Of a DNA stretch of 64,000 nt, positions 1 to 64,000 are shown one piece after another; the first letter of the stretch is position 1; each line of letters begins with the position of its first letter. The stretch covers positions 1-64,000 of the forward strand of contig NZ_FOAS01000008.1 of assembly GCF_900109735.1 (NCBI RefSeq). The letters are read 5' to 3'. The position numbers and the translations under genes were made by a program. Source of the stretch: Atopomonas hussainii (lineage in GTDB: Bacteria; Pseudomonadota; Gammaproteobacteria; Pseudomonadales; Pseudomonadaceae). Under the pieces are notes generated by a model. It saw only the letters and a list, made by a program, of their open reading frames with translations. It did not search any database and was not told where the DNA came from.

Positions 1-215
1 AGTTGCAAGAGCAAATAGAACGCCTGAAAGCCAAAGTGCGCGCCAAAGTCGAGCATCCCTTTCACGTGGTTAAAAATCTGTTTCATTACCGCAAAACGCG
101 CTATCGCGGTCTGACGAAAAACACGGCGCAGCTGTTCAGCCTGTTTGGCTTCGCGAATTTGCTGCTATCCAAGCGACATTTGATGCGTGCTCACGGGATA
201 AATCCGTCTTGCTGA
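1..215 (+). CDS. IS5-family transposase, C-terminal part (cut by window edge)
   Basis: About 70 C-terminal residues are present, read from base 3 and ending at TGA 213-215. The stretch KVEHPFHVVKNLF followed by RYRGLTKNTAQL is the typical C-terminal signature of IS5-group DDE transposases, around and after the last acidic residue of the catalytic triad. The N-terminal part and the start codon lie upstream of the window, so it is unknown whether the gene is intact. It is unrelated to thrH downstream, which has its own ribosome binding site. Confidence 0.75.
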   Translation, partial: LQEQIERLKAKVRAKVEHPFHVVKNLFHYRKTRYRGLTKNTAQLFSLFGFANLLLSKRHLMRAHGINPSC

Positions 216-348
216 CGGGAAATGGCCTCTACGGAGGCTGCGCTAACGCCAAAAGGCGCTAGTCATGCGGGGAATCGAGCTGGTTTTCTGATTTTGCGCT
301 GCGAATCGGCACTGGTGCTGGTGTGAGGCTTAATAAATCAGCGTTTCC
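1..348 (+). mobile_element. Right end of an IS5-family insertion sequence
   Basis: The window opens inside an IS5-type transposase gene, which is followed by about 130 non-coding bases. At 331-348 there is a plausible terminal inverted repeat whose outside-in reading begins GGAAACGCTGATTTATT. IS5-subgroup elements classically start with GGAA, and their target duplications are YTAR; CTAA follows directly at 349-352. The left end lies outside the window, so the matching repeat and duplication cannot be confirmed. The boundary is an inference; the transposase identity is firmer. Confidence 0.6.
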
Positions 349-461
349 CTAATCAAAAGACATAAGCACGGAGGGTAAGAGCTGCGCAGCGGGCGATGGC
401 AGCGCGCTTGCCATCTGGTAGAGTGGCCGGCCACTTAATACAGCTAAACGAGGGGATCGTC

Positions 462-1079
462 GTGGAAATTGCTTGCCTAGACCTAGAAGGGGTACTGGTT
501 CCGGAAATCTGGATTGCCTTTGCGGAAAAGACTGGCATCGAGTCGCTGAAGGCGACCACCCGCGATATTCCCGACTATGACGTGCTGATGAAGCAGCGTC
601 TGCGCATTCTGGATGAGCACGGCTTGAAGCTGTCGGACATCCAAGAAGTCATCGCTACCTTAAAGCCGCTGGAAGGCGCGGTGGAGTTTGTCGACTGGTT
701 GTGCGAGCGTTTTCAGGTGGTGATTCTGTCGGATACCTTCTACGAGTTCTCGCAACCGCTGATGCGCCAGTTGGGCTTCCCGACGCTGCTGTGCCACCGC
801 TTGATTACCGATGAAACGGATCGCGTAGTGGATTACCAACTGCGCCAGAAAGACCCCAAGCGTCAGTCTGTATTGGCCTTTAAGAGCCTGTACTACCGGG
901 TGATTGCTGCCGGTGACTCCTATAACGACACCACCATGCTCAGCGAAGCGCATGCCGGCATTCTGTTCCACGCGCCGGATAACGTGATTGCCGAGTTCCC
1001 GCAGTTCCCAGCGGTGCACACTTACGAAGACTTAAAGCGCGAGTTTATTAAGGCCTCGAACCGCACTTTGTCGCTGTAA
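462..1079 (+). CDS. thrH: ThrH: phosphoserine phosphatase / homoserine phosphotransferase
   Basis: A HAD-superfamily enzyme of 205 residues, the usual length for Pseudomonas ThrH, which hydrolyses phosphoserine and can transfer the phosphate to homoserine (serine/threonine metabolism, cytoplasm). The GTG start at 462 was chosen because it follows AGGGG at 451-455 and gives the family N-terminus VEIACLDLEGVLVPE. A longer in-frame reading from 396 adds residues unlike the family. The first HAD motif (DLEGV) and the late acidic motif AAGDSYNDTTML are visible. It stands alone, between the IS remnant and a terminator, and converges on pabB. Confidence 0.9.
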   Translation: MEIACLDLEGVLVPEIWIAFAEKTGIESLKATTRDIPDYDVLMKQRLRILDEHGLKLSDIQEVIATLKPLEGAVEFVDWLCERFQVVILSDTFYEFSQPLMRQLGFPTLLCHRLITDETDRVVDYQLRQKDPKRQSVLAFKSLYYRVIAAGDSYNDTTMLSEAHAGILFHAPDNVIAEFPQFPAVHTYEDLKREFIKASNRTLSL

Positions 1080-1097
1080 GCCTTGCCCAGATAAAAG

Positions 1098-1129
1098 CGC
1101 CGAGCTTGGTAACAGGCTCGGCGTTTTTT
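1098..1129 (+). terminator. Rho-independent terminator after thrH
   Basis: An 8-bp perfect stem (CGCCGAGC with GCTCGGCG), a short loop and a run of six T residues. It lies between the convergent genes thrH and pabB and mainly serves thrH. Confidence 0.85.
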
Positions 1130-1149
1130 ATGCGCGCTGTTTGGTGCGC

Positions 1150-2481
1150 TTAACTGAGGGTTTTCTCTAGGGTCTCTAGCAGCACGCGAATCTTAGTCAG
1201 CGATTCGTTGTACTCGGCTTCGGGCACCGAATCGGCGACGATGCCGCCGCCGCCCCAGCAGTGCAGTTGGCCGTCGCTGGCTACTAAGCTGCGAATGGCG
1301 ATGGAGCTGTCCATACGGCCATTCACGTCTAAATACAGCAGCGAGCCGCAATAGAAGCTGCGCCGGCTCGGTTCTAGCTCATCGATGATCTGCATGGCGC
1401 GGATTTTTGGCGCGCCAGTGATCGAGCCGCCGGGAAAACTGCTAGCCAGTAAATCCAGCGGATGTTTGTCGGCGCGCAAGGTGCCGGTAACGGCGCTGAC
1501 TAAGTGATGCACATTGGGATAGCTCTCTAGCGAGAATAGCTCCGGCACCTTAACGCTGCCCAGTGCACAGGCGCGGCTTAAGTCATTGCGCAGCAAATCG
1601 ACAATCATTAGGTTTTCTGCGCGGTCTTTGCGGCTGGCTTGTAGCTCGGCGGCGTGTTGCTGGTCTTCGCCAGCGCTTGTGCCGCGTGGGCGTGTGCCTT
1701 TGATGGGGCGGGTTTCGACCTGGCCATCGGCGACCCGTAAAAAGCGCTCCGGCGACAAACTCAGCAGCTGTTGTGCGCCTAATTGCATAAACCCCGCAAA
1801 AGGGGTGGGGCAGGCGGCGCGCAATTGCCGGTAGGCTTGCCAGCTGTTGCCAGTAAACGGCGCGCTGAAGCGTTGCGCAAAGTTGACTTGATAGCAGTCG
1901 CCGGCGTGGATGTAGTCTTGAATGCGGGTGATAGCGGTTAAATATTGGCCGCGGTTGATTTGTCCGACGAATGGTTTGAGCAGTTGAAAGTCGTTTGCCA
2001 CCGTGCTGTTGGCCAGTTGTGCAAGCACTTGGCTGCGGCGCTGCGCAGGGGCATGTGGGTGCATTAATAAGACGCTGAGCTGGCGTTGGTGGTCGCTGAG
2101 AATGGCCCAGTCATACAGGCCAAAGCAGGCTTGCACTAGCCCAATGTCGTCGCGGGCTTGGTGGCCGATGGTTTCCAGCGTGTAGCCTAAGTCGTAGCTG
2201 CAAAAGCCCAGCAGGCCGCCGGCAAAAGGCCAGTCGCCGCTGTCGGCCGCCGGCCATTTGGCCAAGCTGCGCTTAAGGCGTGTCACAAAGGTCAATCCGT
2301 CTTCGTCGGGCTCGGCTTTTAATAGCTCGCAGGGCCACGCGCTGATCAGATCGAAACGGCCGCGTGTGCTGTGAGGGTGCCCACTGTCGAGCAATACCGC
2401 GCCAGGGAGGTCGGCAAAGCTCGCGAAGCGTTCGCTAGGATCGGCGAGATAAGGTAGAGGATAGAAAGTACAAGCCGGCAT
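1150..2481 (-). CDS. pabB: Aminodeoxychorismate synthase component I (PabB)
   Basis: Chorismate-utilising enzyme of 443 residues that aminates chorismate to 4-amino-4-deoxychorismate for folate synthesis, with ammonia supplied by PabA. The ATG at 2481 gives the N-terminus MPACTFYPLPY; upstream in-frame codons up to 2706 look non-coding and overlap the divergent gene. The motif PIKGTRPRG carries the lysine that distinguishes PabB from anthranilate synthase (PIAGT). The chorismate-binding signatures RKDRAENLMIVDLLRNDLSR and PGGSITGAPK are also intact. It is transcribed alone and divergently from the MalT-like regulator genes. Confidence 0.92.
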   Translation of the reverse strand: MPACTFYPLPYLADPSERFASFADLPGAVLLDSGHPHSTRGRFDLISAWPCELLKAEPDEDGLTFVTRLKRSLAKWPAADSGDWPFAGGLLGFCSYDLGYTLETIGHQARDDIGLVQACFGLYDWAILSDHQRQLSVLLMHPHAPAQRRSQVLAQLANSTVANDFQLLKPFVGQINRGQYLTAITRIQDYIHAGDCYQVNFAQRFSAPFTGNSWQAYRQLRAACPTPFAGFMQLGAQQLLSLSPERFLRVADGQVETRPIKGTRPRGTSAGEDQQHAAELQASRKDRAENLMIVDLLRNDLSRACALGSVKVPELFSLESYPNVHHLVSAVTGTLRADKHPLDLLASSFPGGSITGAPKIRAMQIIDELEPSRRSFYCGSLLYLDVNGRMDSSIAIRSLVASDGQLHCWGGGGIVADSVPEAEYNESLTKIRVLLETLEKTLS

Positions 2482-2641
2482 GTGAGGGCACTGTGAAAAC
2501 CAAAGGCGATTGTAGAGCCTGAGCTGCAGGCTTCCCAGTCTTGAAGCCGGTTTACCCAGCAAACCCGGCTGAATTAGACTGCCCAAACGCACTTGGCATG
2601 ATGCCAACCACGATAAGCATAAAGAACGACAGGGATAACCA

Positions 2642-5341
2642 TTGGCTTCCGCAGATTTCATCGCCGGCAGTTTGCTGCGTTCGCGCCTGACCCCCCCGTT
2701 GGTCAAGGCCGACTATTTGAGCCGCCCGCGTTTACATGAGGCGCTGGTTCATCATCCCGATGCGCGCGTGGTACTGATCGCCGCTCCAGCAGGTTTTGGC
2801 AAAAGTTCGGCGTTGGCTGCCTTGGCAGAGCTTAAACGCGAGCAAGGCTGGTCGGTCGCTTGGCTGAGCTTAGAGGCTGGCGAAGATGATCCGCGCACCT
2901 TCTGGCAGATGCTGATTGAATCGGTACGTCAGAGCCTGCCGCACTTCGGTCAAGATGCCAGCGAATTTCTCGACAACACCATCAGTGTGCCGGTCGCTGC
3001 CTTGGTTGAAAGTCTGATTATGGACTTGCACCACAGCGAGCAACCGCTGCTGCTGGTAGTCGATGATCTGCACGTAATCACCGACAAAGCCACCTTAGAT
3101 GGCTTGGCGCGGCTGGTGCAGTTTGCCCCGGCTGGCGTGCAGCTGGCGTTTGGCAGTCGAGAGTTACCGCCAATGCCGCTGGCGACGTGGCGCGCCCGGC
3201 ACTGGATGATCGAGCTAGGCCAAGATGACTTGCGTCTGTCGCAAGAGGAAACCCGCAGTTACCTCAAACGCCACGGCGGCGAGCTGGACGACAAGTTGCT
3301 CGGTAAGCTCACCCAACAGACCGAAGGCTGGATGGTCGGAGTGCATCTGGCCGGCTTATGGCTGGGTAGCGAGCAGGCCAAAGGCCGCGAAGTAAAAGCC
3401 CTGCCAGAACAAGAGGGGATGGCCGATTACTTGTTGGCCAGCGTGTTTGAGCAACTACCGGCCGACCTGCAAGAGGCTGTTTTGGCACTCAGCGTGGCGT
3501 CGCAGATCAACGGCGACTTGGCCAATACCCTCACCGGGCGCACAGACGGTCAAGCCCTGCTGGAAGACTTAGAAGCCAAGCAGCTGTTTTTCGTGCCGCT
3601 TGATCGTGAGCGGCATTGGTATCGCTTCCACCACTTGTTTGCTGATTTCGCGCGTAAGCGCCTGCAAAGCCAGAATTTGAAGCGTTTTCGGCAGCTGCAC
3701 TTCAACGCCAGTCTGTGGTTTACCAATCACCACATGCAGAACTTGGCCATTGAGCATGCTTGCCAAGCGGATGACCCTGAGCTGCTCGCCGCGCTGGTGA
3801 ATGCCTGCGGGCTAGAGCTGATCAACCGTGGTCAGCTGAATCTGCTCTATCGCTGGCGCTTGAATGTGCCGGATGCGATTGCTCAGCAGTACCCGATTTT
3901 GGTGCTGGCTGATGTGTGGACTCAAGCCGCCAGCATGGCGCTGCCGGAGGCCAACCGTTTGCTCGACCAGCTGCTAAAGCGCTGGGGCGATGGCCAAGAG
4001 CAGCCTTGGAGTGAGGAGTTTCTTGCCGTGCAGGCCGTGCGCGGGGTGATTGCTCTGCAAAAAGATGACCTGCAAACCTGTATCTCGTTAGCCCGCAAGG
4101 TGGCTAAGCAGATGGGCCGCAGTAACAGCTTTCTTGAGGCGGCGATTGTGCTCTGCGGTGGCTTTGCCGCGTGCGTGATGGGCTGGCTTGAGCAAGGCCA
4201 GCAATTGCTGCAACTGGCACAGCAGCAAGTACCGTTTCTTAAAGGCAACTTTTTGGCCATGCAGATGGGCAATCTGCAAATGTTCCTTGAGTTGGAGCGT
4301 GGCCGTTTAGGCCAAGCACGCCACTTAGCCAGTCAACTGCGGGAACAATACACACCGTGGTTTGGCGCCGACTCCAAGGCTTTAATTCTGCCGGCGATCA
4401 GTCAGAGCTTAGTGGCCTATGAGCAGCTAGAGCTTGATGGCTTGAGCAATCGCCTGTGTTGGGCGCTGGCCAATATCGATGTGATCAATCCGATTGACCT
4501 GTATGCCCGTGGCACCTTGTGCATGGCGCGCGTGCAGCGTTTGGCCGGTAAAGACAAAGAAGCGCTACAAACCTTGGCGCAAATGCAAAGCTCGGCCAGC
4601 CGAGCGCAAGCGTGGCGGTTTTTCTCTTTGGCGTTGGCCGAAGAACTCGCCTTGCTGTTGCAGGACGGCAACGCCGAAACCCTGCGTAAAGTCGAGCAGC
4701 GCTTTAAAACCACCGAATGGGCCAAGATGGCCGAGCGCTATAGCGCCGCGCCGTATAACCCGGTGGTCTGGTCGCAAGGTTTAACCCAGGTTCGTCTGCA
4801 TCAAGCGCGTAGCCACTTTAGCGAGGCTTTACACGAGATCACGCGGCTGCGCGGGTTATTACTGCCGGGTTGGCATGGCTTGCAGCGGCTGCGTTTAGAT
4901 CTGCTCGCGGCCGTGAGCTATCAGGCACTGGGCTATCGTGACCGGGCGCATAACCTGTTGGTGCAAACCTTAGTGCAAAGCGAGAAAGAAGGCTTGCGCA
5001 GCATCTTTATCGAAGAAGGTTTGGCAGTGCGGGATTTGCTCCGCGAGCTAGAAAGCAACGAGCGGCAGCCGGCCTTACAGAGTTTTATTCGAGGTTTGCT
5101 GAGCTTTTGGGCGACCGAAGAAGACACTACCAGCGCTGAACAAGTGCAAGAAATGCTCACCGAGCGTGAGCGTGAGGTGGTGGTATTGGCTGCGCAAGGC
5201 ATGTCTAACGAGCAGATCGGTCAGCAGCTGGATCTCGCCTTGGGCACCGTTAAATGGCACCTGCACAACATCTACGAAAAACTGCGGGTGCGAAACCGCA
5301 CGCAGGCAATTCGTCGTGCACGTGAACTGAGTCTACTCTGA
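2642..5341 (+). CDS. MalT-like LuxR-family transcriptional regulator, first of two
   Basis: A large signal-transduction ATPase regulator of 899 residues. It has a Walker A motif APAGFGKSS near residues 48-56, a long helical TPR-like middle, and a C-terminal LuxR helix-turn-helix (about 837-899, from LTEREREVVVLAAQGMSNEQI). This is the MalT/AlkS/AcoK architecture, in which an inducer and ATP drive oligomerisation and promoter activation. The TTG start at 2642 follows AGGG at 2631-2634. The inducer is unknown. It is followed after 15 bp by a paralogue and then by the DUF6160/C39/barrel locus, its most likely target. It runs divergently from pabB with a 160-bp gap. Confidence 0.88.
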   Translation: MASADFIAGSLLRSRLTPPLVKADYLSRPRLHEALVHHPDARVVLIAAPAGFGKSSALAALAELKREQGWSVAWLSLEAGEDDPRTFWQMLIESVRQSLPHFGQDASEFLDNTISVPVAALVESLIMDLHHSEQPLLLVVDDLHVITDKATLDGLARLVQFAPAGVQLAFGSRELPPMPLATWRARHWMIELGQDDLRLSQEETRSYLKRHGGELDDKLLGKLTQQTEGWMVGVHLAGLWLGSEQAKGREVKALPEQEGMADYLLASVFEQLPADLQEAVLALSVASQINGDLANTLTGRTDGQALLEDLEAKQLFFVPLDRERHWYRFHHLFADFARKRLQSQNLKRFRQLHFNASLWFTNHHMQNLAIEHACQADDPELLAALVNACGLELINRGQLNLLYRWRLNVPDAIAQQYPILVLADVWTQAASMALPEANRLLDQLLKRWGDGQEQPWSEEFLAVQAVRGVIALQKDDLQTCISLARKVAKQMGRSNSFLEAAIVLCGGFAACVMGWLEQGQQLLQLAQQQVPFLKGNFLAMQMGNLQMFLELERGRLGQARHLASQLREQYTPWFGADSKALILPAISQSLVAYEQLELDGLSNRLCWALANIDVINPIDLYARGTLCMARVQRLAGKDKEALQTLAQMQSSASRAQAWRFFSLALAEELALLLQDGNAETLRKVEQRFKTTEWAKMAERYSAAPYNPVVWSQGLTQVRLHQARSHFSEALHEITRLRGLLLPGWHGLQRLRLDLLAAVSYQALGYRDRAHNLLVQTLVQSEKEGLRSIFIEEGLAVRDLLRELESNERQPALQSFIRGLLSFWATEEDTTSAEQVQEMLTEREREVVVLAAQGMSNEQIGQQLDLALGTVKWHLHNIYEKLRVRNRTQAIRRARELSLL

Positions 5342-5356
5342 GAGGGTGGTTAATCG

Positions 5357-8065
5357 ATGAATGCGGCTTTCATGACAGCACCTGTCTTGCGCACCAAATT
5401 GTTCCCCCCCGCAGTGCCAACCCAGTTGTTGCCGCGTGACTCGCTGCTGGAGCGTTTGTGGCAAGGGCGGGAAAAGCCTTTGCTGGTGCTCAGTGCGCCG
5501 GCGGGATTCGGCAAAAGCACCATTCTGACGCAGTTCCGCCAGCGCTTAATCAACGATGGCGCGCAGGTGGTGTGGCTGACGTGTGAAGAGTCCGACAGCG
5601 AGCCACAACGCTTATTGCAATATCTCAGTGCGGCGATTGCCGAGCATGCCCCGGAGCAAATGCAGGGCCTGCAAGCGATGCTCAACACCGACGTATCGCT
5701 GCCGGCAGAAGCCTTAATTGATGCCTTTTTGGCCGAGCTGCAGCGTTTGCCGGGGCAGTGGTACGTGTTTCTGGATGACTTTCATCGGGTGCGACACCCC
5801 GCTTTGGCGCAGAGCAGTCGGTATTTCTTAACCAAGCTGCCGGCCCACGTGCACTTGGTGACTTCAACGCGTCGGCGCCCGCGTTTTGTCGTGGATGAGC
5901 CGGCGCTGGCTGCACAGTGCTTGTGGCTCAGCGGCGAAGACTTGCGCCTTAGTCTGTCGGAAACGGAGCACTTTCTCTGTCAGCTGCGTGGCTTGAATCT
6001 GACTTCCGAGGAAGTCGGCAAGCTGCACAAGCGCACCGAAGGTTGGTTAACGGCGCTGCATTTGTTGGCTTTGGCGTTGCAGCGTCAGCCGGACCCGGCC
6101 AAGTTTCTGGAGGCCTTATCGGGGACTGAACGCAATATCGCTGATTACTTGGCCGAAGATGTCTTGGTGCATCTGGAGCCTGACATGCAGCGCTTTTTAG
6201 AGCTGACCTCGCCGCTCGATGAGTTTTGCGCCGAGTTATGCGACAGCTTGTTGGGGCGGGAAGACAGCCAGCAGCGCATCAATTTTTTACAGCATGCCCA
6301 GCTGTTCATTATTCCGCTGGATGAAGAGGGCAAGTGGTTCCGTTATCACCACCTGTTCTCCGAGTTTCTCTTGGCGCGTTTGGCGCGCCATGCTAGCGCG
6401 GCGGAGCAGTGCATTCGTGCGTCGCGCTGGTTTGATCAGCAAAACATGGGCGATAAGGCCGTCATGTATGCCTTGCGCGCCCGCGATTATCCGCTAGCAG
6501 CCAGTTTGCTAGAACGCGAAGGCGCTGCACTGGTGGCCGGGAGTCGTGTGTATGGCGTGTTGGGCCTGCTGGAAGGGTTGCCGCCAGAGGTGATTCGCGA
6601 ATACCCAGTCTTCCAAATTTTTTATGCGTGGCAGAAAGCCTTTGAAGGGCGCCATGCAGAGGCCGAAGGGCTGATAGAAGAGGTCTCCGCTCGGCTGCTG
6701 CAAGGCTTGGCGCGAGGCTCACGGCCGGCGGCCGAACTCTTGGTGGCTGCGCAGATGCTCAAAGCGCTGGTCTTGTTGTATCAGGACAAACTGCATGCGT
6801 GCGTTGAAGTCAGCCGCAATTGGTTGGGCAAAGTGCCTGGTGGCGAACACGTGTTCCGCAGCAGCATGTACAGCGTGCAGGCAGGCGCGCATGCGCTGCT
6901 CGGTGAGTATTCAGAGGCGGCGGTGTGTATCGAAAGAGCCCGCGCTTCGCTCGAGCATGTCGATAGCGAATACCTGCATAGCTGGACCAATCTGATCGAG
7001 TCTTTGGTGCTTAAAGAGCAAGGCATGCTCGAGAGTGCCCGCAAGCTCTGCGAACAAGCGCGGGCCAGAATTCATCAAGTATTCGGTCGGCACAGTCGAG
7101 TAGGCGGCCCATTGGCGCTCGCGCATGGCGATATTTTGTACGAACAAGATCGCCATGCGGCGATCTTGGCCGAGTTGCCCAGCGCAACCACGTGGCGCGA
7201 TTTAGGCACGCCCATGGAGCTGATCAACCGTGGTCAGCTGGTGATGATTCGCGCGCGCTTTTACGCGGGTGAGTCGCAGCAAGCGCTGCAGGAGTTGGAT
7301 GAGTGGTTGGCCAGCACGGAAATGCCCGGCTACGAGCGTCTGCATGCCTTGGCCTTGGCCGTTAAAGTGCAGTTTTTGTTGTGGCTGCGTAAGCCGGCCG
7401 AAGCCAGTCATGCCGCGGTGCTGCTGGATGGCCTGCAGGCGCGTATCGAGAAGAAACAACTGAATGATGCAGAGTGCGCCTTGCTCCTGACCCGTGCTCG
7501 GGTGGCGCTCAGCGAGAAAAATCCCGATTTGATCGTGGCTGACTTAGAGCGTATGGCGACGCACTTAGAGCCACAGGCATCACTGGGTGACCGCTATTTG
7601 CGCATTGTCTTGTTACTTTCTGTGGCGTACTGGCAAAAGGGTAACATCGAGAAAGCGCTGCGCTTGCTCGAAAGCGTGATGCAGCGCGCGTGGCCACAAG
7701 GCTACCGGCGCATGTTTATGGACGAAGCCATGCTGTTATTGCCCTGCTGGCAAGACCTTAGCGTGCAGCATGGCGAGGTGCTATCAGCGTGGCCTTTGCT
7801 CCCAGAAATGCTTCGTGAACAGTGTTTGCGGTTGTTGGTTGATCCTGAGTTTCTTCAAGAGGATCAATGGGTTAGCCATAGAGAGCGGGAGGTTTTACGC
7901 TTGGTGGCGGCGGGTATGTCGAACCGCGATATTGCACAGACGGTACACCTCTCCGAAGCCACCATTAAATGGCACTTGCACAACCTGTTCGGCAAGTTAG
8001 GGGTGCGTAGCCGCACACAGGCGGTTTTGAAGGGCAAAGAGTTGGGTTTGATCAGTGAGGTCTGA
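5357..8065 (+). CDS. MalT-like LuxR-family transcriptional regulator, second of two
   Basis: A paralogue of the preceding gene, of 902 residues with the same layout: Walker A APAGFGKST at about residues 47-55, a TPR-like helical middle, and a C-terminal LuxR DNA-binding domain beginning VSHREREVLRLVAAGMSNRDI. The two differ through the middle region, so they probably sense different ligands or act as a pair rather than being a fresh duplication. ATG 5357 follows the purine-rich GAGAGGG. The gene ends 212 bp before the DUF6160 gene on the same strand. Confidence 0.88.
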   Translation: MNAAFMTAPVLRTKLFPPAVPTQLLPRDSLLERLWQGREKPLLVLSAPAGFGKSTILTQFRQRLINDGAQVVWLTCEESDSEPQRLLQYLSAAIAEHAPEQMQGLQAMLNTDVSLPAEALIDAFLAELQRLPGQWYVFLDDFHRVRHPALAQSSRYFLTKLPAHVHLVTSTRRRPRFVVDEPALAAQCLWLSGEDLRLSLSETEHFLCQLRGLNLTSEEVGKLHKRTEGWLTALHLLALALQRQPDPAKFLEALSGTERNIADYLAEDVLVHLEPDMQRFLELTSPLDEFCAELCDSLLGREDSQQRINFLQHAQLFIIPLDEEGKWFRYHHLFSEFLLARLARHASAAEQCIRASRWFDQQNMGDKAVMYALRARDYPLAASLLEREGAALVAGSRVYGVLGLLEGLPPEVIREYPVFQIFYAWQKAFEGRHAEAEGLIEEVSARLLQGLARGSRPAAELLVAAQMLKALVLLYQDKLHACVEVSRNWLGKVPGGEHVFRSSMYSVQAGAHALLGEYSEAAVCIERARASLEHVDSEYLHSWTNLIESLVLKEQGMLESARKLCEQARARIHQVFGRHSRVGGPLALAHGDILYEQDRHAAILAELPSATTWRDLGTPMELINRGQLVMIRARFYAGESQQALQELDEWLASTEMPGYERLHALALAVKVQFLLWLRKPAEASHAAVLLDGLQARIEKKQLNDAECALLLTRARVALSEKNPDLIVADLERMATHLEPQASLGDRYLRIVLLLSVAYWQKGNIEKALRLLESVMQRAWPQGYRRMFMDEAMLLLPCWQDLSVQHGEVLSAWPLLPEMLREQCLRLLVDPEFLQEDQWVSHREREVLRLVAAGMSNRDIAQTVHLSEATIKWHLHNLFGKLGVRSRTQAVLKGKELGLISEV

Positions 8066-8277
8066 TCAGCGAGCCATTTGACTAGCCCTTGGATGGGATG
8101 AAGACGGGGCATGCAGGCGGTACTTTGATCCTGCACTTCGGCGCTCACAGTGGCCGTCGGGGGCCACGCCAAACGTCAGGAAGACGCAACTCTGAGCGTG
8201 CTGTGATCACCCCGCAGGAAGCCTGGTGAGAACACTACGGGGACAACCCACCTCAACATCTTCTGGAGAATAACAAG

Positions 8278-8718
8278 ATGACCCTCAAGAAACTGGCTCT
8301 GGCAACCGCTCTGGTAACTGCTCCTTTCATGGCTCAAGCCGAACTGCAAAGCATGGACGACGCAACTTTGTCTGCTGTAACTGGTCAGGCTGGTATCAGC
8401 ATTTCCGGTAACTTTAACGGTACTGTTGGTGCCGTTGTGTACACCGACACTGATTGCACCAACTGCTCTATTCGCATGGAAAACGTGCAGCTGACCGGTT
8501 TGAATGTGACCGATGCTAACCCAATCACTGTTGACGTTGTTGAGGCCACCATCGGCGGAAACACTGTTAACCAAATCGCTATTGGCCTGCCGTCGATGAC
8601 TGGTGGTATGACCGTAGGTGCTATCAAAGTGGGCAGCACTTCTGCAGCTAGCATTGGCTCTGTTGGCATTGAAGGCATTAACTTTGCTGGCTCTACTGTT
8701 AAGGTTTGGGGCCACTAA
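8278..8718 (+). CDS. DUF6160 (FilA-like) exported protein
   Basis: A small exported protein of 146 residues. The signal peptide (residues 1-21) ends in AQA, followed by ELQSMDDATLSAVTGQAGISI, the hallmark N-terminus of the DUF6160/FilA-like family. The mature part is rich in G, T, V, I and S and probably forms beta structure; it has one cysteine pair, CTNC. ATG 8278 follows GGAGA. Residues 26-37 fit the spacing of a double-glycine leader (M at -12, L at -7, V at -4, G at -2, Q at -1), notable beside a C39-type peptidase gene. A terminator directly follows, so this may be the most abundant transcript of the locus. A structural surface-fibre subunit is an inference. Confidence 0.75.
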   Translation: MTLKKLALATALVTAPFMAQAELQSMDDATLSAVTGQAGISISGNFNGTVGAVVYTDTDCTNCSIRMENVQLTGLNVTDANPITVDVVEATIGGNTVNQIAIGLPSMTGGMTVGAIKVGSTSAASIGSVGIEGINFAGSTVKVWGH

Positions 8719-8737
8719 TCGCTTAGGCGGTTGATCC

Positions 8738-8774
8738 AAGGCCTTATCAGCCAAGGGCTGGTAAGGCCTTTTTT
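8738..8774 (+). terminator. Intra-operon terminator/attenuator after the DUF6160 gene
   Basis: A long hairpin (AAGGCCTTA paired with TAAGGCCTT, with an inner CAGCC/GGCTG pairing) followed by TTTTTT. It ends about 15 bases before the ATG of the C39-like gene on the same strand. That would leave the first gene strongly expressed and the downstream genes dependent on read-through or a weak secondary promoter. Confidence 0.85.
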
Positions 8775-8788
8775 ACAGGGGTGCTGAC

Positions 8789-9547
8789 ATGATTGAGTTG
8801 TTGGTCGGTGGTGTGATCACCCTTTTGGGGTTTCAAGAAACCGTTGAGAGCAAGCCGCAACCTCAAGGTGCGGTCGTTGTGAACTCTCAAACAGGCGCTA
8901 TGGCGCAGCGTGAGCGGGTTTCTCTGGAGCCTATGTCGCAGCTGCAATTCCGCAATGTGATTCGGCAAGCCTACGACTACAGCTGTGGTTCGGCAGCATT
9001 AACAACCTTGTTGGATTATTACCTAGGGATGAATCTTGAAGAGCGCCAAGTCATGGATGGCCTGTTGCGCTTTGGCGAGGTCGATAAGATTGTCGAGCGC
9101 CGAGGGTTCTCGTTGCTGGATATGAAGCGTTTCGTCGGGGCTTTAGGTTACAAAAGTGGCGGTTTTAAAGCTGGTTTTGAAGACTTGGCAGGCCTAGAGC
9201 ACCCAGCCATCGTGCCTATTCACTATGCAGGCTTTAAGCATTTTGTGGTGGTTCGTGACGTTTATAACGACCATGTTTTTGTTGCTGATCCTGCGCTGGG
9301 TAATATCAGTTTTACAGCGGCACGCTTTCAAGAAGTGTGGGACGAAAATATTCTTTTTATCGTGTTTCCCAATGAGGCGCCGCTGAACAGTGCTATGGCA
9401 TTGAGCGATAAAGATTTGCGCATCCTGGACGATCGCACGGTGAACTGGCTGGCTTTTCGCGAGTTTCCGCAGATTACCAAGTTCATGGAAAACGAGGCTG
9501 ACGAGCTAAGCTCGGGCGGCGATAAGCATTACATACGTCGCAAATAA
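8789..9547 (+). CDS. C39-family peptidase-like protein (FapD/FilB-like)
   Basis: A papain-fold C39 peptidase-like protein of 252 residues. The motif RQAYDYSCGSAAL places the candidate catalytic Cys at 66, with His151 in FKHFVVV and Asp168 in VADPALG, so the triad looks complete. A short hydrophobic N-terminus (residues 4-15) suggests membrane attachment or export. C39 domains usually cleave after GG in leader peptides. FapD of the Pseudomonas functional-amyloid system is a stand-alone C39-like protein needed for fibre export. No ABC transporter domains are attached here. Its substrate is inferred to be the DUF6160 protein encoded just upstream. Confidence 0.82.
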   Translation: MIELLVGGVITLLGFQETVESKPQPQGAVVVNSQTGAMAQRERVSLEPMSQLQFRNVIRQAYDYSCGSAALTTLLDYYLGMNLEERQVMDGLLRFGEVDKIVERRGFSLLDMKRFVGALGYKSGGFKAGFEDLAGLEHPAIVPIHYAGFKHFVVVRDVYNDHVFVADPALGNISFTAARFQEVWDENILFIVFPNEAPLNSAMALSDKDLRILDDRTVNWLAFREFPQITKFMENEADELSSGGDKHYIRRK

Positions 9548-9592
9548 CTCCGGCGTAAATAACGATAAGAAAGTGGTCTGGGGGATGGATCA

Positions 9593-10597
9593 ATGATGCA
9601 GCGATTTCTCGCTGGCATGCTGGCTGTAGCATGCCTGGGCAGTCTGCCAGTACAAGCCGATGAAACGTCTACCGACAAGGCGCGTGATGCTTTGGCGAAG
9701 AAAGCTGATGATGCTGATACCGAAAAGGCGCTTGAAGAGGTCTTTCAGGCTGCGGAAAAAAGCTACACCTTGTTGAAAAAAGGTGAGCGCACGTTAACCT
9801 TTGCGGCCGATTATTCGTTAGTGCGCGACACTCTGATTGAAACTGTTCGGCAAAACGGCAATGTGTATAGCGTGGTAGGCCGTAGCGAAGCGCAGCATAC
9901 GTTCACCAATTCATTTACATTCGACTACGGTGTTTGGGATAACCTGACATTCAGCGTTCGCTTACCTTTGGTGGCTAAATACGATACAGGTCGCGATCTC
10001 AATCGTTATAGCATTGGTGATGTTTCCACAAGTGCGCGCTGGCAGCCCTGGGAAGCTGTACGTGGTAAGCCAGTTTATACATTGTATGGCACGTTGAGCC
10101 TGCCTACGGGTGATAGCCCTTACGATATTAATCCGGATAATGATCTGTCCACCGGCTCTGGATTTTATAGCTTAGGCTTTGGTCTTAATGCTAGCTACAT
10201 TATTGACCCTGTGGTGCTGTTTGGTTCGGCAGGTTATACCTACAACATGAAGATCAGCGACGTTGATCAGGTGCGCAGTGGGCGCTTGTTGAATGATGTT
10301 GATCCTGGTGACACCTTGTCGTTCAGTGCAGGTTTTGCTTATTCCCTTTCTTACGATGTCTCTTTAAGTGCTTCTTATCAGATGTCGCACTCGCTAAAAA
10401 CCAAATACACCTTTGCCGATGGCTCTGTAGAGGGCGCTGAAGCGACCAGTGCGATAATGAACTTTGCCCTTGGTGTGCGTACCGATCCAGATACGATTGT
10501 TAACGTGAATGCCGGGTTTGGTATGACCGAGGATTCGCCGGATGTCTTGCTGGGTATTTCCATGCCCATCGACATCAAAGGCCTGAAGTCAGAGTAG
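9593..10597 (+). CDS. Outer-membrane beta-barrel protein with N-terminal helical segment (FapF/FilC-like)
   Basis: A secreted protein of 334 residues. The signal peptide (1-22, ending VQA) is followed by a charged helical stretch at about 24-66, with many A, K, D and E residues and coiled-coil potential. After that come alternating amphipathic strands typical of a small outer-membrane barrel of the 'transporter' type. An N-terminal helix plus barrel is the plan of FapF, the Fap amyloid export pore; homology to FapF is not established here. ATG 9593 follows GGGGG at 9580-9584. It is followed after 8 bp by the FadL-like gene. Confidence 0.7.
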   Translation: MMQRFLAGMLAVACLGSLPVQADETSTDKARDALAKKADDADTEKALEEVFQAAEKSYTLLKKGERTLTFAADYSLVRDTLIETVRQNGNVYSVVGRSEAQHTFTNSFTFDYGVWDNLTFSVRLPLVAKYDTGRDLNRYSIGDVSTSARWQPWEAVRGKPVYTLYGTLSLPTGDSPYDINPDNDLSTGSGFYSLGFGLNASYIIDPVVLFGSAGYTYNMKISDVDQVRSGRLLNDVDPGDTLSFSAGFAYSLSYDVSLSASYQMSHSLKTKYTFADGSVEGAEATSAIMNFALGVRTDPDTIVNVNAGFGMTEDSPDVLLGISMPIDIKGLKSE

Positions 10598-10605
10598 GGG
10601 GCTGC

Positions 10606-12198
10606 ATGACACATTTAGCGGCCCGTTTGCTGACGGGGTTGGGGAGTCTCTGCCTGTTTGTTGGCGTGGCTCATGCGCAATTGGCGCAAAACTTAACTAT
10701 CGGCAACCCTAAGGCTATGGCCTTAGGTAATGCGATTACCGCTGACTCTAGTGGTATCGACGCAGTGCATTACAATCCTGCGGCACTAACTAAGCTCAAA
10801 GGTCGGCAGACTCAAATGAAGCTGCTGACTGGTATTATGGATATTCGGGCTAAGTTCGATGCGCCTGCAGGTTATGGACGTAACTTCTTTGGTTACACCA
10901 ATGATGATGTTGCTGGTAAAAGTAGTAGGACCACTACCCCAGCAATGTATTTGCCGGGCTTTGGTGGTTTAACTGAGATGCCTGTATTGGCGGCACCCTT
11001 GGCTGGTATTTCAGTTAACCCGCCTGGTTCTAAGTTTACTTTTGCTACCAATGTTTATGCCCCGCAAGCGCTGGGTTTTTCGCGGGATGATGACGATGAC
11101 CCGGCGCGCTATCAGGGGCGCAAGGTGGCTATTCAGCGGATTACTTATTTGTCCCCTTCGGTCGCTTATCAAATGAATGATGAGCTGTCGTTTGGTCTGT
11201 CGGTGGGTTTTTCTCATCAAGCGATGGCGCTTAACCAAGATTTTCGTGCGCCGGGGCCGCTAACAGGGGTTACTCAGCTGTTTGGTGATGTTTTTAAGGC
11301 CGGTGTTTGCGCGACGCCCATTACTATCTTGGTAAATTTCTGTGGGGCATCGTTGGGGCCATTTACAAATATGGCTAATCTGGACTTGGACTTGCAGCAA
11401 AAAATGGCACCTTCATGGAATGTTGGTGTGCTTTGGGAGCCGGTTGACTGGTTTGCTTGGGGGGCTACTTACCAGAGTGAGTCGCGAATGCACTTGCAAG
11501 GTAAGTACAGGGTAGACTATTCGCATAACTGGCAGAGTTTCTGGAGTGCATTTAATTCGGCCTTGTTGCCGCAATTTATTCCTATTTTTCCTAATGGCGC
11601 TGTTGATGAGGAGCGGGGTTCGGCATCTCTTGACTTAACCTACCCGGATCACTTCTCTACTGGCATAAAGTTCAAGCCTCATGATGATTGGCAGGTTAAC
11701 TTAGATCTTAAATGGACCGATTACGCTGATTGGAATGAGTTTACGATTGAGTTTGATCGAGAGCTTGATATGTTGAGGATCGCAAAGGTCTTTTCTTCTC
11801 AAACGGCGACAAGTAGTAGCATTACACTGGATCGTGGCTACGAATCGGTATGGAGCTGGGCCCTAGGTGTGCAATATGACGTTAATGAGCGCCTTTCTTT
11901 GCGTGCGGGCTATGAGCCGCGGCCATCATCAATTCCTGGAAATAAAGCAGATGTGCTGGCCCCGGTAGGGGATGCAGTGTTGTACGGATTAGGGATGGGC
12001 TACCGCTGGGATAAGGACACAGTTATTGATGTGGGGTTTAACTACTTTGTTAGTGAACAGGATATCCCTGCAGGTACTAGCTGTAATGTGAACTGTTCGG
12101 GTATTGATAAAATAGTCTACAACCCCTACGCCGATCTGGACGTGAAAACCAAAACCACTGCCTACATAATGGCCATTACCTATCGCACCACGTTCTGA
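10606..12198 (+). CDS. OmpP1/FadL-family outer-membrane protein
   Basis: An outer-membrane beta-barrel of 530 residues. The signal peptide (1-24, VAHA) is followed by the FadL-like hatch sequence GNPKAMALGNAITADSSGI and HYNPAALTKL. FadL/TodX proteins move hydrophobic molecules (fatty acids, aromatics) across the outer membrane, but members in secretion-type loci may do something else. Base composition is visibly more AT-rich than in neighbouring housekeeping genes, for example around 11520-11760. It ends 8 bp before the next start, so the genes are co-transcribed. Confidence 0.85.
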   Translation: MTHLAARLLTGLGSLCLFVGVAHAQLAQNLTIGNPKAMALGNAITADSSGIDAVHYNPAALTKLKGRQTQMKLLTGIMDIRAKFDAPAGYGRNFFGYTNDDVAGKSSRTTTPAMYLPGFGGLTEMPVLAAPLAGISVNPPGSKFTFATNVYAPQALGFSRDDDDDPARYQGRKVAIQRITYLSPSVAYQMNDELSFGLSVGFSHQAMALNQDFRAPGPLTGVTQLFGDVFKAGVCATPITILVNFCGASLGPFTNMANLDLDLQQKMAPSWNVGVLWEPVDWFAWGATYQSESRMHLQGKYRVDYSHNWQSFWSAFNSALLPQFIPIFPNGAVDEERGSASLDLTYPDHFSTGIKFKPHDDWQVNLDLKWTDYADWNEFTIEFDRELDMLRIAKVFSSQTATSSSITLDRGYESVWSWALGVQYDVNERLSLRAGYEPRPSSIPGNKADVLAPVGDAVLYGLGMGYRWDKDTVIDVGFNYFVSEQDIPAGTSCNVNCSGIDKIVYNPYADLDVKTKTTAYIMAITYRTTF

Positions 12199-12206
12199 GG
12201 TTGGTT

Positions 12207-13364
12207 ATGCGCCTTTGTTTTGCTTTGCTGCTGTTGTCGTTGCCTGCGTGGGGGGCTTCGGGAAAGTACCTGACCTGGATTGATCAGCACGGCCGTTTGC
12301 ATAACACCTTTGTGGGTAGCGAGTTCTCTGCGCAGCAAGAGCAGGCGCGTCAGCAGGTGGAAGATCAAGATCGTTTGCGCTTGAGTGGTGATGGCGGTGC
12401 AGGTGGCCTGTATCCCGTGCAGTCTGGCACGGAAAGCAAGCGGCGCTACTTTACTTGGGTGGACCAAACAGGGCGTCTGCAAAGTAGCTTCTATGCCAAT
12501 CAAGTCGGGCAAGGCGGTAACCCGCGCGATTATGTCTTGCCCTCGGGTGAGCGTGCGTCGGATTACATGGATGCCGATGTGCTTGAAGGGCGTGGCTTTG
12601 TCCGTAGTGAAAACGGTAATCCTTATTACACCTGGGTCGATGATCAGGGGCGAACGCATAACTCGCCGATCAGTGTCGAAGAGCGCGCGGCGATGTTCGC
12701 TAAACCCAGTACGGTGAGCAAGATCGAGTTTAACGAGGGCCGTGAGGTCAATCTTTCCGGTAAAGCACAGCAGCTGCCGGGCCTTGATGGTGCGCCGAAT
12801 GAGGCCATGCGCCGCTTGCTGGGCGATAGTGCGCAAGTGCAAGGCATCATGCGTGAAATGCAGCAGCGTTGTTGCTTGCAGCTGACCGACGATGACTTTA
12901 TCGAGCTGTCAGTTGAAGAGCCGCGCTATGAAGAAATGAACAGCTTTTCACCGAGCCTAGCTTTACCCACCGGCAAAACGAGTTATGCGGCATTTCGTTT
13001 GCCACGTTCGCAGCGTACCTATGGGCTCAGAGTGCGCAGCTTTGCCAATAAAACCGTGGTGTACCCCAGCTTGCTGTTTTTAAACGAAGGCAAGGTGCCG
13101 ACGCGGATGGTTAGCGACGCGGTGTACCAACTGCATCCCGAGACTTGGTATCGCTATGCGTTTCTTGAGGGCACCGTGGCGATTCGCCCCGAGCGCGGCG
13201 AGCGTTATGTGCTGTTGATTACTACCAGCGAAGATTTGGCGCAGGCAACGCTGGATAACCAGCCGTTTAAGCGCCCGCTGCAAGCATTGACGGTTGATGA
13301 GGATGGCTTGCAGCAGCACGCGCATGTTCAGGAAGGTGCTTTTGAGTTGGCAATCGTCCGCTAG
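12207..13364 (+). CDS. FilE-like exported protein with three WVDxxGR repeats
   Basis: An exported protein of 385 residues. ATG 12207 was chosen over TTG 12201 because it follows GAGG at 12197-12200 and starts a clean signal peptide ending at about residue 17. The N-terminal half holds three copies of one motif: YLTWIDQHGRLHNTF, YFTWVDQTGRLQSSF and YYTWVDDQGRTHNSP. The C-terminal half (about residues 200-385) looks like a beta-rich domain of the type annotated in Acinetobacter FilE. It is the last gene of the locus before a bidirectional terminator. The function is unknown; a role in surface assembly or ligand binding is inferred from context only. Confidence 0.65.
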   Translation: MRLCFALLLLSLPAWGASGKYLTWIDQHGRLHNTFVGSEFSAQQEQARQQVEDQDRLRLSGDGGAGGLYPVQSGTESKRRYFTWVDQTGRLQSSFYANQVGQGGNPRDYVLPSGERASDYMDADVLEGRGFVRSENGNPYYTWVDDQGRTHNSPISVEERAAMFAKPSTVSKIEFNEGREVNLSGKAQQLPGLDGAPNEAMRRLLGDSAQVQGIMREMQQRCCLQLTDDDFIELSVEEPRYEEMNSFSPSLALPTGKTSYAAFRLPRSQRTYGLRVRSFANKTVVYPSLLFLNEGKVPTRMVSDAVYQLHPETWYRYAFLEGTVAIRPERGERYVLLITTSEDLAQATLDNQPFKRPLQALTVDEDGLQQHAHVQEGAFELAIVR

Positions 13365-13382
13365 CTAGTGTGCATAGGGCAT

Positions 13383-13410
13383 AAAAAGGGCAGCCTTAGC
13401 TGCCCTTTTT
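13383..13410. terminator. Bidirectional terminator between the FilE-like and YIP1 genes
   Basis: A stem AAAAGGGCAG/CTGCCCTTTT with A-rich and T-rich flanks, placed between convergent genes. It can stop transcription from both sides. Confidence 0.85.
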
Positions 13411-13427
13411 ACTGGCCAGTGTTGTGG

Positions 13428-14027
13428 CTAGCTGGTGTACACCGGGCCAACGCCAAAGCCCCAGAAGATGACGGAGCAGGCGATCATCGCCACGAGCACC
13501 ACAAGGCCTACGGCCAGTACGGAGCTAGAGAACAAGAAGCCTTCGTCCTTAGGGATGCGCATAAACGTTGGGATGCCGACATAGAGCAAATAGACCGTGT
13601 AGCAAATGGCGGCGGTGCCGACGAACATGCCAAGCCACAAGCTTGGGTATAGCGCTGAAAGCCCAGCAAAGAACAGCGGTGTGGCGGTATAAGCGGCGAA
13701 GACTATGCAGCGTGTCATGCTCGGTTTGGCGTCATAGGTGCGCGACATCCAGTGAATAAACGCGCCCATCACTGCCACGCCCGCAAGCATCGCTAAGTAA
13801 GACAATATCGTCATTTGTAACGCGCTGGCTTCAGTGAGCTTAACGGCTTCCCCAGTGCCGAAGCTCCAGCCCACTTGGGTGGTGCCCACATAGGCGGAAA
13901 TGACCGGAATTGCCGCCAATACCAGCACATGGGTGAGATACATGTGGCTGATGCTTTCTTCTTCGCCGCGGATGTCCTGCCATTCTTGATCGGGATGAGT
14001 AAAGAGCCCCCAGACATGGTGGATCAT
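13428..14027 (-). CDS. YIP1-family inner-membrane protein
   Basis: A membrane protein of 199 residues with about five hydrophobic segments. The N-terminus MIHHVWGLFTHPDQEWQDI is characteristic of bacterial Yip1-domain proteins. The soluble N-terminal 30 residues precede the membrane part. The biochemical role of bacterial Yip1 proteins is not known. It is transcribed alone towards the shared terminator. Confidence 0.8.
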   Translation of the reverse strand: MIHHVWGLFTHPDQEWQDIRGEEESISHMYLTHVLVLAAIPVISAYVGTTQVGWSFGTGEAVKLTEASALQMTILSYLAMLAGVAVMGAFIHWMSRTYDAKPSMTRCIVFAAYTATPLFFAGLSALYPSLWLGMFVGTAAICYTVYLLYVGIPTFMRIPKDEGFLFSSSVLAVGLVVLVAMIACSVIFWGFGVGPVYTS

Positions 14028-14189
14028 AGCCTTACCTCCTCTTTCTTATAATGAGCCGCCCTGATGGCATGCTGGCGGGGCGTGGACAGCACCCGGCAGT
14101 GCGCCATCAGCCCAAGCGGCCTTAAGTTCAGTATAGGCAGGTGATTGTTGCTGAGGAGGGCTTGCTTAGAGCAATTGGAAGTTTGCGTC

Positions 14190-14795
14190 TTAGCAGTAAT
14201 AACGCTGGAGTATTTCCATCGCTTGATTAATCGACTGCATGCGCGTTTGGCTGCCGCCACGATCGGGGTGATGCAGGCTGACCAACTGCCGATAGCGTTG
14301 TTTAATGCGTTGCGGGGTGATGGGGTCTTGCAGCTCGAATAACTCCAGCGCGGCGAGCTTTTCTTCGCCGCTGTGCATGCGCGTCCAAAAGCTGGTGAGC
14401 AAACGCTCGACATCATCCCCAGTGGTATTACGCAGATGCGCCTCGTCAAGATAGTAGTCGCGCAGTGGGTCGTGCTGACCAAGCGCCTGCGAGCCGGCCA
14501 CATAAGGCTGTAGACGAATGCACAGTGGGTCAATGCTCAAAAATGCTTGCTGGGTTTGCCAGAGCTGGTCGCGTAAGCGGTACAACGCATTGAACAAAAC
14601 AAAGTGACTACGAAACAGCACCAGTTTGTCGCTGAGCTCCAGTTGCGGCAGATGCGAGCTGTGGGCTTTGCGCAGCGCTTGTAGCAGGGCGTATTCAGGC
14701 AGACCGTCAGGTTGCTGCTGTAACAGGTACATGGCCTGCTCGCTGAGGTCGGCCTGTTGGGGAAAATCTGCGTACACACGGTTCAAATCGCTCAT
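14190..14795 (-). CDS. DnaJ-related protein with C-terminal J domain
   Basis: A protein of 201 residues with a DnaJ-related N-terminal domain (about 5-130) and a short C-terminal J domain. The HPD motif is at residues 176-178, in LVSLHHPDRGG. J domains stimulate DnaK ATPase. The J domain sits at the very C-terminus, an arrangement known from the 'DNA-J related protein' family of gammaproteobacteria. A likely co-chaperone with unknown client. The 162 bp between this gene and the YIP1 gene contain nothing recognised. Confidence 0.85.
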   Translation of the reverse strand: MSDLNRVYADFPQQADLSEQAMYLLQQQPDGLPEYALLQALRKAHSSHLPQLELSDKLVLFRSHFVLFNALYRLRDQLWQTQQAFLSIDPLCIRLQPYVAGSQALGQHDPLRDYYLDEAHLRNTTGDDVERLLTSFWTRMHSGEEKLAALELFELQDPITPQRIKQRYRQLVSLHHPDRGGSQTRMQSINQAMEILQRYYC

Positions 14796-14871
14796 GCGCT
14801 GAGCCTAACATGTAACGCAGCAGTGGTTTTCAACTCTTAAGTGGTCTGACTTCACAGTTAAAGGTGGTCGT

Positions 14872-15666
14872 GTGCGGATTGGTTTAGCGAGTTTTTTCCT
14901 GCTGTTCAGTGTCTTGGCGCTGGCAGCGCCAAAGAGTGAATTGTGGCCAGTGTGGCAAGCGAGCCGCGAGGCCAGCGTGGCCAAGATCGATCACGCCCTG
15001 TGGCATGACCTGTTGCGGCGCTATGTGGATGATCATCACCCCAGCGGTATTAATCGCTTTGATTATGCGCGGGTACATAGCCAAGATTTGCGTCAGCTCG
15101 ACACTTATCTACGCACCCTGACCAGCCTAGACCCGCGCACCTATGCCAAGGCGGAACAAAAGGCCTATTGGATTAACCTCTACAACGCCTTGACGGTGCA
15201 GCTCATGCTGCAGCAGTGGCCGGTGAGTAGCATCACTAAACTGGGCCCTTGGTATGCCTTTGGCCCTTGGGATGAAACCGTGGCAGAGGTGGCAGGCCAC
15301 GCTTTAACCCTGAATGACATTGAGCACCGCATTTTGCGGCCGATTTGGCAGGATGCGCGTATTCATTACGCCGTTAACTGCGCCAGCCTCGGCTGCCCCA
15401 ACTTGCAGGCCAGCGCCTTTACCGCAGGCAACAGTGACGCCTTGTTGGAGCAAGCCGCTAGCGACTTTATCAATCACCCACGTGGTGTGCGTTGGCAGGA
15501 TGGCCGTTGGCGGTTGTCGTCGATTTACGATTGGTACAGCGTCGACTTTCCCCACTTAGCTGAGCACTTAAAACGCTATGCCAAGCCCGCACTGCGCCAG
15601 CAACTCGACCAGCAGCCGCTAGCAAACCCAAGCTTTGCCTACGATTGGGCAGTGAATGCGCCCTAG
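14872..15666 (+). CDS. DUF547-domain exported protein
   Basis: A protein of 264 residues with an N-terminal signal peptide (1-18, ALAA). Conserved DUF547 features are visible: YWINLYNALTVQLML, HAVNCAS-like IHYAVNCASLGCPNL and SSIYDWYSVDF. GTG 14872 follows AAAGGTGG. The family is widespread, and its biochemical activity is not firmly known. It is divergent from the DnaJ-related gene and lies 61 bp upstream of ttcA. Confidence 0.85.
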   Translation: MRIGLASFFLLFSVLALAAPKSELWPVWQASREASVAKIDHALWHDLLRRYVDDHHPSGINRFDYARVHSQDLRQLDTYLRTLTSLDPRTYAKAEQKAYWINLYNALTVQLMLQQWPVSSITKLGPWYAFGPWDETVAEVAGHALTLNDIEHRILRPIWQDARIHYAVNCASLGCPNLQASAFTAGNSDALLEQAASDFINHPRGVRWQDGRWRLSSIYDWYSVDFPHLAEHLKRYAKPALRQQLDQQPLANPSFAYDWAVNAP

Positions 15667-15727
15667 GGCTTTGCCGTCTTTGCGCATAGAATAGGCGCCC
15701 GTTTTTTCTTTGCTGCGGTCATTCACT

Positions 15728-16552
15728 ATGGGCACCTTGTCGGTCAATCAAAACAAACTGCAAAAGCGTTTGCGTCGTTTAGTCGGTGAGGCGATCACCG
15801 ACTACCAAATGATTGAAGACGGCGACAAGGTCATGGTCTGCCTGTCCGGCGGCAAAGATAGCTACACCTTGCTGGATATCCTGCTGCATTTGCAGAAAGT
15901 TGCGCCGATCAAGTTTGAGATTGTCGCCGTCAACATGGACCAAAAGCAGCCGGGCTTTCCCGAGCATGTGCTGCCGGAATACCTGAAGGCCTTGGGTGTC
16001 GATTACCACATCATCGAGAAAGACACATACTCGGTGGTGAAAGAGAAAATCCCCGAAGGTAAAACCACCTGCTCGCTGTGTTCGCGCTTGCGCCGTGGCA
16101 CCTTGTACACCTATGCCGATGAAATCGGTGCGACGAAAATGGCGCTAGGCCACCACCGCGACGATATGGTCGAGACCTTCTTTTTGAACCTGTTCTACGG
16201 CGGCACCTTAAAAGGCATGCCGCCCAAGCTGCTGTCTGATGACGGGCGCAACGTGGTGATTCGCCCGTTGGCTTATTGCAGCGAGAAGGACATTGAAGCC
16301 TACGCCGAGCTGAAAGCCTTCCCGATCATTCCGTGTAACCTGTGTGGCTCGCAGGAAAACCTGCAGCGCCAAGTGGTTAAGGAAATGCTCCATGAGTGGG
16401 AGCGCAAAAGCCCCGGGCGTACCGAAATCATGTTCCGCGCGCTGCAAAACGTCGCGCCTTCGCAGCTGGCAGACCGCAACCTGTTCGACTTTGCGAGCCT
16501 GCGTATCGACAACAACGCCACCCCACGCTTTGTGGATGTGATGAACCTGTAA
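15728..16552 (+). CDS. ttcA: tRNA 2-thiocytidine(32) synthetase TtcA
   Basis: An enzyme of 274 residues that inserts sulphur at C2 of cytidine 32 in certain tRNAs, using ATP and an iron-sulphur cluster. The PP-loop motif SGGKDS is at residues 40-45, and the two CxxC pairs are CSLC (115-118) and CNLC near residue 206. ATG 15728 gives [10 protein letters not shown], the standard Pseudomonas N-terminus; the upstream in-frame ATG at 15710 lacks family support. It may be co-transcribed with the glycosylase and sirtuin genes downstream. Confidence 0.94.
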
Positions 16553-16592
16553 GCCGCGCTGGTGCGGCGGCACACTGCTAAAGGAACCCCGC

Positions 16593-17264
16593 ATGCGTGA
16601 TTACGCCTGGCTGCACCAATACTGCCTAAACCGCTTCGGCTCGGCGGCCAAGCTGGAGGCGCAACTGCCGCAGCCTGAAAGTGCCGCTACCTTGCGCGCC
16701 CTGAGTGATGATCGCTACCTGTCGACGATCAGCTTGCGGGTGTTTCGCGCTGGGCTTAAACACAGCTTGGTGGATGCCAAGTGGCCGGCCTTTGAAGAGG
16801 TTTTCTTCGGCTTCGCTACGGAAAAAGTCGTGCTGATGAGCGCCGAGCATGTCGAGCGCTTGATGCAAGACACGCGTTTAATTCGTCATCTCGGCAAGCT
16901 GAAAAGCGTGCCGCGTAATGCCCAGTTGGTCCGCGACATTGCCGCTGAGCACGGCAGCTTCGGTGCATGGATTGCCGATTGGCCCGTCGACGACATCACC
17001 GGCTTGTGGACGCAACTGGCTAAACGCGGCACACAGCTGGGCGGCCTCTCAGCGCCACGGTTGTTGCGCATGCTCGGGAAAGACACTTTTGTGCCCACTA
17101 ATGATGTGGTCGCCGCGCTAAAGGCGCAGGGCATTGTCGATAAAGTGCCGAGCAGCTTGCGCGACAAAGCAGCGGTGCAAACAGCCTTTAATACTTGGCA
17201 GGCAGAAAGCGGCCGCCCGTTGTGTCAGTTGTCGTGGATGTTGGCGCACACCGTTAATCACTGA
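16593..17264 (+). CDS. DNA-3-methyladenine glycosylase I-like protein
   Basis: A helix-hairpin-helix-type glycosylase homologue of 223 residues. The central region FEEVFFGFATEKVVLMSAEHVERLMQD and LIRHLGKLKSV aligns with the Tag core (FDPVKVAAMQEEDVERLVQD and IIRHRGKI in E. coli Tag). The zinc-snap Cys/His residues of classical Tag are not obvious, so activity on 3-methyladenine is uncertain. It starts 40 bp after ttcA with AAAGGA upstream, and lies 8 bp before the sirtuin gene. Confidence 0.7.
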   Translation: MRDYAWLHQYCLNRFGSAAKLEAQLPQPESAATLRALSDDRYLSTISLRVFRAGLKHSLVDAKWPAFEEVFFGFATEKVVLMSAEHVERLMQDTRLIRHLGKLKSVPRNAQLVRDIAAEHGSFGAWIADWPVDDITGLWTQLAKRGTQLGGLSAPRLLRMLGKDTFVPTNDVVAALKAQGIVDKVPSSLRDKAAVQTAFNTWQAESGRPLCQLSWMLAHTVNH

Positions 17265-17272
17265 GGGGCCGC

Positions 17273-18040
17273 ATGGACTACGCCGAACAAATCCTCACTG
17301 TCGCCGCCGCGCTCAAGAGGGCAGAGCGCATTCTGCTGATTACCGGCGCGGGGTTATCGGCGGACTCTGGCTTGCCCACCTATCGCGGCTTAGGTGGCCT
17401 TTATAACGGTTTAACCGACGAGGGCTTGCCGATTGAGCAGGCATTAAGCGGCCCCATGCTGCGCGCACGGCCTGAGTTGTGTTGGAAGTACCTTGCACAG
17501 TTGGGCAGTGCGGTGATCAATGCCGCACCTAATGCCGGCCACGCGTCCATAGCTCGTTTACAACAGCTAAAGCCCGAGGCTTGGGTGCTCACGCAGAATA
17601 TCGATGGCTATCACTTAGCCGCCGGCAGCCCCGCTGAGCGGGTGATCGAAATTCACGGTCAGCTAGCGCCTTTGTATTGCCAGTCTTGCGGGCAAGAAAG
17701 CGCCGAGCTTGCCGAGCATTTGGCGCGTCCGTTACCACCGACCTGCGCTGCGTGTGGCGGCATCTTGCGCCCGCCGGTGGTGTTGTTTGAAGAAATGCTC
17801 CCCGAAGCGGCGATTGATCAGCTCTACGCGCAAGTGCGTAAAGGCTTTGATCTGGTGTTGTTGATTGGCACCACGGCAAGCTTTCCCTACATCATCGAGC
17901 CAGCGCTGCGCTGTCAGCAGGCGGGCGGCATGCTGGTCGAAATTAATCCGGCCGATAGCGGCTTGGCCAAGCGTGCCGATGTGCATTTAAAAGTAGGCGC
18001 TAGTCACGCTCTGCAAGATTTAATGACAACTTTCTTATGA
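17273..18040 (+). CDS. Sir2-family NAD-dependent protein deacylase
   Basis: A sirtuin of 255 residues that removes acyl groups from lysines using NAD+. The NAD-binding motif ITGAGLSADSGLPTYRG, TQNIDGYH, catalytic His128 (EIHGQ) and four zinc cysteines at about 136, 139, 158 and 161 are all visible. Cytoplasmic. It is 8 bp downstream of the glycosylase gene, so probably in the same transcript as ttcA. It could be called CobB-like, but the bacterial sirtuin class was not resolved. Confidence 0.92.
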   Translation: MDYAEQILTVAAALKRAERILLITGAGLSADSGLPTYRGLGGLYNGLTDEGLPIEQALSGPMLRARPELCWKYLAQLGSAVINAAPNAGHASIARLQQLKPEAWVLTQNIDGYHLAAGSPAERVIEIHGQLAPLYCQSCGQESAELAEHLARPLPPTCAACGGILRPPVVLFEEMLPEAAIDQLYAQVRKGFDLVLLIGTTASFPYIIEPALRCQQAGGMLVEINPADSGLAKRADVHLKVGASHALQDLMTTFL

Positions 18041-18112
18041 CTTGTTGATTAAGTCACTTGTCTTAAACGGTCGTTTTTTGCACAGTGGCGTTTTTTCGGG
18101 GGAGAGAGCGCC

Positions 18113-18703
18113 ATGAACGTGACGCGTTGCTCGTGGGCTGCGGCTTTTTTGACAGTGTTCTTGACCGGTTGTGTGCAACAACCGGTACAGCAAGCCGTCG
18201 TGGTACCGGCAAAGGTGCTCGCTCCTGAACCTGAGCCGGTCACGGTTGAGGTGGAAATCAGCCCGCAAGAAGAGGCGCTGTCACAAGCGCTCGATCAACT
18301 GGGTGCCCGTTATCGCTACGGCGGCACCAGCCCTGAAGGTGGTTTTGATTGCAGTGGCTTAGTGCATTACGCCTACCAAAACACCTTGTCGGTGGATTTG
18401 CCGCGCTCCTCTAAAGCCATGAGCCGCATGGATTTGCCCGAGGTTAAACGTGACGACTTGCAGCCGGGCGATCTGGTGTTCTTTCGCATTGGTGGGCAAA
18501 TCAGCCATGTGGGTATGTACAAGGGCGACGGCGAGTTTTTGCACGCTAACCGCAGTGGCGGCAAGGTACGCATCGACAACCTCAGTGACAGTTACTGGCG
18601 TAAACATTACGCCTTGGCTAAGCGGGTTGAAGTAGAGCTGAGTGACGAAGAAGTGGCTGCGCTTATTCAGGCGCAGTCTGCGGATAACGCTGCAACTCCT
18701 TGA
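18113..18703 (+). CDS. NlpC/P60 lipoprotein (murein endopeptidase), first of two
   Basis: A lipoprotein of 196 residues. Signal and lipobox LTGC have Cys20 as the lipidation site, followed by a proline/valine-rich linker and an NlpC/P60 domain with the likely catalytic residues Cys80 (FDCSG), His132 (SHVGMY) and His144 (FLHAN). Such enzymes cut the peptide stems of peptidoglycan. A paralogue follows on the same strand after 56 bp. Similar tandem pairs occur in Pseudomonas. Confidence 0.9.
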   Translation: MNVTRCSWAAAFLTVFLTGCVQQPVQQAVVVPAKVLAPEPEPVTVEVEISPQEEALSQALDQLGARYRYGGTSPEGGFDCSGLVHYAYQNTLSVDLPRSSKAMSRMDLPEVKRDDLQPGDLVFFRIGGQISHVGMYKGDGEFLHANRSGGKVRIDNLSDSYWRKHYALAKRVEVELSDEEVAALIQAQSADNAATP

Positions 18704-18759
18704 ATTATCTCGTTTCAGCGGCCAAGCTAAGGGCATTGCTTAACGCCTAGGAGCGTTGT

Positions 18760-19257
18760 ATGCCTGTTTTCGCCCGCTGGCTTACTCTGTTATTGACTAC
18801 CGCATTGTTGGCGGCTTGTTCATCCACACCGCCTGCGCCGCCAGTAACGCATACCCCTGTGCCCAGCCCGCCCGCTGCCAGTGGCGCACAAGACGTGCTG
18901 TTTAATGCCATGGCGCAAGTGGGCACGCCGTATCGTTATGGCGGCTCGTCGCCGCAGACCGGTTTTGATTGCAGTGGACTGATTCAGTACGTCTATCGCG
19001 GCACGGCCGATGTGCATTTGCCGCGCACCAGTCTTGAAATGAGCCGCATTAATAAACCCTCGGTGAGCCGTCAGGCGCTGGCTGCGGGGGATTTGGTGTT
19101 TTTCAATATCAGTGGTCGTATTAGCCATGCCGGCATTTATGTCGGTGAAGGGCGCTTTGTGCATGCGCCGAGCTCCGGCGGTTTTGTGCGCTTAGACCGC
19201 TTAAGCGACCGCTATTGGAGTAAGCACTACGCCGGTGCCAAGCGCGTGATCGAATAA
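18760..19257 (+). CDS. NlpC/P60 lipoprotein (murein endopeptidase), second of two
   Basis: A lipoprotein of 165 residues, a paralogue of the upstream gene. It has lipobox LAAC with Cys20, a short proline-rich linker, and an NlpC/P60 domain with Cys71 (FDCSG), His123 (SHAGIY) and His135 (FVHAP). It lacks the C-terminal 20-residue extension of its neighbour. It is followed by a strong terminator, which closes the pair. Confidence 0.9.
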   Translation: MPVFARWLTLLLTTALLAACSSTPPAPPVTHTPVPSPPAASGAQDVLFNAMAQVGTPYRYGGSSPQTGFDCSGLIQYVYRGTADVHLPRTSLEMSRINKPSVSRQALAAGDLVFFNISGRISHAGIYVGEGRFVHAPSSGGFVRLDRLSDRYWSKHYAGAKRVIE

Positions 19258-19278
19258 AACACCGTTATGCCGAACACT

Positions 19279-19315
19279 AAAAAGCCCGTCGATGCGCGTT
19301 CATCGGCGGGCTTTT
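19279..19315. terminator. Terminator between NlpC/P60 and nitrobindin-like genes
   Basis: A long stem AAAGCCCG(T)CGATG with CATCG(G)CGGGCTTT, T-rich on the right and A-rich on the left. It lies between convergent genes and probably works in both directions. Confidence 0.85.
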
Positions 19316-19327
19316 TGTTGTGCCCGA

Positions 19328-19891
19328 TTACTCGGCGGCTTGGCGGGTCAGGGTGCTGACGTCGGTGTGTTCAAACGTGCGGCCGTAAATCTCTAGCACG
19401 GTTTTTTGCTGATAGCGCAGCACGTCGCCTTCTAAGGTGAAGGTGCGCTCAAACGACACAGTGCGGGCTTTCTCTTGCAGAAACGGCGATTGCGCCACCG
19501 GCCATTCGGCGTTGCCGGCGGTCACGCTAAGCACCAGTGCGCCGTTTTCTTCTTTCACGCTGCCGCCGGCCGTTAGGGCTAGGCCGCGCGGGATGGCGAA
19601 GCTGTTCATCAGCAGTTGATTGTCATCTTCCCAAATCCAGTAGCCGCTTTCGTCGTGGAAGATTTTGTCGTTGCTTTTGCGGCTCACCAGCTGGCGGTAT
19701 TGCAGGGCGACCAGCTCTTGTTCTTCGGCGTTATCCACATCGTCGGCGGCGCTGAAGGTGAGAATTTCATAGAAGGGGCTGCGTTCTTCGCCGTCCGGCT
19801 CGGGGGCGCGATCCACACCCTTGTCGCCGACCCAAGTGCCGATCAGTCCAGTGAGGGGGCCGAAGTCGATGGCGTCGAGTTGTTCTGTCAT
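19328..19891 (-). CDS. Nitrobindin-like / FABP-fold haem-binding beta-barrel protein
   Basis: A soluble protein of 187 residues. The N-terminal motif LTGLIGTWVGDKGVD resembles the GxWxGxG entry of the THAP4/nitrobindin-type barrel, and the C-terminal YGRTFEHTDVSTLTR contains a candidate haem-ligating histidine. Family members bind ferric haem and react with NO or peroxynitrite, but not all bind haem. It is the last gene of a leftward pair with the dGTPase-like gene (44-bp gap). Confidence 0.75.
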   Translation of the reverse strand: MTEQLDAIDFGPLTGLIGTWVGDKGVDRAPEPDGEERSPFYEILTFSAADDVDNAEEQELVALQYRQLVSRKSNDKIFHDESGYWIWEDDNQLLMNSFAIPRGLALTAGGSVKEENGALVLSVTAGNAEWPVAQSPFLQEKARTVSFERTFTLEGDVLRYQQKTVLEIYGRTFEHTDVSTLTRQAAE

Positions 19892-19935
19892 AGGTCTCTC
19901 ACGGTATTAACAAAAGTATTAAGAGGTAGTCTTTT

Positions 19936-21264
19936 TTAGTGTGTGGCATGGCCGACGAGGCCCTGTGCCATGTGCGCGGCATAGCTGTCGGTCATGCCGG
20001 CGATAAAATCGATCACCCGCAATAGCGCGCTGTACGGAGCAGCGCCGGGTTCAGGGGCATTATTACCCATTAAGTCTAAGGTGCGGCGCTGGCGAAAGGT
20101 CAGTTCTTCACTGCGTGACTGGGCCAGCGCCGCGCCGGTAAAGGCTTCGAGCAGAATCTCTAGGGTGCGGTAGGCGCCGATCTCGTGCAGGGTTTTGCGC
20201 TTGTCTTGGAAGATTTTTTGCCGCGCCAGCTCTTTGGCTTTGAGCACGCAGCGCTTGGCGGCCGGTTGCATGTGCTCGACCAAGTCGCCGAGCAGTTCGC
20301 CGTTAAGCAGCACCGCTTGTTGCTCGACAAAGGCCGTGGCTGCCGCGTTGGTTAGGTGCTCGATGGCTTTGCCGCGCAAAATCGCCAGTTTGCGGCGGAT
20401 GGAATCGTGTTCGCCCAGTTGGCGATAGGTTTGCGGCAGGTCGTCACCGACTAAATCCAGCAGCAGGGCTTCTACCTCAGGGTAGGCGAGTAGCTCCATC
20501 TCGAGGCCGTCTTCGAGGTCGATCAGGCCGTAGCAGATGTCATCGGCGGCTTCCATCAAATACACCAATGGATGCCGCGCCCAGCGATTGGGCTCGACTT
20601 CCGGCAACGCTAAGCGCTCGGCCACTTGGCGCAGTAGCGGTAGCTCCGACTGATAGCAGCCGAATTTGTGCTTTTTATAGCCTTGGGTGTCGGCGTGCTC
20701 GGCCGTCCACGGGTATTTCAGGTAGGTGCCTAAGGTGGCGTAGGTCAGACGCATGCCACCGTCGAAACGGTGGTATTCCAGCTGAGTGAGCACGCGAAAG
20801 CCCTGCGCATTGCCTTCAAAGTGCAGCAGGTCATTGCGCTCGGCGTCGCTCAGGCAGTCCAGCAGGCCTTGCTCGGCAGCTTGCTGAAACCAGTGGCGAA
20901 TGGCGTCTTCACCGGAGTGGCCGTACGGCGGGTTGCCGATGTCGTGAGCCAAGCAAGCCGATTGCACGATGACGCCCAAATCAGCAGGGCTGCACCACTC
21001 GGGCATATCGGCGCGAAGAATTTCCCCCACGCGCATGCCCAGCGAGCGGCCCACGCAGCCGACTTCCAAGCTATGGGTTAAGCGGGTGTGGATATGGTCG
21101 TTACTGGCCACCGGGTGCACTTGGGTTTTGCGCCCTAAGCGGCGGAAGGCACCGGAGAAGATCACTCGATCGTGATCTTTGTGAAACGGCGTGCGGCCTA
21201 GCTCATCCGAGCTTTGCGTGGTTTTACCGAGGCGTTCGCGGCAGAGCAGGGTAGTCCAGTCCAA
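19936..21264 (-). CDS. Deoxyguanosinetriphosphate triphosphohydrolase-like protein (HD domain)
   Basis: An HD-superfamily nucleotide triphosphohydrolase of 442 residues, expected to cleave dNTPs to nucleoside and triphosphate. Metal-binding residues are visible in [10 protein letters not shown] and [16 protein letters not shown], and the N-terminal [17 protein letters not shown] matches the family. It is the length of the short dGTPase-like class in Pseudomonas, not the longer E. coli Dgt. The ATG at 21264 opens a 374-bp gap shared with amtB. Confidence 0.88.
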
Positions 21265-21638
21265 GAGACCTCCGAGTCAGTGGATAAACCTAGCTTAGCG
21301 TTTTGCGCAGAAGGGGTGAACGTCTTGTGTTGCTGGATTTTGCGCGATTGTGGTGCGCTTCTTGGTGGGTTGGCGTGCTTTGTGCTTATTCGTGGTGCTG
21401 CTTGGCTGGTGCTCTGCGCTGAAATGGTGCTCGATAGCTGCTAAGCAACACATAAGAAACCAAAAATCTCTTGATTAATCAGGCTTTGCGGGGATGCTGC
21501 GCAGCAAACGCCGTGCACTGGAATGGAATCGTTTACCTCTGCCAGAGGTCGTGCATAAGCTGCCTGTGTGCCAATTTGGTGCGCCAAGGCAGCTCAATGA
21601 CTTGTTCTGGTGCGCAAAGCCATTGCGGGGAAAACTGA
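21265..21638. other. 374-bp divergent intergenic region upstream of amtB
   Basis: No convincing gene is seen; short open frames here lack ribosome sites and family resemblance, and glnK, often found before amtB, is absent. The region holds two sequences with sigma-54-type GG-N10-GC spacing and several TGGTGC-like half sites reminiscent of NtrC sites, but no clear full NtrC palindrome. GCGGGG just before ATG 21639 can serve as the amtB ribosome site. Confidence 0.5.
21370..21386 (+). promoter_or_regulatory. Possible sigma-54 (-24/-12) promoter for amtB
   Basis: TTGGCGTGCTTTGTGCT has GG and GC dinucleotides exactly 10 bases apart and keeps TTGGC at -24; the -12 element TGTGCT is imperfect. A second site with the same spacing starts at 21403 (TTGGCTGGTGCTCTGC). 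Chance matches of GG-N10-GC are common in GC-rich DNA, so this is weak. It is supported mainly by the known RpoN/NtrC control of ammonium transporter genes. Confidence 0.3.
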
Positions 21639-22847
21639 ATGGAAAATCTGCACAGTGCCGTGGAAACCCTGATTCACGGCTCCAACACGCTGTTTATTTT
21701 GATGGGCGCGATCATGGTCTTGGCCATGCACGCGGGCTTCGCTTTTCTGGAAGTGGGCACGGTGCGGCTGAAGAACCAGGTCAACGCGCTGTCGAAGATC
21801 TTAAGTGACTTCGCTGTTTCAACGCTGGCGTACTTCTTTATTGGGTATTGGGTAGCTTACGGCGTGACCTTTATGGCCCCGGCCAGCGAGCTAACCGGCG
21901 AAAACGGTTATGCGCTGGTGAAGTTCTTCTTCCTGCTGACCTTTGCTGCGGCGATTCCGGCGATTATCTCCGGCGGTATCGCCGAGCGTGCGCGCTTCGT
22001 GCCGCAGCTGGTGGCGACTGCGCTGGTGGTGGCGTTTGTTTATCCCTTCTTCGAAGGCATGATCTGGAACGGTAACTACGGCTTCCAAGGCTGGTTAGAA
22101 GCGCAGTTCGGCGCCACCTTCCACGATTTTGCTGGCTCTGTAGTGGTGCACGCAGTAGGCGGCTGGTTGGCGCTGGGCGCGGTGATCATGCTCGGTCAGC
22201 GTAACGGTCGTTACCGTGATGGTCGGGTGATTGCCTTTGCCCCGTCGAACATTCCGTTCTTGGCGTTGGGTTCGTGGATTCTGATCGTCGGCTGGTTCGG
22301 CTTTAACGTGATGAGCGCACAAACCGTTGAGGCCATCAGTGGCTTGGTGGCGGTGAACTCGCTGATGGCCATGGTCGGCGGCACGATTGCCGCGCTGGCA
22401 GTGGGTCGTAATGACCCGGGCTTCCTGCACAACGGCCCGTTGGCCGGCTTGGTGGCAGTGTGTGCTGGTTCTGACTTGATGCACCCTGTTGGTGCGTTGG
22501 CTACTGGCGCGGTTGCTGGTGCCTTGTTCGTGTTTACCTTCACCCTGACCCAGAACCGCTGGAAGATCGACGACGTGCTGGGTGTTTGGCCGCTGCATGG
22601 CCTGTGTGGTGTGTGGGGCGGCATTGCCTGCGGCATCTTCGGTCAAGAAGCGCTGGGTGGCTTGGGCGGCGTGAGCTTGGCTAGCCAGCTGGTCGGTAGC
22701 TTGGCCGGTGTGGCGATTGCTTTGGTCGGTGGTTTGATTGTCTATGGCGGCTTGAAAGCCGTGGTGGGCATCCGCTTGGATAAAGAGCAAGAGTTCAACG
22801 GGGCTGACTTGTCGATTCACAAAATCGGTGCCGTTAACGAGGATTAA
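21639..22847 (+). CDS. amtB: Ammonium transporter AmtB
   Basis: A channel-like ammonium transporter of 402 residues with about 11 membrane helices. The paired pore histidines are visible in FAGSVVVHAVGGW and PLHGLCGVWGG, and RNDPGF and the C-terminal tail match the family. There is no long cleavable signal peptide. Unlike the common glnK-amtB arrangement, no PII gene is adjacent; the gene stands alone with its own terminator. ATG 21639 follows GCGGGG. Confidence 0.92.
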   Translation: MENLHSAVETLIHGSNTLFILMGAIMVLAMHAGFAFLEVGTVRLKNQVNALSKILSDFAVSTLAYFFIGYWVAYGVTFMAPASELTGENGYALVKFFFLLTFAAAIPAIISGGIAERARFVPQLVATALVVAFVYPFFEGMIWNGNYGFQGWLEAQFGATFHDFAGSVVVHAVGGWLALGAVIMLGQRNGRYRDGRVIAFAPSNIPFLALGSWILIVGWFGFNVMSAQTVEAISGLVAVNSLMAMVGGTIAALAVGRNDPGFLHNGPLAGLVAVCAGSDLMHPVGALATGAVAGALFVFTFTLTQNRWKIDDVLGVWPLHGLCGVWGGIACGIFGQEALGGLGGVSLASQLVGSLAGVAIALVGGLIVYGGLKAVVGIRLDKEQEFNGADLSIHKIGAVNED

Positions 22848-22871
22848 TTCAACGCCTCCCTGAGCACCCAT

Positions 22872-22905
22872 AAAAAAGCCCGCATCAAACGATGCGGGCT
22901 TTTTG
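22872..22905. terminator. Bidirectional terminator between amtB and napC
   Basis: AAAAAGCCCGCATC pairs perfectly with GATGCGGGCTTTTT around an AAAC loop. The A-rich left side lets it serve the leftward nap operon as well as amtB. Confidence 0.9.
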
Positions 22906-22928
22906 CTGCGTGGCTGAATGGTGGGGGC

Positions 22929-23516
22929 TTACCAGCCCTTAACCCCGCTCATGTCTGGCAGCTCGTGGGCGATGCCCTTGTGGCAGTCGATACAGGTGGC
23001 TTCGCCGCTGGCCAAGGCAGTGGAGTGCTGCTCCATGGCGCGTTTGCTTTGGCGGGTGAAGTCCATGTAATCGAAGTTGTGACAGTTACGGCACTCCAGC
23101 GAGTCGTTGGCTTTTAAACGTGCCCATTCGTGCTCGGCCAGCTCGCGACGTTTCTCCAGAAACTTCTCGCGGGTGCTGATGGTGCCGAAGATCTTGCCCC
23201 AGACTTCTTTCGAGGCCTGCATTTTGCGGGCGATCTTGTCGGTCCAGTTGTGTGGCACGTGGCAGTCTGGGCAAGTGGCGCGCACGCCAGAGCGGTTGCT
23301 GTAGTGGATGGTGGTTTTCATCTCTTCAAAGACGTTGTCACGCATCTCGTGGCACGAGGTACAGAACTGCTCAGTGTTGGTCACTTCGAGGGCGGTGTTG
23401 AAGCCACCCCAGAAGATGATCCCGGCGATAAACCCGCCGAGGGTTAAAAACCCAAGGCTGTAGTGCACGCTGGGGCGGCGCAGAATCTGCCAATAGCTTT
23501 TCAGTAGTTCCCACAT
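22929..23516 (-). CDS. napC: Tetrahaem cytochrome c NapC
   Basis: A NapC/NirT-family membrane-anchored cytochrome of 195 residues that passes electrons from quinol to periplasmic NapAB. One N-terminal membrane helix (about 18-40) precedes four CXXCH haem sites at residues 52-56, 82-86, 142-146 and 175-179. It is the last gene of napEDABC, 11 bp after napB. No napF, napG or napH follows; the next gene is amtB beyond a terminator. Confidence 0.95.
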
Positions 23517-23527
23517 GGTACGGCTCC

Positions 23528-23995
23528 TTACGGCTGGCTGGCGCCGCCCTCAAGCACCTGATCAATGTTCTTGAAGGTGTTGGGGATGGCAGCAGGCGTC
23601 TCGTGCTGGGGCACATGGCACTGTTCGCAGAAGTAGCGGCGTGGCGACACAGTGGCCAGCGGTTGCCCGTCACGGTCCATGTAGTGGGTAATGCTGATCA
23701 TCGGTGCCTGCGACTTAGCTGCAGTCGAGCGGCTGTGGCAGCTCAGGCACTTGTTGCTGTTGGTGTCGACCCGATAGCCGTCGATCTTGTGTGGAATGGT
23801 CGGCGGTTGCTCGGGGTAGTTACGCTCGCGCTTTAAGTCTTTGTTTTCCACCTTGGGCATTTCTTCTGCTTGCAGCTCTTGGGCGATGGTGCCGCCTAGG
23901 CGGCGGCCATCAGGAGCTGGCGCGTCGAGGCTTTCAGCCACGGCGCCCCAAGACAGCAAGCCCATGCAGGCGGCAATGAGTAGGTGCTTTTTCAT
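23528..23995 (-). CDS. napB: Dihaem cytochrome c NapB, periplasmic nitrate reductase small subunit
   Basis: A protein of 155 residues with a Sec signal peptide (about 1-20, AVA). Two CXXCH motifs (CLSCH 83-87, CEQCH 123-127) bind the two haems that relay electrons from NapC to NapA. Upstream histidines such as those in IPHKIDGY and SITHYMD are candidate distal ligands. It starts 11 bp after napA. Confidence 0.95.
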
Positions 23996-24006
23996 CGTGG
24001 GCCTCC

Positions 24007-26502
24007 TCAGACGATGGCTTCAATCTTGACCGCGCACTTCTTGAAGTCGGTCTGTTTGGAGATAGGGTCAGTGGCGTCCAGCGTCAGCTTGTTAACCAAA
24101 CGCTTGGCGTCGAAGAACGGCACGAAGATCAAGCCCTGCGGCACCTTGTTACGGCCACGGGTTTCAACACGGCCACGCATTTCGCCACGACGGGTGGTGA
24201 GCATGACTTCGCTGCCACGACGCACATTGAGCTTCTTCGCGTCATCGGGGTGCATGTACACCAAGGCTTGCGGCACGGCTTTGTGCAGCTCGTCCACGCG
24301 GTCGGTCATCGAGCCGGTGTGCCAGTGCTCGATCACGCGGCCAGTACACAGCCAGAACGGGAAGTCGGCATCGGGTGCTTCTGGCGGCGCCTCGTAGGGA
24401 AGGGCGAAGATCAGTGCCTTGCCATCGGGCTTGCCGTAGAACTCAAAGCCTTTGCCGGGCTTCACGTACGGGTCATGCCCTTCGGCGTAGCGCCATTTGG
24501 TTTCTTTGCCATCCACTACCGGCCAACGCAGGCCACGAGAGTTGTGGTAGGTGTCGAAGTCCGCTAAGTCGTGGGCATGGCCGCGACCGAACTCGGCGTA
24601 CTCTTCGAACAGGCCTTTTTGCAGGTAGAAGCCAAAGGCATCGGCTTCGTCGTTGGCGTAGCCTTCGGCGATGTCTTCTTTGCCAAAGGCATTCACCTTG
24701 CCGTTGGCGAACAGTACGTCGAACAGGGTCTTGCCTTTGAAGTCAGGGTTCTTGTCCAAAAGCTCAGCCGGCCACACTTCGTCGGTGGTAAAGCGCTTGG
24801 AGAATTCCACCAGCTGCCAAAGATCGCTCTTGGCATCGCCCGGGGCTTTAACCAACTGATGCCAGAACTGGGTGCGGCGTTCGGCGTTGCCGTAGGCACC
24901 TTCTTTTTCTACCCACATGGCGCTGGGCAGAATCAGGTCGGCGGCTTGGGCGGAGACAGTCGGGTAGACGTCCGACACCACTACAAAGGCCTCTGGGTTG
25001 CGCCAGCCGGGCAGAATTTCTTCCATCACGTTGGGGCCGGCCTGCATGTTGTTGGTGACTTGCGTCCAGTAGAACTTGATCTCGCCGTCTTTCAGCTTGC
25101 GGCTTTGCAGCACGGCGTGGAAGCCGAGTTGATCCTGAATGGCACCGGCCGGCAGCTTCCAGATTTTTTCTGCTTTGGCGCGGTGCTCGGGGTTGGCGAT
25201 CAGCATGTCGGCCGGCAGGCGATGGGCAAAGGTGCCCACTTCGCGAGCGGTGCCGCAGGCAGACGGCTGGCCAGTCAGCGAGAAGGGGCTGTTGCCCGGC
25301 TGGCTGATTTTGCCGGTCAGCAGGTGAATGTTGTAAATCAGGTTGTTCACCCACACACCACGGGTGTGTTGGTTGGCGCCCATGGTCCACAGCGACATGA
25401 CGCGAATATTCGGGTCGGCATACAGCTTGGCCAGCTTCTCTAGGCGCTCAGCCGGTACACCGGACTCTTTCGCCGCGCGGGCCAAGGTGTAGGGCTTCAC
25501 AAACTCGGCGAACTGCTCCAGCGAGTAGGGTTCCCAAGTGTTGGCTTTTTCGGCGTTTTTCGCCCGTGCTTCCAGCGGATTGGTGGGGCGCAGGCCGTAA
25601 CCGATGTCTTCCGCGCCTTTGACAAAGTTGGTGTGCTTGGCGACAAAGTCTTTGTCGATGGCGTCGTTTTCAATCAGGTAATTGGCGATGTAGTTGAGGA
25701 TCACCAAGTCGGTGTGCGGGGTGAACACCATCGGGATGTCGGCCAGCTCAAAGCTGCGGTGCTCGTAGGTAGAGAGCACAGCCACTTGAGTGTCCGGCGC
25801 CGACAGACGACGGTCGGTGATGCGCGTCCACAGTACCGGGTGCATCTCGGCCATGTTCGAGCCCCACAGCACAAAGGCGTTGGCGTGCTCGAAGTCGTCA
25901 TAGCAGCCCATGGGCTCGTCCATGCCGAAGGTGCGCATAAAGCCCATCACCGCGGATGCCATGCAGTGGCGCGCGTTGGGGTCGATGTTGTTGGAGCGCA
26001 AGCCAGCTTTATACAGCTTGCTCGCTGCGTAGCCTTCCCACACGGTCCACTGGCCGGAACCGAACATGCCCACGCTGTTGGGACCGTGGTTTTTCAGGGC
26101 GGCTTTGACCTTCTCGGCCATGATGTCGAAGGCTTGGTCCCAGCTGACTTCGGCAAATTCGCCGTTCTTATCGAACTTACCGTCTTTCATGCGCAGCAGC
26201 GGCTTAGTCAGGCGGTCTTTGCCGTACATGATCTTCGACAGGAAGTAGCCCTTCACGCAGTTAAGGCCGCGGTTCACTTCGGCCTTAATGTCACCGTGGG
26301 TCGCAACCACTTGGTTGTCTTTGGTGGCGACCATCACGCTGCAACCGGTGCCACAGAAACGACACGGCGCCTTGTTCCACTCCATTTGCGTTTGATCACT
26401 GCTGGTGATCAGGTTGCTGGCCTCAACCAGTGGGATTCCGGCAACGGCAGCCGCAACGGCGCCGGCCTGAGCTTTGGCAAAATCTCGGCGTGTCAGTTTC
26501 AT
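24007..26502 (-). CDS. napA: Periplasmic nitrate reductase catalytic subunit NapA
   Basis: A molybdopterin (bis-MGD) nitrate reductase of 831 residues. The twin-arginine signal TRRDFAKAQ directs folded export. The 4Fe-4S site is CRFCGTGC (Cys47, 50, 54) with Cys82, and Cys180 in [12 protein letters not shown] is the expected Mo ligand. ATG 26502 overlaps the napD stop as ATGA, which fixes the start and explains coupled translation with the NapD chaperone. A TTG nine bases upstream is not preferred. Confidence 0.96.
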
Positions 26503-26768
26503 GGTGTGCAACCTTCTGTTTCTTCGACAGGGGCTATTTCGTGATAGATCAGCGCCGCGCTGAGCACGCTGGGCTGGGCGTTGAGGGCGTCTAGGTAGTC
26601 AGCAATGCGTTTCTCGTGGTCGCTTTCGCAGACCAACACCAATTTGCCTTGCGGGCTTTGGCTGTGAACTTCGACGTGGGGCAGGGTCAAGGCAAAGGCC
26701 TTAACCGCTTCCAGCGCGCTAGGCTGGCTGTGGACCAGTAGGCTGGCGATATGCACGGTATGGGGCAT
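26499..26768 (-). CDS. napD: NapA signal-peptide chaperone NapD
   Basis: A small cytoplasmic protein of 89 residues with a ferredoxin-like fold. It binds the NapA twin-arginine signal and holds back export until cofactor insertion. The N-terminus [19 protein letters not shown] and the overall length match NapD. It overlaps napA by four bases and follows napE by 45 bp. Confidence 0.9.
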
Positions 26769-26813
26769 GGAGCTTCTCCGGCTCTCTATTATTGATAGTG
26801 GTTTGCTGGGCGG

Positions 26814-26972
26814 TTAGGCACCGGGTGGGCCGGTGAGGATCTGCATAATCCAGATCAGAAAGCCGTAGCCGCCAACCAGTGCGACCGACAGCAAAGGAAA
26901 GAAGCAAACAATCAAAAACAGAAACAGCCGGGTTTCTTTTTGTTTGTTGGCAGCGGTATCACCTGCAGGCAT
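26814..26972 (-). CDS. napE: NapE, small membrane protein of the nap operon
   Basis: A 52-residue gene, easily missed because of its size: MPAGDTAANKQKETRLFLF, then a hydrophobic helix through FPLLSVALVGGYGFLIW, ending TGPPGA. The KETRLFLFL start, the LLSVALVGGYGF helix and the GPPG tail are those of NapE proteins. NapE has one membrane span and no firmly known role. GGAGAACC lies just before the ATG. It is the first gene of the operon, directly downstream of an FNR-type box. Confidence 0.9.
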   Translation of the reverse strand: MPAGDTAANKQKETRLFLFLIVCFFPLLSVALVGGYGFLIWIMQILTGPPGA

Positions 26973-26987
26973 GGTGGTTCTCCGTTG

Positions 26988-27001
26988 TTGATTCCAATCA
27001 A
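26988..27001. promoter_or_regulatory. Perfect FNR/ANR-type box in the nap-kinase intergenic region
   Basis: TTGATTCCAATCAA is an exact match to the TTGAT-N4-ATCAA consensus. It lies only 16 bp before the napE ATG. If transcription starts about 41 bp below the second box (27041-27054), this site would sit just downstream of the start and would more likely repress nap than activate it. It could also act on the divergent kinase gene from about -95. Confidence 0.85.
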
Positions 27002-27040
27002 GCCTAGGCCATCAATGTAGACCTTAGAAAAAAAGGGGTT

Positions 27041-27054
27041 ATGACCTGGATCAA
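27041..27054. promoter_or_regulatory. Imperfect FNR/DNR-type box, likely nap activator site
   Basis: Read leftward this is TTGATCCAGGTCAT: one perfect half site and one degenerate half. A leftward -10-like TACATT (27014-27019) puts the box centre close to -41, the standard position for class II activation by FNR-type regulators, with a leader of about 35 bases to napE. Rightward, a GATACA at 27080-27085 would give a similar geometry for the kinase gene. Direction is inferred, not shown. Confidence 0.55.
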
Positions 27055-27088
27055 CAGTTAAGAGCGCACCGCACGGGCCGATACAGCT

Positions 27089-27103
27089 GCTAACGTTGTT
27101 AGC
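27089..27103. repeat. Short inverted repeat upstream of the kinase gene
   Basis: GCTAAC-GTT-GTTAGC, a perfect 6-bp inverted repeat 28 bp before the kinase start codon. It may be an operator or chance; no matching regulator is identified. Confidence 0.35.
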
Positions 27104-27130
27104 ACGCAGCAGGTTTAAGGAAAGCCCAAC

Positions 27131-30100
27131 ATGGCGGACAACCAGCAGGGGGCCGCAGACGCTAAGTCGATGCGCCACTTGCTTAACGAGTTGCAAAGCA
27201 GTCACCAACAGTTGCAGCGTCAGCTGCGGTTAAGTGCGCTGATCACCCGTTTGCAGGCGCGTTTTATTAACGAACAAGATGCCGATCAGCTGTTTGGTAG
27301 TCTGCTGAATGATCTGTTGGATATCACCGCCAGCGAATACGGCTTTATCGGCGAGATAAAGCACGATGCCCAAGGCGCACCGTATTTGCGCACCTATGCC
27401 CTGAGCGACATCGCTTGGGATGAAGCCACGCGGCGTTTTTATGATGAAAACGCCCCGCAAGGCTTAGAGTTCACCAACCTCAACACCCTGTTTGGGCACA
27501 CCGTGGCGACTGGTGAGGCGGTGATCACTAATGACCCAGCCAAGCACCCGAAAAGCGGCGGCTTGCCGCCGGGGCATCCGGCGCTGAAGGCTTATCTGGG
27601 CATTCCGCTGCGCTGTGGTGATACGCTGGTAGGCATGGTGGGCTTGGCCAATCGGGCCGAGGGCTATGATCAGACACTGCTGGATTTTCTCGCTCCGCTG
27701 ATCAGTACCATTGCGCACATTGTTGAAGCGTTTCGCGCTTCCCGTGAGCGTGATCGGTATCAGGCTCGCTTAGAGCAGTCCGAAGCGTTTAACCGCAGCG
27801 TGTTAGACACCGTGGTCGACGGCATTATCACCATCGACCCGCAAGGCGTGATCGCCAGTTTTAACCCCGCCGCCACGCGCATCTTTGGCTACAGCGCTGA
27901 TGAGGTGCTGGGACGCAACATCACTATGTTGATGCCCGAGCCCTACCGCAGCGCCCATGACGGCTACTTGCTGCGTTACCTGCAAACCGCGCAGCGACAC
28001 ATTATCGGCATCGGTCGTGAGGTTGTTGGCCTGCGTAAAGACGGCAGCGAGTTCCCCCTAGAGCTGGCGGTGAGCGAGGTCAAACTCGGCGGGCAGCACT
28101 TTTTTATTGGTGCGCTGCGCGACATCAGCCAGAAGAAAGCCCAACAAGCCGCTATTGAAGCGCGCGATGAATACTGGCAACGCTTGACCGAGCGTATTCC
28201 CGGTGCTGTGTATCAATTTCGCTTAAGCGCCACTGGCGAACAGCGGGTGGTCTATGCCAGTAAAGGCTTTAACCGCTTGATGGGCATGCCGAGTGCGGAT
28301 ACCAACAAGCACAGCTTAGAAGCGCTCATGCAGCGTATTCATCCGGATGACCATGCAGCGCTGCTCAGCTCTATCCAAGCGTCGATGGCCGAGCACAAAG
28401 ACTGGCATTTGGAGTTTCGCGTTGTGCACCCCAATGGCGAGGTACGCTGGCTGCGCGGTGACTCCTCCATCGACAGTGAAGGCGAGGGTAACTTCAGCTG
28501 GTACGGCTTTTTGATGGATATCACTGCCAGCCGCGAACAACAGGCCGCCTTGGCACAGAGTGATCAGCGTTGGCAATTCGCCTTGACCGGCTCCGGCGAT
28601 GGTATTTGGGACTGGGATTTGCGCAGCGGCACTGTGTATTACTCGCCGCAGTGGAAATCCATGCTCGGTTATGCCGAAGAGGACATCGGCGACGGCTTAG
28701 AAGACTTCGAGCAGTTGATCCACCCGGATGATCACGACAGCTTATTCGCCGATGTGCAGCGGCATTTGTCCGCTGAAACACCCGTGTTCGAGCATGAAGT
28801 GCGCCTGCGCGGCAAAGACGGCCGCTACCGTTGGATACTCGATCGCGGCATGGTGGTCGAGCGTGATGCCGCCGGCCAAGCGCTGCGGGTGATTGGCACG
28901 CACACCGACATTACCCCGCTTAAAGCCAACGAACAGACGCTGCGCCACGTTAACGCGCAGTTGCAGAACCTGATCAATTCGGCGCCGCTGGTGTCGATTA
29001 TCGCCACTGACCCGCAAGGGCTGATCACTACTTTCAGCTACGGAGCCGAGCATTTGCTGGGCTATGCCGCCGAAGAAATGGTCGGTGTGCAAACGCCCGG
29101 CCTCTTTCACTTGCCCAGTGAAGTCGCCAAGCGTGGCCGTGAGCTGTCACTTAAGCTGGGGCGGCCCATCGAAGGCTTTGAGGTATTTGTCGCACTGCCG
29201 GCGCTGAACCAGCCCGAACAGCGCCGTTGGACTTACGTGTGCCGCGATGGTCGGCAGGTGCCGGTTAACCTCAACGTTAGCGCCATGCGCGATGAACAAG
29301 GCACCTTGACCGGCTTTCTCGGCATTGCCACCGACATCAGCGAGCAAGTGCAGGCCGAAGTGCAGGCCAAACACAGTATGGCGCGCCTGCAAAGCGCCTT
29401 GGCCGAGGCCAATCGCTTAGCGCTGATCGTTAGTCGTACCAGCAATGCGGTGGTGCTGACCGACGCGCAAGGCCTGACCGAGTGGGTTAACCCTAGCTTT
29501 GAACACGTCAGTGGTTACAGTTTGGCGGAACTCAAAGGGCAGAAGCCTGGCAAGGTCTTGCAGGGCCCGCAAACCGATGCCAACACGGTGGCACGCATCA
29601 GCAAAGCGTTGAAAGCTGGGCAGGGCGTGCGCGAGGAGATCCTCAACTACCACAAGCAAGGGATGCCGTACTGGTTGGACATGGAAATTCAACCTGTGCG
29701 TGATGAGGCTGGCCGTGTCACAGGGTTTATGGCCATTGAAACCGACATTACTGCCAGCAAACAGGCTGCCGAGGCGCTGCAAAAAGCCAATGCGCGTACC
29801 GAGAGCCTGCTGGAGGCCATGCCAGACTTAATCTTCGAGCTAGACGCGCACGGCATCTGTCTGGATTACCGCGCTCCCGACCCCAGTTGGCTCACGGTGG
29901 CGCCGCAAGACTTCTTGCATAAGCACTTTTCGCGTTCGTTGCCGGTTGACGTTGGCGAACAGTTGGCAAAAGCCATCGACGCGGCGCGCACCGACGGGCA
30001 AAGCCGTATTGCTGCCGAGTACTCTCACGCCGATCGCAAAGGGCTGGAGCATGACTGGGAAGTGCTGGTTTCGCCGCAGCACACCGGCGGCGTGGTGGTG

Positions 30101-31618
30101 ATTATTCGCGACATCAGTGAACGCAAACGTATGGAGCGGATGAAAAATGAGTTTGTCTCGACCGTCTCGCACGAGCTGCGTACCCCGCTGACGTCTATTC
30201 GCGGCGCTTTGGGTTTGATCAACGGCGGTGCATTGGGCGAGTTGCCAGCCAAAGCGGGCGATATGCTGCGCATGGCGCTGGCTAACAGTGAGCGCTTGAG
30301 CTTGCTGATTAACGACTTGCTGGATATGGACAAAATTGCCTCCGGCAAGATGGATTTCCATCTAAAACCGATTCAATTGCATCAATTGCTGGCCCAGTCG
30401 GTCGCGGCCAACCAAGGCTACGCCGACAGCTGTCAGGTGCGCTTTGTTATCACACAGGTTGACGAGGGGCTGTGGGTCAATGGCGATGAAGATCGCTTGA
30501 TGCAAGTGCTGGCCAATTTACTGTCTAACGCCGCTAAGTTTTCTCCGCCTAATAGCTGTGTAGAACTGTCGGTGAGCTGTAATGGCGAGCGTTTGCGGGT
30601 GAATGTGCAAGATTATGGTCAAGGTATCGCCGAGGCTTTTCAGGGGCGGATATTCCAAAAGTTCTCCCAGGCCGATTCATCCGATACGCGGAAAAAAGGC
30701 GGCACCGGGCTGGGTTTGGCCATCAGCAAGGCGATTATTGAACGGCATGCCGGCGAGATTGGTTTTACCAGTCAGCCGGGGCAGGGCAGTTGTTTCTATT
30801 TCGAGCTGCCGCGTATGGATGCCCTAAGCCCAATGGCGGGCGAGCCCGATGCCGACATTATCTTTTGCACCGTTGACCCCAATGCTGCGCAGGCCTTGCG
30901 TGAGCAGTTAAGTAGCTACGATTACCAGGTGCAGTGGCTTAGCCCCGAAGCATTGTGTCGTTCAAAGCGTTTGCCTGCTAATAGCGTGCTGTTGATCGGC
31001 GCCAAAGCCCGCGAGCAACTCACACAAGTCGATCGCGAATATGTTGAAGCGCGCTTTGCCGACGTGCCGGTTCTGCTGGTCGGTGATGTGGTCGAAAGCC
31101 AAGTGGAGCAATGGCCCAGCACGCCGGTGGTGCTGAATTGGTTACAGCGGCCCTTCACCGATCAGCGTGTGCAGCGCTTGTTAGGCTGGATCACCCAACA
31201 GGTGGACGGCCGCGTGCAGTTGCTGCACGTCGAAGATGATGCCGATGTCGCCTCTTTGATAAGCCAGCTGTGTGAGCCTTTTGCTGATGTGCAGGTGGCT
31301 GCCTCTTTGGCCGAGGCTCGTCAGTGTTTGAGTCAGCAGCGATTTGATGTGCTGGTATTGGATCTGGGTTTGCCTGATGGCCGGGGTGGCGACTTGCTGG
31401 CTGATATCCAAGCGCTGCCGACACCGCCGGAGATTTTATTGTTCTCCGCCCAGCAGCCGCAGGCGGGGGAGCAGGCGCAAGCCACTGAAGTGCTTATCAA
31501 AGCAGCCACCAGCAATAACCGCTTGTTGCAAGTGTTGCATCGACTGGTCAAGAGCCACCGGCGCCGCTACGCTCAAAACAGTGACGCCATGAAACCATCA
31601 GGCAAGGAGCAGGTATGA
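27131..31618 (+). CDS. GAF/multi-PAS hybrid histidine kinase with FixL-like haem PAS
   Basis: A predicted cytoplasmic kinase of 1495 residues with no membrane spans. Order: GAF (about 45-200), six PAS modules (about 218-340, 341-470, 475-600, 605-740, 760-880, 885-1000), HisKA with His1014 in SHELRTPL, HATPase (NLLSNAAKF, GGTGLGLAI), a degenerate receiver (about 1240-1350) and a real receiver with Asp1411. The first PAS contains MPEPYRSAHDGYLLRY and HIIGIGRE: His276 and Arg296 are 20 residues apart, exactly as the haem ligand His200 and O2-gating Arg220 of Bradyrhizobium FixL. Haem O2 sensing is therefore a reasoned inference. It is divergent from nap and overlaps the next gene by 4 bp. Confidence 0.88.
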   Translation: MADNQQGAADAKSMRHLLNELQSSHQQLQRQLRLSALITRLQARFINEQDADQLFGSLLNDLLDITASEYGFIGEIKHDAQGAPYLRTYALSDIAWDEATRRFYDENAPQGLEFTNLNTLFGHTVATGEAVITNDPAKHPKSGGLPPGHPALKAYLGIPLRCGDTLVGMVGLANRAEGYDQTLLDFLAPLISTIAHIVEAFRASRERDRYQARLEQSEAFNRSVLDTVVDGIITIDPQGVIASFNPAATRIFGYSADEVLGRNITMLMPEPYRSAHDGYLLRYLQTAQRHIIGIGREVVGLRKDGSEFPLELAVSEVKLGGQHFFIGALRDISQKKAQQAAIEARDEYWQRLTERIPGAVYQFRLSATGEQRVVYASKGFNRLMGMPSADTNKHSLEALMQRIHPDDHAALLSSIQASMAEHKDWHLEFRVVHPNGEVRWLRGDSSIDSEGEGNFSWYGFLMDITASREQQAALAQSDQRWQFALTGSGDGIWDWDLRSGTVYYSPQWKSMLGYAEEDIGDGLEDFEQLIHPDDHDSLFADVQRHLSAETPVFEHEVRLRGKDGRYRWILDRGMVVERDAAGQALRVIGTHTDITPLKANEQTLRHVNAQLQNLINSAPLVSIIATDPQGLITTFSYGAEHLLGYAAEEMVGVQTPGLFHLPSEVAKRGRELSLKLGRPIEGFEVFVALPALNQPEQRRWTYVCRDGRQVPVNLNVSAMRDEQGTLTGFLGIATDISEQVQAEVQAKHSMARLQSALAEANRLALIVSRTSNAVVLTDAQGLTEWVNPSFEHVSGYSLAELKGQKPGKVLQGPQTDANTVARISKALKAGQGVREEILNYHKQGMPYWLDMEIQPVRDEAGRVTGFMAIETDITASKQAAEALQKANARTESLLEAMPDLIFELDAHGICLDYRAPDPSWLTVAPQDFLHKHFSRSLPVDVGEQLAKAIDAARTDGQSRIAAEYSHADRKGLEHDWEVLVSPQHTGGVVVIIRDISERKRMERMKNEFVSTVSHELRTPLTSIRGALGLINGGALGELPAKAGDMLRMALANSERLSLLINDLLDMDKIASGKMDFHLKPIQLHQLLAQSVAANQGYADSCQVRFVITQVDEGLWVNGDEDRLMQVLANLLSNAAKFSPPNSCVELSVSCNGERLRVNVQDYGQGIAEAFQGRIFQKFSQADSSDTRKKGGTGLGLAISKAIIERHAGEIGFTSQPGQGSCFYFELPRMDALSPMAGEPDADIIFCTVDPNAAQALREQLSSYDYQVQWLSPEALCRSKRLPANSVLLIGAKAREQLTQVDREYVEARFADVPVLLVGDVVESQVEQWPSTPVVLNWLQRPFTDQRVQRLLGWITQQVDGRVQLLHVEDDADVASLISQLCEPFADVQVAASLAEARQCLSQQRFDVLVLDLGLPDGRGGDLLADIQALPTPPEILLFSAQQPQAGEQAQATEVLIKAATSNNRLLQVLHRLVKSHRRRYAQNSDAMKPSGKEQV

Positions 31619-32001
31619 GCGAATTGCAGCGCGTGCTGTACGTTGAAGATGAGCCCGATATTCAAGCCGTGGCCAAGCTGGCGCTTGAGGTGGTGGGCGG
31701 ATTAACCGTGCAGGTGTGCTCCAACGGCGATGAAGCGCTGTCCAGTGCGCCGGGCTTTGCCGCCGACTTGCTGCTGTTGGATGTCATGATGCCCGGCATG
31801 GACGGCCCCACCACCCTTGGCAAGCTGCGCCAGCTAGCGGCCTATGCCGACACCCCGGCCGTTTTTATGACCGCCAAAGTGCAGCCCAGTGAAGTGGCGC
31901 ACTTGAAGTCGCTCGGCGCGCTAGAAGTGATCGCCAAACCCTTCGACCCCATGAGTTTAGCCACCACCCTAAAGCAGCTGTACGCGAGCACCCAAGCATG
32001 A
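31615..32001 (+). CDS. Single-domain response regulator (REC)
   Basis: A stand-alone receiver of 128 residues, with acidic pair Glu11-Asp12, phosphoacceptor Asp56 in [10 protein letters not shown], and Lys in IAKPFDP. There is no output domain, so it probably carries phosphate between the hybrid kinase and the Hpt domain of the next gene, or acts by protein contact. Four-base overlaps on both sides (ATGA) show tight translational coupling. Confidence 0.92.
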
Positions 32002-33671
32002 GTGATGAAGACGCCAAGCGGGCGTTTATGCAACAGCAGTTGGCTCAGCTACGCGGCGATTTTCTGCGCCGCCTGCCAGAGCGCATGCGTGAGATTGAGC
32101 TGAACTGGAATGCCCTCACCGAGCAATGGGACAGCGAAAAAGTAGAGGTGATGCACCGCGATATTCATACCCTGATAGGCACCAGCGGCACCTTCGAGCT
32201 GATGGAGCTATCGCGTGGCGCGCGCGCCTTTGAGCGGTTAATCAAACTGCAAATGGAGTTCGATGAGGCACCTTCGCCAGAGCTGCTAGCCACCATGCGC
32301 AAGTCGCTGGGGCAAGTGCTAAAACTGGCCCGGCAAACCCTGCAAGATCACGAGCAAGCCTTGAGCGAGCAACAGCCCGAGTTACCTCCGCGCGCCGTAC
32401 AGCCCGAGCCTGAGCGAGTGCGGGTGCCCTTGGTATTTTTGGTTGAAGATGAGCGCGCCCAAGCAGAGTTGTTGGCCAGTCAATTGGGTCAGTTTGGCTA
32501 TGAGATTGTGGTCTTTAACGACCTGCCCAGCATGCTGGCTGAGTTGCCTAACCGCCGGCCGCACGTGGTGGTGATGGATATCGTGCTGCCTAACTGCAAA
32601 GAAGCGCAGGTGTTTTCCTTAGCGCGGCAGTTTATTGAGCAAAAAGTGCCGGTAGTAGCGATTTCTGGCAAGGCTGATTTTGCTACTCGCTTGGCGGCAG
32701 CCAGGGTGGGCATGGCAGGCTACCAGACCAAGCCAATCGATTTGATAAGCCTGGTTAATCGACTCGACAGGTTGACCAACCGTGTGCCCGAGGCACCGTA
32801 CCGGGTATTGATTGTCGATGACCAGCGCGCTGTAGCCACCTACCACGCCGCCGTGCTGGAGCAAGCAGGCATGCGGGTACGTACCGAAATGAACCCGCTG
32901 CAAGTCATGGCGGTATTGGATGAGTTCAGCCCGGATGTGATCGTTAGCGACGTGTACATGCCCAGCTGTAGCGGTATCGAGCTGGCGGCGGTGTTACGTC
33001 AACAAGAGGTCTTCGACCACATCCCGATTGTGTTTTTATCCGGCGAGCAGGATGTCGATAAGCAAATCTCGGCCCTAGGCTTTGGCGCCGATGACTTCAT
33101 CGTTAAGCCTATCGTGCCGGAGCGTTTTGTTTCCGCGATTAGCGCTCGCGCGCAACGGGCCCGCACTCTCAGTGCGGTGATGACGCACGATGGTTTAACT
33201 GGGCTGCTGAATCACAAAAACATCAAAGCGGGGGTGGATAAAGAGTTCTCGCGTGGCTTGCGTGGCAGCAGCCCAGTGGTGATCGCTTTGATCGATATCG
33301 ACCACTTTAAGTCGGTGAACGATACCCACGGGCACCCCACTGGTGATCGCGTCTTACGCGGTTTGGCGCACTTGATGCGCCAGCGCTTACGCAGCACCGA
33401 TTACATAGGTCGTTACGGCGGTGAGGAGTTTTTAGTCGTGCTGCCGGACACCACCCTAGAAGCCGCCGAGAAAGTGCTTAATCAGCTGCGTGAGGCCTTT
33501 GCCTGTTTGCTGTATCAAGGCGAGCAGGGCGAGTTTTCCGCCACCTTTAGCGCCGGTGTGGCGCAAACCTGCAATTACCCGGATTCAGGCAGCACCATTA
33601 AAGCCGCCGACGAGGCCTTGTATGCCGCTAAAGAAGGCGGCCGTAACCAAGTGCGCGTAGCCAAATCTTAA
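31998..33671 (+). CDS. Hpt-REC-REC-GGDEF diguanylate cyclase
   Basis: A protein of 557 residues. An N-terminal Hpt-like domain has candidate phospho-His57 in [11 protein letters not shown]. Next come receiver 1 (about 145-260, Asp194), receiver 2 (about 268-385, Asp318 in SDVYMP) and a C-terminal GGDEF domain with intact GGEEF (474-478) and inhibitory I-site RSTD (465-468). It should make c-di-GMP under phosphorelay control with product feedback. It completes the three-gene cassette with the PAS kinase. It ends 15 bp from the convergent metR stop with no terminator between them. Confidence 0.92.
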
Positions 33672-33686
33672 GCATGGCGGGTTTGG

Positions 33687-34613
33687 CTATTTGCTGGGGC
33701 GCGCACTGCTGACCCCTGCCAAGGTGGCAAACGAGGTGTCTTTGGCAGTGAGCAAAAAATCGCGCATAAACGGCGCATCCAGCATGTCTTCACGCAGCGC
33801 CGCATACAAAGTGGCGTAAAGCCCTTGCGGCCCCAAGCGCCGCGCGCTGATGTAACCGCGCTCGCTGTATTCGGCCAGTGCCCAGTTAGGCAAGCAGCAC
33901 ACCCCGCGGCCAGAGGCCACTAGCTGCATCATCATTACCGTCAGTTCGGCGGTGCGCACCTCTAACGGGTCAACGCCGGCGGGGTCGAGAAAGTGCTTAA
34001 ACACATCTAAGCGTTCGCGCTCGACCGGGTAGCTGATCAGCACTTCGTTACTTAAATCCTCCGGCTGCACATAGCTTTTGTTGGCCAGCGCATGTTGATT
34101 GGCCACGGCCAGCAGCGCCTCGTAGGTGAACAAGGGCACATAGGTGATGCCGGCCAGTTCTTGCGGGTCGCTGGTGACCACCAAATCGAGGTCGCCACGT
34201 GCCAGTGCCGGCAGCGGCGCAAAAGCAAAGCCGGAGGCCAAATCCAGCTCCACCTCAGGCCAAGCATCACGGAACTGGTCGATGGTCGGCATCAGCCACT
34301 GAAAACAGCTATGGCACTCAATGGCCATGTGTAGGCGCCCGGCAGTGCCACCGGCCAGTCGGCTTAAATCGCGCTCAGCACCGCGCAGCAGTGGCAACAC
34401 TTCATCGGCTAAGCGCAGCAAACGTAAGCCCACGCTGGTAAAGCGCACGGGCTTGGTTTTGCGCACAAACAGGCTCTGGCCAAGCTTTTCTTCCAGGTCT
34501 TTGAGTTGATGCGAAAGCGCCGATTGGGTCAGGTGCAAGCGCTCGGCGGCTTCAACCAAGCTGTCGGTTTCGCGCAGGGCGTGCAGGGTTTTCAGATGGC
34601 GAATTTCCAGCAT
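33687..34613 (-). CDS. metR: LysR-type regulator MetR
   Basis: A LysR-family activator of 308 residues for methionine synthesis genes, with homocysteine as known co-effector in enterics. The N-terminal winged helix-turn-helix (about 1-60, LVEAAERLHLTQSALSHQLK) and the effector domain match MetR. The divergent position next to metE and a TGAG-N5-CTCA element in the 107-bp gap support the name. Confidence 0.9.
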   Translation of the reverse strand: MLEIRHLKTLHALRETDSLVEAAERLHLTQSALSHQLKDLEEKLGQSLFVRKTKPVRFTSVGLRLLRLADEVLPLLRGAERDLSRLAGGTAGRLHMAIECHSCFQWLMPTIDQFRDAWPEVELDLASGFAFAPLPALARGDLDLVVTSDPQELAGITYVPLFTYEALLAVANQHALANKSYVQPEDLSNEVLISYPVERERLDVFKHFLDPAGVDPLEVRTAELTVMMMQLVASGRGVCCLPNWALAEYSERGYISARRLGPQGLYATLYAALREDMLDAPFMRDFLLTAKDTSFATLAGVSSARPSK

Positions 34614-34656
34614 AACGAGCCCTTATGAGAATTTTTTAAGATCAAGCTGAAGATAA

Positions 34657-34669
34657 TGAGTTTGTCTCA
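34657..34669. promoter_or_regulatory. MetR-type operator between metR and metE
   Basis: TGAGTTTGTCTCA is a palindrome of the TGAA-N5-TTCA class bound by MetR, with G for A in each arm. It is centred about 58 bp before the metE ATG and 50 bp from the metR ATG, suitable for divergent control. Confidence 0.6.
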
Positions 34670-34720
34670 TGTTGCTTGGCCTGTCGAGAATAGCCGCCAT
34701 TGCTGATCAAGGAGAGCAAC

Positions 34721-37012
34721 ATGGCACTGGCACATTCTTTAGGGTTTCCGCGCATTGGCCGCGACCGCGAATTAAAAAAAGCACTGGAAGGGTACTGGCA
34801 AGGCCAGCTGAACGAAGCGCAATTACGTGAGGTCGGCCAGCAGCTGCGCGCCGAACACTGGCGCGTGCAGGCTGAACAAGGCTTAGATCTGTTGCCGGTG
34901 GGCGACTTTCATTGGTACGACCAAGTGCTCACTCACTCGCTGATGTTCAATGTGATTCCCGAGCGCTTTGCCGGGCAGCCAGCGGGCCTAGACACCCTGT
35001 TCAGCATGGCGCGCGGGGTGAGCCAGCGCTGCTGTGGTGGCACCCAAGCGCAAGAAATGACCAAGTGGTTCGACACCAACTACCACTACTTAGTCCCGGA
35101 GTTTGCCGTAGACCAACAGTTCAGCCTCAACTGGACGCAACTGTTTGACGAAGTGGCAGAAGCGCAGGCCCTAGGCCATCAGGTCAAGCCGGTGCTGATC
35201 GGCCCGCTGACCTACCTCTGGCTGGGCAAAAGCAAAGGCGCCGCGTTCGATCGTTTAGAGCTGCTTGAGCGCTTGTTGCCGGTGTACGGTGAGATTCTGC
35301 ATAAGCTGGCTGAGCAAGGCGTGCAATGGGTGCAGCTGGATGAGCCGATTCTGGCCCTCGACCTGCCGGCCAGTTGGAAAGCCGCCTTTGAGCGCGCGTA
35401 TCACCTGCTGCAAAGCTCGCCCTGCCAGAAGCTGGTGGCCACTTACTTTGGCGCGTTGGACGATAACCTAGGCTTGGCCACCAGCCTGCCCGTCAACGGC
35501 TTGCATGTGGATTTGGTGCGCGCGCCCGAGCAGCTGCCGGCGCTGCTAGATCGTCTGCCCAGCTACAAGGTGCTGTCGTTAGGCGTAGTCAATGGGCGCA
35601 ATATCTGGCGTTGTGACTTAGACCGTGCCCTCGAGCACTTGGCGCAGGCGCACGAGCGCTTTGCCGATAACCTGTGGGTGGCGCCGTCGTGTTCTTTGCT
35701 GCACAGCCCGGTGGATTTAACCCGTGAAGACCGCTTAGACGATGAGTTACTCAGCTGGTTGGCGTTTGCGGTACAGAAGTGTGCCGAGGTGGCCTTGCTG
35801 GCCAAGGCGGTCAATCAACCCGCCGATGTGCAAGTACAGGCGCAACTGCGCACCAGTCGCAGTGCTTTAGCGCGTCGCGCCGGTTCGCCGCGTATTCATA
35901 AGCCTGCCGTGGCTGCCCGCTTGGCGGCGATTACTGCCAGCGATAGTCAGCGTGCCAGCCCCTATGCCACGCGGGCTCAAGCGCAGCGTGCGGCGTTGGC
36001 GTTACCGCTGCTGCCGACCACCACCATTGGCTCGTTCCCGCAGACGGCGGACATCCGTCAGGCGCGGCAGCAATTCAAGGCCGGTGTGCTGGATGCGCAG
36101 GGCTATCAACAGGCGATGCAGGCGGAAATTGCCCATGCCGTGCGGGTGCAAGAAGAGCTTGGCTTAGACGTGCTGGTGCATGGCGAGGCCGAGCGTAACG
36201 ACATGGTGGAATACTTCGCCGAGCTGATCGACGGCTATGCCTTTACTCGCTTTGGTTGGGTGCAAAGCTATGGTTCGCGCTGCGTCAAACCGCCGCTGAT
36301 TGTGGGTGACTTGCATCGCCCAGCGCCGATGACCGTCGAGTGGATTAGCTATGCGCAAAGCCTCACCAGCAAGCCGATGAAAGGCATGCTGACCGGCCCG
36401 GTGACCATGTTGGTATGGTCATTCCCGCGTGAAGATGTCAGCCGTGAAGTGCAGGCGCAGCAACTGGCGTTGGCCTTGCGTGATGAAGTGGTCGATCTGG
36501 AACAGGCCGGCATTGGCATTGTGCAAATCGACGAAGCTGCGTTCCGCGAAGGTTTGCCGCTGCGTCAGGCGCAGTGGGGCCGTTATCTGCACTGGGCGAC
36601 CGAGGCGTTTCGTCTGACCGCCAGCGGCGTTAAGGACAGCACGCAGATTCACACCCACATGTGCTACAGCGAATTTAACGACGTGATTGAGTCGATTGCG
36701 GCGATGGACGCCGACGTCATCACCATTGAAACCTCGCGTTCGCAAATGGAACTGCTCGAAGCCTTCCGTGGCTTTGCCTATCCCAACGAGATTGGCCCAG
36801 GGGTGTATGACATTCACTCGCCACGCGTACCCACGGTGGCCGAGATGCAAGCCTTGCTGGAACGCGCCGCCGAGCTGATCCCGCTGCAACGCTTGTGGGT
36901 CAACCCCGATTGCGGGCTAAAAACCCGCGCTTGGCCAGAAACCTTAGAGGCGCTACGCAATATGCAAGCAGCGACTGAGGCGCTACGCCTTAAGTGGGCC
37001 ACGGCGGCATAA
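34721..37012 (+). CDS. metE: Cobalamin-independent methionine synthase MetE
   Basis: An enzyme of 763 residues that transfers methyl from methyltetrahydropteroyl-triglutamate to homocysteine. ATG 34721 follows GGAGAG and gives [20 protein letters not shown]; an upstream in-frame start at 34700 is not supported. N-terminal and C-terminal barrel halves are both present. Zinc ligands are visible in HTHMCYSEF and NPDCGLKTR, and the conserved [10 protein letters not shown] marks the start of the catalytic half. Expected to be controlled by the divergent metR. Confidence 0.96.
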
Positions 37013-37026
37013 CAGCGTCGGCATGA

Positions 37027-37095
37027 CGGCAGGGCGCAAGAGTGCGAACTGGCTAGCAAAGCGGATAACTTGCTGGGAACGCTTGCGCCCTGCCG
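37027..37095. repeat. 14-bp perfect inverted repeat with 41-bp spacer
   Basis: CGGCAGGGCGCAAG at 37027-37040 is repeated in inverse at 37082-37095, between metE and the glycine-zipper gene. There is no T-run after the right arm, so it is not a standard terminator. It could form a long hairpin in the metE 3' end, or be a relic of a small mobile element. Nothing else is seen in this gap apart from the ribosome site of the next gene. Confidence 0.6.
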
Positions 37096-37143
37096 ACGTC
37101 CTATACGTAACCTGCATGAGCAGGGTATGCACAGGAGTCAGTC

Positions 37144-37725
37144 ATGAATAAGTCGATGCTAATGGGTGTGGCGCTGGGTGCTTTGGGCGTAGCGGCCAGC
37201 ACAGCGATTGGTAGCTATGTGATCAATCGCGCGCCAGAGGCGCCAGCAGCGGCTGCAGTACCTGCCATAACACCGGAGGCAAAGCCCATCTTTGCCCAAG
37301 TGTTGGCCGTTGAGCCGGTGAAGGAAACCAGCAAATCGCCGCGCCAAGTGTGTGAGCAAGTGAGCGTCACCCGCCAAGCGCCGGTTAAAGATCAACACCA
37401 AATCGCCGGTACGGCCGTCGGTGCGGTGGTCGGCGGCTTGTTGGGTAATCAGGTCGGTGGCGGTAACGGCAAAAAAATTGCCACCGTGGCCGGCGCAGTA
37501 GCCGGTGGCTATGCCGGTAACAAAGTGCAAGAAAACATGCAGCAGAGCGACACGGTGACCACCACCGAACAGCGCTGCCACACGGTGACCGACACCAGCG
37601 AGAAAGTGGTGGGCTACAACGTCAAATACCGTTACGACGGTGAGGTAAAAACCACCTACATGACGCAAAAGCCAGCCTCCGACCAGCTGCCGGTCGAAAA
37701 CGGCAAGCTGTTGCCGCAAGGCTAA
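37144..37725 (+). CDS. Glycine-zipper 2TM-domain envelope protein
   Basis: A protein of 193 residues with an N-terminal hydrophobic segment (about 7-27), then a glycine-zipper pair in the region IAGTAVGAVVGGLLGNQVGG and VAGAVAGGYAGNKVQ (about 88-132). This is the Rick_17kDa/SlyB-like 'glycine zipper 2TM' pattern found in envelope proteins. The C-terminal part has two cysteines in total and a YNVKYRYDGE segment usual in Pseudomonas members. The exact role is unknown; no lipobox is evident. Single gene with its own terminator. Confidence 0.82.
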   Translation: MNKSMLMGVALGALGVAASTAIGSYVINRAPEAPAAAAVPAITPEAKPIFAQVLAVEPVKETSKSPRQVCEQVSVTRQAPVKDQHQIAGTAVGAVVGGLLGNQVGGGNGKKIATVAGAVAGGYAGNKVQENMQQSDTVTTTEQRCHTVTDTSEKVVGYNVKYRYDGEVKTTYMTQKPASDQLPVENGKLLPQG

Positions 37726-37751
37726 ACAGCTAGGCAGCGCTGCAAGGCAGG

Positions 37752-37783
37752 AAAAACCGGCTTCCAAAGAAGCCGGTTTTTTT
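37752..37783 (+). terminator. Terminator after the glycine-zipper gene
   Basis: AAAAACCGGCTT pairs with AAGCCGGTTTTT around a short loop, followed by further T residues. Confidence 0.88.
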
Positions 37784-37836
37784 ACGCCATTTGCTATGGT
37801 TGGCGTAGACCAACAAGAACAACGACAGGAACGTCC

Positions 37837-38385
37837 ATGCTGCACCCTCTGATCTGGATACCCTCACGCTGGCATACCCGTGCCTTTATCGTCTTGTGTG
37901 CGCTGGCCCTGGGCATGTTGGTGATTATGCGCTGGGTGCATCAGCCGCTCATTAGCGACGCAGTGCCCGGCGGCATTATCGACTTTGAGCTGGCGGCAAG
38001 CCTTGATGCCAGCTTGGCCATTCAGGTGGCGTGGGGTGAGAAGGGGCGCATGTACGCCGCGCTGGGCTTGGGGCTCGATTACCTCTATTTGCTGCTGTAC
38101 GCCTTGGCCTTGTCACTGGCCTGTTCGCGCTTTGCCTATTGGGGCGAAGGGCAAGGGCGCTTAAGCGTGGCCATGAGCTGGGTGCCGATTGCTGCGGCTT
38201 TGTTGGATGCGCTGGAAAATTACGCCCTGGCGCGTCTGTTGTTTGGCGAGGTGCGTGAAGGCTGGGTGATCGTCGCCCGCGATTGCGCGCTGCTGAAGTT
38301 TGCCCTGTTAGCGCTGGTTGCGCTGTACCTGCTGTATGCCGCCGCGCAGATGGTCAAAGTGCGTTGGCGGGTTTTCGCTGGATAA
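37837..38385 (+). CDS. Conserved membrane protein of unknown function
   Basis: A protein of 182 residues with about four predicted membrane helices (roughly 18-35, 72-95, 105-125, 150-172). Polar motifs GGIIDFELAAS between helices 1 and 2 and LLDALENYALARLLF near helix 3 look conserved in type, but I do not recognise a named family with certainty. It stands alone after a terminator; AGGAACG precedes the ATG. No function can be assigned. Confidence 0.75.
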   Translation: MLHPLIWIPSRWHTRAFIVLCALALGMLVIMRWVHQPLISDAVPGGIIDFELAASLDASLAIQVAWGEKGRMYAALGLGLDYLYLLLYALALSLACSRFAYWGEGQGRLSVAMSWVPIAAALLDALENYALARLLFGEVREGWVIVARDCALLKFALLALVALYLLYAAAQMVKVRWRVFAG

Positions 38386-38419
38386 AAAAAACCCGGGTTC
38401 TGGGGGATGAATCCGGGTC
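38384..38419 (-). terminator. Probable terminator of the leftward aminotransferase-fold gene
   Basis: Read leftward, ACCCGG (38413-38418) pairs with CCGGGT (38391-38396) and is followed by a run of eight T residues (the A-run at 38384-38390 on the plus strand). It lies about 175 bp beyond the stop of the gene ending at 38593. The region between is non-coding and holds a repeated ACGGTAC. Confidence 0.6.
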
Positions 38420-38592
38420 AAGACCATTAGGAGTGAAACAACGGTACACGATCCACGGTACCTAAAACTGGCCGGGCACTTGGGGGGGTATGCCGCGCAC
38501 CAGTGACTTTAAGTATTGGCCAGATAGCTGGTTTTTCCAGCGTTTTTAAGATGGATTGGTAATAGATCGCAGCTGTTTGAGTCGCAACGGCT

Positions 38593-39726
38593 CTAGCCTT
38601 TGGCCACTATGCTTTTCACTTGTTTAAGCGCCTGATCGAGCGTGGTTTGCGCGGTGTAAAAGTGTGGTGAGAAACGCACGCCACCGCCGCGATGGGCGCA
38701 AATAACCCCCGCCTGCATCAGCTCGCGATGCACGGCGGCGTTTTCCTCGCCGGTGCTGAAGGTCACAACCCCCGCGCGGCGTTCCGGTGCAGTGGCACTG
38801 ATGACGCGGCACTGCGCGATGCTCTGCAGCGCGCTGAGTAGATAGCTGACACGCTCATCGATGAGCCGAGCCACTTCCGCTATGCCGACCTCTTCGAGCA
38901 GCGACAGGCTGGCCTCTAAGGCATAAGCGCCGAGCATATTCGGGCTGCCGCATTCAAAGCGCTTGGCGCTACGCGCGGGCTGCCATTCGCTGCGGGTGTA
39001 ATCGCCGGCGTGTTCCAGCATGTGCCAGCCGTATTCGTGCAGCGTTAAGCTGGCGCGCAGCTCGCTGCGGCAATAAAACACCCCCAAGCCTTCGGGGCCT
39101 AAAAGCCATTTATGGCCGTCGGCCATGGCGAAGTCGATGGCGCAGGCTTGCACATCCATCGGCTGCGCGCCGAGTTGTTGAATCGCATCCACGCAAAACA
39201 GCACGCCCTTGGCGCGGCAGGCATGCCCTAAGGTGGCCAAGTCGAGCTTTAAGCCGCTGGCATATTGCACGGCACTCACCGACAGCAGCCGGCAGCGCGG
39301 GCCTAAGGCGGCAATCAGGTCTTGTTCGGGCTGCTCGCCTTGCAGGCTGACTTGCTTAACGCGCACGCCAAAGCGACTTAAGGCTTCCCACACGATGCGG
39401 TTAGAGGGGAACTCCTCATCGCTAATCACCACCTCATCGCCATCACGCCAATCCAAGCCAAAGGCCACAAAAGAGAGGGCTTCGGAGGTGTTTTTCACCA
39501 GCGCAATATCGCCCGTGCTGGGCGCGTTGAGCAGGCGCTTTAAACGTTCGCGCAGCGACTGCTCAACCTTCAGCCAAGCGGGGTAGTGGGTGGCGCCGAG
39601 GCTGACATTCTCTGCGGCAAATTGCGCCACCGCTTGCTGGCTGCGTAGCGGCCAAGGGGCGACTGCGGCGTGGTTGAGGTAACAGATATGGTCGGCCTGA
39701 GGAAATTCGTTCGCAAAGTGACCCAT
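38593..39726 (-). CDS. Class V aminotransferase-fold PLP enzyme (cysteine desulfurase/kynureninase-like)
   Basis: A PLP-dependent enzyme of 377 residues. Lys206 in ADGHKWLLGPEG is the predicted PLP lysine, and Asp180 (FCVDAIQQLG) the ring-nitrogen partner. The N-terminus YLNHAAVAPWP is typical of the 'isopenicillin epimerase-like / selenocysteine lyase-like' branch. No cysteine-loop characteristic of SufS was identified, so the substrate is open. It is divergent from the TetR gene by 76 bp, which contains the palindrome TTTGCGCAAA (39746-39755). Confidence 0.82.
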   Translation of the reverse strand: MGHFANEFPQADHICYLNHAAVAPWPLRSQQAVAQFAAENVSLGATHYPAWLKVEQSLRERLKRLLNAPSTGDIALVKNTSEALSFVAFGLDWRDGDEVVISDEEFPSNRIVWEALSRFGVRVKQVSLQGEQPEQDLIAALGPRCRLLSVSAVQYASGLKLDLATLGHACRAKGVLFCVDAIQQLGAQPMDVQACAIDFAMADGHKWLLGPEGLGVFYCRSELRASLTLHEYGWHMLEHAGDYTRSEWQPARSAKRFECGSPNMLGAYALEASLSLLEEVGIAEVARLIDERVSYLLSALQSIAQCRVISATAPERRAGVVTFSTGEENAAVHRELMQAGVICAHRGGGVRFSPHFYTAQTTLDQALKQVKSIVAKG

Positions 39727-39802
39727 GGTCGGGGGCTCCGTGCAATTTGCGCAAAGACTGGCATAATAGCGCGCTTTGTCTGCTCACTAGCCGTAACTCT
39801 TC

Positions 39803-40459
39803 ATGCAGAAAGAATCCCGCAAGCTGCGCGAATTTCGTCGCCGCGAACAAGAAATCCTCGATACCGCCCTGCGCCTGTTCTTAGAACAAGGCGAAGACAG
39901 CGTGACCGTTGAAATGATTGCCGATGCTGTAGGTATCGGTAAAGGCACCATCTATAAGCATTTCCGCTCCAAGGCGGAGATTTATCTGCGCCTGCTGCTC
40001 GACTACGAGCGCGAACTGGCTGAACTGTTCAGCTCGGAAGACATCGCCCGCGATCAAGAGTCTCTGTCGCGCGAGTACTTTGCCTTCCGCATCCGCGACC
40101 CGCAGCGTTCGCGCTTGTTTGACCGCTTTGAAGAAAAAGTGGTGAAAAGCAACCAAGTGCCAGAAATGCTCGCCGAACTGCGCAAAGTGCGCAGTGCCAA
40201 CTTTGAAAAAGTCCACGAGCTGATCAAGAGCCGCATCTCGGACGGCAAGCTCGAAGACGTGCCGCCGTACTTCCACTACATGGCCGCCTGGGCCTTAGTG
40301 CAAGGCGCGGTATCGCTTTACCACTCGCCGCTGTGGCGCGAAGGGATTGCCGATGAAGAAGCCTTCTTCCAGTTTTTGATGGACATCGGCGTGCGCATGG
40401 GTAACCGCAATAAGCGTCGCCGCGAAAACGCCGACACCGCCAACAAAAGTGCCGAGTAA
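39803..40459 (+). CDS. TetR/AcrR-family transcriptional regulator
   Basis: A repressor-type protein of 218 residues with an N-terminal TetR helix-turn-helix (about 14-60: TVEMIADAVGIGKGTIYKHFRSK) and a variable ligand domain. The C-terminus is strongly basic/polar. It is 9 bp upstream of the radical SAM gene, so the two are co-transcribed. The divergent PLP-enzyme gene may be its target; the ligand is unknown. Confidence 0.88.
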   Translation: MQKESRKLREFRRREQEILDTALRLFLEQGEDSVTVEMIADAVGIGKGTIYKHFRSKAEIYLRLLLDYERELAELFSSEDIARDQESLSREYFAFRIRDPQRSRLFDRFEEKVVKSNQVPEMLAELRKVRSANFEKVHELIKSRISDGKLEDVPPYFHYMAAWALVQGAVSLYHSPLWREGIADEEAFFQFLMDIGVRMGNRNKRRRENADTANKSAE

Positions 40460-40468
40460 GGACTAAGC

Positions 40469-41359
40469 GTGCAAGGCATTCCGATTCGTTACGTCGAGCC
40501 CGTGTTTCGCCCACCGAGTGAGGCGTATTCGCTGATTCTGCCGGTCACCAATGGCTGCTCGTGGAATAAATGCACCTTCTGCGAGATGTACACCGCGCCG
40601 CAGAAGAAATTCCGCGCCCGTGACGAAGCCGAGGTGCTGGAAGAAATTCGTCGCTGCGGTGAGCAGCTGATCGTTGATCGCATCTTCTTGGCCGATGGCG
40701 ACGCCTTAGTGCTGCCAACCCGACGCTTGCTGACGATTCTCGACGCCATTCGCACCCACATGCCGCAAGTGCAGCGGGTATCCAGCTACTGCCTGCCGCG
40801 CAATTTGCGCAAAAAGTCAGTCAGTGAGCTCAAAGAGTTGGCCGATGCCGGCTTGAAAATGGCCTATGTGGGCGCGGAGTCCGGTGACGACGAGGTGCTG
40901 GCGCGGGTTAACAAAGGCGAAACCTACGCCAGCACCTTAGATGCGCTGCAAAAGCTCGGCGAGGCAGGCATTACTCGCTCGGTGATGATTCTCAATGGCC
41001 TCGGCGGGCAAGCGCTGAGCGCGCAGCATGCCCGCAACTCGGCCTTGTTGATGAACGAGGCGCAGCCGGAATACTTGTCCACCTTGGTGGTGAGCTTTCC
41101 GCTGGGGGATGAGCGCCTGCGCGAGCAATTTCCCGACTTCGCGCCGCTGAATCAAGCGCAGCTGTTTAACGAAGTCGAGCAGATGCTCGCCCCCCTAGAG
41201 CTGAACGACACGGTATTCCGTAGCGATCACGCGTCTAACTATCTGGTGCTCAAGGGCAATCTCGGCGCCGATAAAGCGCGCTTGCTGGCGCAGGTGCGCC
41301 AAGCCATCGAGCATCCTGAACAGGCGCATTTGCGTCAGGAGTGGCAGCGCGGCCTGTAA
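40469..41359 (+). CDS. Radical SAM protein of unknown substrate
   Basis: A protein of 296 residues with GTG start. The cluster-binding motif is NGCSWNKCTFCEMY, i.e. Cys30, Cys35 and Cys38 (CX4CX2C), one residue wider than the canonical CX3CX2C. This spacing recurs in some unclassified radical SAM proteins. Barrel elements such as FLADGDALVLP and YVGAESGDDEVLARVNKGE follow the usual Elp3/MiaB-like layout. The short C-terminus carries no extra domain. No substrate can be assigned; it is coupled to the TetR gene. Confidence 0.85.
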   Translation: MQGIPIRYVEPVFRPPSEAYSLILPVTNGCSWNKCTFCEMYTAPQKKFRARDEAEVLEEIRRCGEQLIVDRIFLADGDALVLPTRRLLTILDAIRTHMPQVQRVSSYCLPRNLRKKSVSELKELADAGLKMAYVGAESGDDEVLARVNKGETYASTLDALQKLGEAGITRSVMILNGLGGQALSAQHARNSALLMNEAQPEYLSTLVVSFPLGDERLREQFPDFAPLNQAQLFNEVEQMLAPLELNDTVFRSDHASNYLVLKGNLGADKARLLAQVRQAIEHPEQAHLRQEWQRGL

Positions 41360-41415
41360 TGGCGCGGAATCTGCTTAAACCCTCAGACTGACAAACTACT
41401 GACGCGGTTACGCTC

Positions 41416-42021
41416 ATGGCTTTACGTCTGCTGCTTCTGTGCTGCCTGTTGCTGACAGGCTGTATGAAACCGACCGACTTGTACGATCACAACGTGTATT
41501 ACTTGCGCGATGTCGGCATTCTCGAACACTTCAAAACCCAGCGCCGCGCCAATTGGGTGCTGCAACCCAGCTCGTTTATCTACATCGCACAGGGGCATTT
41601 CGTGCCCGTTGGCCACCCTTATGCGCGGCCCAATGTGGTGGCGGAAGAGGCGTTTAAGGGCTTTGTTGAGTACTTTCCGCAAGTGCGCCGCGCGCGGAGC
41701 CCCTTAGGGCTGGATGAGGCCCTGCAAGAGGCCAAAGGCTTCGGCGCGCATTATTTGCTCTATGGCCGCTTTGCCAGTGCCGAAGAAAACATCGGCAACT
41801 GGGAAGAGTGGGAAGAGCGCGAAGAATTTACCCGTATTGGCCGCGATCATGCCATCCTGCACCTGATGTTGATTGAAACCAGCACCGGCTACTTGGTGGA
41901 TACAGCGCGGATCAAGAGTCGCGGCGGTTTTCTGACTTTTTACGATAAAGATGCCGAAGACCTGCTGCGCCGCCCGCTGACCGACTATGCACGCCGCTTG
42001 CTGGGGTTTGCGGAGGATTAA
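41416..42021 (+). CDS. DUF4823-type lipoprotein
   Basis: A lipoprotein of 201 residues, with a short signal and lipobox LTGC (Cys16) followed by MKPTDLYDHNVYYLRDVG. The body has a flavodoxin-like alternation with LGLDEALQEAKGFGAHYLLYGRF, as in DUF4823 proteins of Pseudomonas. The function is unknown. The next gene begins on the base after its stop codon. Confidence 0.78.
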   Translation: MALRLLLLCCLLLTGCMKPTDLYDHNVYYLRDVGILEHFKTQRRANWVLQPSSFIYIAQGHFVPVGHPYARPNVVAEEAFKGFVEYFPQVRRARSPLGLDEALQEAKGFGAHYLLYGRFASAEENIGNWEEWEEREEFTRIGRDHAILHLMLIETSTGYLVDTARIKSRGGFLTFYDKDAEDLLRRPLTDYARRLLGFAED

Positions 42022-42594
42022 ATGAGCGATTCGGGTAAAGCTAACGACCTGTTGGCGCAAATTCCAAAAGGCGAGAAAAAAGGCCTGCCGCCTGTACACC
42101 TGTGGAATCCCCCCTTTTGTGGCGATATCGACATGCGTATCGCCCGTGACGGCACTTGGTTTTATTTGGGTACGCCGATTGGCCGTAAACCTATGGTCAG
42201 GCTGTTTTCCACCGTTTTGCGTCACGATGATGACGGCTGCTTTTATCTGGTTACCCCGGTTGAAAAGGTGCGTATCACCGTCGATGACGCGCCGTTTGTG
42301 GCTGTCGAGCTCACCGCGAGCGGCGAGGGCGAAGCGCAAGTTTTAACCTTTCGTACCAATGTCGACGATGAAACCGTCGCCGGCCCAGAGCACCCGCTGC
42401 GCGTCGAGCTAGATCCAGCCACGCAAGAGCCGGCGCCCTATGTGCATGTGCGCGCCAACCTAGACGCTTTAATTGCCCGCAGCGTGTTTTATCAGCTGGT
42501 AGAACTGGCCGTGCCGCAAGAGATCGACGGTCAGCCATGGCTTGGGGTTTGGAGCAGTGGCGTGTTTTACCCCATAGGCCCGGTGGGCGATTGA
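42022..42594 (+). CDS. DUF1285 protein
   Basis: A soluble protein of 190 residues matching DUF1285: the core [34 protein letters not shown] (written here only to locate residues 33-66) is followed by the [14 protein letters not shown] strand region. No catalytic function is known. ATG 42022 directly abuts the TAA of the lipoprotein gene, so translation is coupled. The 211 bp after it (42595-42805) contain no gene, only the region upstream of the coiled-coil gene. Confidence 0.85.
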
Positions 42595-42805
42595 GGCACT
42601 GCACGAGCGCCAGCGCCGCTTAAACTGTGGGTAAGATCACAAAACGTACTGGCTTTGGGCTATTCGTCGCCGCTGGGCGGTTGGCTGCTAAGTCGGTCAC
42701 ATTGTCGATTGTTTGTTTTCCCCTAGACTGAAACTAAATCAAAAACCCAGATGGCGCGTGCCGGCGCTCTAGTTCAAGGGTTTGATGCAAGGGAGTTTCA
42801 GGCGG

Positions 42806-44167
42806 ATGCAAAAGAAGCCGCAAATCGTTGAGGCCGTGCTGTTTTTTAATGAGCGCGGCGTCAATAAAGAAATGCTTTATCCCGAGTTCGAGGCGTTGCT
42901 CGACGGTGTCGTCAACATGCCCGAATTTGCCGATAAAGAAATGCGCGCGGCTTATGTGCTGATCAACCCTCGCTTGCTGGTGCGCGCTGTCGTCACCTTC
43001 ATTATCGATTTCGATGAAAACGGCGGCGCCGACCGCGGTTGGAATATTCCGCTGCGCCATCTGGCCGAGCGTGCCGGCCGTGGCCCCGATCTAGGTGCCG
43101 GGCCGATTCGTTTGGCCTGCAAAAGCCAGTGCCCAGTGTCGTGGCACCAAATGCACCTCTGGGATCCAGACCTGTCGCCGCAGCATAACGAGCTGCTGCT
43201 GATTCGTGATGCCGCCAAGCGTAATCACCTCGGTATTCTGGTCGAAGACGACATGCCGCCGGTGTTCACCCCCGACAACCTGCAAATGGCAGCGGAAGAC
43301 CAGTGGCGTGCCGGCCAAGAAGATGCCGCCAAGCTCAAGGCGCAAGCCGAGCAGATGGAGCAGGAATACCGGCAAAAATCCGCGCAAATGATCAAGCAGC
43401 AGCGCCTGCAGCTGACCTCGCTTAAGCAGCAATATGAAGAAGAAATTGCCCGCTTTAAGCTGGCGCAAAGTGAGCTGCAGAAAGGTTTGCAGCATGAGCT
43501 AGCCGAGCTACATCAGCAGCTGCAGCAACAGCAGGCGCTAAATACCAGCCTGAAGCAAAAGCTCAATGTGCAGGCTGAGCAATCACAGCGTCTGCGCGAG
43601 CAAATGACGCAGCAAATGCAGGCGCTGCAAAGCAGCGGGCAGGGCGAAGTCGAACTGCTGCGTAAACAGTTTGAGCAAGAGTTGGCCGATAAAATCGCCG
43701 CAGCAGTGGCTGACGTACAAGAGCAAGTGTCGATTCGCGATGTCGAGCTGGCCTACCGCAACGAGCAAGAAGCCCAGCTGCAACACGACGTGCAGCAACT
43801 GCGTAAGCGCTGTGATGAACTGTCATCCGGCGGCCCCGAGCAGCTGCTCAAGCGCCTGACCGACATGGGCGTGGTGTTCGTTGCTTACCACCCCGGCGCC
43901 GGGCATTTAACGATTCCGCTGGCGGATATGCCGCGCTACCAAGAAAACCCCATGGCCTATGCCGCCGCGAAGTGCTTCGTAAACGAGGGCACCTATCGCC
44001 AGTGGTTAGCGCATTACCAAAGCCCAGCTTGCGATGCACGGCTGCCCGGTGGTGATCGTTGCGGTATTACCTTAGATCGCGTCGATCAGCCCAGCCGTTT
44101 TGTGCCAGGGCAGAGTAACTGCTGCTCAAGGCACCGGCAGGATGTCACCCTGCGCACGGTCGGTTAA
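42806..44167 (+). CDS. Large coiled-coil protein of unknown function
   Basis: A protein of 453 residues. ATG 42806 (MQKKPQIVEAVLFFNERG) follows AGGGAG; in-frame TTG/ATG at 42782-42785 are alternatives. A globular N-terminal domain (about 1-165) is followed by a glutamine- and glutamate-rich coiled coil (about 170-345) and a C-terminal domain with several Cys/His residues (about 355-453). Pseudomonas homologues are sometimes labelled 'chromosome partitioning protein ParA', but no Walker motif is visible, so that name is not supported. The stop overlaps the next start by one base. Confidence 0.75.
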   Translation: MQKKPQIVEAVLFFNERGVNKEMLYPEFEALLDGVVNMPEFADKEMRAAYVLINPRLLVRAVVTFIIDFDENGGADRGWNIPLRHLAERAGRGPDLGAGPIRLACKSQCPVSWHQMHLWDPDLSPQHNELLLIRDAAKRNHLGILVEDDMPPVFTPDNLQMAAEDQWRAGQEDAAKLKAQAEQMEQEYRQKSAQMIKQQRLQLTSLKQQYEEEIARFKLAQSELQKGLQHELAELHQQLQQQQALNTSLKQKLNVQAEQSQRLREQMTQQMQALQSSGQGEVELLRKQFEQELADKIAAAVADVQEQVSIRDVELAYRNEQEAQLQHDVQQLRKRCDELSSGGPEQLLKRLTDMGVVFVAYHPGAGHLTIPLADMPRYQENPMAYAAAKCFVNEGTYRQWLAHYQSPACDARLPGGDRCGITLDRVDQPSRFVPGQSNCCSRHRQDVTLRTVG

Positions 44168-45066
44168 TGCCCTTCAGTTTGCCCAATCAGTGCCCGTTAC
44201 AGCCGGTGCAGCTGCCTTGGGTAACCGAAGCCGGTTGCCAGCTAGCGATGCTGCGCTTAGACCAGCTGCACCCACAGGTATCGGGCAATAAGTGGTTTAA
44301 ATTGCAGCCGTATATCGAACAGATGCAGCGTGAGGGCAAACGCGGCCTGATCAGCTTGGGCGGCCCGCACTCTAATCATCTGCATGCCTTGGCAGGCGCC
44401 GCAGCATTGGGCGGCTTCTCTGTGGTGGCTCTAATGCGTGGCCCGGCGCAAGACACGCCCACGGTTAACGACTTACAACAGCAAGGCGTAACGTTGCACT
44501 GGTTAACGCGTGAGGCTTATCGGCAGCGTCAACACGCGGCTTTTGTGGCTCAGTGGCAACAACAGTACCCCGACTACGTGTGGGTGCCCGAAGGCGGCGA
44601 TGGTGTGCTTGGCCAGCAAGGCGCAGGGCAGATAATGCCGCTACTTGAGGCCAGCTTGGCGGCGCTGGATTGGGCTGGCTGCGATGCGCTTTTTACCGCT
44701 GTGGGCACTGGCACCACTTGGTTGGGCATGCAGGCACAGAGCAAAACGCCGGTGTGGGGTTTGTTGGCCGTGCCACGCCATTATTTGGCGGCAACGCTGC
44801 GCGCGGAGCCGCAATTGGTTGATGCGCATCGGCAAGGTTTTGGCCGGGTTGATGACGAGTTGCTGAGCTTTGTAAACGCCTTTCAGTGCGCTACGGGAAT
44901 CCCGCTTGATCCGGTTTACACCGGCAAAGCGCTAATGGCATTGCGCCAGATGTTGCGCGCCGGTAAGTTTGCTCGCGGGAGTCGTTTGGTGTTCATCCAT
45001 ACCGGCGGCCTACAGGGAACCCGCGCCACGCCCAACTGGCCTAGACTGGATGAGGTGGCAGCTTGA
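44167..45066 (+). CDS. ACC deaminase / D-cysteine desulfhydrase-like PLP enzyme
   Basis: A fold-type II PLP enzyme of 299 residues. Lys42 in SGNKWFKL is the predicted PLP lysine, and SLGGPHSNHLHALAGAA is the typical phosphate/substrate loop. The family includes 1-aminocyclopropane-1-carboxylate deaminase and D-cysteine desulfhydrase; sequence alone does not settle which, and most Pseudomonas copies are probably not true ACC deaminases. It overlaps both neighbours by 1 and 4 bases. Confidence 0.85.
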   Translation: MPFSLPNQCPLQPVQLPWVTEAGCQLAMLRLDQLHPQVSGNKWFKLQPYIEQMQREGKRGLISLGGPHSNHLHALAGAAALGGFSVVALMRGPAQDTPTVNDLQQQGVTLHWLTREAYRQRQHAAFVAQWQQQYPDYVWVPEGGDGVLGQQGAGQIMPLLEASLAALDWAGCDALFTAVGTGTTWLGMQAQSKTPVWGLLAVPRHYLAATLRAEPQLVDAHRQGFGRVDDELLSFVNAFQCATGIPLDPVYTGKALMALRQMLRAGKFARGSRLVFIHTGGLQGTRATPNWPRLDEVAA

Positions 45067-46184
45067 ATAAGGCGAATCTCTTGGATTTTCTCCAGTCGGA
45101 ACAACTGCGCAGCTTAGTGCCGCTGAATGCCTTGAGCGAGGCGCAGTGGCGCGAATTACGCCCATCGCTACGCATTGAAAGCGTGCTCGCCGGGCAGGCG
45201 TTATTGCGCCAAGGCGACTGCGATCAGCAGCATTACTACCTGCTTTCCGGCGAAGTTGAGCTCTTGGATGCACAGGGGCAACGCGAAATCGTCATGGCCG
45301 GCTCGCTGCCCGGCTGCCATCCGCTATCGCCGACAGTGCCGCGTCAGCACACTGCGCGTGCGGTCACCGATATCACCTACTTACGCTTGGATAGCGCGCA
45401 GCTCGATCGTTTGATTAGCTGGCGTGAGGCCTACCAAGACCTGCTGTTGCAGCAGGCCGACGGGGAAAGCCAGCAGTGGCTAGAAAGCCTGTTGCATTCA
45501 CCCTTGTTCCGCCGTGTGCCGGTGGCGAATGTGCGGCCCTTGCTGGCAAGCATGCAGCGACTAGAAATGCCCGCTGGCAGCAATGTGATTGTGCAAGGCG
45601 ACTTGGGCGATTGCTGTTTTTTCCTCTGCCGTGGCCGTGCCGAAGTGATTCGCGACAGCGACTCCGACCGACAAGTGTTAGCCGAGCTGGGCGAGGGTGC
45701 CTGTTTTGGTGAAGAGGCGCTGCTCAGTGAGTTGCCGCGCAATGCCACGGTAATCTTGCTGGAAGACAGCCTGCTGCTGCGCCTGGATAAGAAAAACTTC
45801 ATCGCCTACCTACGTGCGCCCATGGTGGCGGACGTTAGCTTTGGCGAATCTATCCGCCTTCTTGCGCAAAACGCACAGTGGCTGGACGTGCGTCTGCAAG
45901 ACGAATACGAGCAAGGTCATGCCCACCGTGCGGTGAATATGCCGCTGCATTTATTGCGGCTTAAAGCGCGTTTGCTCAATCCTGAGCTAACCTATTTGTG
46001 CTACTGCGATAGCGGCAAGCGCAGCGAAACAGCGGTGTTTTTACTCGGTGAGCTGGGCCTTAAGGCGTATACCTTGCGCGGTGGCTTAAACGCATTGCCG
46101 GCGGTGCAGCGTGACGCGCTGATCTGTGAAGTGGGCGCCGGTTATTTGTTGCGTTCCGGTGGTCGCATCGAGCAAAGCCATTAA
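45063..46184 (+). CDS. Two cyclic-nucleotide-binding-like domains fused to a rhodanese domain
   Basis: A protein of 373 residues: a cNMP-like barrel at about 20-125, a second at about 145-248 (LGEGACFGEEALLSELPRNATV is the phosphate-binding cassette region), and a rhodanese domain at about 260-345 with candidate catalytic Cys315 in CYCDSGKRS. There is no DNA-binding helix-turn-helix, so it is not a CRP-type regulator. The TTG start at 45063 overlaps the preceding stop (TTGA). It may link a small-ligand signal to sulphur transfer, but the ligand and partner are unknown. Confidence 0.85.
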   Translation: MNKANLLDFLQSEQLRSLVPLNALSEAQWRELRPSLRIESVLAGQALLRQGDCDQQHYYLLSGEVELLDAQGQREIVMAGSLPGCHPLSPTVPRQHTARAVTDITYLRLDSAQLDRLISWREAYQDLLLQQADGESQQWLESLLHSPLFRRVPVANVRPLLASMQRLEMPAGSNVIVQGDLGDCCFFLCRGRAEVIRDSDSDRQVLAELGEGACFGEEALLSELPRNATVILLEDSLLLRLDKKNFIAYLRAPMVADVSFGESIRLLAQNAQWLDVRLQDEYEQGHAHRAVNMPLHLLRLKARLLNPELTYLCYCDSGKRSETAVFLLGELGLKAYTLRGGLNALPAVQRDALICEVGAGYLLRSGGRIEQSH

Positions 46185-46262
46185 TTCAGCGCGCAAAATG
46201 TGACTTGGCTCCCTGCGCAGCGCTTCACTTAATAACTTGACGCTAAGCAATAATTTGTTCGC

Positions 46263-46307
46263 TTGACAAGTTTCTTGGCTGAAACGTATGTTTCAAACAA
46301 GTGTTTG
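46263..46307 (+). promoter_or_regulatory. psrA promoter with two overlapping PsrA operators
   Basis: TTGACA at 46263-46268 and TATGTT at 46287-46292 make a sigma-70 promoter with an 18-bp spacer. GAAAC-GTAT-GTTTC (46281-46294) and CAAAC-AAGT-GTTTG (46294-46307) both fit the PsrA consensus (G/C)AAAC-N2-4-GTTT(G/C). They share one base, and their centres are 13 bp apart. The first covers the -10 element, so autorepression is expected. Confidence 0.85.
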
Positions 46308-46322
46308 TCAGGCGACTATCTC

Positions 46323-47021
46323 ATGGCCCAGTCGGAAACAGTTGAACGGATTCTCGATGCCGCTGAATTGCTCTTCGCTGAAAAGGGCTTTGCGGAAACC
46401 TCGCTGCGCATGATTACCAGCAAAGCGGGCGTCAATTTGGCTGCGGTGAATTATCACTTCGGCTCGAAGAAAGCGCTCATTCAGGCGGTGTTCTCGCGCT
46501 TTCTTACCCCTTTTAGTCAAAACCTTGAGCGCGAGCTAGATCGCCGCCAAGCGCAGCGTAATAACGGCCACAAGCCTACGCTGGAAGACATGCTTGAGGC
46601 GCTGCTCAGCCAAGTATTGGCGGTTAAGCCACGCTCCGGCGATGACTTGGTGATCTTCATGCGCTTGCTCGGCTTGGCGTTTAGCCAAAGCCAAGGGCAT
46701 CTGCGTAAATACCTCGAAGAAGTCTACGGCCGCGTTTTCCGTCGTTATATGGAAATGCTGCTGGAAACCACGCCCACCCGCGTGCCGCCGTTAGAGTTGT
46801 TCTGGCGCATTCACTTTATGCTCGGTGCTGCCTCGTTCAGCATGTCGAGCATCAAGGCGCTGCGCGCCATGGCTGAGTCGGATTACGGCGTGGATACCTC
46901 GGTCGAGCAGGTGATGCGCCTGATGGTGCCGTTCTTGGCCGCTGGCGTGCGGGCGCCGCAATCGCTGACTGATGAGGCCTTAGTCGCCGCGCAATTGCGC
47001 CCACGCACGCGTGGCAAATAA
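46323..47021 (+). CDS. psrA: TetR-family regulator PsrA
   Basis: A regulator of 232 residues. The N-terminus MAQSETVERILDAAELLFAE and the recognition helix region VNLAAVNYHFGSKKALI match PsrA of Pseudomonas, a long-chain-fatty-acid-responsive regulator of its own gene, rpoS and beta-oxidation genes. ATG 46323 was chosen over an upstream in-frame codon at 46263, which lies inside the promoter. Perfect operators precede the gene. In P. aeruginosa psrA is also close to nagZ. Confidence 0.93.
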   Translation: MAQSETVERILDAAELLFAEKGFAETSLRMITSKAGVNLAAVNYHFGSKKALIQAVFSRFLTPFSQNLERELDRRQAQRNNGHKPTLEDMLEALLSQVLAVKPRSGDDLVIFMRLLGLAFSQSQGHLRKYLEEVYGRVFRRYMEMLLETTPTRVPPLELFWRIHFMLGAASFSMSSIKALRAMAESDYGVDTSVEQVMRLMVPFLAAGVRAPQSLTDEALVAAQLRPRTRGK

Positions 47022-47110
47022 GTCGTTGTGCTGATCAGCGGCCGCGCCCAGCGGTTTTGCCAACAAGCTGCCTTTATTGACGGTAGGGCGCTGGGCTAAG
47101 CTTGGCGCCC

Positions 47111-47646
47111 ATGACAGCCCGTTTCGATTTTCTGCATATCTGCCTGACTCACCAGCAACTGTTTGCCTATCAAGGCGGGCAGCTGGTGTGGCAGTGCGCC
47201 GTGTCCACCGGCGCCAACGGTATTGGCGAAGCTAACAACAGCGGCAAAACTCCGCGCGGCTGGCACCGCATTCGCGCACGGATTGGTGATGGTTTGCCTT
47301 TGGGCGCGGTGCTGCGTGGCCGGCGTTGGACGGGGGAAATCCTCGACGCGGCGCTTGAGCAAGCCGCCCCTGAGCGCGACTGGATTCTCACCCGTATTCT
47401 CTGGTTATGCGGGCTGGAACACGGCTTTAATCGTGGCCCGGGTTGCGACACTTTTCATCGCTATATCTATCTGCACGGCACGCCGGATAGTCAGCCTATG
47501 GGCGTGGCTAAATCGCATGGCTGTATTCGCTTACATAACCGCGACATGCTCACCTTGTTTGCGGCGACCCCCTATAACTGTCGGGTGTTCTTGGCCGAAC
47601 ATCCGCTCGATCAGTTAGCGCTAAACGCGCTGCTTAAGGATGTGCA

Positions 47647-47662
<16 letters not shown>
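47111..47662 (+). CDS. L,D-transpeptidase (YkuD) family protein without signal peptide
   Basis: A protein of 183 residues. The catalytic signature is SHGCIRLHNRD with Cys138 and His136; His122 in YLHG is also conserved. YkuD enzymes form or modify 3-3 cross-links or attach proteins to peptidoglycan. The N-terminus MTARFDFLHICL has no signal peptide or membrane anchor, which is unusual for a periplasmic enzyme; cytoplasmic members do exist. Its 3' end overlaps nagZ by 16 bp, tying it to muropeptide recycling by context. Confidence 0.85.
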
Positions 47663-49393
<1,731 letters not shown>

Positions 49394-49514
49394 TCCGTTT
49401 TCACACATAGGCTGCGCTGCACCTATTGGCTAACAGCCTTAGCGTGCAGCGCTGAAGATTTTCTGTGGGGTAGTCGAGGAAAAATAAAGTCCACAAAAAA
49501 TACCGGTGTTAATC

Positions 49515-49533
49515 GCAAATGAGAACAATTAGC
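49515..49533. promoter_or_regulatory. Fur box upstream of the siderophore operon
   Basis: GCAAATGAGAACAATTAGC agrees with the 19-bp Fur consensus at 13 positions by hand alignment, including ATGA and ATTA cores. It sits 41 bp before the first gene of the siderophore operon and after an AT-rich stretch that could hold the promoter. Iron repression is therefore expected. Confidence 0.75.
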
Positions 49534-49573
49534 ATGCGCATCCGCAAATCACATGCAAAAGCGGAGCCTTGCC

Positions 49574-50956
49574 ATGTCTGCCCCAGCTTGCGTCAGCGAC
49601 CTGCCGACGCGCTTTACCAACGAACACTACCTCTCCCGTCAAGCTCGCATGGAATCGTCCGTGCGCAGCTACCCGCGCAAACTGCCGCTGGCCATCGCCA
49701 AGGCGCAAGGCTGCTGGCTGACCGATGTTGACGGGCGCGATTACCTCGACTGCCTTGCCGGTGCCGGCACCTTAGCGCTGGGCCATAACCACCCAAGCGT
49801 CGTGCAAGCGATTCAGGACACCCTCACGGCCGGCCTGCCGCTGCATACCCTCGACTTAACCACGCCGCTGAAAGACGCCTTCTGTGAGCAGGTGCGCAGC
49901 ATTCTGCCCGGCGAACTGGCGCAAGGGCGTTTGCAGTTCTGCGGCCCCTCGGGTGCGGATGCGGTAGAGGCGGCGATTAAGCTGGCGAAAACCGTCACCG
50001 GGCGCAGCACTGTGTGCAGCTTCTCCGGCGGTTACCACGGGATGACCCAAGGCACGCTGGCGCTGACCGGCAACCTCGGCCCCAAACAGGCCTTGGGCGC
50101 CTTGCAAGCGGGCGTGCAGTTCTTGCCATACCCGTACAGCTACCGCTGCCCGTTCGGCTTGGGCGGCGAGGCGGGTATCGACGCCGCGCTGCATTACGTC
50201 GAGCACCTGCTGCAAGATCCGGAAAGCGGCGTGTGTCGTCCGGCTGCGCTGATTCTCGAAGCCGTGCAAGGCGAGGGCGGGGTAATTCCGGCGCCGCGCC
50301 GCTGGTTGCAGGGTATTCGTGCGATCACCGAACAGCTCGGCATCCTCCTCATCATCGACGAAGTGCAAGCCGGTATCGGCCGCACCGGGCAATGGTTCGC
50401 CTGCAACGATGCGGGTGTGGTGCCGGATATTCTGGTCATGTCCAAGGCGATTGGTGGCAGCCTGCCGATGGCCTTGCTGGCTTACCGCGAGGCGTTGGAT
50501 GTGTGGCAGCCCGCCGCGCACACCGGCACCTTCCGTGGCAATCAGCTGGGCATGGCCACTGGCTTGGCGACCTTGCAAACCCTTGCCGCGCCGGGCTTTT
50601 TGAGCGAAGTGCAGCGCAAGGGTGAGCAGCTGGGCGGGCAATTGCGCGCGCTGCAAAACCGCGTGGGCTGCATTGGCGAAGTGCGCGGGCGCGGCCTGAT
50701 GTGGGGCGTAGAGATTGTCGATAAGCGGCAGGCAGCGAACCGCCTGGGCAGCTACCCGGCGTTTGGTGAGCTGGCCAAGCGTATCCAGCAGGAGTGTTTT
50801 GCCCGTGGCTTGATTCTCGAGTTAGGTGGTCGCCACGGCGCAGTGGTGCGCCTGTTGCCGCCGCTGATCATCAGCGACAGCGAACTAGCGTTGCTGCTGG
50901 AGCGCTTGCAGGCCGCCATCGTGGCTGCCGAACAGGCTTTGGCGGTGGCGGCATGA
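49574..50956 (+). CDS. Diaminobutyrate-2-oxoglutarate aminotransferase (RhbA/Dat-like)
   Basis: A class III PLP aminotransferase of 460 residues that makes L-2,4-diaminobutyrate from aspartate semialdehyde. [13 protein letters not shown] holds the conserved Asp, and Lys in [11 protein letters not shown] is the PLP lysine. ATG 49574 follows CGGAG; an in-frame ATG at 49553 is an alternative. It is the first gene of six, ending in an ATGA-type overlap with the decarboxylase gene. Together the two give 1,3-diaminopropane, the amine of rhizobactin 1021, schizokinen and acinetoferrin. Confidence 0.9.
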
Positions 50957-52470
50957 GCACGCCCGAGCCGCGCCCACAGTGGGCGAGTCTATTGTTGGCA
51001 GCCAGCACCGCCAGTCGTCAGGCTTATCAGCAGCATATGCAGGGTGCCTTGCAGGCGGTGGATGAGCATTTGTTGGCGCCGCCGCAGATTTACTCGGGGA
51101 TTACCCCGCAAGCCTTAGCCGAACAATTGGCGCGCTTGCCGATGTGCCCGGAACACGGCGTGCCGCTGGCGCAAGTCACCGACGAGGCCGGGCGCCTGCT
51201 GTTGGCCAACAGCGTGCGGGTGCATCAGCCCACCTGTGTGGCGCACCTGCATTGCCCCACGCTGCAGGCCGGGCAGGTTGGCGAGGTCTTGTTGGCCAGT
51301 GCCAACCAGTCGCTGGACTCGTGGGATCAAAGCCCGGCGGCCAGCGTGCTGGAGCAACAACTGTGCGATTTTCTTGTGCAGTTGGCTGACCTGCCGGCTA
51401 CTGGCGATGGGGTGTTCACCGCCGGGGGCACGCAAAGCAACCTGATGGGTCTGTTGTTGGCGCGCGACCTGTATTGCCAGCGCGCGTTTAACCGCGATGT
51501 GCGCGTGCACGGCCTGCCGCCTGAGGCGCAGCAGCTGCGCGTGTTGTGTTCGGAGAAAGCGCATTTCTCGGTGCAGCAAAGCCTGTCGCTACTAGGCTTA
51601 GGCGCCGAAGCGGCGCTGCCGGTAGCCGTAGGCGCAGACCAGCGCATGGACATGCGCGCAGTGCGCGACACCTTGGCCGCCAGCCTGGCGCGTGGTGAGC
51701 GACCGTTTGCGCTGTTTGCGACCGCCGGCACCACCGACGCCGGGGCGATTGACCCGCTGCCGGAGCTGGCCGAGCTGGCCGCCGAGCATGGCCTGTGGCT
51801 GCATGTGGATGCCGCGTGGGCCGGTGCGGCGCTGTTGTCGCACAGCCTCAAGCCGCGCTTGGCCGGTATCGAACGGGCCGATTCGATCACCTTGGACTTC
51901 CACAAGCAGTTCTATCAGCCGATCAGCTGCGGGGCGTTCTTGCTGCGCGATCGGGCGCACTTTGCCCTGATGCGCCTGAATGCCGACTACCTAAACCCGC
52001 TGGAAGACGAAGCCGACGGCGTGCCCAATCTGGTCTACAAGTCGCTGGCCACCACTCGGCGCTTCGACGCCCTAAAACTGTGGCTGAGCCTGCGTAGCGT
52101 CGGCCGCGCCGAGTTGGCGGCGATGTTCGAGTATGGCGTGGCGCTGGCTCAAGCAGTGGCGGCGGATATTCAGCAGCGCCCGGAGTTGGAGCTGGGCTTT
52201 GCGCCGCAGCTCAATGCCGTGCTGTTGCGTCACCGTGGCCACGGCGGTGAAACCCCCGCTGCGCTCGATGCACTCAATCGGCACTTGGCCCAGCAGCTGT
52301 TTGAGCGCGGCTTGGCCAATCTCAGCACCACGCGCTTGCGCGGTGCGCAATTTATCAAGATGACCCTACTCAACCCGCTGACCACCTTGGCTGATCTGCA
52401 AGCGGTGTTGGACGCCCTGTGTGCTTTGGCCAAGGGCAAGGTCGGCGAACGTGAGGTTTCCTGTGTTTAA
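50953..52470 (+). CDS. L-2,4-diaminobutyrate decarboxylase (RhbB/Ddc-like)
   Basis: A group II PLP decarboxylase of 505 residues that converts 2,4-diaminobutyrate to 1,3-diaminopropane. ATG 50953 overlaps the aminotransferase stop and gives [24 protein letters not shown] holds the ring-N Asp; [12 protein letters not shown] holds the PLP lysine; [15 protein letters not shown] is the phosphate loop. A longer open frame upstream overlaps the aminotransferase gene and is not the start. Confidence 0.9.
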
Positions 52471-54244
52471 AGATGCTGCCGAACGCCTGAGTGTGCAGGC
52501 GTTGTTGAACTGTTATTGGCGTGAAACAGGCTTAGGCACTGTGCAGGCGGTGAGCGAACTGCCCGCACCGCTGGCGGCCCGCTTGGCCACCACGCATTGC
52601 ATGGCGCTGACCTTGCAGCCCTTGGCGCAACCGGTGTGGGTGCCGCTCAGTTATGTCAGCCCCACGGGGCGACATCGCATTGGCGAGGCGGTATTCAGTA
52701 TCGGCGATGGCGGCTACTGCGCTTTGCCGGCGGCGCTGTTGTTCAGCTTGCTGCTCAGCGATTTGGCCGAGCGCTACCAAGGCGGCGCGCTGCCGGCGGA
52801 GTCGGCGGATATCCTCGGCCTGTGCCTGCAAAGTCTGCAAAACATGCGTGGTTTTATCAGCAGCCGTGAGGCCGATATTGCCCAGCTGTATGGCCCTGAG
52901 CTGGATTTCTTCCGTGCTGAGCAAGGCCTGCTGATCGGCCATCAAACCCACCCAGCGCCGAAAAGCCGCAACGGTTTTACCGGTAGCGAGCTGGCCGCTT
53001 ACTCGCCAGAGGCGGCGGGGCGTTGCCAACTGCATTGGTGGCTGCTGGCGCCGGGCTTGGTTAAACAGCACGGCGTGTGGGCGAGCAGCCCCAGCAGCCA
53101 ACTGCGCGATTGGCTGACGGGGCAAGTCAGCCCGCGTGCGGCGGCTTTGCTGGCGGCAAACCCCAGCTGGGATGTGCTGCCGCTGCACCCATGGCAAGCA
53201 CGCCACCTGCTTGGGCGTGAGGCGATTGCCGCGCTGATCGAACAAGGCCAATTGCTCGACTTAGGCGAGCAGGGCCCGGCGTTGTGGCCGACCAGCTCGA
53301 TCCGCACCTTGGCTGCGCCCGGTGTGCCGTGGATGTTCAAGTGCTCGCTGTCGGTGGCGATCACCAACTCGGTGCGCATCAACCTGTTCCGCGAATGCCT
53401 GCGCGGCGAGCTGGGTTGTCGCTTGTGGCAAGGCCCGCTGGGCGACGAGTTAAAAGAACGTCTGCCGACCCTGCGCCCGGTGAATGACCCGGCCTGGCTG
53501 ACGCTGGAAATCGACGGCCAAGTGCTGGATGAGGCCACCTGCATTCTGCGTGACAACCCGTTTGCCGTGCAGGCGCAAGTCAGCTGTATGGCCATGCTCT
53601 GTCAGGATCACCCGCTGCAGCGCGGCAATCGCTTCTCGCAGCTGCTGCCGCAGTTGGCGCAGCGCGAAGGCATCAGCACGCAGGCGGCTGCCGAGCAGTG
53701 GTTTGCCGCATTTATTCGCGTGGCGGTCGAGCCCATGCTGACCTTGTACCTGGAATACGGCATGGCCTTTGAGGCGCACCAGCAAAACACCTTGCTAGAG
53801 CTAGAAAACCTCTGGCCGGCGCGTTTTTGGGTGCGCGATAACCAGGGCTTCTACTACATCGAAGAGCGCGCCCAGCGCGTGCTTGAGCTGCTCCCGGAGC
53901 TGGGCGGCGCGGCGGAATCGGTCGGCCCGCAGAGCTTCGTCGATGAGCGTTTTCACTACTACTTCTTCCACAACACGGTGTTCGGCCTGATCAACGCGCT
54001 GGGCCATAGCGGCCTGGCTGATGAGCACGCTTTGCTCGGCCAATTGCGTGCTGCGCTGACGGCCTTGGATGCGCGTTACCCCGGCAACAGCTTGCTGGCG
54101 CCGGTGCTACACGCGCCGACCTTGCCCTACAAGGGCAACCTGCTGACCCGTCTTGCCCAAATCGACGAACTGGTCGCGCCGCTGACCAGCCAATCGGTCT
54201 ACGTGGAGCTGCACAACCCGCTTTATGAGGTGAACCATGACTAA
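52463..54244 (+). CDS. IucA/IucC-family siderophore synthetase (RhbC-like)
   Basis: An NRPS-independent siderophore (NIS) synthetase of 593 residues that activates a carboxyl of citrate or a citryl intermediate by adenylation and couples it to an amine. The HPWQARHLL motif and TSSIRTLAAPGVPWMFKCSL region are characteristic, and the C-terminal part has the FhuF-like segment with HQQNTLLELEN. GTG 52463 has GAGG six bases upstream; GTG 52451 is an alternative. Start and stop overlap both neighbours by 8 bp. Confidence 0.88.
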   Translation: MFKDAAERLSVQALLNCYWRETGLGTVQAVSELPAPLAARLATTHCMALTLQPLAQPVWVPLSYVSPTGRHRIGEAVFSIGDGGYCALPAALLFSLLLSDLAERYQGGALPAESADILGLCLQSLQNMRGFISSREADIAQLYGPELDFFRAEQGLLIGHQTHPAPKSRNGFTGSELAAYSPEAAGRCQLHWWLLAPGLVKQHGVWASSPSSQLRDWLTGQVSPRAAALLAANPSWDVLPLHPWQARHLLGREAIAALIEQGQLLDLGEQGPALWPTSSIRTLAAPGVPWMFKCSLSVAITNSVRINLFRECLRGELGCRLWQGPLGDELKERLPTLRPVNDPAWLTLEIDGQVLDEATCILRDNPFAVQAQVSCMAMLCQDHPLQRGNRFSQLLPQLAQREGISTQAAAEQWFAAFIRVAVEPMLTLYLEYGMAFEAHQQNTLLELENLWPARFWVRDNQGFYYIEERAQRVLELLPELGGAAESVGPQSFVDERFHYYFFHNTVFGLINALGHSGLADEHALLGQLRAALTALDARYPGNSLLAPVLHAPTLPYKGNLLTRLAQIDELVAPLTSQSVYVELHNPLYEVNHD

Positions 54245-55550
54245 CATCCGCGATGTGATCGGCATTGGCGTTGGGCCGTTCAACCTGAGTTTGGCCGCGC
54301 TGCTTGACCAGCAGGACATCGATGCCTGCTTCTTCGAACAAAAGGCCGAGTTCAACTGGCACGAAGGCCTGCTGCTGCCCGGCACCACCTTGCAGGTGCC
54401 GTTTATGGCCGACTTGGTCAGCATGGTGTGCCCGACTAGCCCGTACAGCTTCTTGAATTACCTGCAAGCGCACGACCGGCTGTTCCACTTCTATTTCCAC
54501 GAGAACTTCTTTACCCCGCGCCGCGAATACAACCACTACTGCCAGTGGGTAGCGGGCCAGCTGCCGAGTCTGCACTTTGCCCACCAAGTGCTGGATGTAC
54601 GCGTCGAAGGCGAGCTGTACCGTGTGGAAGTGCGCCATGGCGCTCAGCAGCGGGTGGAATATGCGCGGCATATCGTGCTCGGTACTGGCTCGGTGCCGAA
54701 CTTGCCGGCTTGCCTGCGTGAATTGGCCTTGGCGCACCCCGAGCAAGTACTGCACAGCGCCGAGTTCGCCACGCGCTTCTTGCCGCGCCTAGAAAGCGGC
54801 CAAGCGCCGGACAGCGTGCTGGTGCTGGGCAGCGGGCAGTCGGCCGCCGAGGTGTTCCAAACCCTGCTCGAACAGCAGGAAGACCGCCACGGCAAGCGCC
54901 ATTACGACCTGCATTGGCTGACCCGCGCGCAGGGCTTTTTGCCCATGGAGTATTCCAAACTGGGGCTGGAGCACTTCACCCCGGCGTATACGCAGTATTT
55001 CCAAGCGTTGCCGCAGCCGCTTAAAGACCAGCTGCTGCCCAATCAAGGGCTGTTCTACAAGGGCATCAGCTTCGCCACCATTGGCGAGATCTTCGATTTG
55101 CTCTATCACCGCACCGTCGGCGGCGCGCCAACCCCAGCCGAGCTGATGGGTCACTGCGAACTCACTGCTGCCAAACGCACCAGCGCTGGGCGTCTGCGCC
55201 TGACCTTCCAGCATCGTCAGCAGCAAGTCAGCTTTACCCGCGAGGTCGACGCGCTGGTCGCCGCCACGGGCTACGCGCACAAGCTGCCGAAGTGTCTGCA
55301 AGGCTTGGCTGGGGCGATTCAGTGGGATACCCACGAGCGCTTGCAGATCGACGGCGACTACCGCGTGGCCCACCAAGGCCCGGGGCAGTTGTTTGTGCAA
55401 AACGGCGAGCTGCATACCCATGGCATGGGCGCGCCCGATTTGGGCTTAGGGGCGATTCGTGCCGCGCACATCGCTAACCAGCTGCTGGGCCGTGCTGCTT
55501 ATCGCCTGCCTGAACAGAGCGCCTTCCAGCGCTTTGGGGTGGCTGCGTGA
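54237..55550 (+). CDS. FAD-dependent diamine/lysine N-monooxygenase (RhbE/IucD-like)
   Basis: An enzyme of 437 residues expected to N-hydroxylate 1,3-diaminopropane (or its derivative), creating the hydroxamate precursor. The FAD motif GIGVGPFNLSLAALL, the NADPH motif VLGSGQSAAEVFQ and the ATGYAHKLP signature are present. Family members use lysine, ornithine or short diamines; the diaminopropane-making genes upstream argue for the diamine. It overlaps the synthetase gene by 8 bp and the transporter gene by 4. Confidence 0.9.
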   Translation: MTNIRDVIGIGVGPFNLSLAALLDQQDIDACFFEQKAEFNWHEGLLLPGTTLQVPFMADLVSMVCPTSPYSFLNYLQAHDRLFHFYFHENFFTPRREYNHYCQWVAGQLPSLHFAHQVLDVRVEGELYRVEVRHGAQQRVEYARHIVLGTGSVPNLPACLRELALAHPEQVLHSAEFATRFLPRLESGQAPDSVLVLGSGQSAAEVFQTLLEQQEDRHGKRHYDLHWLTRAQGFLPMEYSKLGLEHFTPAYTQYFQALPQPLKDQLLPNQGLFYKGISFATIGEIFDLLYHRTVGGAPTPAELMGHCELTAAKRTSAGRLRLTFQHRQQQVSFTREVDALVAATGYAHKLPKCLQGLAGAIQWDTHERLQIDGDYRVAHQGPGQLFVQNGELHTHGMGAPDLGLGAIRAAHIANQLLGRAAYRLPEQSAFQRFGVAA

Positions 55551-56740
55551 GCGCTGCGGGCATCAGCCCTTGGGTAAGCCGCACTTTATTGGCGTGCGGC
55601 TTCCTGTTTGTGTTTACCGAAACCTTGCTGTCGCCGTTTTGGCCGCAGTTCTTTCAGCGCGTGTTCGGTGTCGAGGCGCTGGAGGTCAGCGGCCATTACA
55701 TCGCCCTGTGCCGCCTTACCGTGCTGATCGGCGCGCCCTTGTGGGGCTTGCTAGCGCGGCGCTTCGAGCCCATGTGGCTGTTGATCATCGGGCAGGGCGG
55801 GGCAGCGTTGTTCACCTTGCTGTGCGCCTTTGTCGATAGCCTCGATGAGTTCGTGGTGTTGTCGGTGCTGCTGCTGCTGTGCAAGAGCAGCTACTTGCTG
55901 TTCTACAGCGTGCTGATCGAACTCAGCGGCCAGCGCGGTCAGGCACAAGTGGTTGGCCGGGTGCAGGCCACCGTGCATTTGGCGCTGATCAGCTCGACAG
56001 CCGCCAGCGCCTGGCTGCTGCAACTGGATAACCCGCTGCGCCTGTTTATGCTCGCTGCGGCGTTGGATGTGCTGCAAATCGTCCTGTGCGCCTTTGTGCT
56101 GAAACGCCGAGGCCCACGGCAAGCCGCTACGCCCAGTGCTGAACGGCGCCGGGTTTGGACCTGGCGTGCTGTGGGGGCCTTTGCCGCCGCCGTGTTGCTG
56201 TTCAATTTGGCCGGCAACGTGGTGCGCCCGTACTTCACCTTGTTCAGTCAGCAACAGTTGCACTTAGAGGCCTGGCCGGCGGCGGTGGCGTTCTTTCTGC
56301 CTTCGGTGATGGTGCTGTTATGCATGCCATGGGTGCCCACCTTGTGCCAAAGCGGTCTGCGCCGCGTGGGTTTTAGCGTCAGCGTGGCGCTGATGGCGCT
56401 GGCCTTGCTCGCTCAAGCGATGGCCGACAGTTACGCCGCCTTGCTGGCCGCGCGGGCCTTGTTTGGCGCTACGTTGCTGCTGGCGCAGGCCAATCTGGAG
56501 CTGCACCTGTTTGAAGGCGCCGGTGACGATGTGCACTGGCAATACAGCTTAGCCAGCGTGGTGCAGAACCTCGCACAACTCTTGGCCCCCTTGCTGGCCG
56601 CCGCGCTGGTCGCCGGCTACAGCTTGGCGAGCCCCTTTATCGCAGCCGCTGCCTTGCTGCTGCTCACACTTGTGATCGCTCATTACGGGGTGTTTGCCGC
56701 GCCGCGCCGCCCCCCGCCTGTAGGAGAACCAACCCCATGA
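55547..56740 (+). CDS. MFS transporter, probable siderophore exporter
   Basis: A major facilitator protein of 397 residues with about 12 hydrophobic segments. WGLLARRFEPMWLLI between helices 2 and 3 resembles the MFS loop. The GTG start overlaps the hydroxylase stop (GTGA), and the stop overlaps the next gene (ATGA). Its place inside the biosynthetic operon suggests export of the finished siderophore; import or release of iron is less likely but not excluded. Confidence 0.85.
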   Translation: MSAAGISPWVSRTLLACGFLFVFTETLLSPFWPQFFQRVFGVEALEVSGHYIALCRLTVLIGAPLWGLLARRFEPMWLLIIGQGGAALFTLLCAFVDSLDEFVVLSVLLLLCKSSYLLFYSVLIELSGQRGQAQVVGRVQATVHLALISSTAASAWLLQLDNPLRLFMLAAALDVLQIVLCAFVLKRRGPRQAATPSAERRRVWTWRAVGAFAAAVLLFNLAGNVVRPYFTLFSQQQLHLEAWPAAVAFFLPSVMVLLCMPWVPTLCQSGLRRVGFSVSVALMALALLAQAMADSYAALLAARALFGATLLLAQANLELHLFEGAGDDVHWQYSLASVVQNLAQLLAPLLAAALVAGYSLASPFIAAAALLLLTLVIAHYGVFAAPRRPPPVGEPTP

Positions 56741-59145
56741 ATGCCCCCATGCTGCTGCCCGAGGCGCAAGTCTCGCAACACCTTGGCCAAGTGCTGAATC
56801 CAGCCGATTGGCACGCTGCCGGTCGTGCGCTGGTGGAAAAGTGCCTGGCCGAATTCCTCTACGAAGAAGTGCTCAGCGCCAATCCGCTGGAGCAAGATCA
56901 ATGGGCCGTGGTGCTGCCGGCGGCCACCTACCGCTTTACCGCTCGCCAACAGCAGCTTGGCCATTGGCAGCTGGCCCCCGGCAGCGTGCTGCGCGATGGC
57001 GAGCCGGCGTGGGATTTGCTGCTGTTCATTCGCGAACTGGCGGCGGTGATTAGCATCAGCCCCTTCACTTTGACCTACCTGCAGCGCGAGCTGAGCAATA
57101 CCTGGTTGGCCGATGCGCACCTGCGCGCCTTGTCGCGCCCGAGCAGTGCCGAGCTGATTCAGAGCGAAGATGCTGAGGTATGTCGGCACCTGAGCGGCCA
57201 CCCGTGGATTGTGATGAGCAAAGGGCGGATTGGCTTTTCCTACGCCGACTATCGTCGTTTTGCCCCGGAATGCGCCGAGCCGCTGGCTCTGCCGTGGGTG
57301 GCGGTAAAACGTGAACGCGCGCGCTGGCAGGGTGTTAATGGCTTAAGCGAGCAAGCTCTGCTGGATGCGCAATTGGATGCCGACTGCCAAGCGCGCTTCA
57401 CCGCTGTGCTGGCTGAGGCCGGCGTGGCAGCCGAGGATTACCTGTGGCTGCCGGTGCACCCTTGGCAGTGGGATAACTGGCTGATCGGCTCGTTTGCCAG
57501 CGAGATTGCCCAGCGCGAACTGATCTGGCTGGGCGAGGCACCTGAGCGTTATCAGCCGCTGCAGTCGATCCGTACCTTCGCCAACCGCGAGGCGCCGCAG
57601 AAGCCGCACATCAAGCTGCCGCTGTCGATTCTGAACACCGCGGTGTATCGCGGCTTGCCCGGCGAGCGCACCGAGCTGGCTCCGGCACTCAGCCAATGGC
57701 TGGCCGATAACCTAGGACAGGATGCGCAGCTGAAAGCCTATGGCCTGGTCATGCTGCGCGAGATTGCCAGCGTCAACGTGCCGCATGTGGGTTACGAGGC
57801 CACCGTGGGCAGCCCGTACCAGTTCCGCGAGCTGTTTGGCTGCCTGTGGCGCGAGAGTGTCGATAGCCTCTTGGCCGAGCACGAGCAGGCCATCACCCAA
57901 GCCGCGCTGGTGCATGAAGATGCGCAAGGCTATCCGCTGCTCGCCAGCCTCATTGCACAAAGCGGCTTAACCAGCGAAGCCTGGCTGGCGCGCTACTTTG
58001 CCGTGTGCTTGCCGCCGCTGCTGCACAGCTTGTACCGCTTTGGCTTGGTGTTCTCGCCGCACGGCGAAAATACCTTGCTGATCCACGAGAACGGCGTGCC
58101 CACGCGCTTGGTGCTGAAAGACTTTATCGACGACATCAACCTGATCGATCAAGACTTCCCCGAGCTGGCCAACCTGCCGGATGCCTTAGGCAAGGTGCTG
58201 CTGCGCCACCCGCCGGAGGTGCTTGGCCACTTCATCTTTACTGGCCTGTTCGTGGTGCATTACCGCTACCTGTCCAACATTACCCAGCTGCTGGGCATCA
58301 GCGAACTGCGTTTCTGGCGGCTAGCGCAGCAGGCGGTGGCCGACTACCACCAAGCGCATCCAGAACTGGCCGAGCGCATTGCTTTGTTCGACTTGCAGCG
58401 CCCGTTGTTTGAAAAGGTCTGCCTGAACCGCGTGCGCCTGTTCACTCAAGGTTATGCCGATGATGCCGAACGCCCGGTGCCGGATGTGTTGGCGCCGATC
58501 TTAAACCCCATCAGCCCATCCACTTTAACGGCGTGGCAGGCCAAAGGCGCCGAGCAGCCAGCAGCGGGCTTATTAGCGCGGGAAGATTTTTACTACCGCC
58601 GCGCCGATTTGCCCAGTGGCCATGTGGTGAGCCTGCGCCCGGTGCAGCTAGGGCGTGACTTGCCGCTGTTGCATCGCTGGATGAACACCGAACACGTGAT
58701 CGAGCAGTGGCAACTGAATAAGCCTATCGAAGCGCTGCGCGAGCATTTTGCTCAAGCGCTGGCCGACGACCACCACCGCCTGTGTTTGGTCAACGTTAAT
58801 GGTGTGGATATCGGCTACACCGAGATCTACCACGCCCCGCGTGATCGTTTGGCGCAGTTCTACCCGGCCGATGAACATGACTGGGGCTGGCATTTGCTGA
58901 TCGGCGAGCCGCAGCGGGTGGGCCAAGGCTATGCCGAGGCGATCATCCGGGTGACGACCCAGCTGATTTTTGCTGCGACACCGGCGCAGAAAGTGGTCGG
59001 CGAGCCCGATCACCGCGTCAAACCCTATGCCGTGTTGGCCGAGCGACTGCATTACGAGCCGCAGGGCTTAGTCGAAATGCCGGAGAAAACCGCCATGCTC
59101 TACTACTGCTGGCGCGAGCGCTTTCAGGCGGCGTGGGGCGCATAG
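56737..59145 (+). CDS. Fused IucA/IucC siderophore synthetase and GNAT acyltransferase (RhbF-RhbD-like)
   Basis: A protein of 802 residues. Residues about 1-605 form a second NIS synthetase: HPWQWDNWLIG near 240, SIRTFANREAPQKPHIKLPL, and a C-terminal SPHGENTLLIHENGVP segment. Residues about 615-800 form an acyltransferase of the RhbD/IucB-like GNAT type: GHVVSLRPVQLGRDLPLLHRWM, GYTEIYHAPRD and EPQRVGQGYAEAIIRV. Rhizobactin 1021 biosynthesis uses separate rhbF and rhbD. The fusion supplies hydroxylamine acylation and final citrate condensation in one chain. Last gene of the operon. Confidence 0.9.
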   Translation: MNAPMLLPEAQVSQHLGQVLNPADWHAAGRALVEKCLAEFLYEEVLSANPLEQDQWAVVLPAATYRFTARQQQLGHWQLAPGSVLRDGEPAWDLLLFIRELAAVISISPFTLTYLQRELSNTWLADAHLRALSRPSSAELIQSEDAEVCRHLSGHPWIVMSKGRIGFSYADYRRFAPECAEPLALPWVAVKRERARWQGVNGLSEQALLDAQLDADCQARFTAVLAEAGVAAEDYLWLPVHPWQWDNWLIGSFASEIAQRELIWLGEAPERYQPLQSIRTFANREAPQKPHIKLPLSILNTAVYRGLPGERTELAPALSQWLADNLGQDAQLKAYGLVMLREIASVNVPHVGYEATVGSPYQFRELFGCLWRESVDSLLAEHEQAITQAALVHEDAQGYPLLASLIAQSGLTSEAWLARYFAVCLPPLLHSLYRFGLVFSPHGENTLLIHENGVPTRLVLKDFIDDINLIDQDFPELANLPDALGKVLLRHPPEVLGHFIFTGLFVVHYRYLSNITQLLGISELRFWRLAQQAVADYHQAHPELAERIALFDLQRPLFEKVCLNRVRLFTQGYADDAERPVPDVLAPILNPISPSTLTAWQAKGAEQPAAGLLAREDFYYRRADLPSGHVVSLRPVQLGRDLPLLHRWMNTEHVIEQWQLNKPIEALREHFAQALADDHHRLCLVNVNGVDIGYTEIYHAPRDRLAQFYPADEHDWGWHLLIGEPQRVGQGYAEAIIRVTTQLIFAATPAQKVVGEPDHRVKPYAVLAERLHYEPQGLVEMPEKTAMLYYCWRERFQAAWGA

Positions 59146-59202
59146 GTTTTTTGCGGTTAAACAAGGCAAGCGCTGCACTAAGGCCTATGCTGAAGTGTGA
59201 GT

Positions 59203-59252
59203 CCCGCCCTTTGCGGGCGGGCTGTTCAGGCTGACGAGCGGGCAAGCCCGCT
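59203..59252. terminator. GC-rich hairpins after the siderophore operon
   Basis: Two adjacent inverted repeats: CCCGCC/GGCGGG (59203-59221) and AGCGGGC-AA-GCCCGCT (59237-59252). Neither has a T-run, so they may slow transcription or protect the mRNA end and are not a classical terminator. The remaining bases to 59265 hold the ribosome site CAGGAG of the next gene. Confidence 0.45.
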
Positions 59253-59265
59253 GCAGGAGTTAGCA

Positions 59266-60174
59266 ATGTGGACTTGGCATAACGCCTTATTGCTCAGCAC
59301 AGGCCTAGCCCTTGGCTTATTGCTGTTGCCGCCTGTGTTATGGCGTTTGCAGCAGCGCTGTGTACAAGCGTTGCTGCAACCCAGCGCTGTGCTGCCCAGT
59401 GCCGCCGCAAAAGCCCTCAGTGTGCAGCTGTATTGGCCCTTGCACGGACAAGCGGAGCATGTGGTCGCGGGCTTAGATAAGGCGCGCTTATGGCACTACC
59501 CGCGGGCGCAGTGGCAATTACTGCTGCATAGCACCACCGCAGACGATGCCAGCGTGCTGGCGGCCGATTGCCTGCAACAGCCGGGTTTTCGCCAGTTGCC
59601 GGTGCGTTGGTTAAGCGCCGGCCAGCGCCCGGTCGATGGCTTAGATGACAACGCGGATGTGCTGCTGATTAACACCAGCGCCACCACGTGGCACAGCCAT
59701 TGGCTGAATGACTTGGCCGCGCGCTTTCAGCGTGCGCCACTGATGGCTATTCAACTGGCCGAACAAGGCTGGGCGCTGCGTTTAAGCGTGGTGCGACCAT
59801 GGTTGGAGCGCGGTATTGAGCCGCACACCTTGCCGGCGCTATTGGCCGCGCAGGGTTACGAGCTGCAGCGTGAACAAGCCGTGCCGGCTGAAGGCGGGCG
59901 TGAAGCACGGCCGCTGTTGCGCTCGGTATTAAGAGCCTCGCTGCGTGGTGTGCTGCTGTTGAGCAGCCTGCTGCGTGGCATGCGCCCTTGGTTAGGTGGG
60001 CTGCTATTGCTGGGCTTGCTGGCGGCGGCGTGGCAACAGGCGCTGCACGGTTGGTTGTGGTTGGCCTTGCCGCTGGCGGCTTTGCTGCTGCGCCAGTCGG
60101 CCACTCGCTGGGCAAGGCGTTGGCGGCGTCTCAGCGGGGCTTGGCAACAAGCGCCAATGCTGCGCGTCGGTTAA
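59266..60174 (+). CDS. Membrane-associated protein of unknown function
   Basis: A protein of 302 residues. One N-terminal membrane helix (about 7-28), a soluble middle (about 45-215) with alternating helices and strands, and two close C-terminal hydrophobic segments (about 228-272) ending in an arginine-rich tail. ATG 59266 has GGAG upstream. I recognise no family motif. It lies between the siderophore operon and csiV, converging on csiV across a terminator. It may be a species- or genus-level gene. Confidence 0.7.
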   Translation: MWTWHNALLLSTGLALGLLLLPPVLWRLQQRCVQALLQPSAVLPSAAAKALSVQLYWPLHGQAEHVVAGLDKARLWHYPRAQWQLLLHSTTADDASVLAADCLQQPGFRQLPVRWLSAGQRPVDGLDDNADVLLINTSATTWHSHWLNDLAARFQRAPLMAIQLAEQGWALRLSVVRPWLERGIEPHTLPALLAAQGYELQREQAVPAEGGREARPLLRSVLRASLRGVLLLSSLLRGMRPWLGGLLLLGLLAAAWQQALHGWLWLALPLAALLLRQSATRWARRWRRLSGAWQQAPMLRVG

Positions 60175-60186
60175 ATCGGCCGGCAT

Positions 60187-60226
60187 AAAAAAGACTCAGG
60201 CGCCCAATGGCGCCTGAGTCTTTTTT
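60187..60226. terminator. Bidirectional terminator between the membrane protein gene and csiV
   Basis: AAAAAAGACTCAGGCGCC pairs with GGCGCCTGAGTCTTTTTT. It is A-rich on the left and T-rich on the right, between convergent genes. Confidence 0.92.
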
Positions 60227-60245
60227 AGTAACGCGCGTAGGGCGC

Positions 60246-60770
60246 TTACAGCGGGCTAACGCGAATCAGCAGGCCAATGCTGCCGTGGTCAAAGTAGTTC
60301 AGCTCTTTGTAACGCAGGCGGCGTTCTTGCTTTAGGCGCTCGCTGGCGGCCAGCAGGCCGTCGTCGGCGAAGTGGTTAACCCACAAATCCACGCCGGCAT
60401 CGATGTAATTCACTTTGCGCAAATCCAGCTTCAGCTCTACCGGCTGGTGACCGTCTTGCAAGTCGCCGCCACCAATGCTGACGCTGGCTGGTTCGGCGCT
60501 CACGGCTTGCTTCCAGCTTTTTTGCATCAGCAACTGATAGCCATTGGCCGGGTTGTTCAGGCGGTCGGCTTCGCCAACCAGCATCGGGGTCATTTCCATG
60601 TCCGGTCGCACGGCTTGCGCGCCATCGGCCCAGGCATCGCTCACTGGCTGGCTGGCCAACAGCGGTTGCGCTTGGCGAAACACCAGCACTTCAATCTGGT
60701 ACAGCGATTGAGCAAAAGCTGGGGCGGCCAGCAGGGTGGAAAGAACAAGCAAGGTGCGCAGCAGCGACAT
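60246..60770 (-). CDS. csiV: CsiV-family exported protein
   Basis: A protein of 174 residues. ATG 60770 gives MSLLRTLLVLSTLLAAPAFA, a clean signal peptide; a TTG six bases upstream is not needed. The start of the mature part, QSLYQIEVLVFRQ, and the LKLDLRKVNYIDAGVDLWVN region match CsiV, a periplasmic peptidoglycan-binding protein first described in Vibrio. It follows mfd by 6 bp, the usual gammaproteobacterial order, so it is co-transcribed with mfd. Confidence 0.82.
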   Translation of the reverse strand: MSLLRTLLVLSTLLAAPAFAQSLYQIEVLVFRQAQPLLASQPVSDAWADGAQAVRPDMEMTPMLVGEADRLNNPANGYQLLMQKSWKQAVSAEPASVSIGGGDLQDGHQPVELKLDLRKVNYIDAGVDLWVNHFADDGLLAASERLKQERRLRYKELNYFDHGSIGLLIRVSPL

Positions 60771-60776
60771 GGGCAA

Positions 60777-63700
60777 TCAGTCCTTATTGGGTTTAGCAGA
60801 GCGGGCCAGACGTTCGAGCAGCGCTTCAACAGCATTGAAGCGCTCTTCCGGGCGGCTCATCGGCGAGGTGAAGCGTAGCAAGGTCGCGCCTTCAAGACGA
60901 TAGCGCGCCGGCTCACCTTGGATCAGTTTCACAATCGTCAGGGGGTCAACACAGGTGCTGGCGCTGAATTCGATACGTCCGCCGTGCGGGCCTGCATCGA
61001 TTTTGCTGATGCCCAGTGCTTCGGCCTGTTGCTTGAGCAAGGTCAGGCGGATGAGGTTTTTGGTGGGCTCAGGCAGCAGGCCAAAGCGGTCGATCATTTC
61101 CACTTGCAGCTCGCGCAGCTGCTCTTCGCTGTCGCAACTGGCAATGCGCTTGTAGATGATCAGACGGCTGTGCACATCCGGCAGGTAGTCCTCTGGGATC
61201 AATGCCGGAATGCGCAGGTTGATATCAATGCCGCTGGCCAGCGGTTGCTCTAGGTTGGGCTGTTCGCCTTTGCGGATGGCTTTCACCGCACGCTCGAGCA
61301 TGTCCATGTACAGGCTAAAACCCACCGCTTGAATCTGCCCGCTCTGACCATCGCCGAGCAGCTCACCGGCGCCGCGAATTTCCAAGTCGTGGGTGGCCAG
61401 CACAAAGCCGGCACCCAAATCTTGCGCATTGGCGATGGCTTCTAAGCGCTTCTCGGCATCGGGTGTCATTTGCTTACGATCAGGCGTGAGCAAGTAGGCA
61501 TAGGCTTGGTGATGGCTACGGCCTACGCGACCGCGCAGCTGGTGCAGCTGGGCTAAGCCGAACTTGTCGGCGCGCTCGATGATGATGGTGTTGGCGCTGG
61601 GTACGTCGATGCCGGTTTCGATAATCGTGGTGGTCACCAGCACGTTAAAGCGCTTGTGGTAGAAGTCGCCCATTACTTGCTCAAGATCGCGCTCGCGCAT
61701 TTGCCCGTGGCTCACGGCAATCCGCGCTTCGGGCACTAGCTCGGCCAATTCTTGGGCGCATTTCTCGATGGTTTTCACTTCGTTGTGCAGGTAGTACACC
61801 TGCCCGCCGCGCAGCAGTTCACGCAGCACGGCTTCTTTGATCACCGGCTTGTTCTGCGGCATCACGAAGGTGCGCACCGACAAACGCCGTGCCGGTGGCG
61901 TGGCGATAATCGACAGCTCGCGCAGACCCGACACGGCCATGTTTAGCGTGCGTGGAATCGGCGTGGCGGTGAGGGTGAGAATGTCCACTTCACTGCGCAG
62001 CGCTTTGAGCTGTTCTTTCTGGCGCACGCCAAAACGGTGCTCTTCGTCGATGATCAACAGGCCTAAGTTGGCGAACTGCACGTCTTCCTGCAGCAGCTTG
62101 TGGGTGCCGATGATGATGTCCACTTTGCCCTCGGCCAGCGCTTGCGCGGCACTGGAGACTTCTTTGGCCGAGCGAAAACGCGACATCAGCTCGACCTTTA
62201 CCGGCCAATCGGCAAAGCGGTCGCGGAAACTGTTGTAGTGCTGCTGGGCGAGCAGGGTGGTGGGCACCAGCACCGCCACTTGCTTGCCGCTGTGCACGGC
62301 GGTGAACGCGGCGCGCATCGCTACTTCGGTTTTGCCAAAGCCCACATCACCGCAAACCAAACGGTCCATGGGTTTGGCTTGGGTCATGTCCTGCATCACT
62401 GCGTCGATAGCAGCCTGCTGGTCGGGGGTTTCCTCAAAGGGGAAGCCTTCGGCAAAGCGGCGGTAATCTTCGGCGGGGTCGCTAAAGGCAAAGCCTTTGC
62501 GCGCGGCGCGGCGGGCGTAAATGTCCAGCAGTTCGGCGGCGACATCGCGCACTTGTTCGGCGGCTTTACGCCGGGCTTTTTGCCATTGCTCGCTGCCTAA
62601 ACGGTGCAGCGGGGCGAGTTCATCATCGGCGCCGGTGTAGCGGGCGATGAGGTGCAGGTTAGCCACCGGCACATACAGCTTGGCTTCGTCGGCGTATTCA
62701 AGCAGCAAGAACTCGGTGCTTTGGCCTTCCACTTCAATGGTGGTCAGGCCTTGGTAACGACCCACGCCGTGATCGATATGCACCACCGGCGCGCCCATGC
62801 GCAGCTCGGTGAGGTTTTTGATCAGGTTGTCGCCGCCCTCATTGCGCCGTTCGCGGCGGCGGCTTTGTGCAACGCGCTGACCAAATAATTGGCTTTCGCA
62901 GATGATCGCCAGCGAGTCGCTGACTAAGCCTGTTTGCAGCGGAGCAATGCAGATGGCGCTGTTGTGTTGGCTGGTTAAAAAGTCCAGCCAATGCTCGATC
63001 ACCACAGGTTTGCAGCCAATACGGGCTAGTAGTTCCAACAGTGCTTCGCGGCGGCCGGGCGACTCGGCAATGAATAAATGCCGGCCCGCATGGTTAGCGA
63101 GAAACGCGGCAACAGCGGCCAGCGGCTGCTCGGCTTTGGCCTCTACCGGCAGGCTTGGCGGGGCAGCGCAGTCGATGCGTTCGACGCCTACGGTGCTGGG
63201 CTCGTCGTCGTAACTTAAGGTTAAGCGCGGCCAGCGTTTTAATTCGGCGAAGCAGTCTTCCACCGGCAGAAACAAATCCTGCGGCGGCAGGATGGGGCGT
63301 TCGATGTCGTGGCGGCGGTCTTCATAGCGATTACGCACGTCGCGCCAGAATTGTTCGGCGGCCTTTTCGACGCCCGGCAGGGTAAATAGCTGGGTGTTTT
63401 TCGGCAGGTAGTCGAACAGGTTGGCGGTCTGCTCGTAAAACAGCGGCAGGTAGTACTCGATGCCGGCGGGAATCAGGTTGCTGGATAAATCCTGATACAG
63501 CGGGCAGCGGCGAAAATCCACATCAAAGCGTTCACGAAAGCGCGAGCGAAAGCCCAAGAGTGCTTCTTTGCTGGCCGGGAACTCTCGCCCAGGCAGCAAG
63601 CGCAGACTGTCGAGCTTGTCGAGGCTGCGCTGCGTTTCAGGGTCGAAGGTGCGCAGGGTGTCGATTTCATCATCAAACAAATCGACCCGAATCGGCGTTT

Positions 63701-64000
63701 GGCTGCCCATCGGAAATAAATCGAGCAACGCGCCGCGCACGGCAAACTCGCCGTGTTCGTACACGGTATCGACACAGCGGTAGCCGGCGGCTTCCAGCTG
63801 CTCGCGCATGCCGTCGAGGTTGAGCTTTTGCCCGGTTTTTAGCTCCAGACAATGGCCGCTGACGTAACTGGCCGGCGGCAGGCGGTGCAGCGCGGTGCTA
63901 ATCGGCACCAGCAATAAGCCATGGCTGACTTGCGGCAGGCGGAACAGCGTGGCTAAGCGCTGCGAGATGATGTCTTGGTGCGGCGAGAAGAGATCGTAGG
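60777..64000 (-). CDS. mfd: Transcription-repair coupling factor Mfd (5' end beyond window)
   Basis: About 1074 residues of a protein usually near 1150. The open frame runs through the right edge, where it reads YDLFSPHQDIISQRL, a known N-terminal motif; the apparent start at 63914 is internal. Visible parts: the UvrB-like damage-recognition homology region, the RNA-polymerase-interacting domain (VHIDHGVGRYQGL), and the translocase with Walker A GDVGFGKTEVAMRAA, DEEH box IDEEHRFGV and motifs TATPIPRTL and QLRGRVGRS. Mfd removes stalled RNA polymerase and recruits UvrA. It is complete at the C-terminus. Confidence 0.95.
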   Translation of the reverse strand, partial: YDLFSPHQDIISQRLATLFRLPQVSHGLLLVPISTALHRLPPASYVSGHCLELKTGQKLNLDGMREQLEAAGYRCVDTVYEHGEFAVRGALLDLFPMGSQTPIRVDLFDDEIDTLRTFDPETQRSLDKLDSLRLLPGREFPASKEALLGFRSRFRERFDVDFRRCPLYQDLSSNLIPAGIEYYLPLFYEQTANLFDYLPKNTQLFTLPGVEKAAEQFWRDVRNRYEDRRHDIERPILPPQDLFLPVEDCFAELKRWPRLTLSYDDEPSTVGVERIDCAAPPSLPVEAKAEQPLAAVAAFLANHAGRHLFIAESPGRREALLELLARIGCKPVVIEHWLDFLTSQHNSAICIAPLQTGLVSDSLAIICESQLFGQRVAQSRRRERRNEGGDNLIKNLTELRMGAPVVHIDHGVGRYQGLTTIEVEGQSTEFLLLEYADEAKLYVPVANLHLIARYTGADDELAPLHRLGSEQWQKARRKAAEQVRDVAAELLDIYARRAARKGFAFSDPAEDYRRFAEGFPFEETPDQQAAIDAVMQDMTQAKPMDRLVCGDVGFGKTEVAMRAAFTAVHSGKQVAVLVPTTLLAQQHYNSFRDRFADWPVKVELMSRFRSAKEVSSAAQALAEGKVDIIIGTHKLLQEDVQFANLGLLIIDEEHRFGVRQKEQLKALRSEVDILTLTATPIPRTLNMAVSGLRELSIIATPPARRLSVRTFVMPQNKPVIKEAVLRELLRGGQVYYLHNEVKTIEKCAQELAELVPEARIAVSHGQMRERDLEQVMGDFYHKRFNVLVTTTIIETGIDVPSANTIIIERADKFGLAQLHQLRGRVGRSHHQAYAYLLTPDRKQMTPDAEKRLEAIANAQDLGAGFVLATHDLEIRGAGELLGDGQSGQIQAVGFSLYMDMLERAVKAIRKGEQPNLEQPLASGIDINLRIPALIPEDYLPDVHSRLIIYKRIASCDSEEQLRELQVEMIDRFGLLPEPTKNLIRLTLLKQQAEALGISKIDAGPHGGRIEFSASTCVDPLTIVKLIQGEPARYRLEGATLLRFTSPMSRPEERFNAVEALLERLARSAKPNKD

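Follow-up and report, generated by a model that had tools for sequence, protein, structure and literature searches.

The window analysed here, a 64,000-nucleotide stretch of Atopomonas hussainii DNA, carries a fil-type gene run on the plus strand (8278-13364), made up of filA, filB, filC, filD and a gene with MalM and DUF4124 domains and lying behind two MalT-like regulators:

5357..8065, plus strand: MalT-like LuxR regulator, directly upstream (PF17874, PF00196)
8278..8718, plus strand: filA-like gene, DUF6160 pilin precursor, 146 aa (PF19657, 86.7 bits, cut-off 27)
8789..9547, plus strand: filB-like gene, stand-alone C39 peptidase, 252 aa (Pfam, NCBIfam, fold)
9593..10597, plus strand: filC-like gene, FapF-related outer-membrane barrel (NCBIfam FilC 335 bits, FapF 63 bits, both under cut-off)
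10606..12198, plus strand: filD-like gene, FadL family barrel (PF03349, 330 bits; NCBIfam FilD 540 bits, under cut-off)
12201..13364, plus strand: fifth gene, MalM and DUF4124 domains (domain matches)

Homologues of FilA, FilB, FilC and FilD are present in this order, all scoring under their NCBIfam cut-offs (55/220, 290/475, 335/630 and 540/970 bits, respectively). The run shares the gene order FilA-B-C-D and the NCBIfam best matches with the Acinetobacter Fil pilus or fimbriae (FilA-FilF), from which it differs in these low scores; cleavage by FilB is not described in the passages on Fil available to us. FilA is a fibre subunit in Acinetobacter Tol 5, according to the parts of two reports that we could consult (PMC11784438, PMC3498257). 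From its position, the product of 12201..13364 possibly fills the FilE role. Judged by FilB (95% identity), the closest relative with a name is Atopomonas sediminilitoris (L082). Profile searches of the five fil genes against Pfam and NCBIfam detected no member of the FapB, FapC or FapE families, and the definition of a Fap amyloid system (FapD-/FapE-type genes plus FapB/FapC repeats) is not met by these genes. The two MalT-like LuxR regulators are tandem paralogues (2642-8065) directly upstream of filA, and it is inferred that the fil genes may be under the control of one of the two.

A leader-like segment behind the FilA signal peptide

The FilA precursor has LQSMDDATLSAVTGQ followed by AGIS immediately behind its signal peptide, and can be divided as follows:

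8278..8340, plus strand: Sec signal peptide, residues 1-21, cut between A21 and E22 (n-region KK, hydrophobic core and AQA before E, read without a predictor; AlphaFold2 helix 3-24)
8341..8388, plus strand: leader, residues 22-37, ELQSMDDATLSAVTGQ (alignment conservation; AlphaFold2 short helix 28-35, equal to -10 to -3, at low confidence)
8386..8391, plus strand: predicted second cut site, between Q37 and A38 (the chain in PDB 9xfv begins at the homologous residue)
8389..8715, plus strand: predicted mature pilin, residues 38-146 (AlphaFold2 beta structure from residue 40; 9xfv aligns to model residues 38-146)

The interval 8341-8394 corresponds to residues 22-39 of the 146-aa open reading frame at 8278-8718. 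With Q37 taken as -1, L23 falls at -15, M26 at -12, D28 at -10, L31 at -7, V34 at -4, G36 at -2 and A38 at +1, so that the coordinates and the spacing (hydrophobic -12, -7 and -4, Gly at -2, Gln at -1) are as the earlier note wrote. The AlphaFold model places the helix 28-35 between the signal-peptide helix and the beta structure that starts at residue 40. Signal peptidase I was rejected as the cutter at A38, as its -3/-1 residues would be Thr and Gln.

In the FilA sequence alone the leader pattern is weak: in shuffled mature FilA, the four-position pattern occurred within the first 40 residues in 10.3% of cases and the five-position form in 2.8%. At the family level, judged from sequence comparison, the pattern is above chance because it is conserved across the family, not because of any single sequence. 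Of 75 DUF6160 loci listed, 67 were used and gave 62 distinct motifs; three were dropped for lack of a frame (L097, L114, L161), two for the wrong strand (L026, L102) and three as mislocated (L022, L027, L110). Positions -12 and -7 were hydrophobic and -2 was Gly in 62/62, -1 was Gln in 60/62, -4 was Val in 49/62 and -10 was Asp in 48/62. The regular expression used to locate the motifs imposed -12, -7 and -2, and weighted -4, -10 and -1 without requiring them; the evidential weight therefore lies on -10, -4 and -1. A MAFFT alignment of FilA made without the regular expression (33 of 47 sequences, close or exact duplicates omitted) recovered the same columns, with D28, T35, G36, Q37, G39, I40 and I42 invariant.

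Hydrophobic residues at -12, -7 and -4 plus Gly at -2, one half of a test for double-glycine leaders, were found in the window FilA and the 62 DUF6160 motifs; the other half, Gly, Ala or Ser at -1, was not met (Gln in 60/62; one paralogue in the window genome has GA). None of 35 DUF6160 leader peptides matched known double-glycine-leader or bacteriocin family profiles at E ≤ 1. Gly at -2 is not absolute, since three FilB-neighbouring proteins in two genomes read VAQ/TAQ (SVAQ, TAQ).

The motif was not confined to genes beside a peptidase. The earlier note had proposed that it would be conserved only where a C39 gene is adjacent, which failed: 51 distinct motifs come from genes far from filB and 11 from adjacent ones, and both have the same motif. 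Adjacency is therefore no discriminator, and FilB presence in the genome is. Six further proteins of the window genome have the motif right behind a signal peptide; contig C24 encodes five of them as a tandem array and C19 the sixth, all away from any C39 gene, and the genome contains only one FilB-type C39; one FilB apparently serves unlinked substrates. Among 48 FilB loci of named genomes (L042-L089), FilB was recovered by script in 47, of which 46 have an upstream motif-bearing FilA. The locus missed by the script (L085) contains three motif proteins; no motif protein was found in the stretch of L083 that was read.

The C24 tandem (G000:C24:179800-186050; L008 4830-11050) consists of five DUF6160 genes of 193-783 aa, all leader-bearing, GA occupying -2/-1 in one of them; neither a barrel gene nor a C39 gene lies close by. 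The tandem is presumably flanked by a decarboxylase gene and by genes of a condensin-like set.

In two genomes (G281, G393) no FilA is linked to FilB and FilC, and fifteen small scattered proteins carry the motif. Relative entropy in these proteins was 3.0-4.3 bits at -12, -4, -2 and -1 and 2.1 bits at +1 (Gly/Ala), and from +2 onward fell to 0.9-1.3 bits, equal to the variable leader positions. Read from these columns, the profile is shaped like that of a cleavage site and not like the beginning of a domain. In FilA itself, the residues +2 to +5 (GISI) equal the leader in conservation; the motif could therefore be a structural one, which is a point against cleavage. A new N-terminal strand with a structural function would be expected to be conserved in this way.

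The mature start in a native pilus

The only strong PDB match of the FilA model was 9xfv (Foldseek 1.8e-4), a native 'pilus-like' filament from a karst cave with 25 chains of 173 aa. The two are homologous by sequence (FilA profile, E 1.3e-14) and by fold (VIA Z 7.6, rmsd 5.1 over 102 residues). The 9xfv chain opens DGVSIAGDLN, aligned to the residue directly after GQ, and in the best FilA matches its residue 1 stands immediately behind 'vtgq'. The entry is numbered 38-210, a range to which FilA 38-146 is matched by structural alignment; the predicted first mature residue of FilA is likewise 38. A mature start at +1 is thus supported by observation in a homologous native pilus, not in FilA itself. 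A disordered leader could mimic this start if only modelled residues were deposited, but it would then be strange for the start to fall exactly on the predicted site.

The organism, gene and protease behind 9xfv are unidentified. Its source gene had no good match in 49 FilB-positive genomes, plasmids or 85 genomes of the class, the only match among the 49 being a weak, partial one to the window genome's own C19 paralogue, and a literature search found no paper for the entry. For the Tol 5 FilA, a 2012 figure legend, the part of that source available to us, states that Edman sequencing was done.

FilB and its genomic association with the leader

The gene after filA matches Peptidase_C39 (65.2 bits), NCBIfam FilB (290 bits, cut-off 475) and NCBIfam FapD (115 bits, cut-off 330). 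Its catalytic residues lie in two segments:

8966..8986, plus strand: FilB Gln60 (oxyanion) to Cys66 (nucleophile), invariant in 29/29, aligned to LahT
9239..9289, plus strand: FilB His151 to Asp167, the rest of the triad, invariant in 29/29, aligned to LahT

The alignment held 29 of 48 FilB sequences, close or exact duplicates being omitted; with Q60, C66, H151 and D167 invariant, the adjoining gene does encode a C39-like protein with a complete triad, as had been claimed. The FilB model resembles PCAT1 (Z 15.5), the ComA peptidase (Z 15.3) and LahT (Z 14.8), and meets the test for peptidase family C39 (fold, Cys-His-Asp triad and oxyanion Gln); outside the C39 core the model is poor (mean pLDDT 62.5). 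At the FilB N-terminus, no positive charge precedes the short hydrophobic segment, which leaves the topology of the protein unsettled, and action in the periplasm is an inference. Divergent FilBs in two genomes (G016, G058) have ordinary-looking signal peptides. The FilB clade is separate: most FapD-type genes score ~90-125 bits on the FilB model, against 160-516 for true FilB.

In the excerpts of the enzyme studies at hand, the leaders recognised by LahT and PCAT1 are helical between -10 and -4 and are bound by way of hydrophobic residues at -12, -7 and -4 (PMC6959990, PMC6363468); for LahT, L-7 and L-12 are required, Thr at -4 or the absence of Glu-8 is tolerated, and a charged residue at -7 or most substitutions at -12 are not (PMC6363468). 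At -12, -7 and -4 FilA carries Met, Leu and Val, and the LahT crystal peptide NLSDDELEGVAGG is strikingly similar to the C24 paralogue ALSDEKLSEVTGQ. FilB thus shares fold, triad, leader spacing (-12/-7/-4/-2) and the -10 to -4 helix with the C39 domains of PCAT/AMS ABC transporters (LahT, PCAT1, ComA), and differs in having no ABC transporter, in acting, by inference, after Sec, and in having substrates with Gln at P1 and a signal peptide ahead of the leader. The published C39 sites, within the same excerpts, are GG, GA or GS in a narrow cleft (PMC6959990, PMC6363468), and Gln at P1 of FilA is a misfit to this preference for Gly, Ala or Ser. P1 identity may be read as clade specificity because -1 is Gln in FilB genomes and Gly, Lys or Arg in FapD loci. 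Sequence does not exclude a cut after Gly in a shifted register; the 9xfv start argues against it.

Genome-level association was examined in the order (390 genomes, FilB called at ≥160 bits): 50 genomes had both DUF6160 and FilB, one had DUF6160 only, one FilB only and 338 neither (51 DUF6160-positive, 51 FilB-positive). The sole DUF6160 genome without FilB (G002) is 75% complete, and the sole FilB genome without a DUF6160 match (G058) encodes a protein with a signal peptide and VDDSQLSEVDGQ close to filB. Among 369 genomes of the class, five had both, none DUF6160 only, one FilB only (G153) and 363 neither; G153 encodes a 107-aa secreted protein with LLSDNELRTITGQ before Ala. Fisher p was 6e-61 for the order, 1e-10 for the class and 3e-8 for the order collapsed to ~47 family labels, the last being the fairest because genomes are not independent. 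Most DUF6160 genes are not beside filB, yet they are almost confined to FilB genomes. A 21-position motif model run over 50 genomes gave E ≤ 0.001 in FilB-positive genomes only, and missed the G058 protein; weak matches appeared in 4/42 FilB-negative genomes (E 0.02-0.08), where those that could be read start no secreted protein and some could not be read.

A FapD-type C39 was rejected as a sufficient partner: 25 genomes of the order have this type only, and none of them has DUF6160. One of the 25 (G509) may hold a cut-off FilB.

That FilB makes the Q37-A38 cut, and is proteolytic on its partner at all, is inferred, and the same data could be read in other ways. The N-terminal motif might stay uncut and serve as a signal for export or assembly, recognised either by the FilC barrel or by a FilB whose sole role is that of a chaperone. 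All eight FilB loci that were inspected also contain FilC, which leaves co-occurrence unable to tell cutting apart from export; inactive C39-like domains are substrate chaperones in type I secretion, according to the portion of one report available (PMC5557850); and conservation from +2 to +5 in FilA orthologues would fit such a signal. However, the triad is kept in every FilB aligned, the 9xfv chain opens at +1, conservation ends at the cut site in G281 and G393, and in the same portion of that report FapD C38A abolishes FapC secretion (PMC5557850). We regard an uncut signal as improbable. No better placed is removal of the leader at or near Q37-A38 by another periplasmic or surface protease, which Gln at P1, unusual for C39, and the lack of a direct FilB assay leave possible; against it, FilB alone among C39 proteins is tied genome-wide to the leader, the leader spacing matches that of C39 leaders, and FapD and FapE offer a parallel with canonical RGG sites. 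A chance amphipathic N-terminus, with mature FilA beginning at E22, would agree with the 3-10% probability of the pattern in a single sequence, and is negligible in view of conservation in 62 distinct motifs, the 9xfv start at +1 and the co-occurrence of DUF6160 and FilB. A literature search restricted to open-licence PMC articles found no report of FilB cleavage or DUF6160 processing.

The FapD/FapE parallel and a proposed post-Sec pathway

In the sections of the Fap reports accessible to us, FapD is an active periplasmic C39, known since at least 2017 and essential for amyloid secretion, and its catalytic Cys is needed for FapC secretion (PMC5557850); its substrate was reported as unknown, no canonical C39 site was seen by the authors, and FapE alone among the subunits yielded no peptides from its first ~70 residues, those of FapA-D being spread throughout (PMC5557850, PMC6173800). 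We found that 40 of 45 FapD-type loci encode, at the FapE position, a secreted protein with the FilA leader spacing (the five without it are L122, L144, L198, L199 and L200). These leaders mostly end RG(G/K/R)(F/Y); Pseudomonas FapE reads IELKD(A/Q/S)E(L/M)A(x)LRG(K/R)(Y/F), and other FapE PLSDPELSEYRGG before Phe. The FapE regular expression matched 37/938 open reading frames in FapD loci (one an antisense accident) versus 0/4396 elsewhere. Six weak Pfam matches were obtained with 42 FapE-type peptides, five of them to lantibiotic or lactococcin families, compared with four weak matches for shuffled peptides, none to these families.

FilA and FapE leader profiles aligned in register (hhalign probability 84%). 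Part of this register correlation is built in, as the selecting regular expressions share the spacing; with the imposed columns removed, 72 of 20000 permutations reached the observed value, and 580 of 20000 when the regex-free FilA alignment was also used. The Fap system thus resembles the Fil system in that a stand-alone C39 lies next to a barrel of FapF/FilC type and to a secreted partner whose leader has the same spacing, and differs in P1 (G/K/R in FapE, Q in FilB substrates), in its pilin (FapC instead of DUF6160) and in the separate clade of its peptidase. Because the ~70-residue gap in FapE is longer than the leader, FapE may be cut more than once.

The earlier note's two-step maturation, signal peptidase followed by a cut before A38, is supported because of the family motif, the DUF6160-FilB co-occurrence, the FapE parallel and the 9xfv start, together with the FilB fold. 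We propose that Sec would export FilA, the signal peptide being lost between A21 and E22, and that the 16-residue leader would then act like a bacteriocin double-glycine leader, as a short amphipathic helix whose -12, -7 and -4 residues dock in the C39 groove, by inference from LahT and PCAT1, with Gly at P2 and Gln at P1 as the clade hallmark. Periplasmic FilB would cut between Q37 and A38 and free an N-terminal strand, (A/D)-G-I-S-I, and the freed pilin would leave through the FilC barrel and polymerise, a purpose of the cut that is likewise inferred. One FilB per genome would serve every leader-bearing protein, wherever encoded, and FapD would treat FapE likewise, with G/K/R at P1. We put the probability of this whole pathway at roughly 78%.

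The finding is broader than what had been noted before, a post-Sec leader common to dispersed fibre proteins, tied to one C39 and with a second version in Fap. Its generalisation, a Gram-negative post-Sec pathway in which a trans-acting periplasmic C39 (FilB or FapD) would process dispersed fibre proteins with a bacteriocin-like leader, P1 would be the specificity code and FapE the FapD substrate, is one toward which we lean with less assurance. The leader would predict exact cut sites for both FapD and FilB substrates, account for the native pilin start in 9xfv and provide a signature for finding all substrates of FilB/FapD-type systems; a leader type thought to be cytoplasmic and ABC-linked would here be used after Sec for fibre assembly.

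Several further observations were made in FapD-type and related loci. In FapD-type loci such as L128, L132, L135, L137, L140 and L189-L197, another small secreted protein, encoded immediately upstream of the C39 gene, has a leader-like motif (e.g. LADGELAAMRGG, VSNDHLQEQSGR), so those FapD enzymes may have at least two substrates. Pseudomonas FapA (L182-L187) has mid-protein motifs, e.g. LSDRDIGGISSG, of the same spacing with Gly at -1 and not -2; published mass spectrometry, in the portion seen, detected FapA peptides throughout the protein. The last ~80 bases of a Verrucomicrobiaceae MAG contig (L090) encode a stretch 96% identical to FilB, the remainder being unrelated, which is probably an assembly or binning artefact. 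One genome (G189) has six FapD-like C39 genes dispersed over several contigs, and in L190 (G060:C11:1025500-1037000) a fapC-like/C39/FapE block is duplicated in tandem, in near-identical copies.

Follow-up and report, generated by a model that had tools for sequence, protein, structure and literature searches.

Haem PAS sensors in kinases and c-di-GMP enzymes

FixL is the haem-based oxygen sensor of root-nodule bacteria. In its S. meliloti and B. japonicum versions (SmFixL and BjFixL, respectively) the haem ligand is His194/His200, the propionates are contacted by Arg200/Arg206 together with BjFixL His214, the distal cover of SmFixL consists of Ile209, Ile210, Leu230 and Val232, and oxygen is bound by Arg214/Arg220 (PMC10765370). 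The Soret band of SmFixL is given there as about 434 nm for the deoxy, 418 nm for the oxy and 424 nm for the CO form. FixL and DosP fall together in PAS cluster 3 of Xing et al. 2023, a cluster linked to histidine kinases and diguanylate cyclases in which haem binding depends primarily on the F-helix histidine; this residue is kept by more than 9,700 members (60%) and missing from about 40% (PMC10468136). Haem PAS domains of this type are already known to be common, and hybrid FixL kinases have already been characterised; the hybrid FixL (hFixL) of Rhizobium leguminosarum and R. etli acts in low-O2 signalling (PMC7888657), and for hybrid FixL kinases in rhizobia PMC4263535 cites Sousa 2013. 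A coupling of haem PAS domains to c-di-GMP is likewise on record, as DosP and AxPDEA1 are haem-PAS c-di-GMP phosphodiesterases (PMC4263535).

The window (the whole 64-kb stretch of DNA analysed here) encodes a hybrid histidine kinase whose first PAS domain, PAS1, is probably a FixL-type haem-b O2 switch, heading a phosphorelay to a GGDEF protein that would set c-di-GMP. The probability of this reading is put at about 0.7. The kinase and its principal domains are located as follows:

27131-31618, plus strand: hybrid histidine kinase, 1495 aa, ATG start (ORF, Pfam)
27275-27727, plus strand: N-terminal GAF, residues 49-199 (Pfam, alignment, model)
27791-28132, plus strand: PAS1, predicted FixL-type haem PAS, residues 221-334 (Pfam, alignment, HMM, AF2 model)
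30140-30346, plus strand: HisKA, residues 1004-1072, H-box SHELRTP, phospho-acceptor His1014 at 30170-30172 (Pfam)
30482-30814, plus strand: HATPase_c catalytic domain, residues 1118-1228 (Pfam)
31223-31516, plus strand: C-terminal REC, residues 1365-1462, phospho-acceptor Asp1411 (Pfam)

By Pfam the domain order is GAF, PAS1, several further PAS domains (matching PAS_3, PAS_4 and PAS_9), HisKA, HATPase, a degenerate REC-like region and REC. FixL has its ligand, propionate, distal-wall and switch residues and its fold in common with PAS1, but the protein encountered here is a hybrid kinase, with a GAF domain before PAS1 and several PAS domains between PAS1 and HisKA. Like hFixL, it is a receiver-bearing hybrid kinase with a FixL-type PAS (here PAS1 and HisKA/HATPase/REC); however, hFixL acts on FxkR and the transcription of fixK, whereas the operon in the window encodes a receiver and a diguanylate cyclase. 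Assignment of the kinase as the FixL of a FixLJ system is ruled out, both by its score against the FixL equivalog model (300 bits, far below the cut-off of 850) and by the receivers of this genome, among whose 64 matches none exceeds the FixJ cut-off. The kinase would be FixL-like at its sensor end and a c-di-GMP phosphorelay at its output end. No full-length orthologue was found at E 1e-150 in 119 genomes of the family.

PAS1 and the FixL haem pocket

The region that the earlier note had put forward as a FixL-type haem PAS (27785-28155, residues 219-341 of the hybrid kinase ORF) aligns without gaps to both rhizobial proteins, at 54.8% identity over 115 residues for SmFixL and 46.7% over 122 residues for BjFixL, the two FixLs being 58.3% identical to one another over the same 115 residues. 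Its best sequence matches in the PDB (phmmer) are SmFixL (1d06, E 2.3e-38) and BjFixL (1dp6, E 6.5e-35), followed by DosP. Because the alignment is free of gaps, the 20-residue spacing between His276 and Arg296, previously likened to that of BjFixL His200 and Arg220 and confirmed here, is due to homology, and its origin as a coincidence is ruled out over these 115-122 residues. An HMM was built from SmFixL and BjFixL only, and its His and Arg columns were masked. It gave PAS1 139 bits, which puts the domain at about the eleventh place among the 322 PAS stretches of the retrieved loci; the other PAS stretches of the kinase scored 12 bits or less. Given this ranking, a chance resemblance of PAS1 to FixL can be regarded as excluded on sequence grounds, and PAS1 is the only FixL-like member among the PAS domains of the kinase. 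The residues corresponding to the FixL pocket are encoded at these positions:

27956-27958, plus strand: codon of His276 (BjFixL His200), proposed proximal haem ligand (alignment, model)
27974-27976, plus strand: codon of Arg282 (BjFixL Arg206), haem-propionate contact (alignment)
27998-28000, plus strand: codon of His290 (BjFixL His214), haem-propionate contact (alignment)
28001-28006, plus strand: codons of Ile291 and Ile292 (SmFixL Ile209 and Ile210; BjFixL Ile215 and the next residue), distal wall (alignment)
28016-28018, plus strand: codon of Arg296 (BjFixL Arg220), O2-switch arginine (alignment, model)
28058-28072, plus strand: Leu310-x-Leu312-x-Val314 (BjFixL Met234, Leu236 and Ile238), distal wall (alignment)

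Every pocket residue that PMC10765370 lists for FixL thus has an identical or conservative counterpart in PAS1, including the proximal histidine of helix F (at the His200 position), the switch arginine of strand G (at the Arg220 position), the hydrophobic distal wall and both propionate contacts. The pairing of Ile291 with BjFixL Ile215 holds, with an Ile-to-Arg distance of 5 residues, and to the three residues recognised earlier the alignment adds Arg282, His290, Ile292, Leu312 and Val314. Among the relatives tabulated the Arg282 position is most often Asn, so that PAS1, with arginine, stands nearer at this position to the rhizobial FixLs than many of them do. With cluster 3 (Xing et al. 2023, PMC10468136) PAS1 shares the F-helix histidine, and no feature of PAS1 was found that sets it apart from that cluster.

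A structural model of PAS1 was predicted by AlphaFold2 with 62 relatives added to the window's own sequence, but with neither FixL sequences nor templates; it has a mean pLDDT of 87 with its lowest confidence in the F-G loop. Superposition on the BjFixL PAS domain, a check that the earlier note had proposed, yielded a VIA Z of 21.3 and an rmsd of 0.8-0.9 A over 113 residues against BjFixL haem domains. Model residues 16-128 superpose on FixL residues 154-266, and this offset of +138 brings His276 onto His200 and Arg296 onto Arg220, in agreement with the sequence alignment. In the fold ranking (VIA) FixL (Z 20-21) precedes DosP (about 17) and LOV/NifL domains (15.3 or lower); identification of PAS1 as a LOV or FAD PAS is ruled out by these lower scores.

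In the proposed mechanism His276 would ligate the haem iron, Arg282 and His290 would hold its propionates, and Ile291, Ile292, Leu310, Leu312 and Val314 would wall its distal side, while Arg296, as alignment and model suggest, would swing to bound O2 and so switch PAS1. O2 occupancy may then alter HisKA activity by way of the downstream PAS domains. It is unlikely, though conceivable for such a pocket, that PAS1 binds haem but senses redox, CO, NO or haem availability and not O2: NO and CO also bind FixL-type haem pockets (the best structural matches of PAS1 include 1dp8 and 1lsv), the periplasmic nitrate reductase (Nap) encoded next to the kinase reduces nitrate, and the cell may meet NO. Against this, PAS1 keeps both Arg296, the counterpart of the switch arginine that hydrogen-bonds specifically to O2 in FixL, and the Ile291/Ile292 pair, and the SmFixL mutation I209M is known to lower O2 affinity greatly (PMC10765370). 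We therefore prefer O2 as the ligand, which we infer along with the direction of the kinase response and the c-di-GMP output.

Covariation and natural loss of the haem residues

Further insight into the His/Arg pair was provided by a second masked HMM, whose seed included the window sequence. Both residues are present in 71 of 74 FixL-like domains scoring at least 120 bits, and lowering the threshold to 60 bits gave 117 domains with both, 20 with His only, 10 with Arg only and 18 with neither, an association with a Fisher p of 2e-7 that is uncorrected for relatedness of the sequences. On a tree built without the His and Arg columns His was lost 11 times and Arg 13 times. Three of the Arg losses fell on the same branch as a His loss, as against about 0.4 expected (p 0.007); the excess indicates that the two residues are coupled, though not strictly. 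In alignment A1 the sequences had been chosen for the presence of His and Arg, and their invariance there is no evidence. Together with the sequence match, the full pocket set and the predicted structure, covariation strongly supports the earlier prediction of a FixL-type haem PAS, and haem binding and O2 sensing by PAS1 are very likely.

The same family of domains offers the material for an opposing argument, namely that PAS1 has the FixL fold and residues yet carries no haem in vivo and serves only for dimerisation and relay. Related GAF-bearing kinases of the family genomes (loci L104-L109) have a FixL-like PAS lacking both His and Arg (RARYL...GKEIEL), and most of these genomes also carry the receiver and cyclase module described below, so the fold is evidently used without haem in homologous kinases of this family, in keeping with the sizeable His-lacking fraction of the published cluster. 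As the closest GAF-matched family kinases lack both residues, haem sensing is not essential to the GAF-PAS kinase architecture, and these domains form what appears from their sequences to be a natural haemless comparison for PAS1. In PAS1 itself, however, all named pocket residues are kept, Arg282, His290 and Arg296 among them with no obvious non-haem role, and those relatives that score strongly but lack His have lost Arg too, which renders a haemless PAS1 distinctly unlikely. A limited literature search returned no report of FixL-like PAS domains failing to bind haem, which proves little.

The N-terminal GAF domain raises the question of a second haem. Its His149 (codon at 27575) aligns with the residue that ligates haem in mycobacterial DosS, likewise His149, but a Gly occupies the position of the distal DosS Tyr171. 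Nearly all of the 21 distinct GAF relatives compared share this His and Gly, and the GAF model is about as close to phosphodiesterase GAFs as to those of DosS/DosT. A second haem would thus be possible but is not indicated, and we consider highly improbable a dual-haem kinase in which the GAF (through His149) and PAS1 both bind haem, read different gases or O2 ranges and feed one c-di-GMP-setting phosphorelay of the widespread kinase/receiver/Hpt-REC-REC-GGDEF module. The GAF and the other PAS domains of the kinase may carry other signals.

A probable c-di-GMP module downstream of the kinase

Two genes follow the kinase, each start overlapping the preceding stop:

31615-32001, plus strand: CheY-like single receiver with phospho-acceptor Asp56 (ORF, Pfam)
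31998-33671, plus strand: Hpt-REC-REC-GGDEF diguanylate cyclase with Hpt His57, REC Asp194 and Asp318, RxxD I-site and GGEEF; start overlaps the receiver stop (ORF, Pfam)

Phospho-acceptors, the RxxD I-site and the GGEEF motif are all intact across the kinase, receiver and cyclase. Gene order alone suggests that phosphate may pass from His1014 to Asp1411, on to the CheY-like protein and thence to the Hpt and REC domains of the GGDEF protein, and operon structure and intact catalytic residues suggest that oxygen level would in this way govern c-di-GMP production. The third gene resembles PleD in its REC-REC-GGDEF order, intact Asp residues and I-site, but has an extra N-terminal Hpt and scores 213 bits against the PleD equivalog model, below its cut-off of 474. 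DosP, which ranks after FixL in both sequence and fold searches with PAS1, offers a parallel in linking haem PAS to c-di-GMP, yet in DosP and AxPDEA1 the PAS lies inside the enzyme that removes c-di-GMP, whereas the kinase in the window would be linked by phosphorelay to a GGDEF enzyme.

Homologues of the Hpt-REC-REC-GGDEF gene occur in 32 of 229 gammaproteobacterial genomes (counting the window's own), and comparison by hand placed a FixL-like PAS within 10 kb of the cyclase homologue in at least 17 of the 38 places listed from other genomes. An upstream kinase with a FixL-like PAS was present in 23 of 31 such loci examined, a proportion biased by the fact that these loci were partly chosen for such a PAS. 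When His and Arg were looked for by a simple pattern, 16 loci passed, at least one of them (L105) by chance match, since in the alignment it has lost both sites. FixL-like PAS domains as such (E 1e-20 or better) were found in roughly one in three of the genomes sampled from the family and the class, often beside this cyclase module. The recurring neighbourhood is therefore a multi-PAS kinase, a CheY-like receiver and an Hpt-REC-REC-GGDEF protein, often with a FixL-like PAS in the kinase, and does not include nap. Because this is the unit that recurs, and judging from the operon structure and intact catalytic residues, the likely output of the kinase system would be c-di-GMP rather than nap transcription, and the kinase probably lets the cell couple oxygen level to c-di-GMP. 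If so, a canonical FixL haem switch heads a c-di-GMP phosphorelay in a bacterium of the Pseudomonas family, and understanding a single module of this type would help to show how many gammaproteobacteria tie oxygen to c-di-GMP decisions such as biofilm and motility. A second Hpt-REC-REC-GGDEF protein is encoded in the same genome (L140, G000:C42:31057-32640), with no same-strand kinase homologue within 9 kb upstream.

The nap genes and the intergenic region

Divergent from the kinase lie the periplasmic nitrate reductase genes napE-napD-napA-napB-napC (22929-26972, minus strand), separated from the kinase start by about 160 bp:

26814-26972, minus strand: napE
26499-26768, minus strand: napD
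24007-26511, minus strand: napA
23528-23995, minus strand: napB
22929-23516, minus strand: napC
26988-27001, strand not assigned: FNR/Anr-type box TTGATTCCAATCAA, perfect, in the nap-kinase intergenic region

This box is the only perfect FNR/Anr copy in the 64-kb window. A second one with two mismatches is found at 27041-27054 in the same intergenic region, where a consensus search found no promoter-like site.

The earlier note had argued that divergence from nap makes an O2 sensor sensible. The divergence itself stands, but the functional argument is weak, because 20 nap-bearing relatives lack a homologous kinase module in the region of up to about 14 kb upstream of napA, where some of them carry a smaller two-component pair, and because no homologous module examined elsewhere adjoins nap. 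Control of nap transcription by the kinase system is possible, adjacency being the only positive evidence for it. As a specific proposal, that O2 or nitrate input to the kinase controls the divergent nap genes, it gains from the short divergent gap with its perfect FNR/Anr box, but the box suggests that Anr already gives O2 control, the kinase operon holds no DNA-binding output (its outputs being a single receiver and a GGDEF protein), and the lack of a FixJ above the family cut-off extends to the whole genome, so that together with the 0/20 count among relatives a nap-specific regulator appears very unlikely.

Elsewhere in the window, a putative pilus system is represented at 8789-12198 by FilB- and FilD-like genes, below curated cut-offs, and a siderophore-like cluster at 52421-59145 comprises a histamine N-monooxygenase-like protein and two partial siderophore synthetase matches, all below curated cut-offs as well. 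The small RNA RgsA, a Pseudomonas marker, is located at 38393-38579 on the minus strand.
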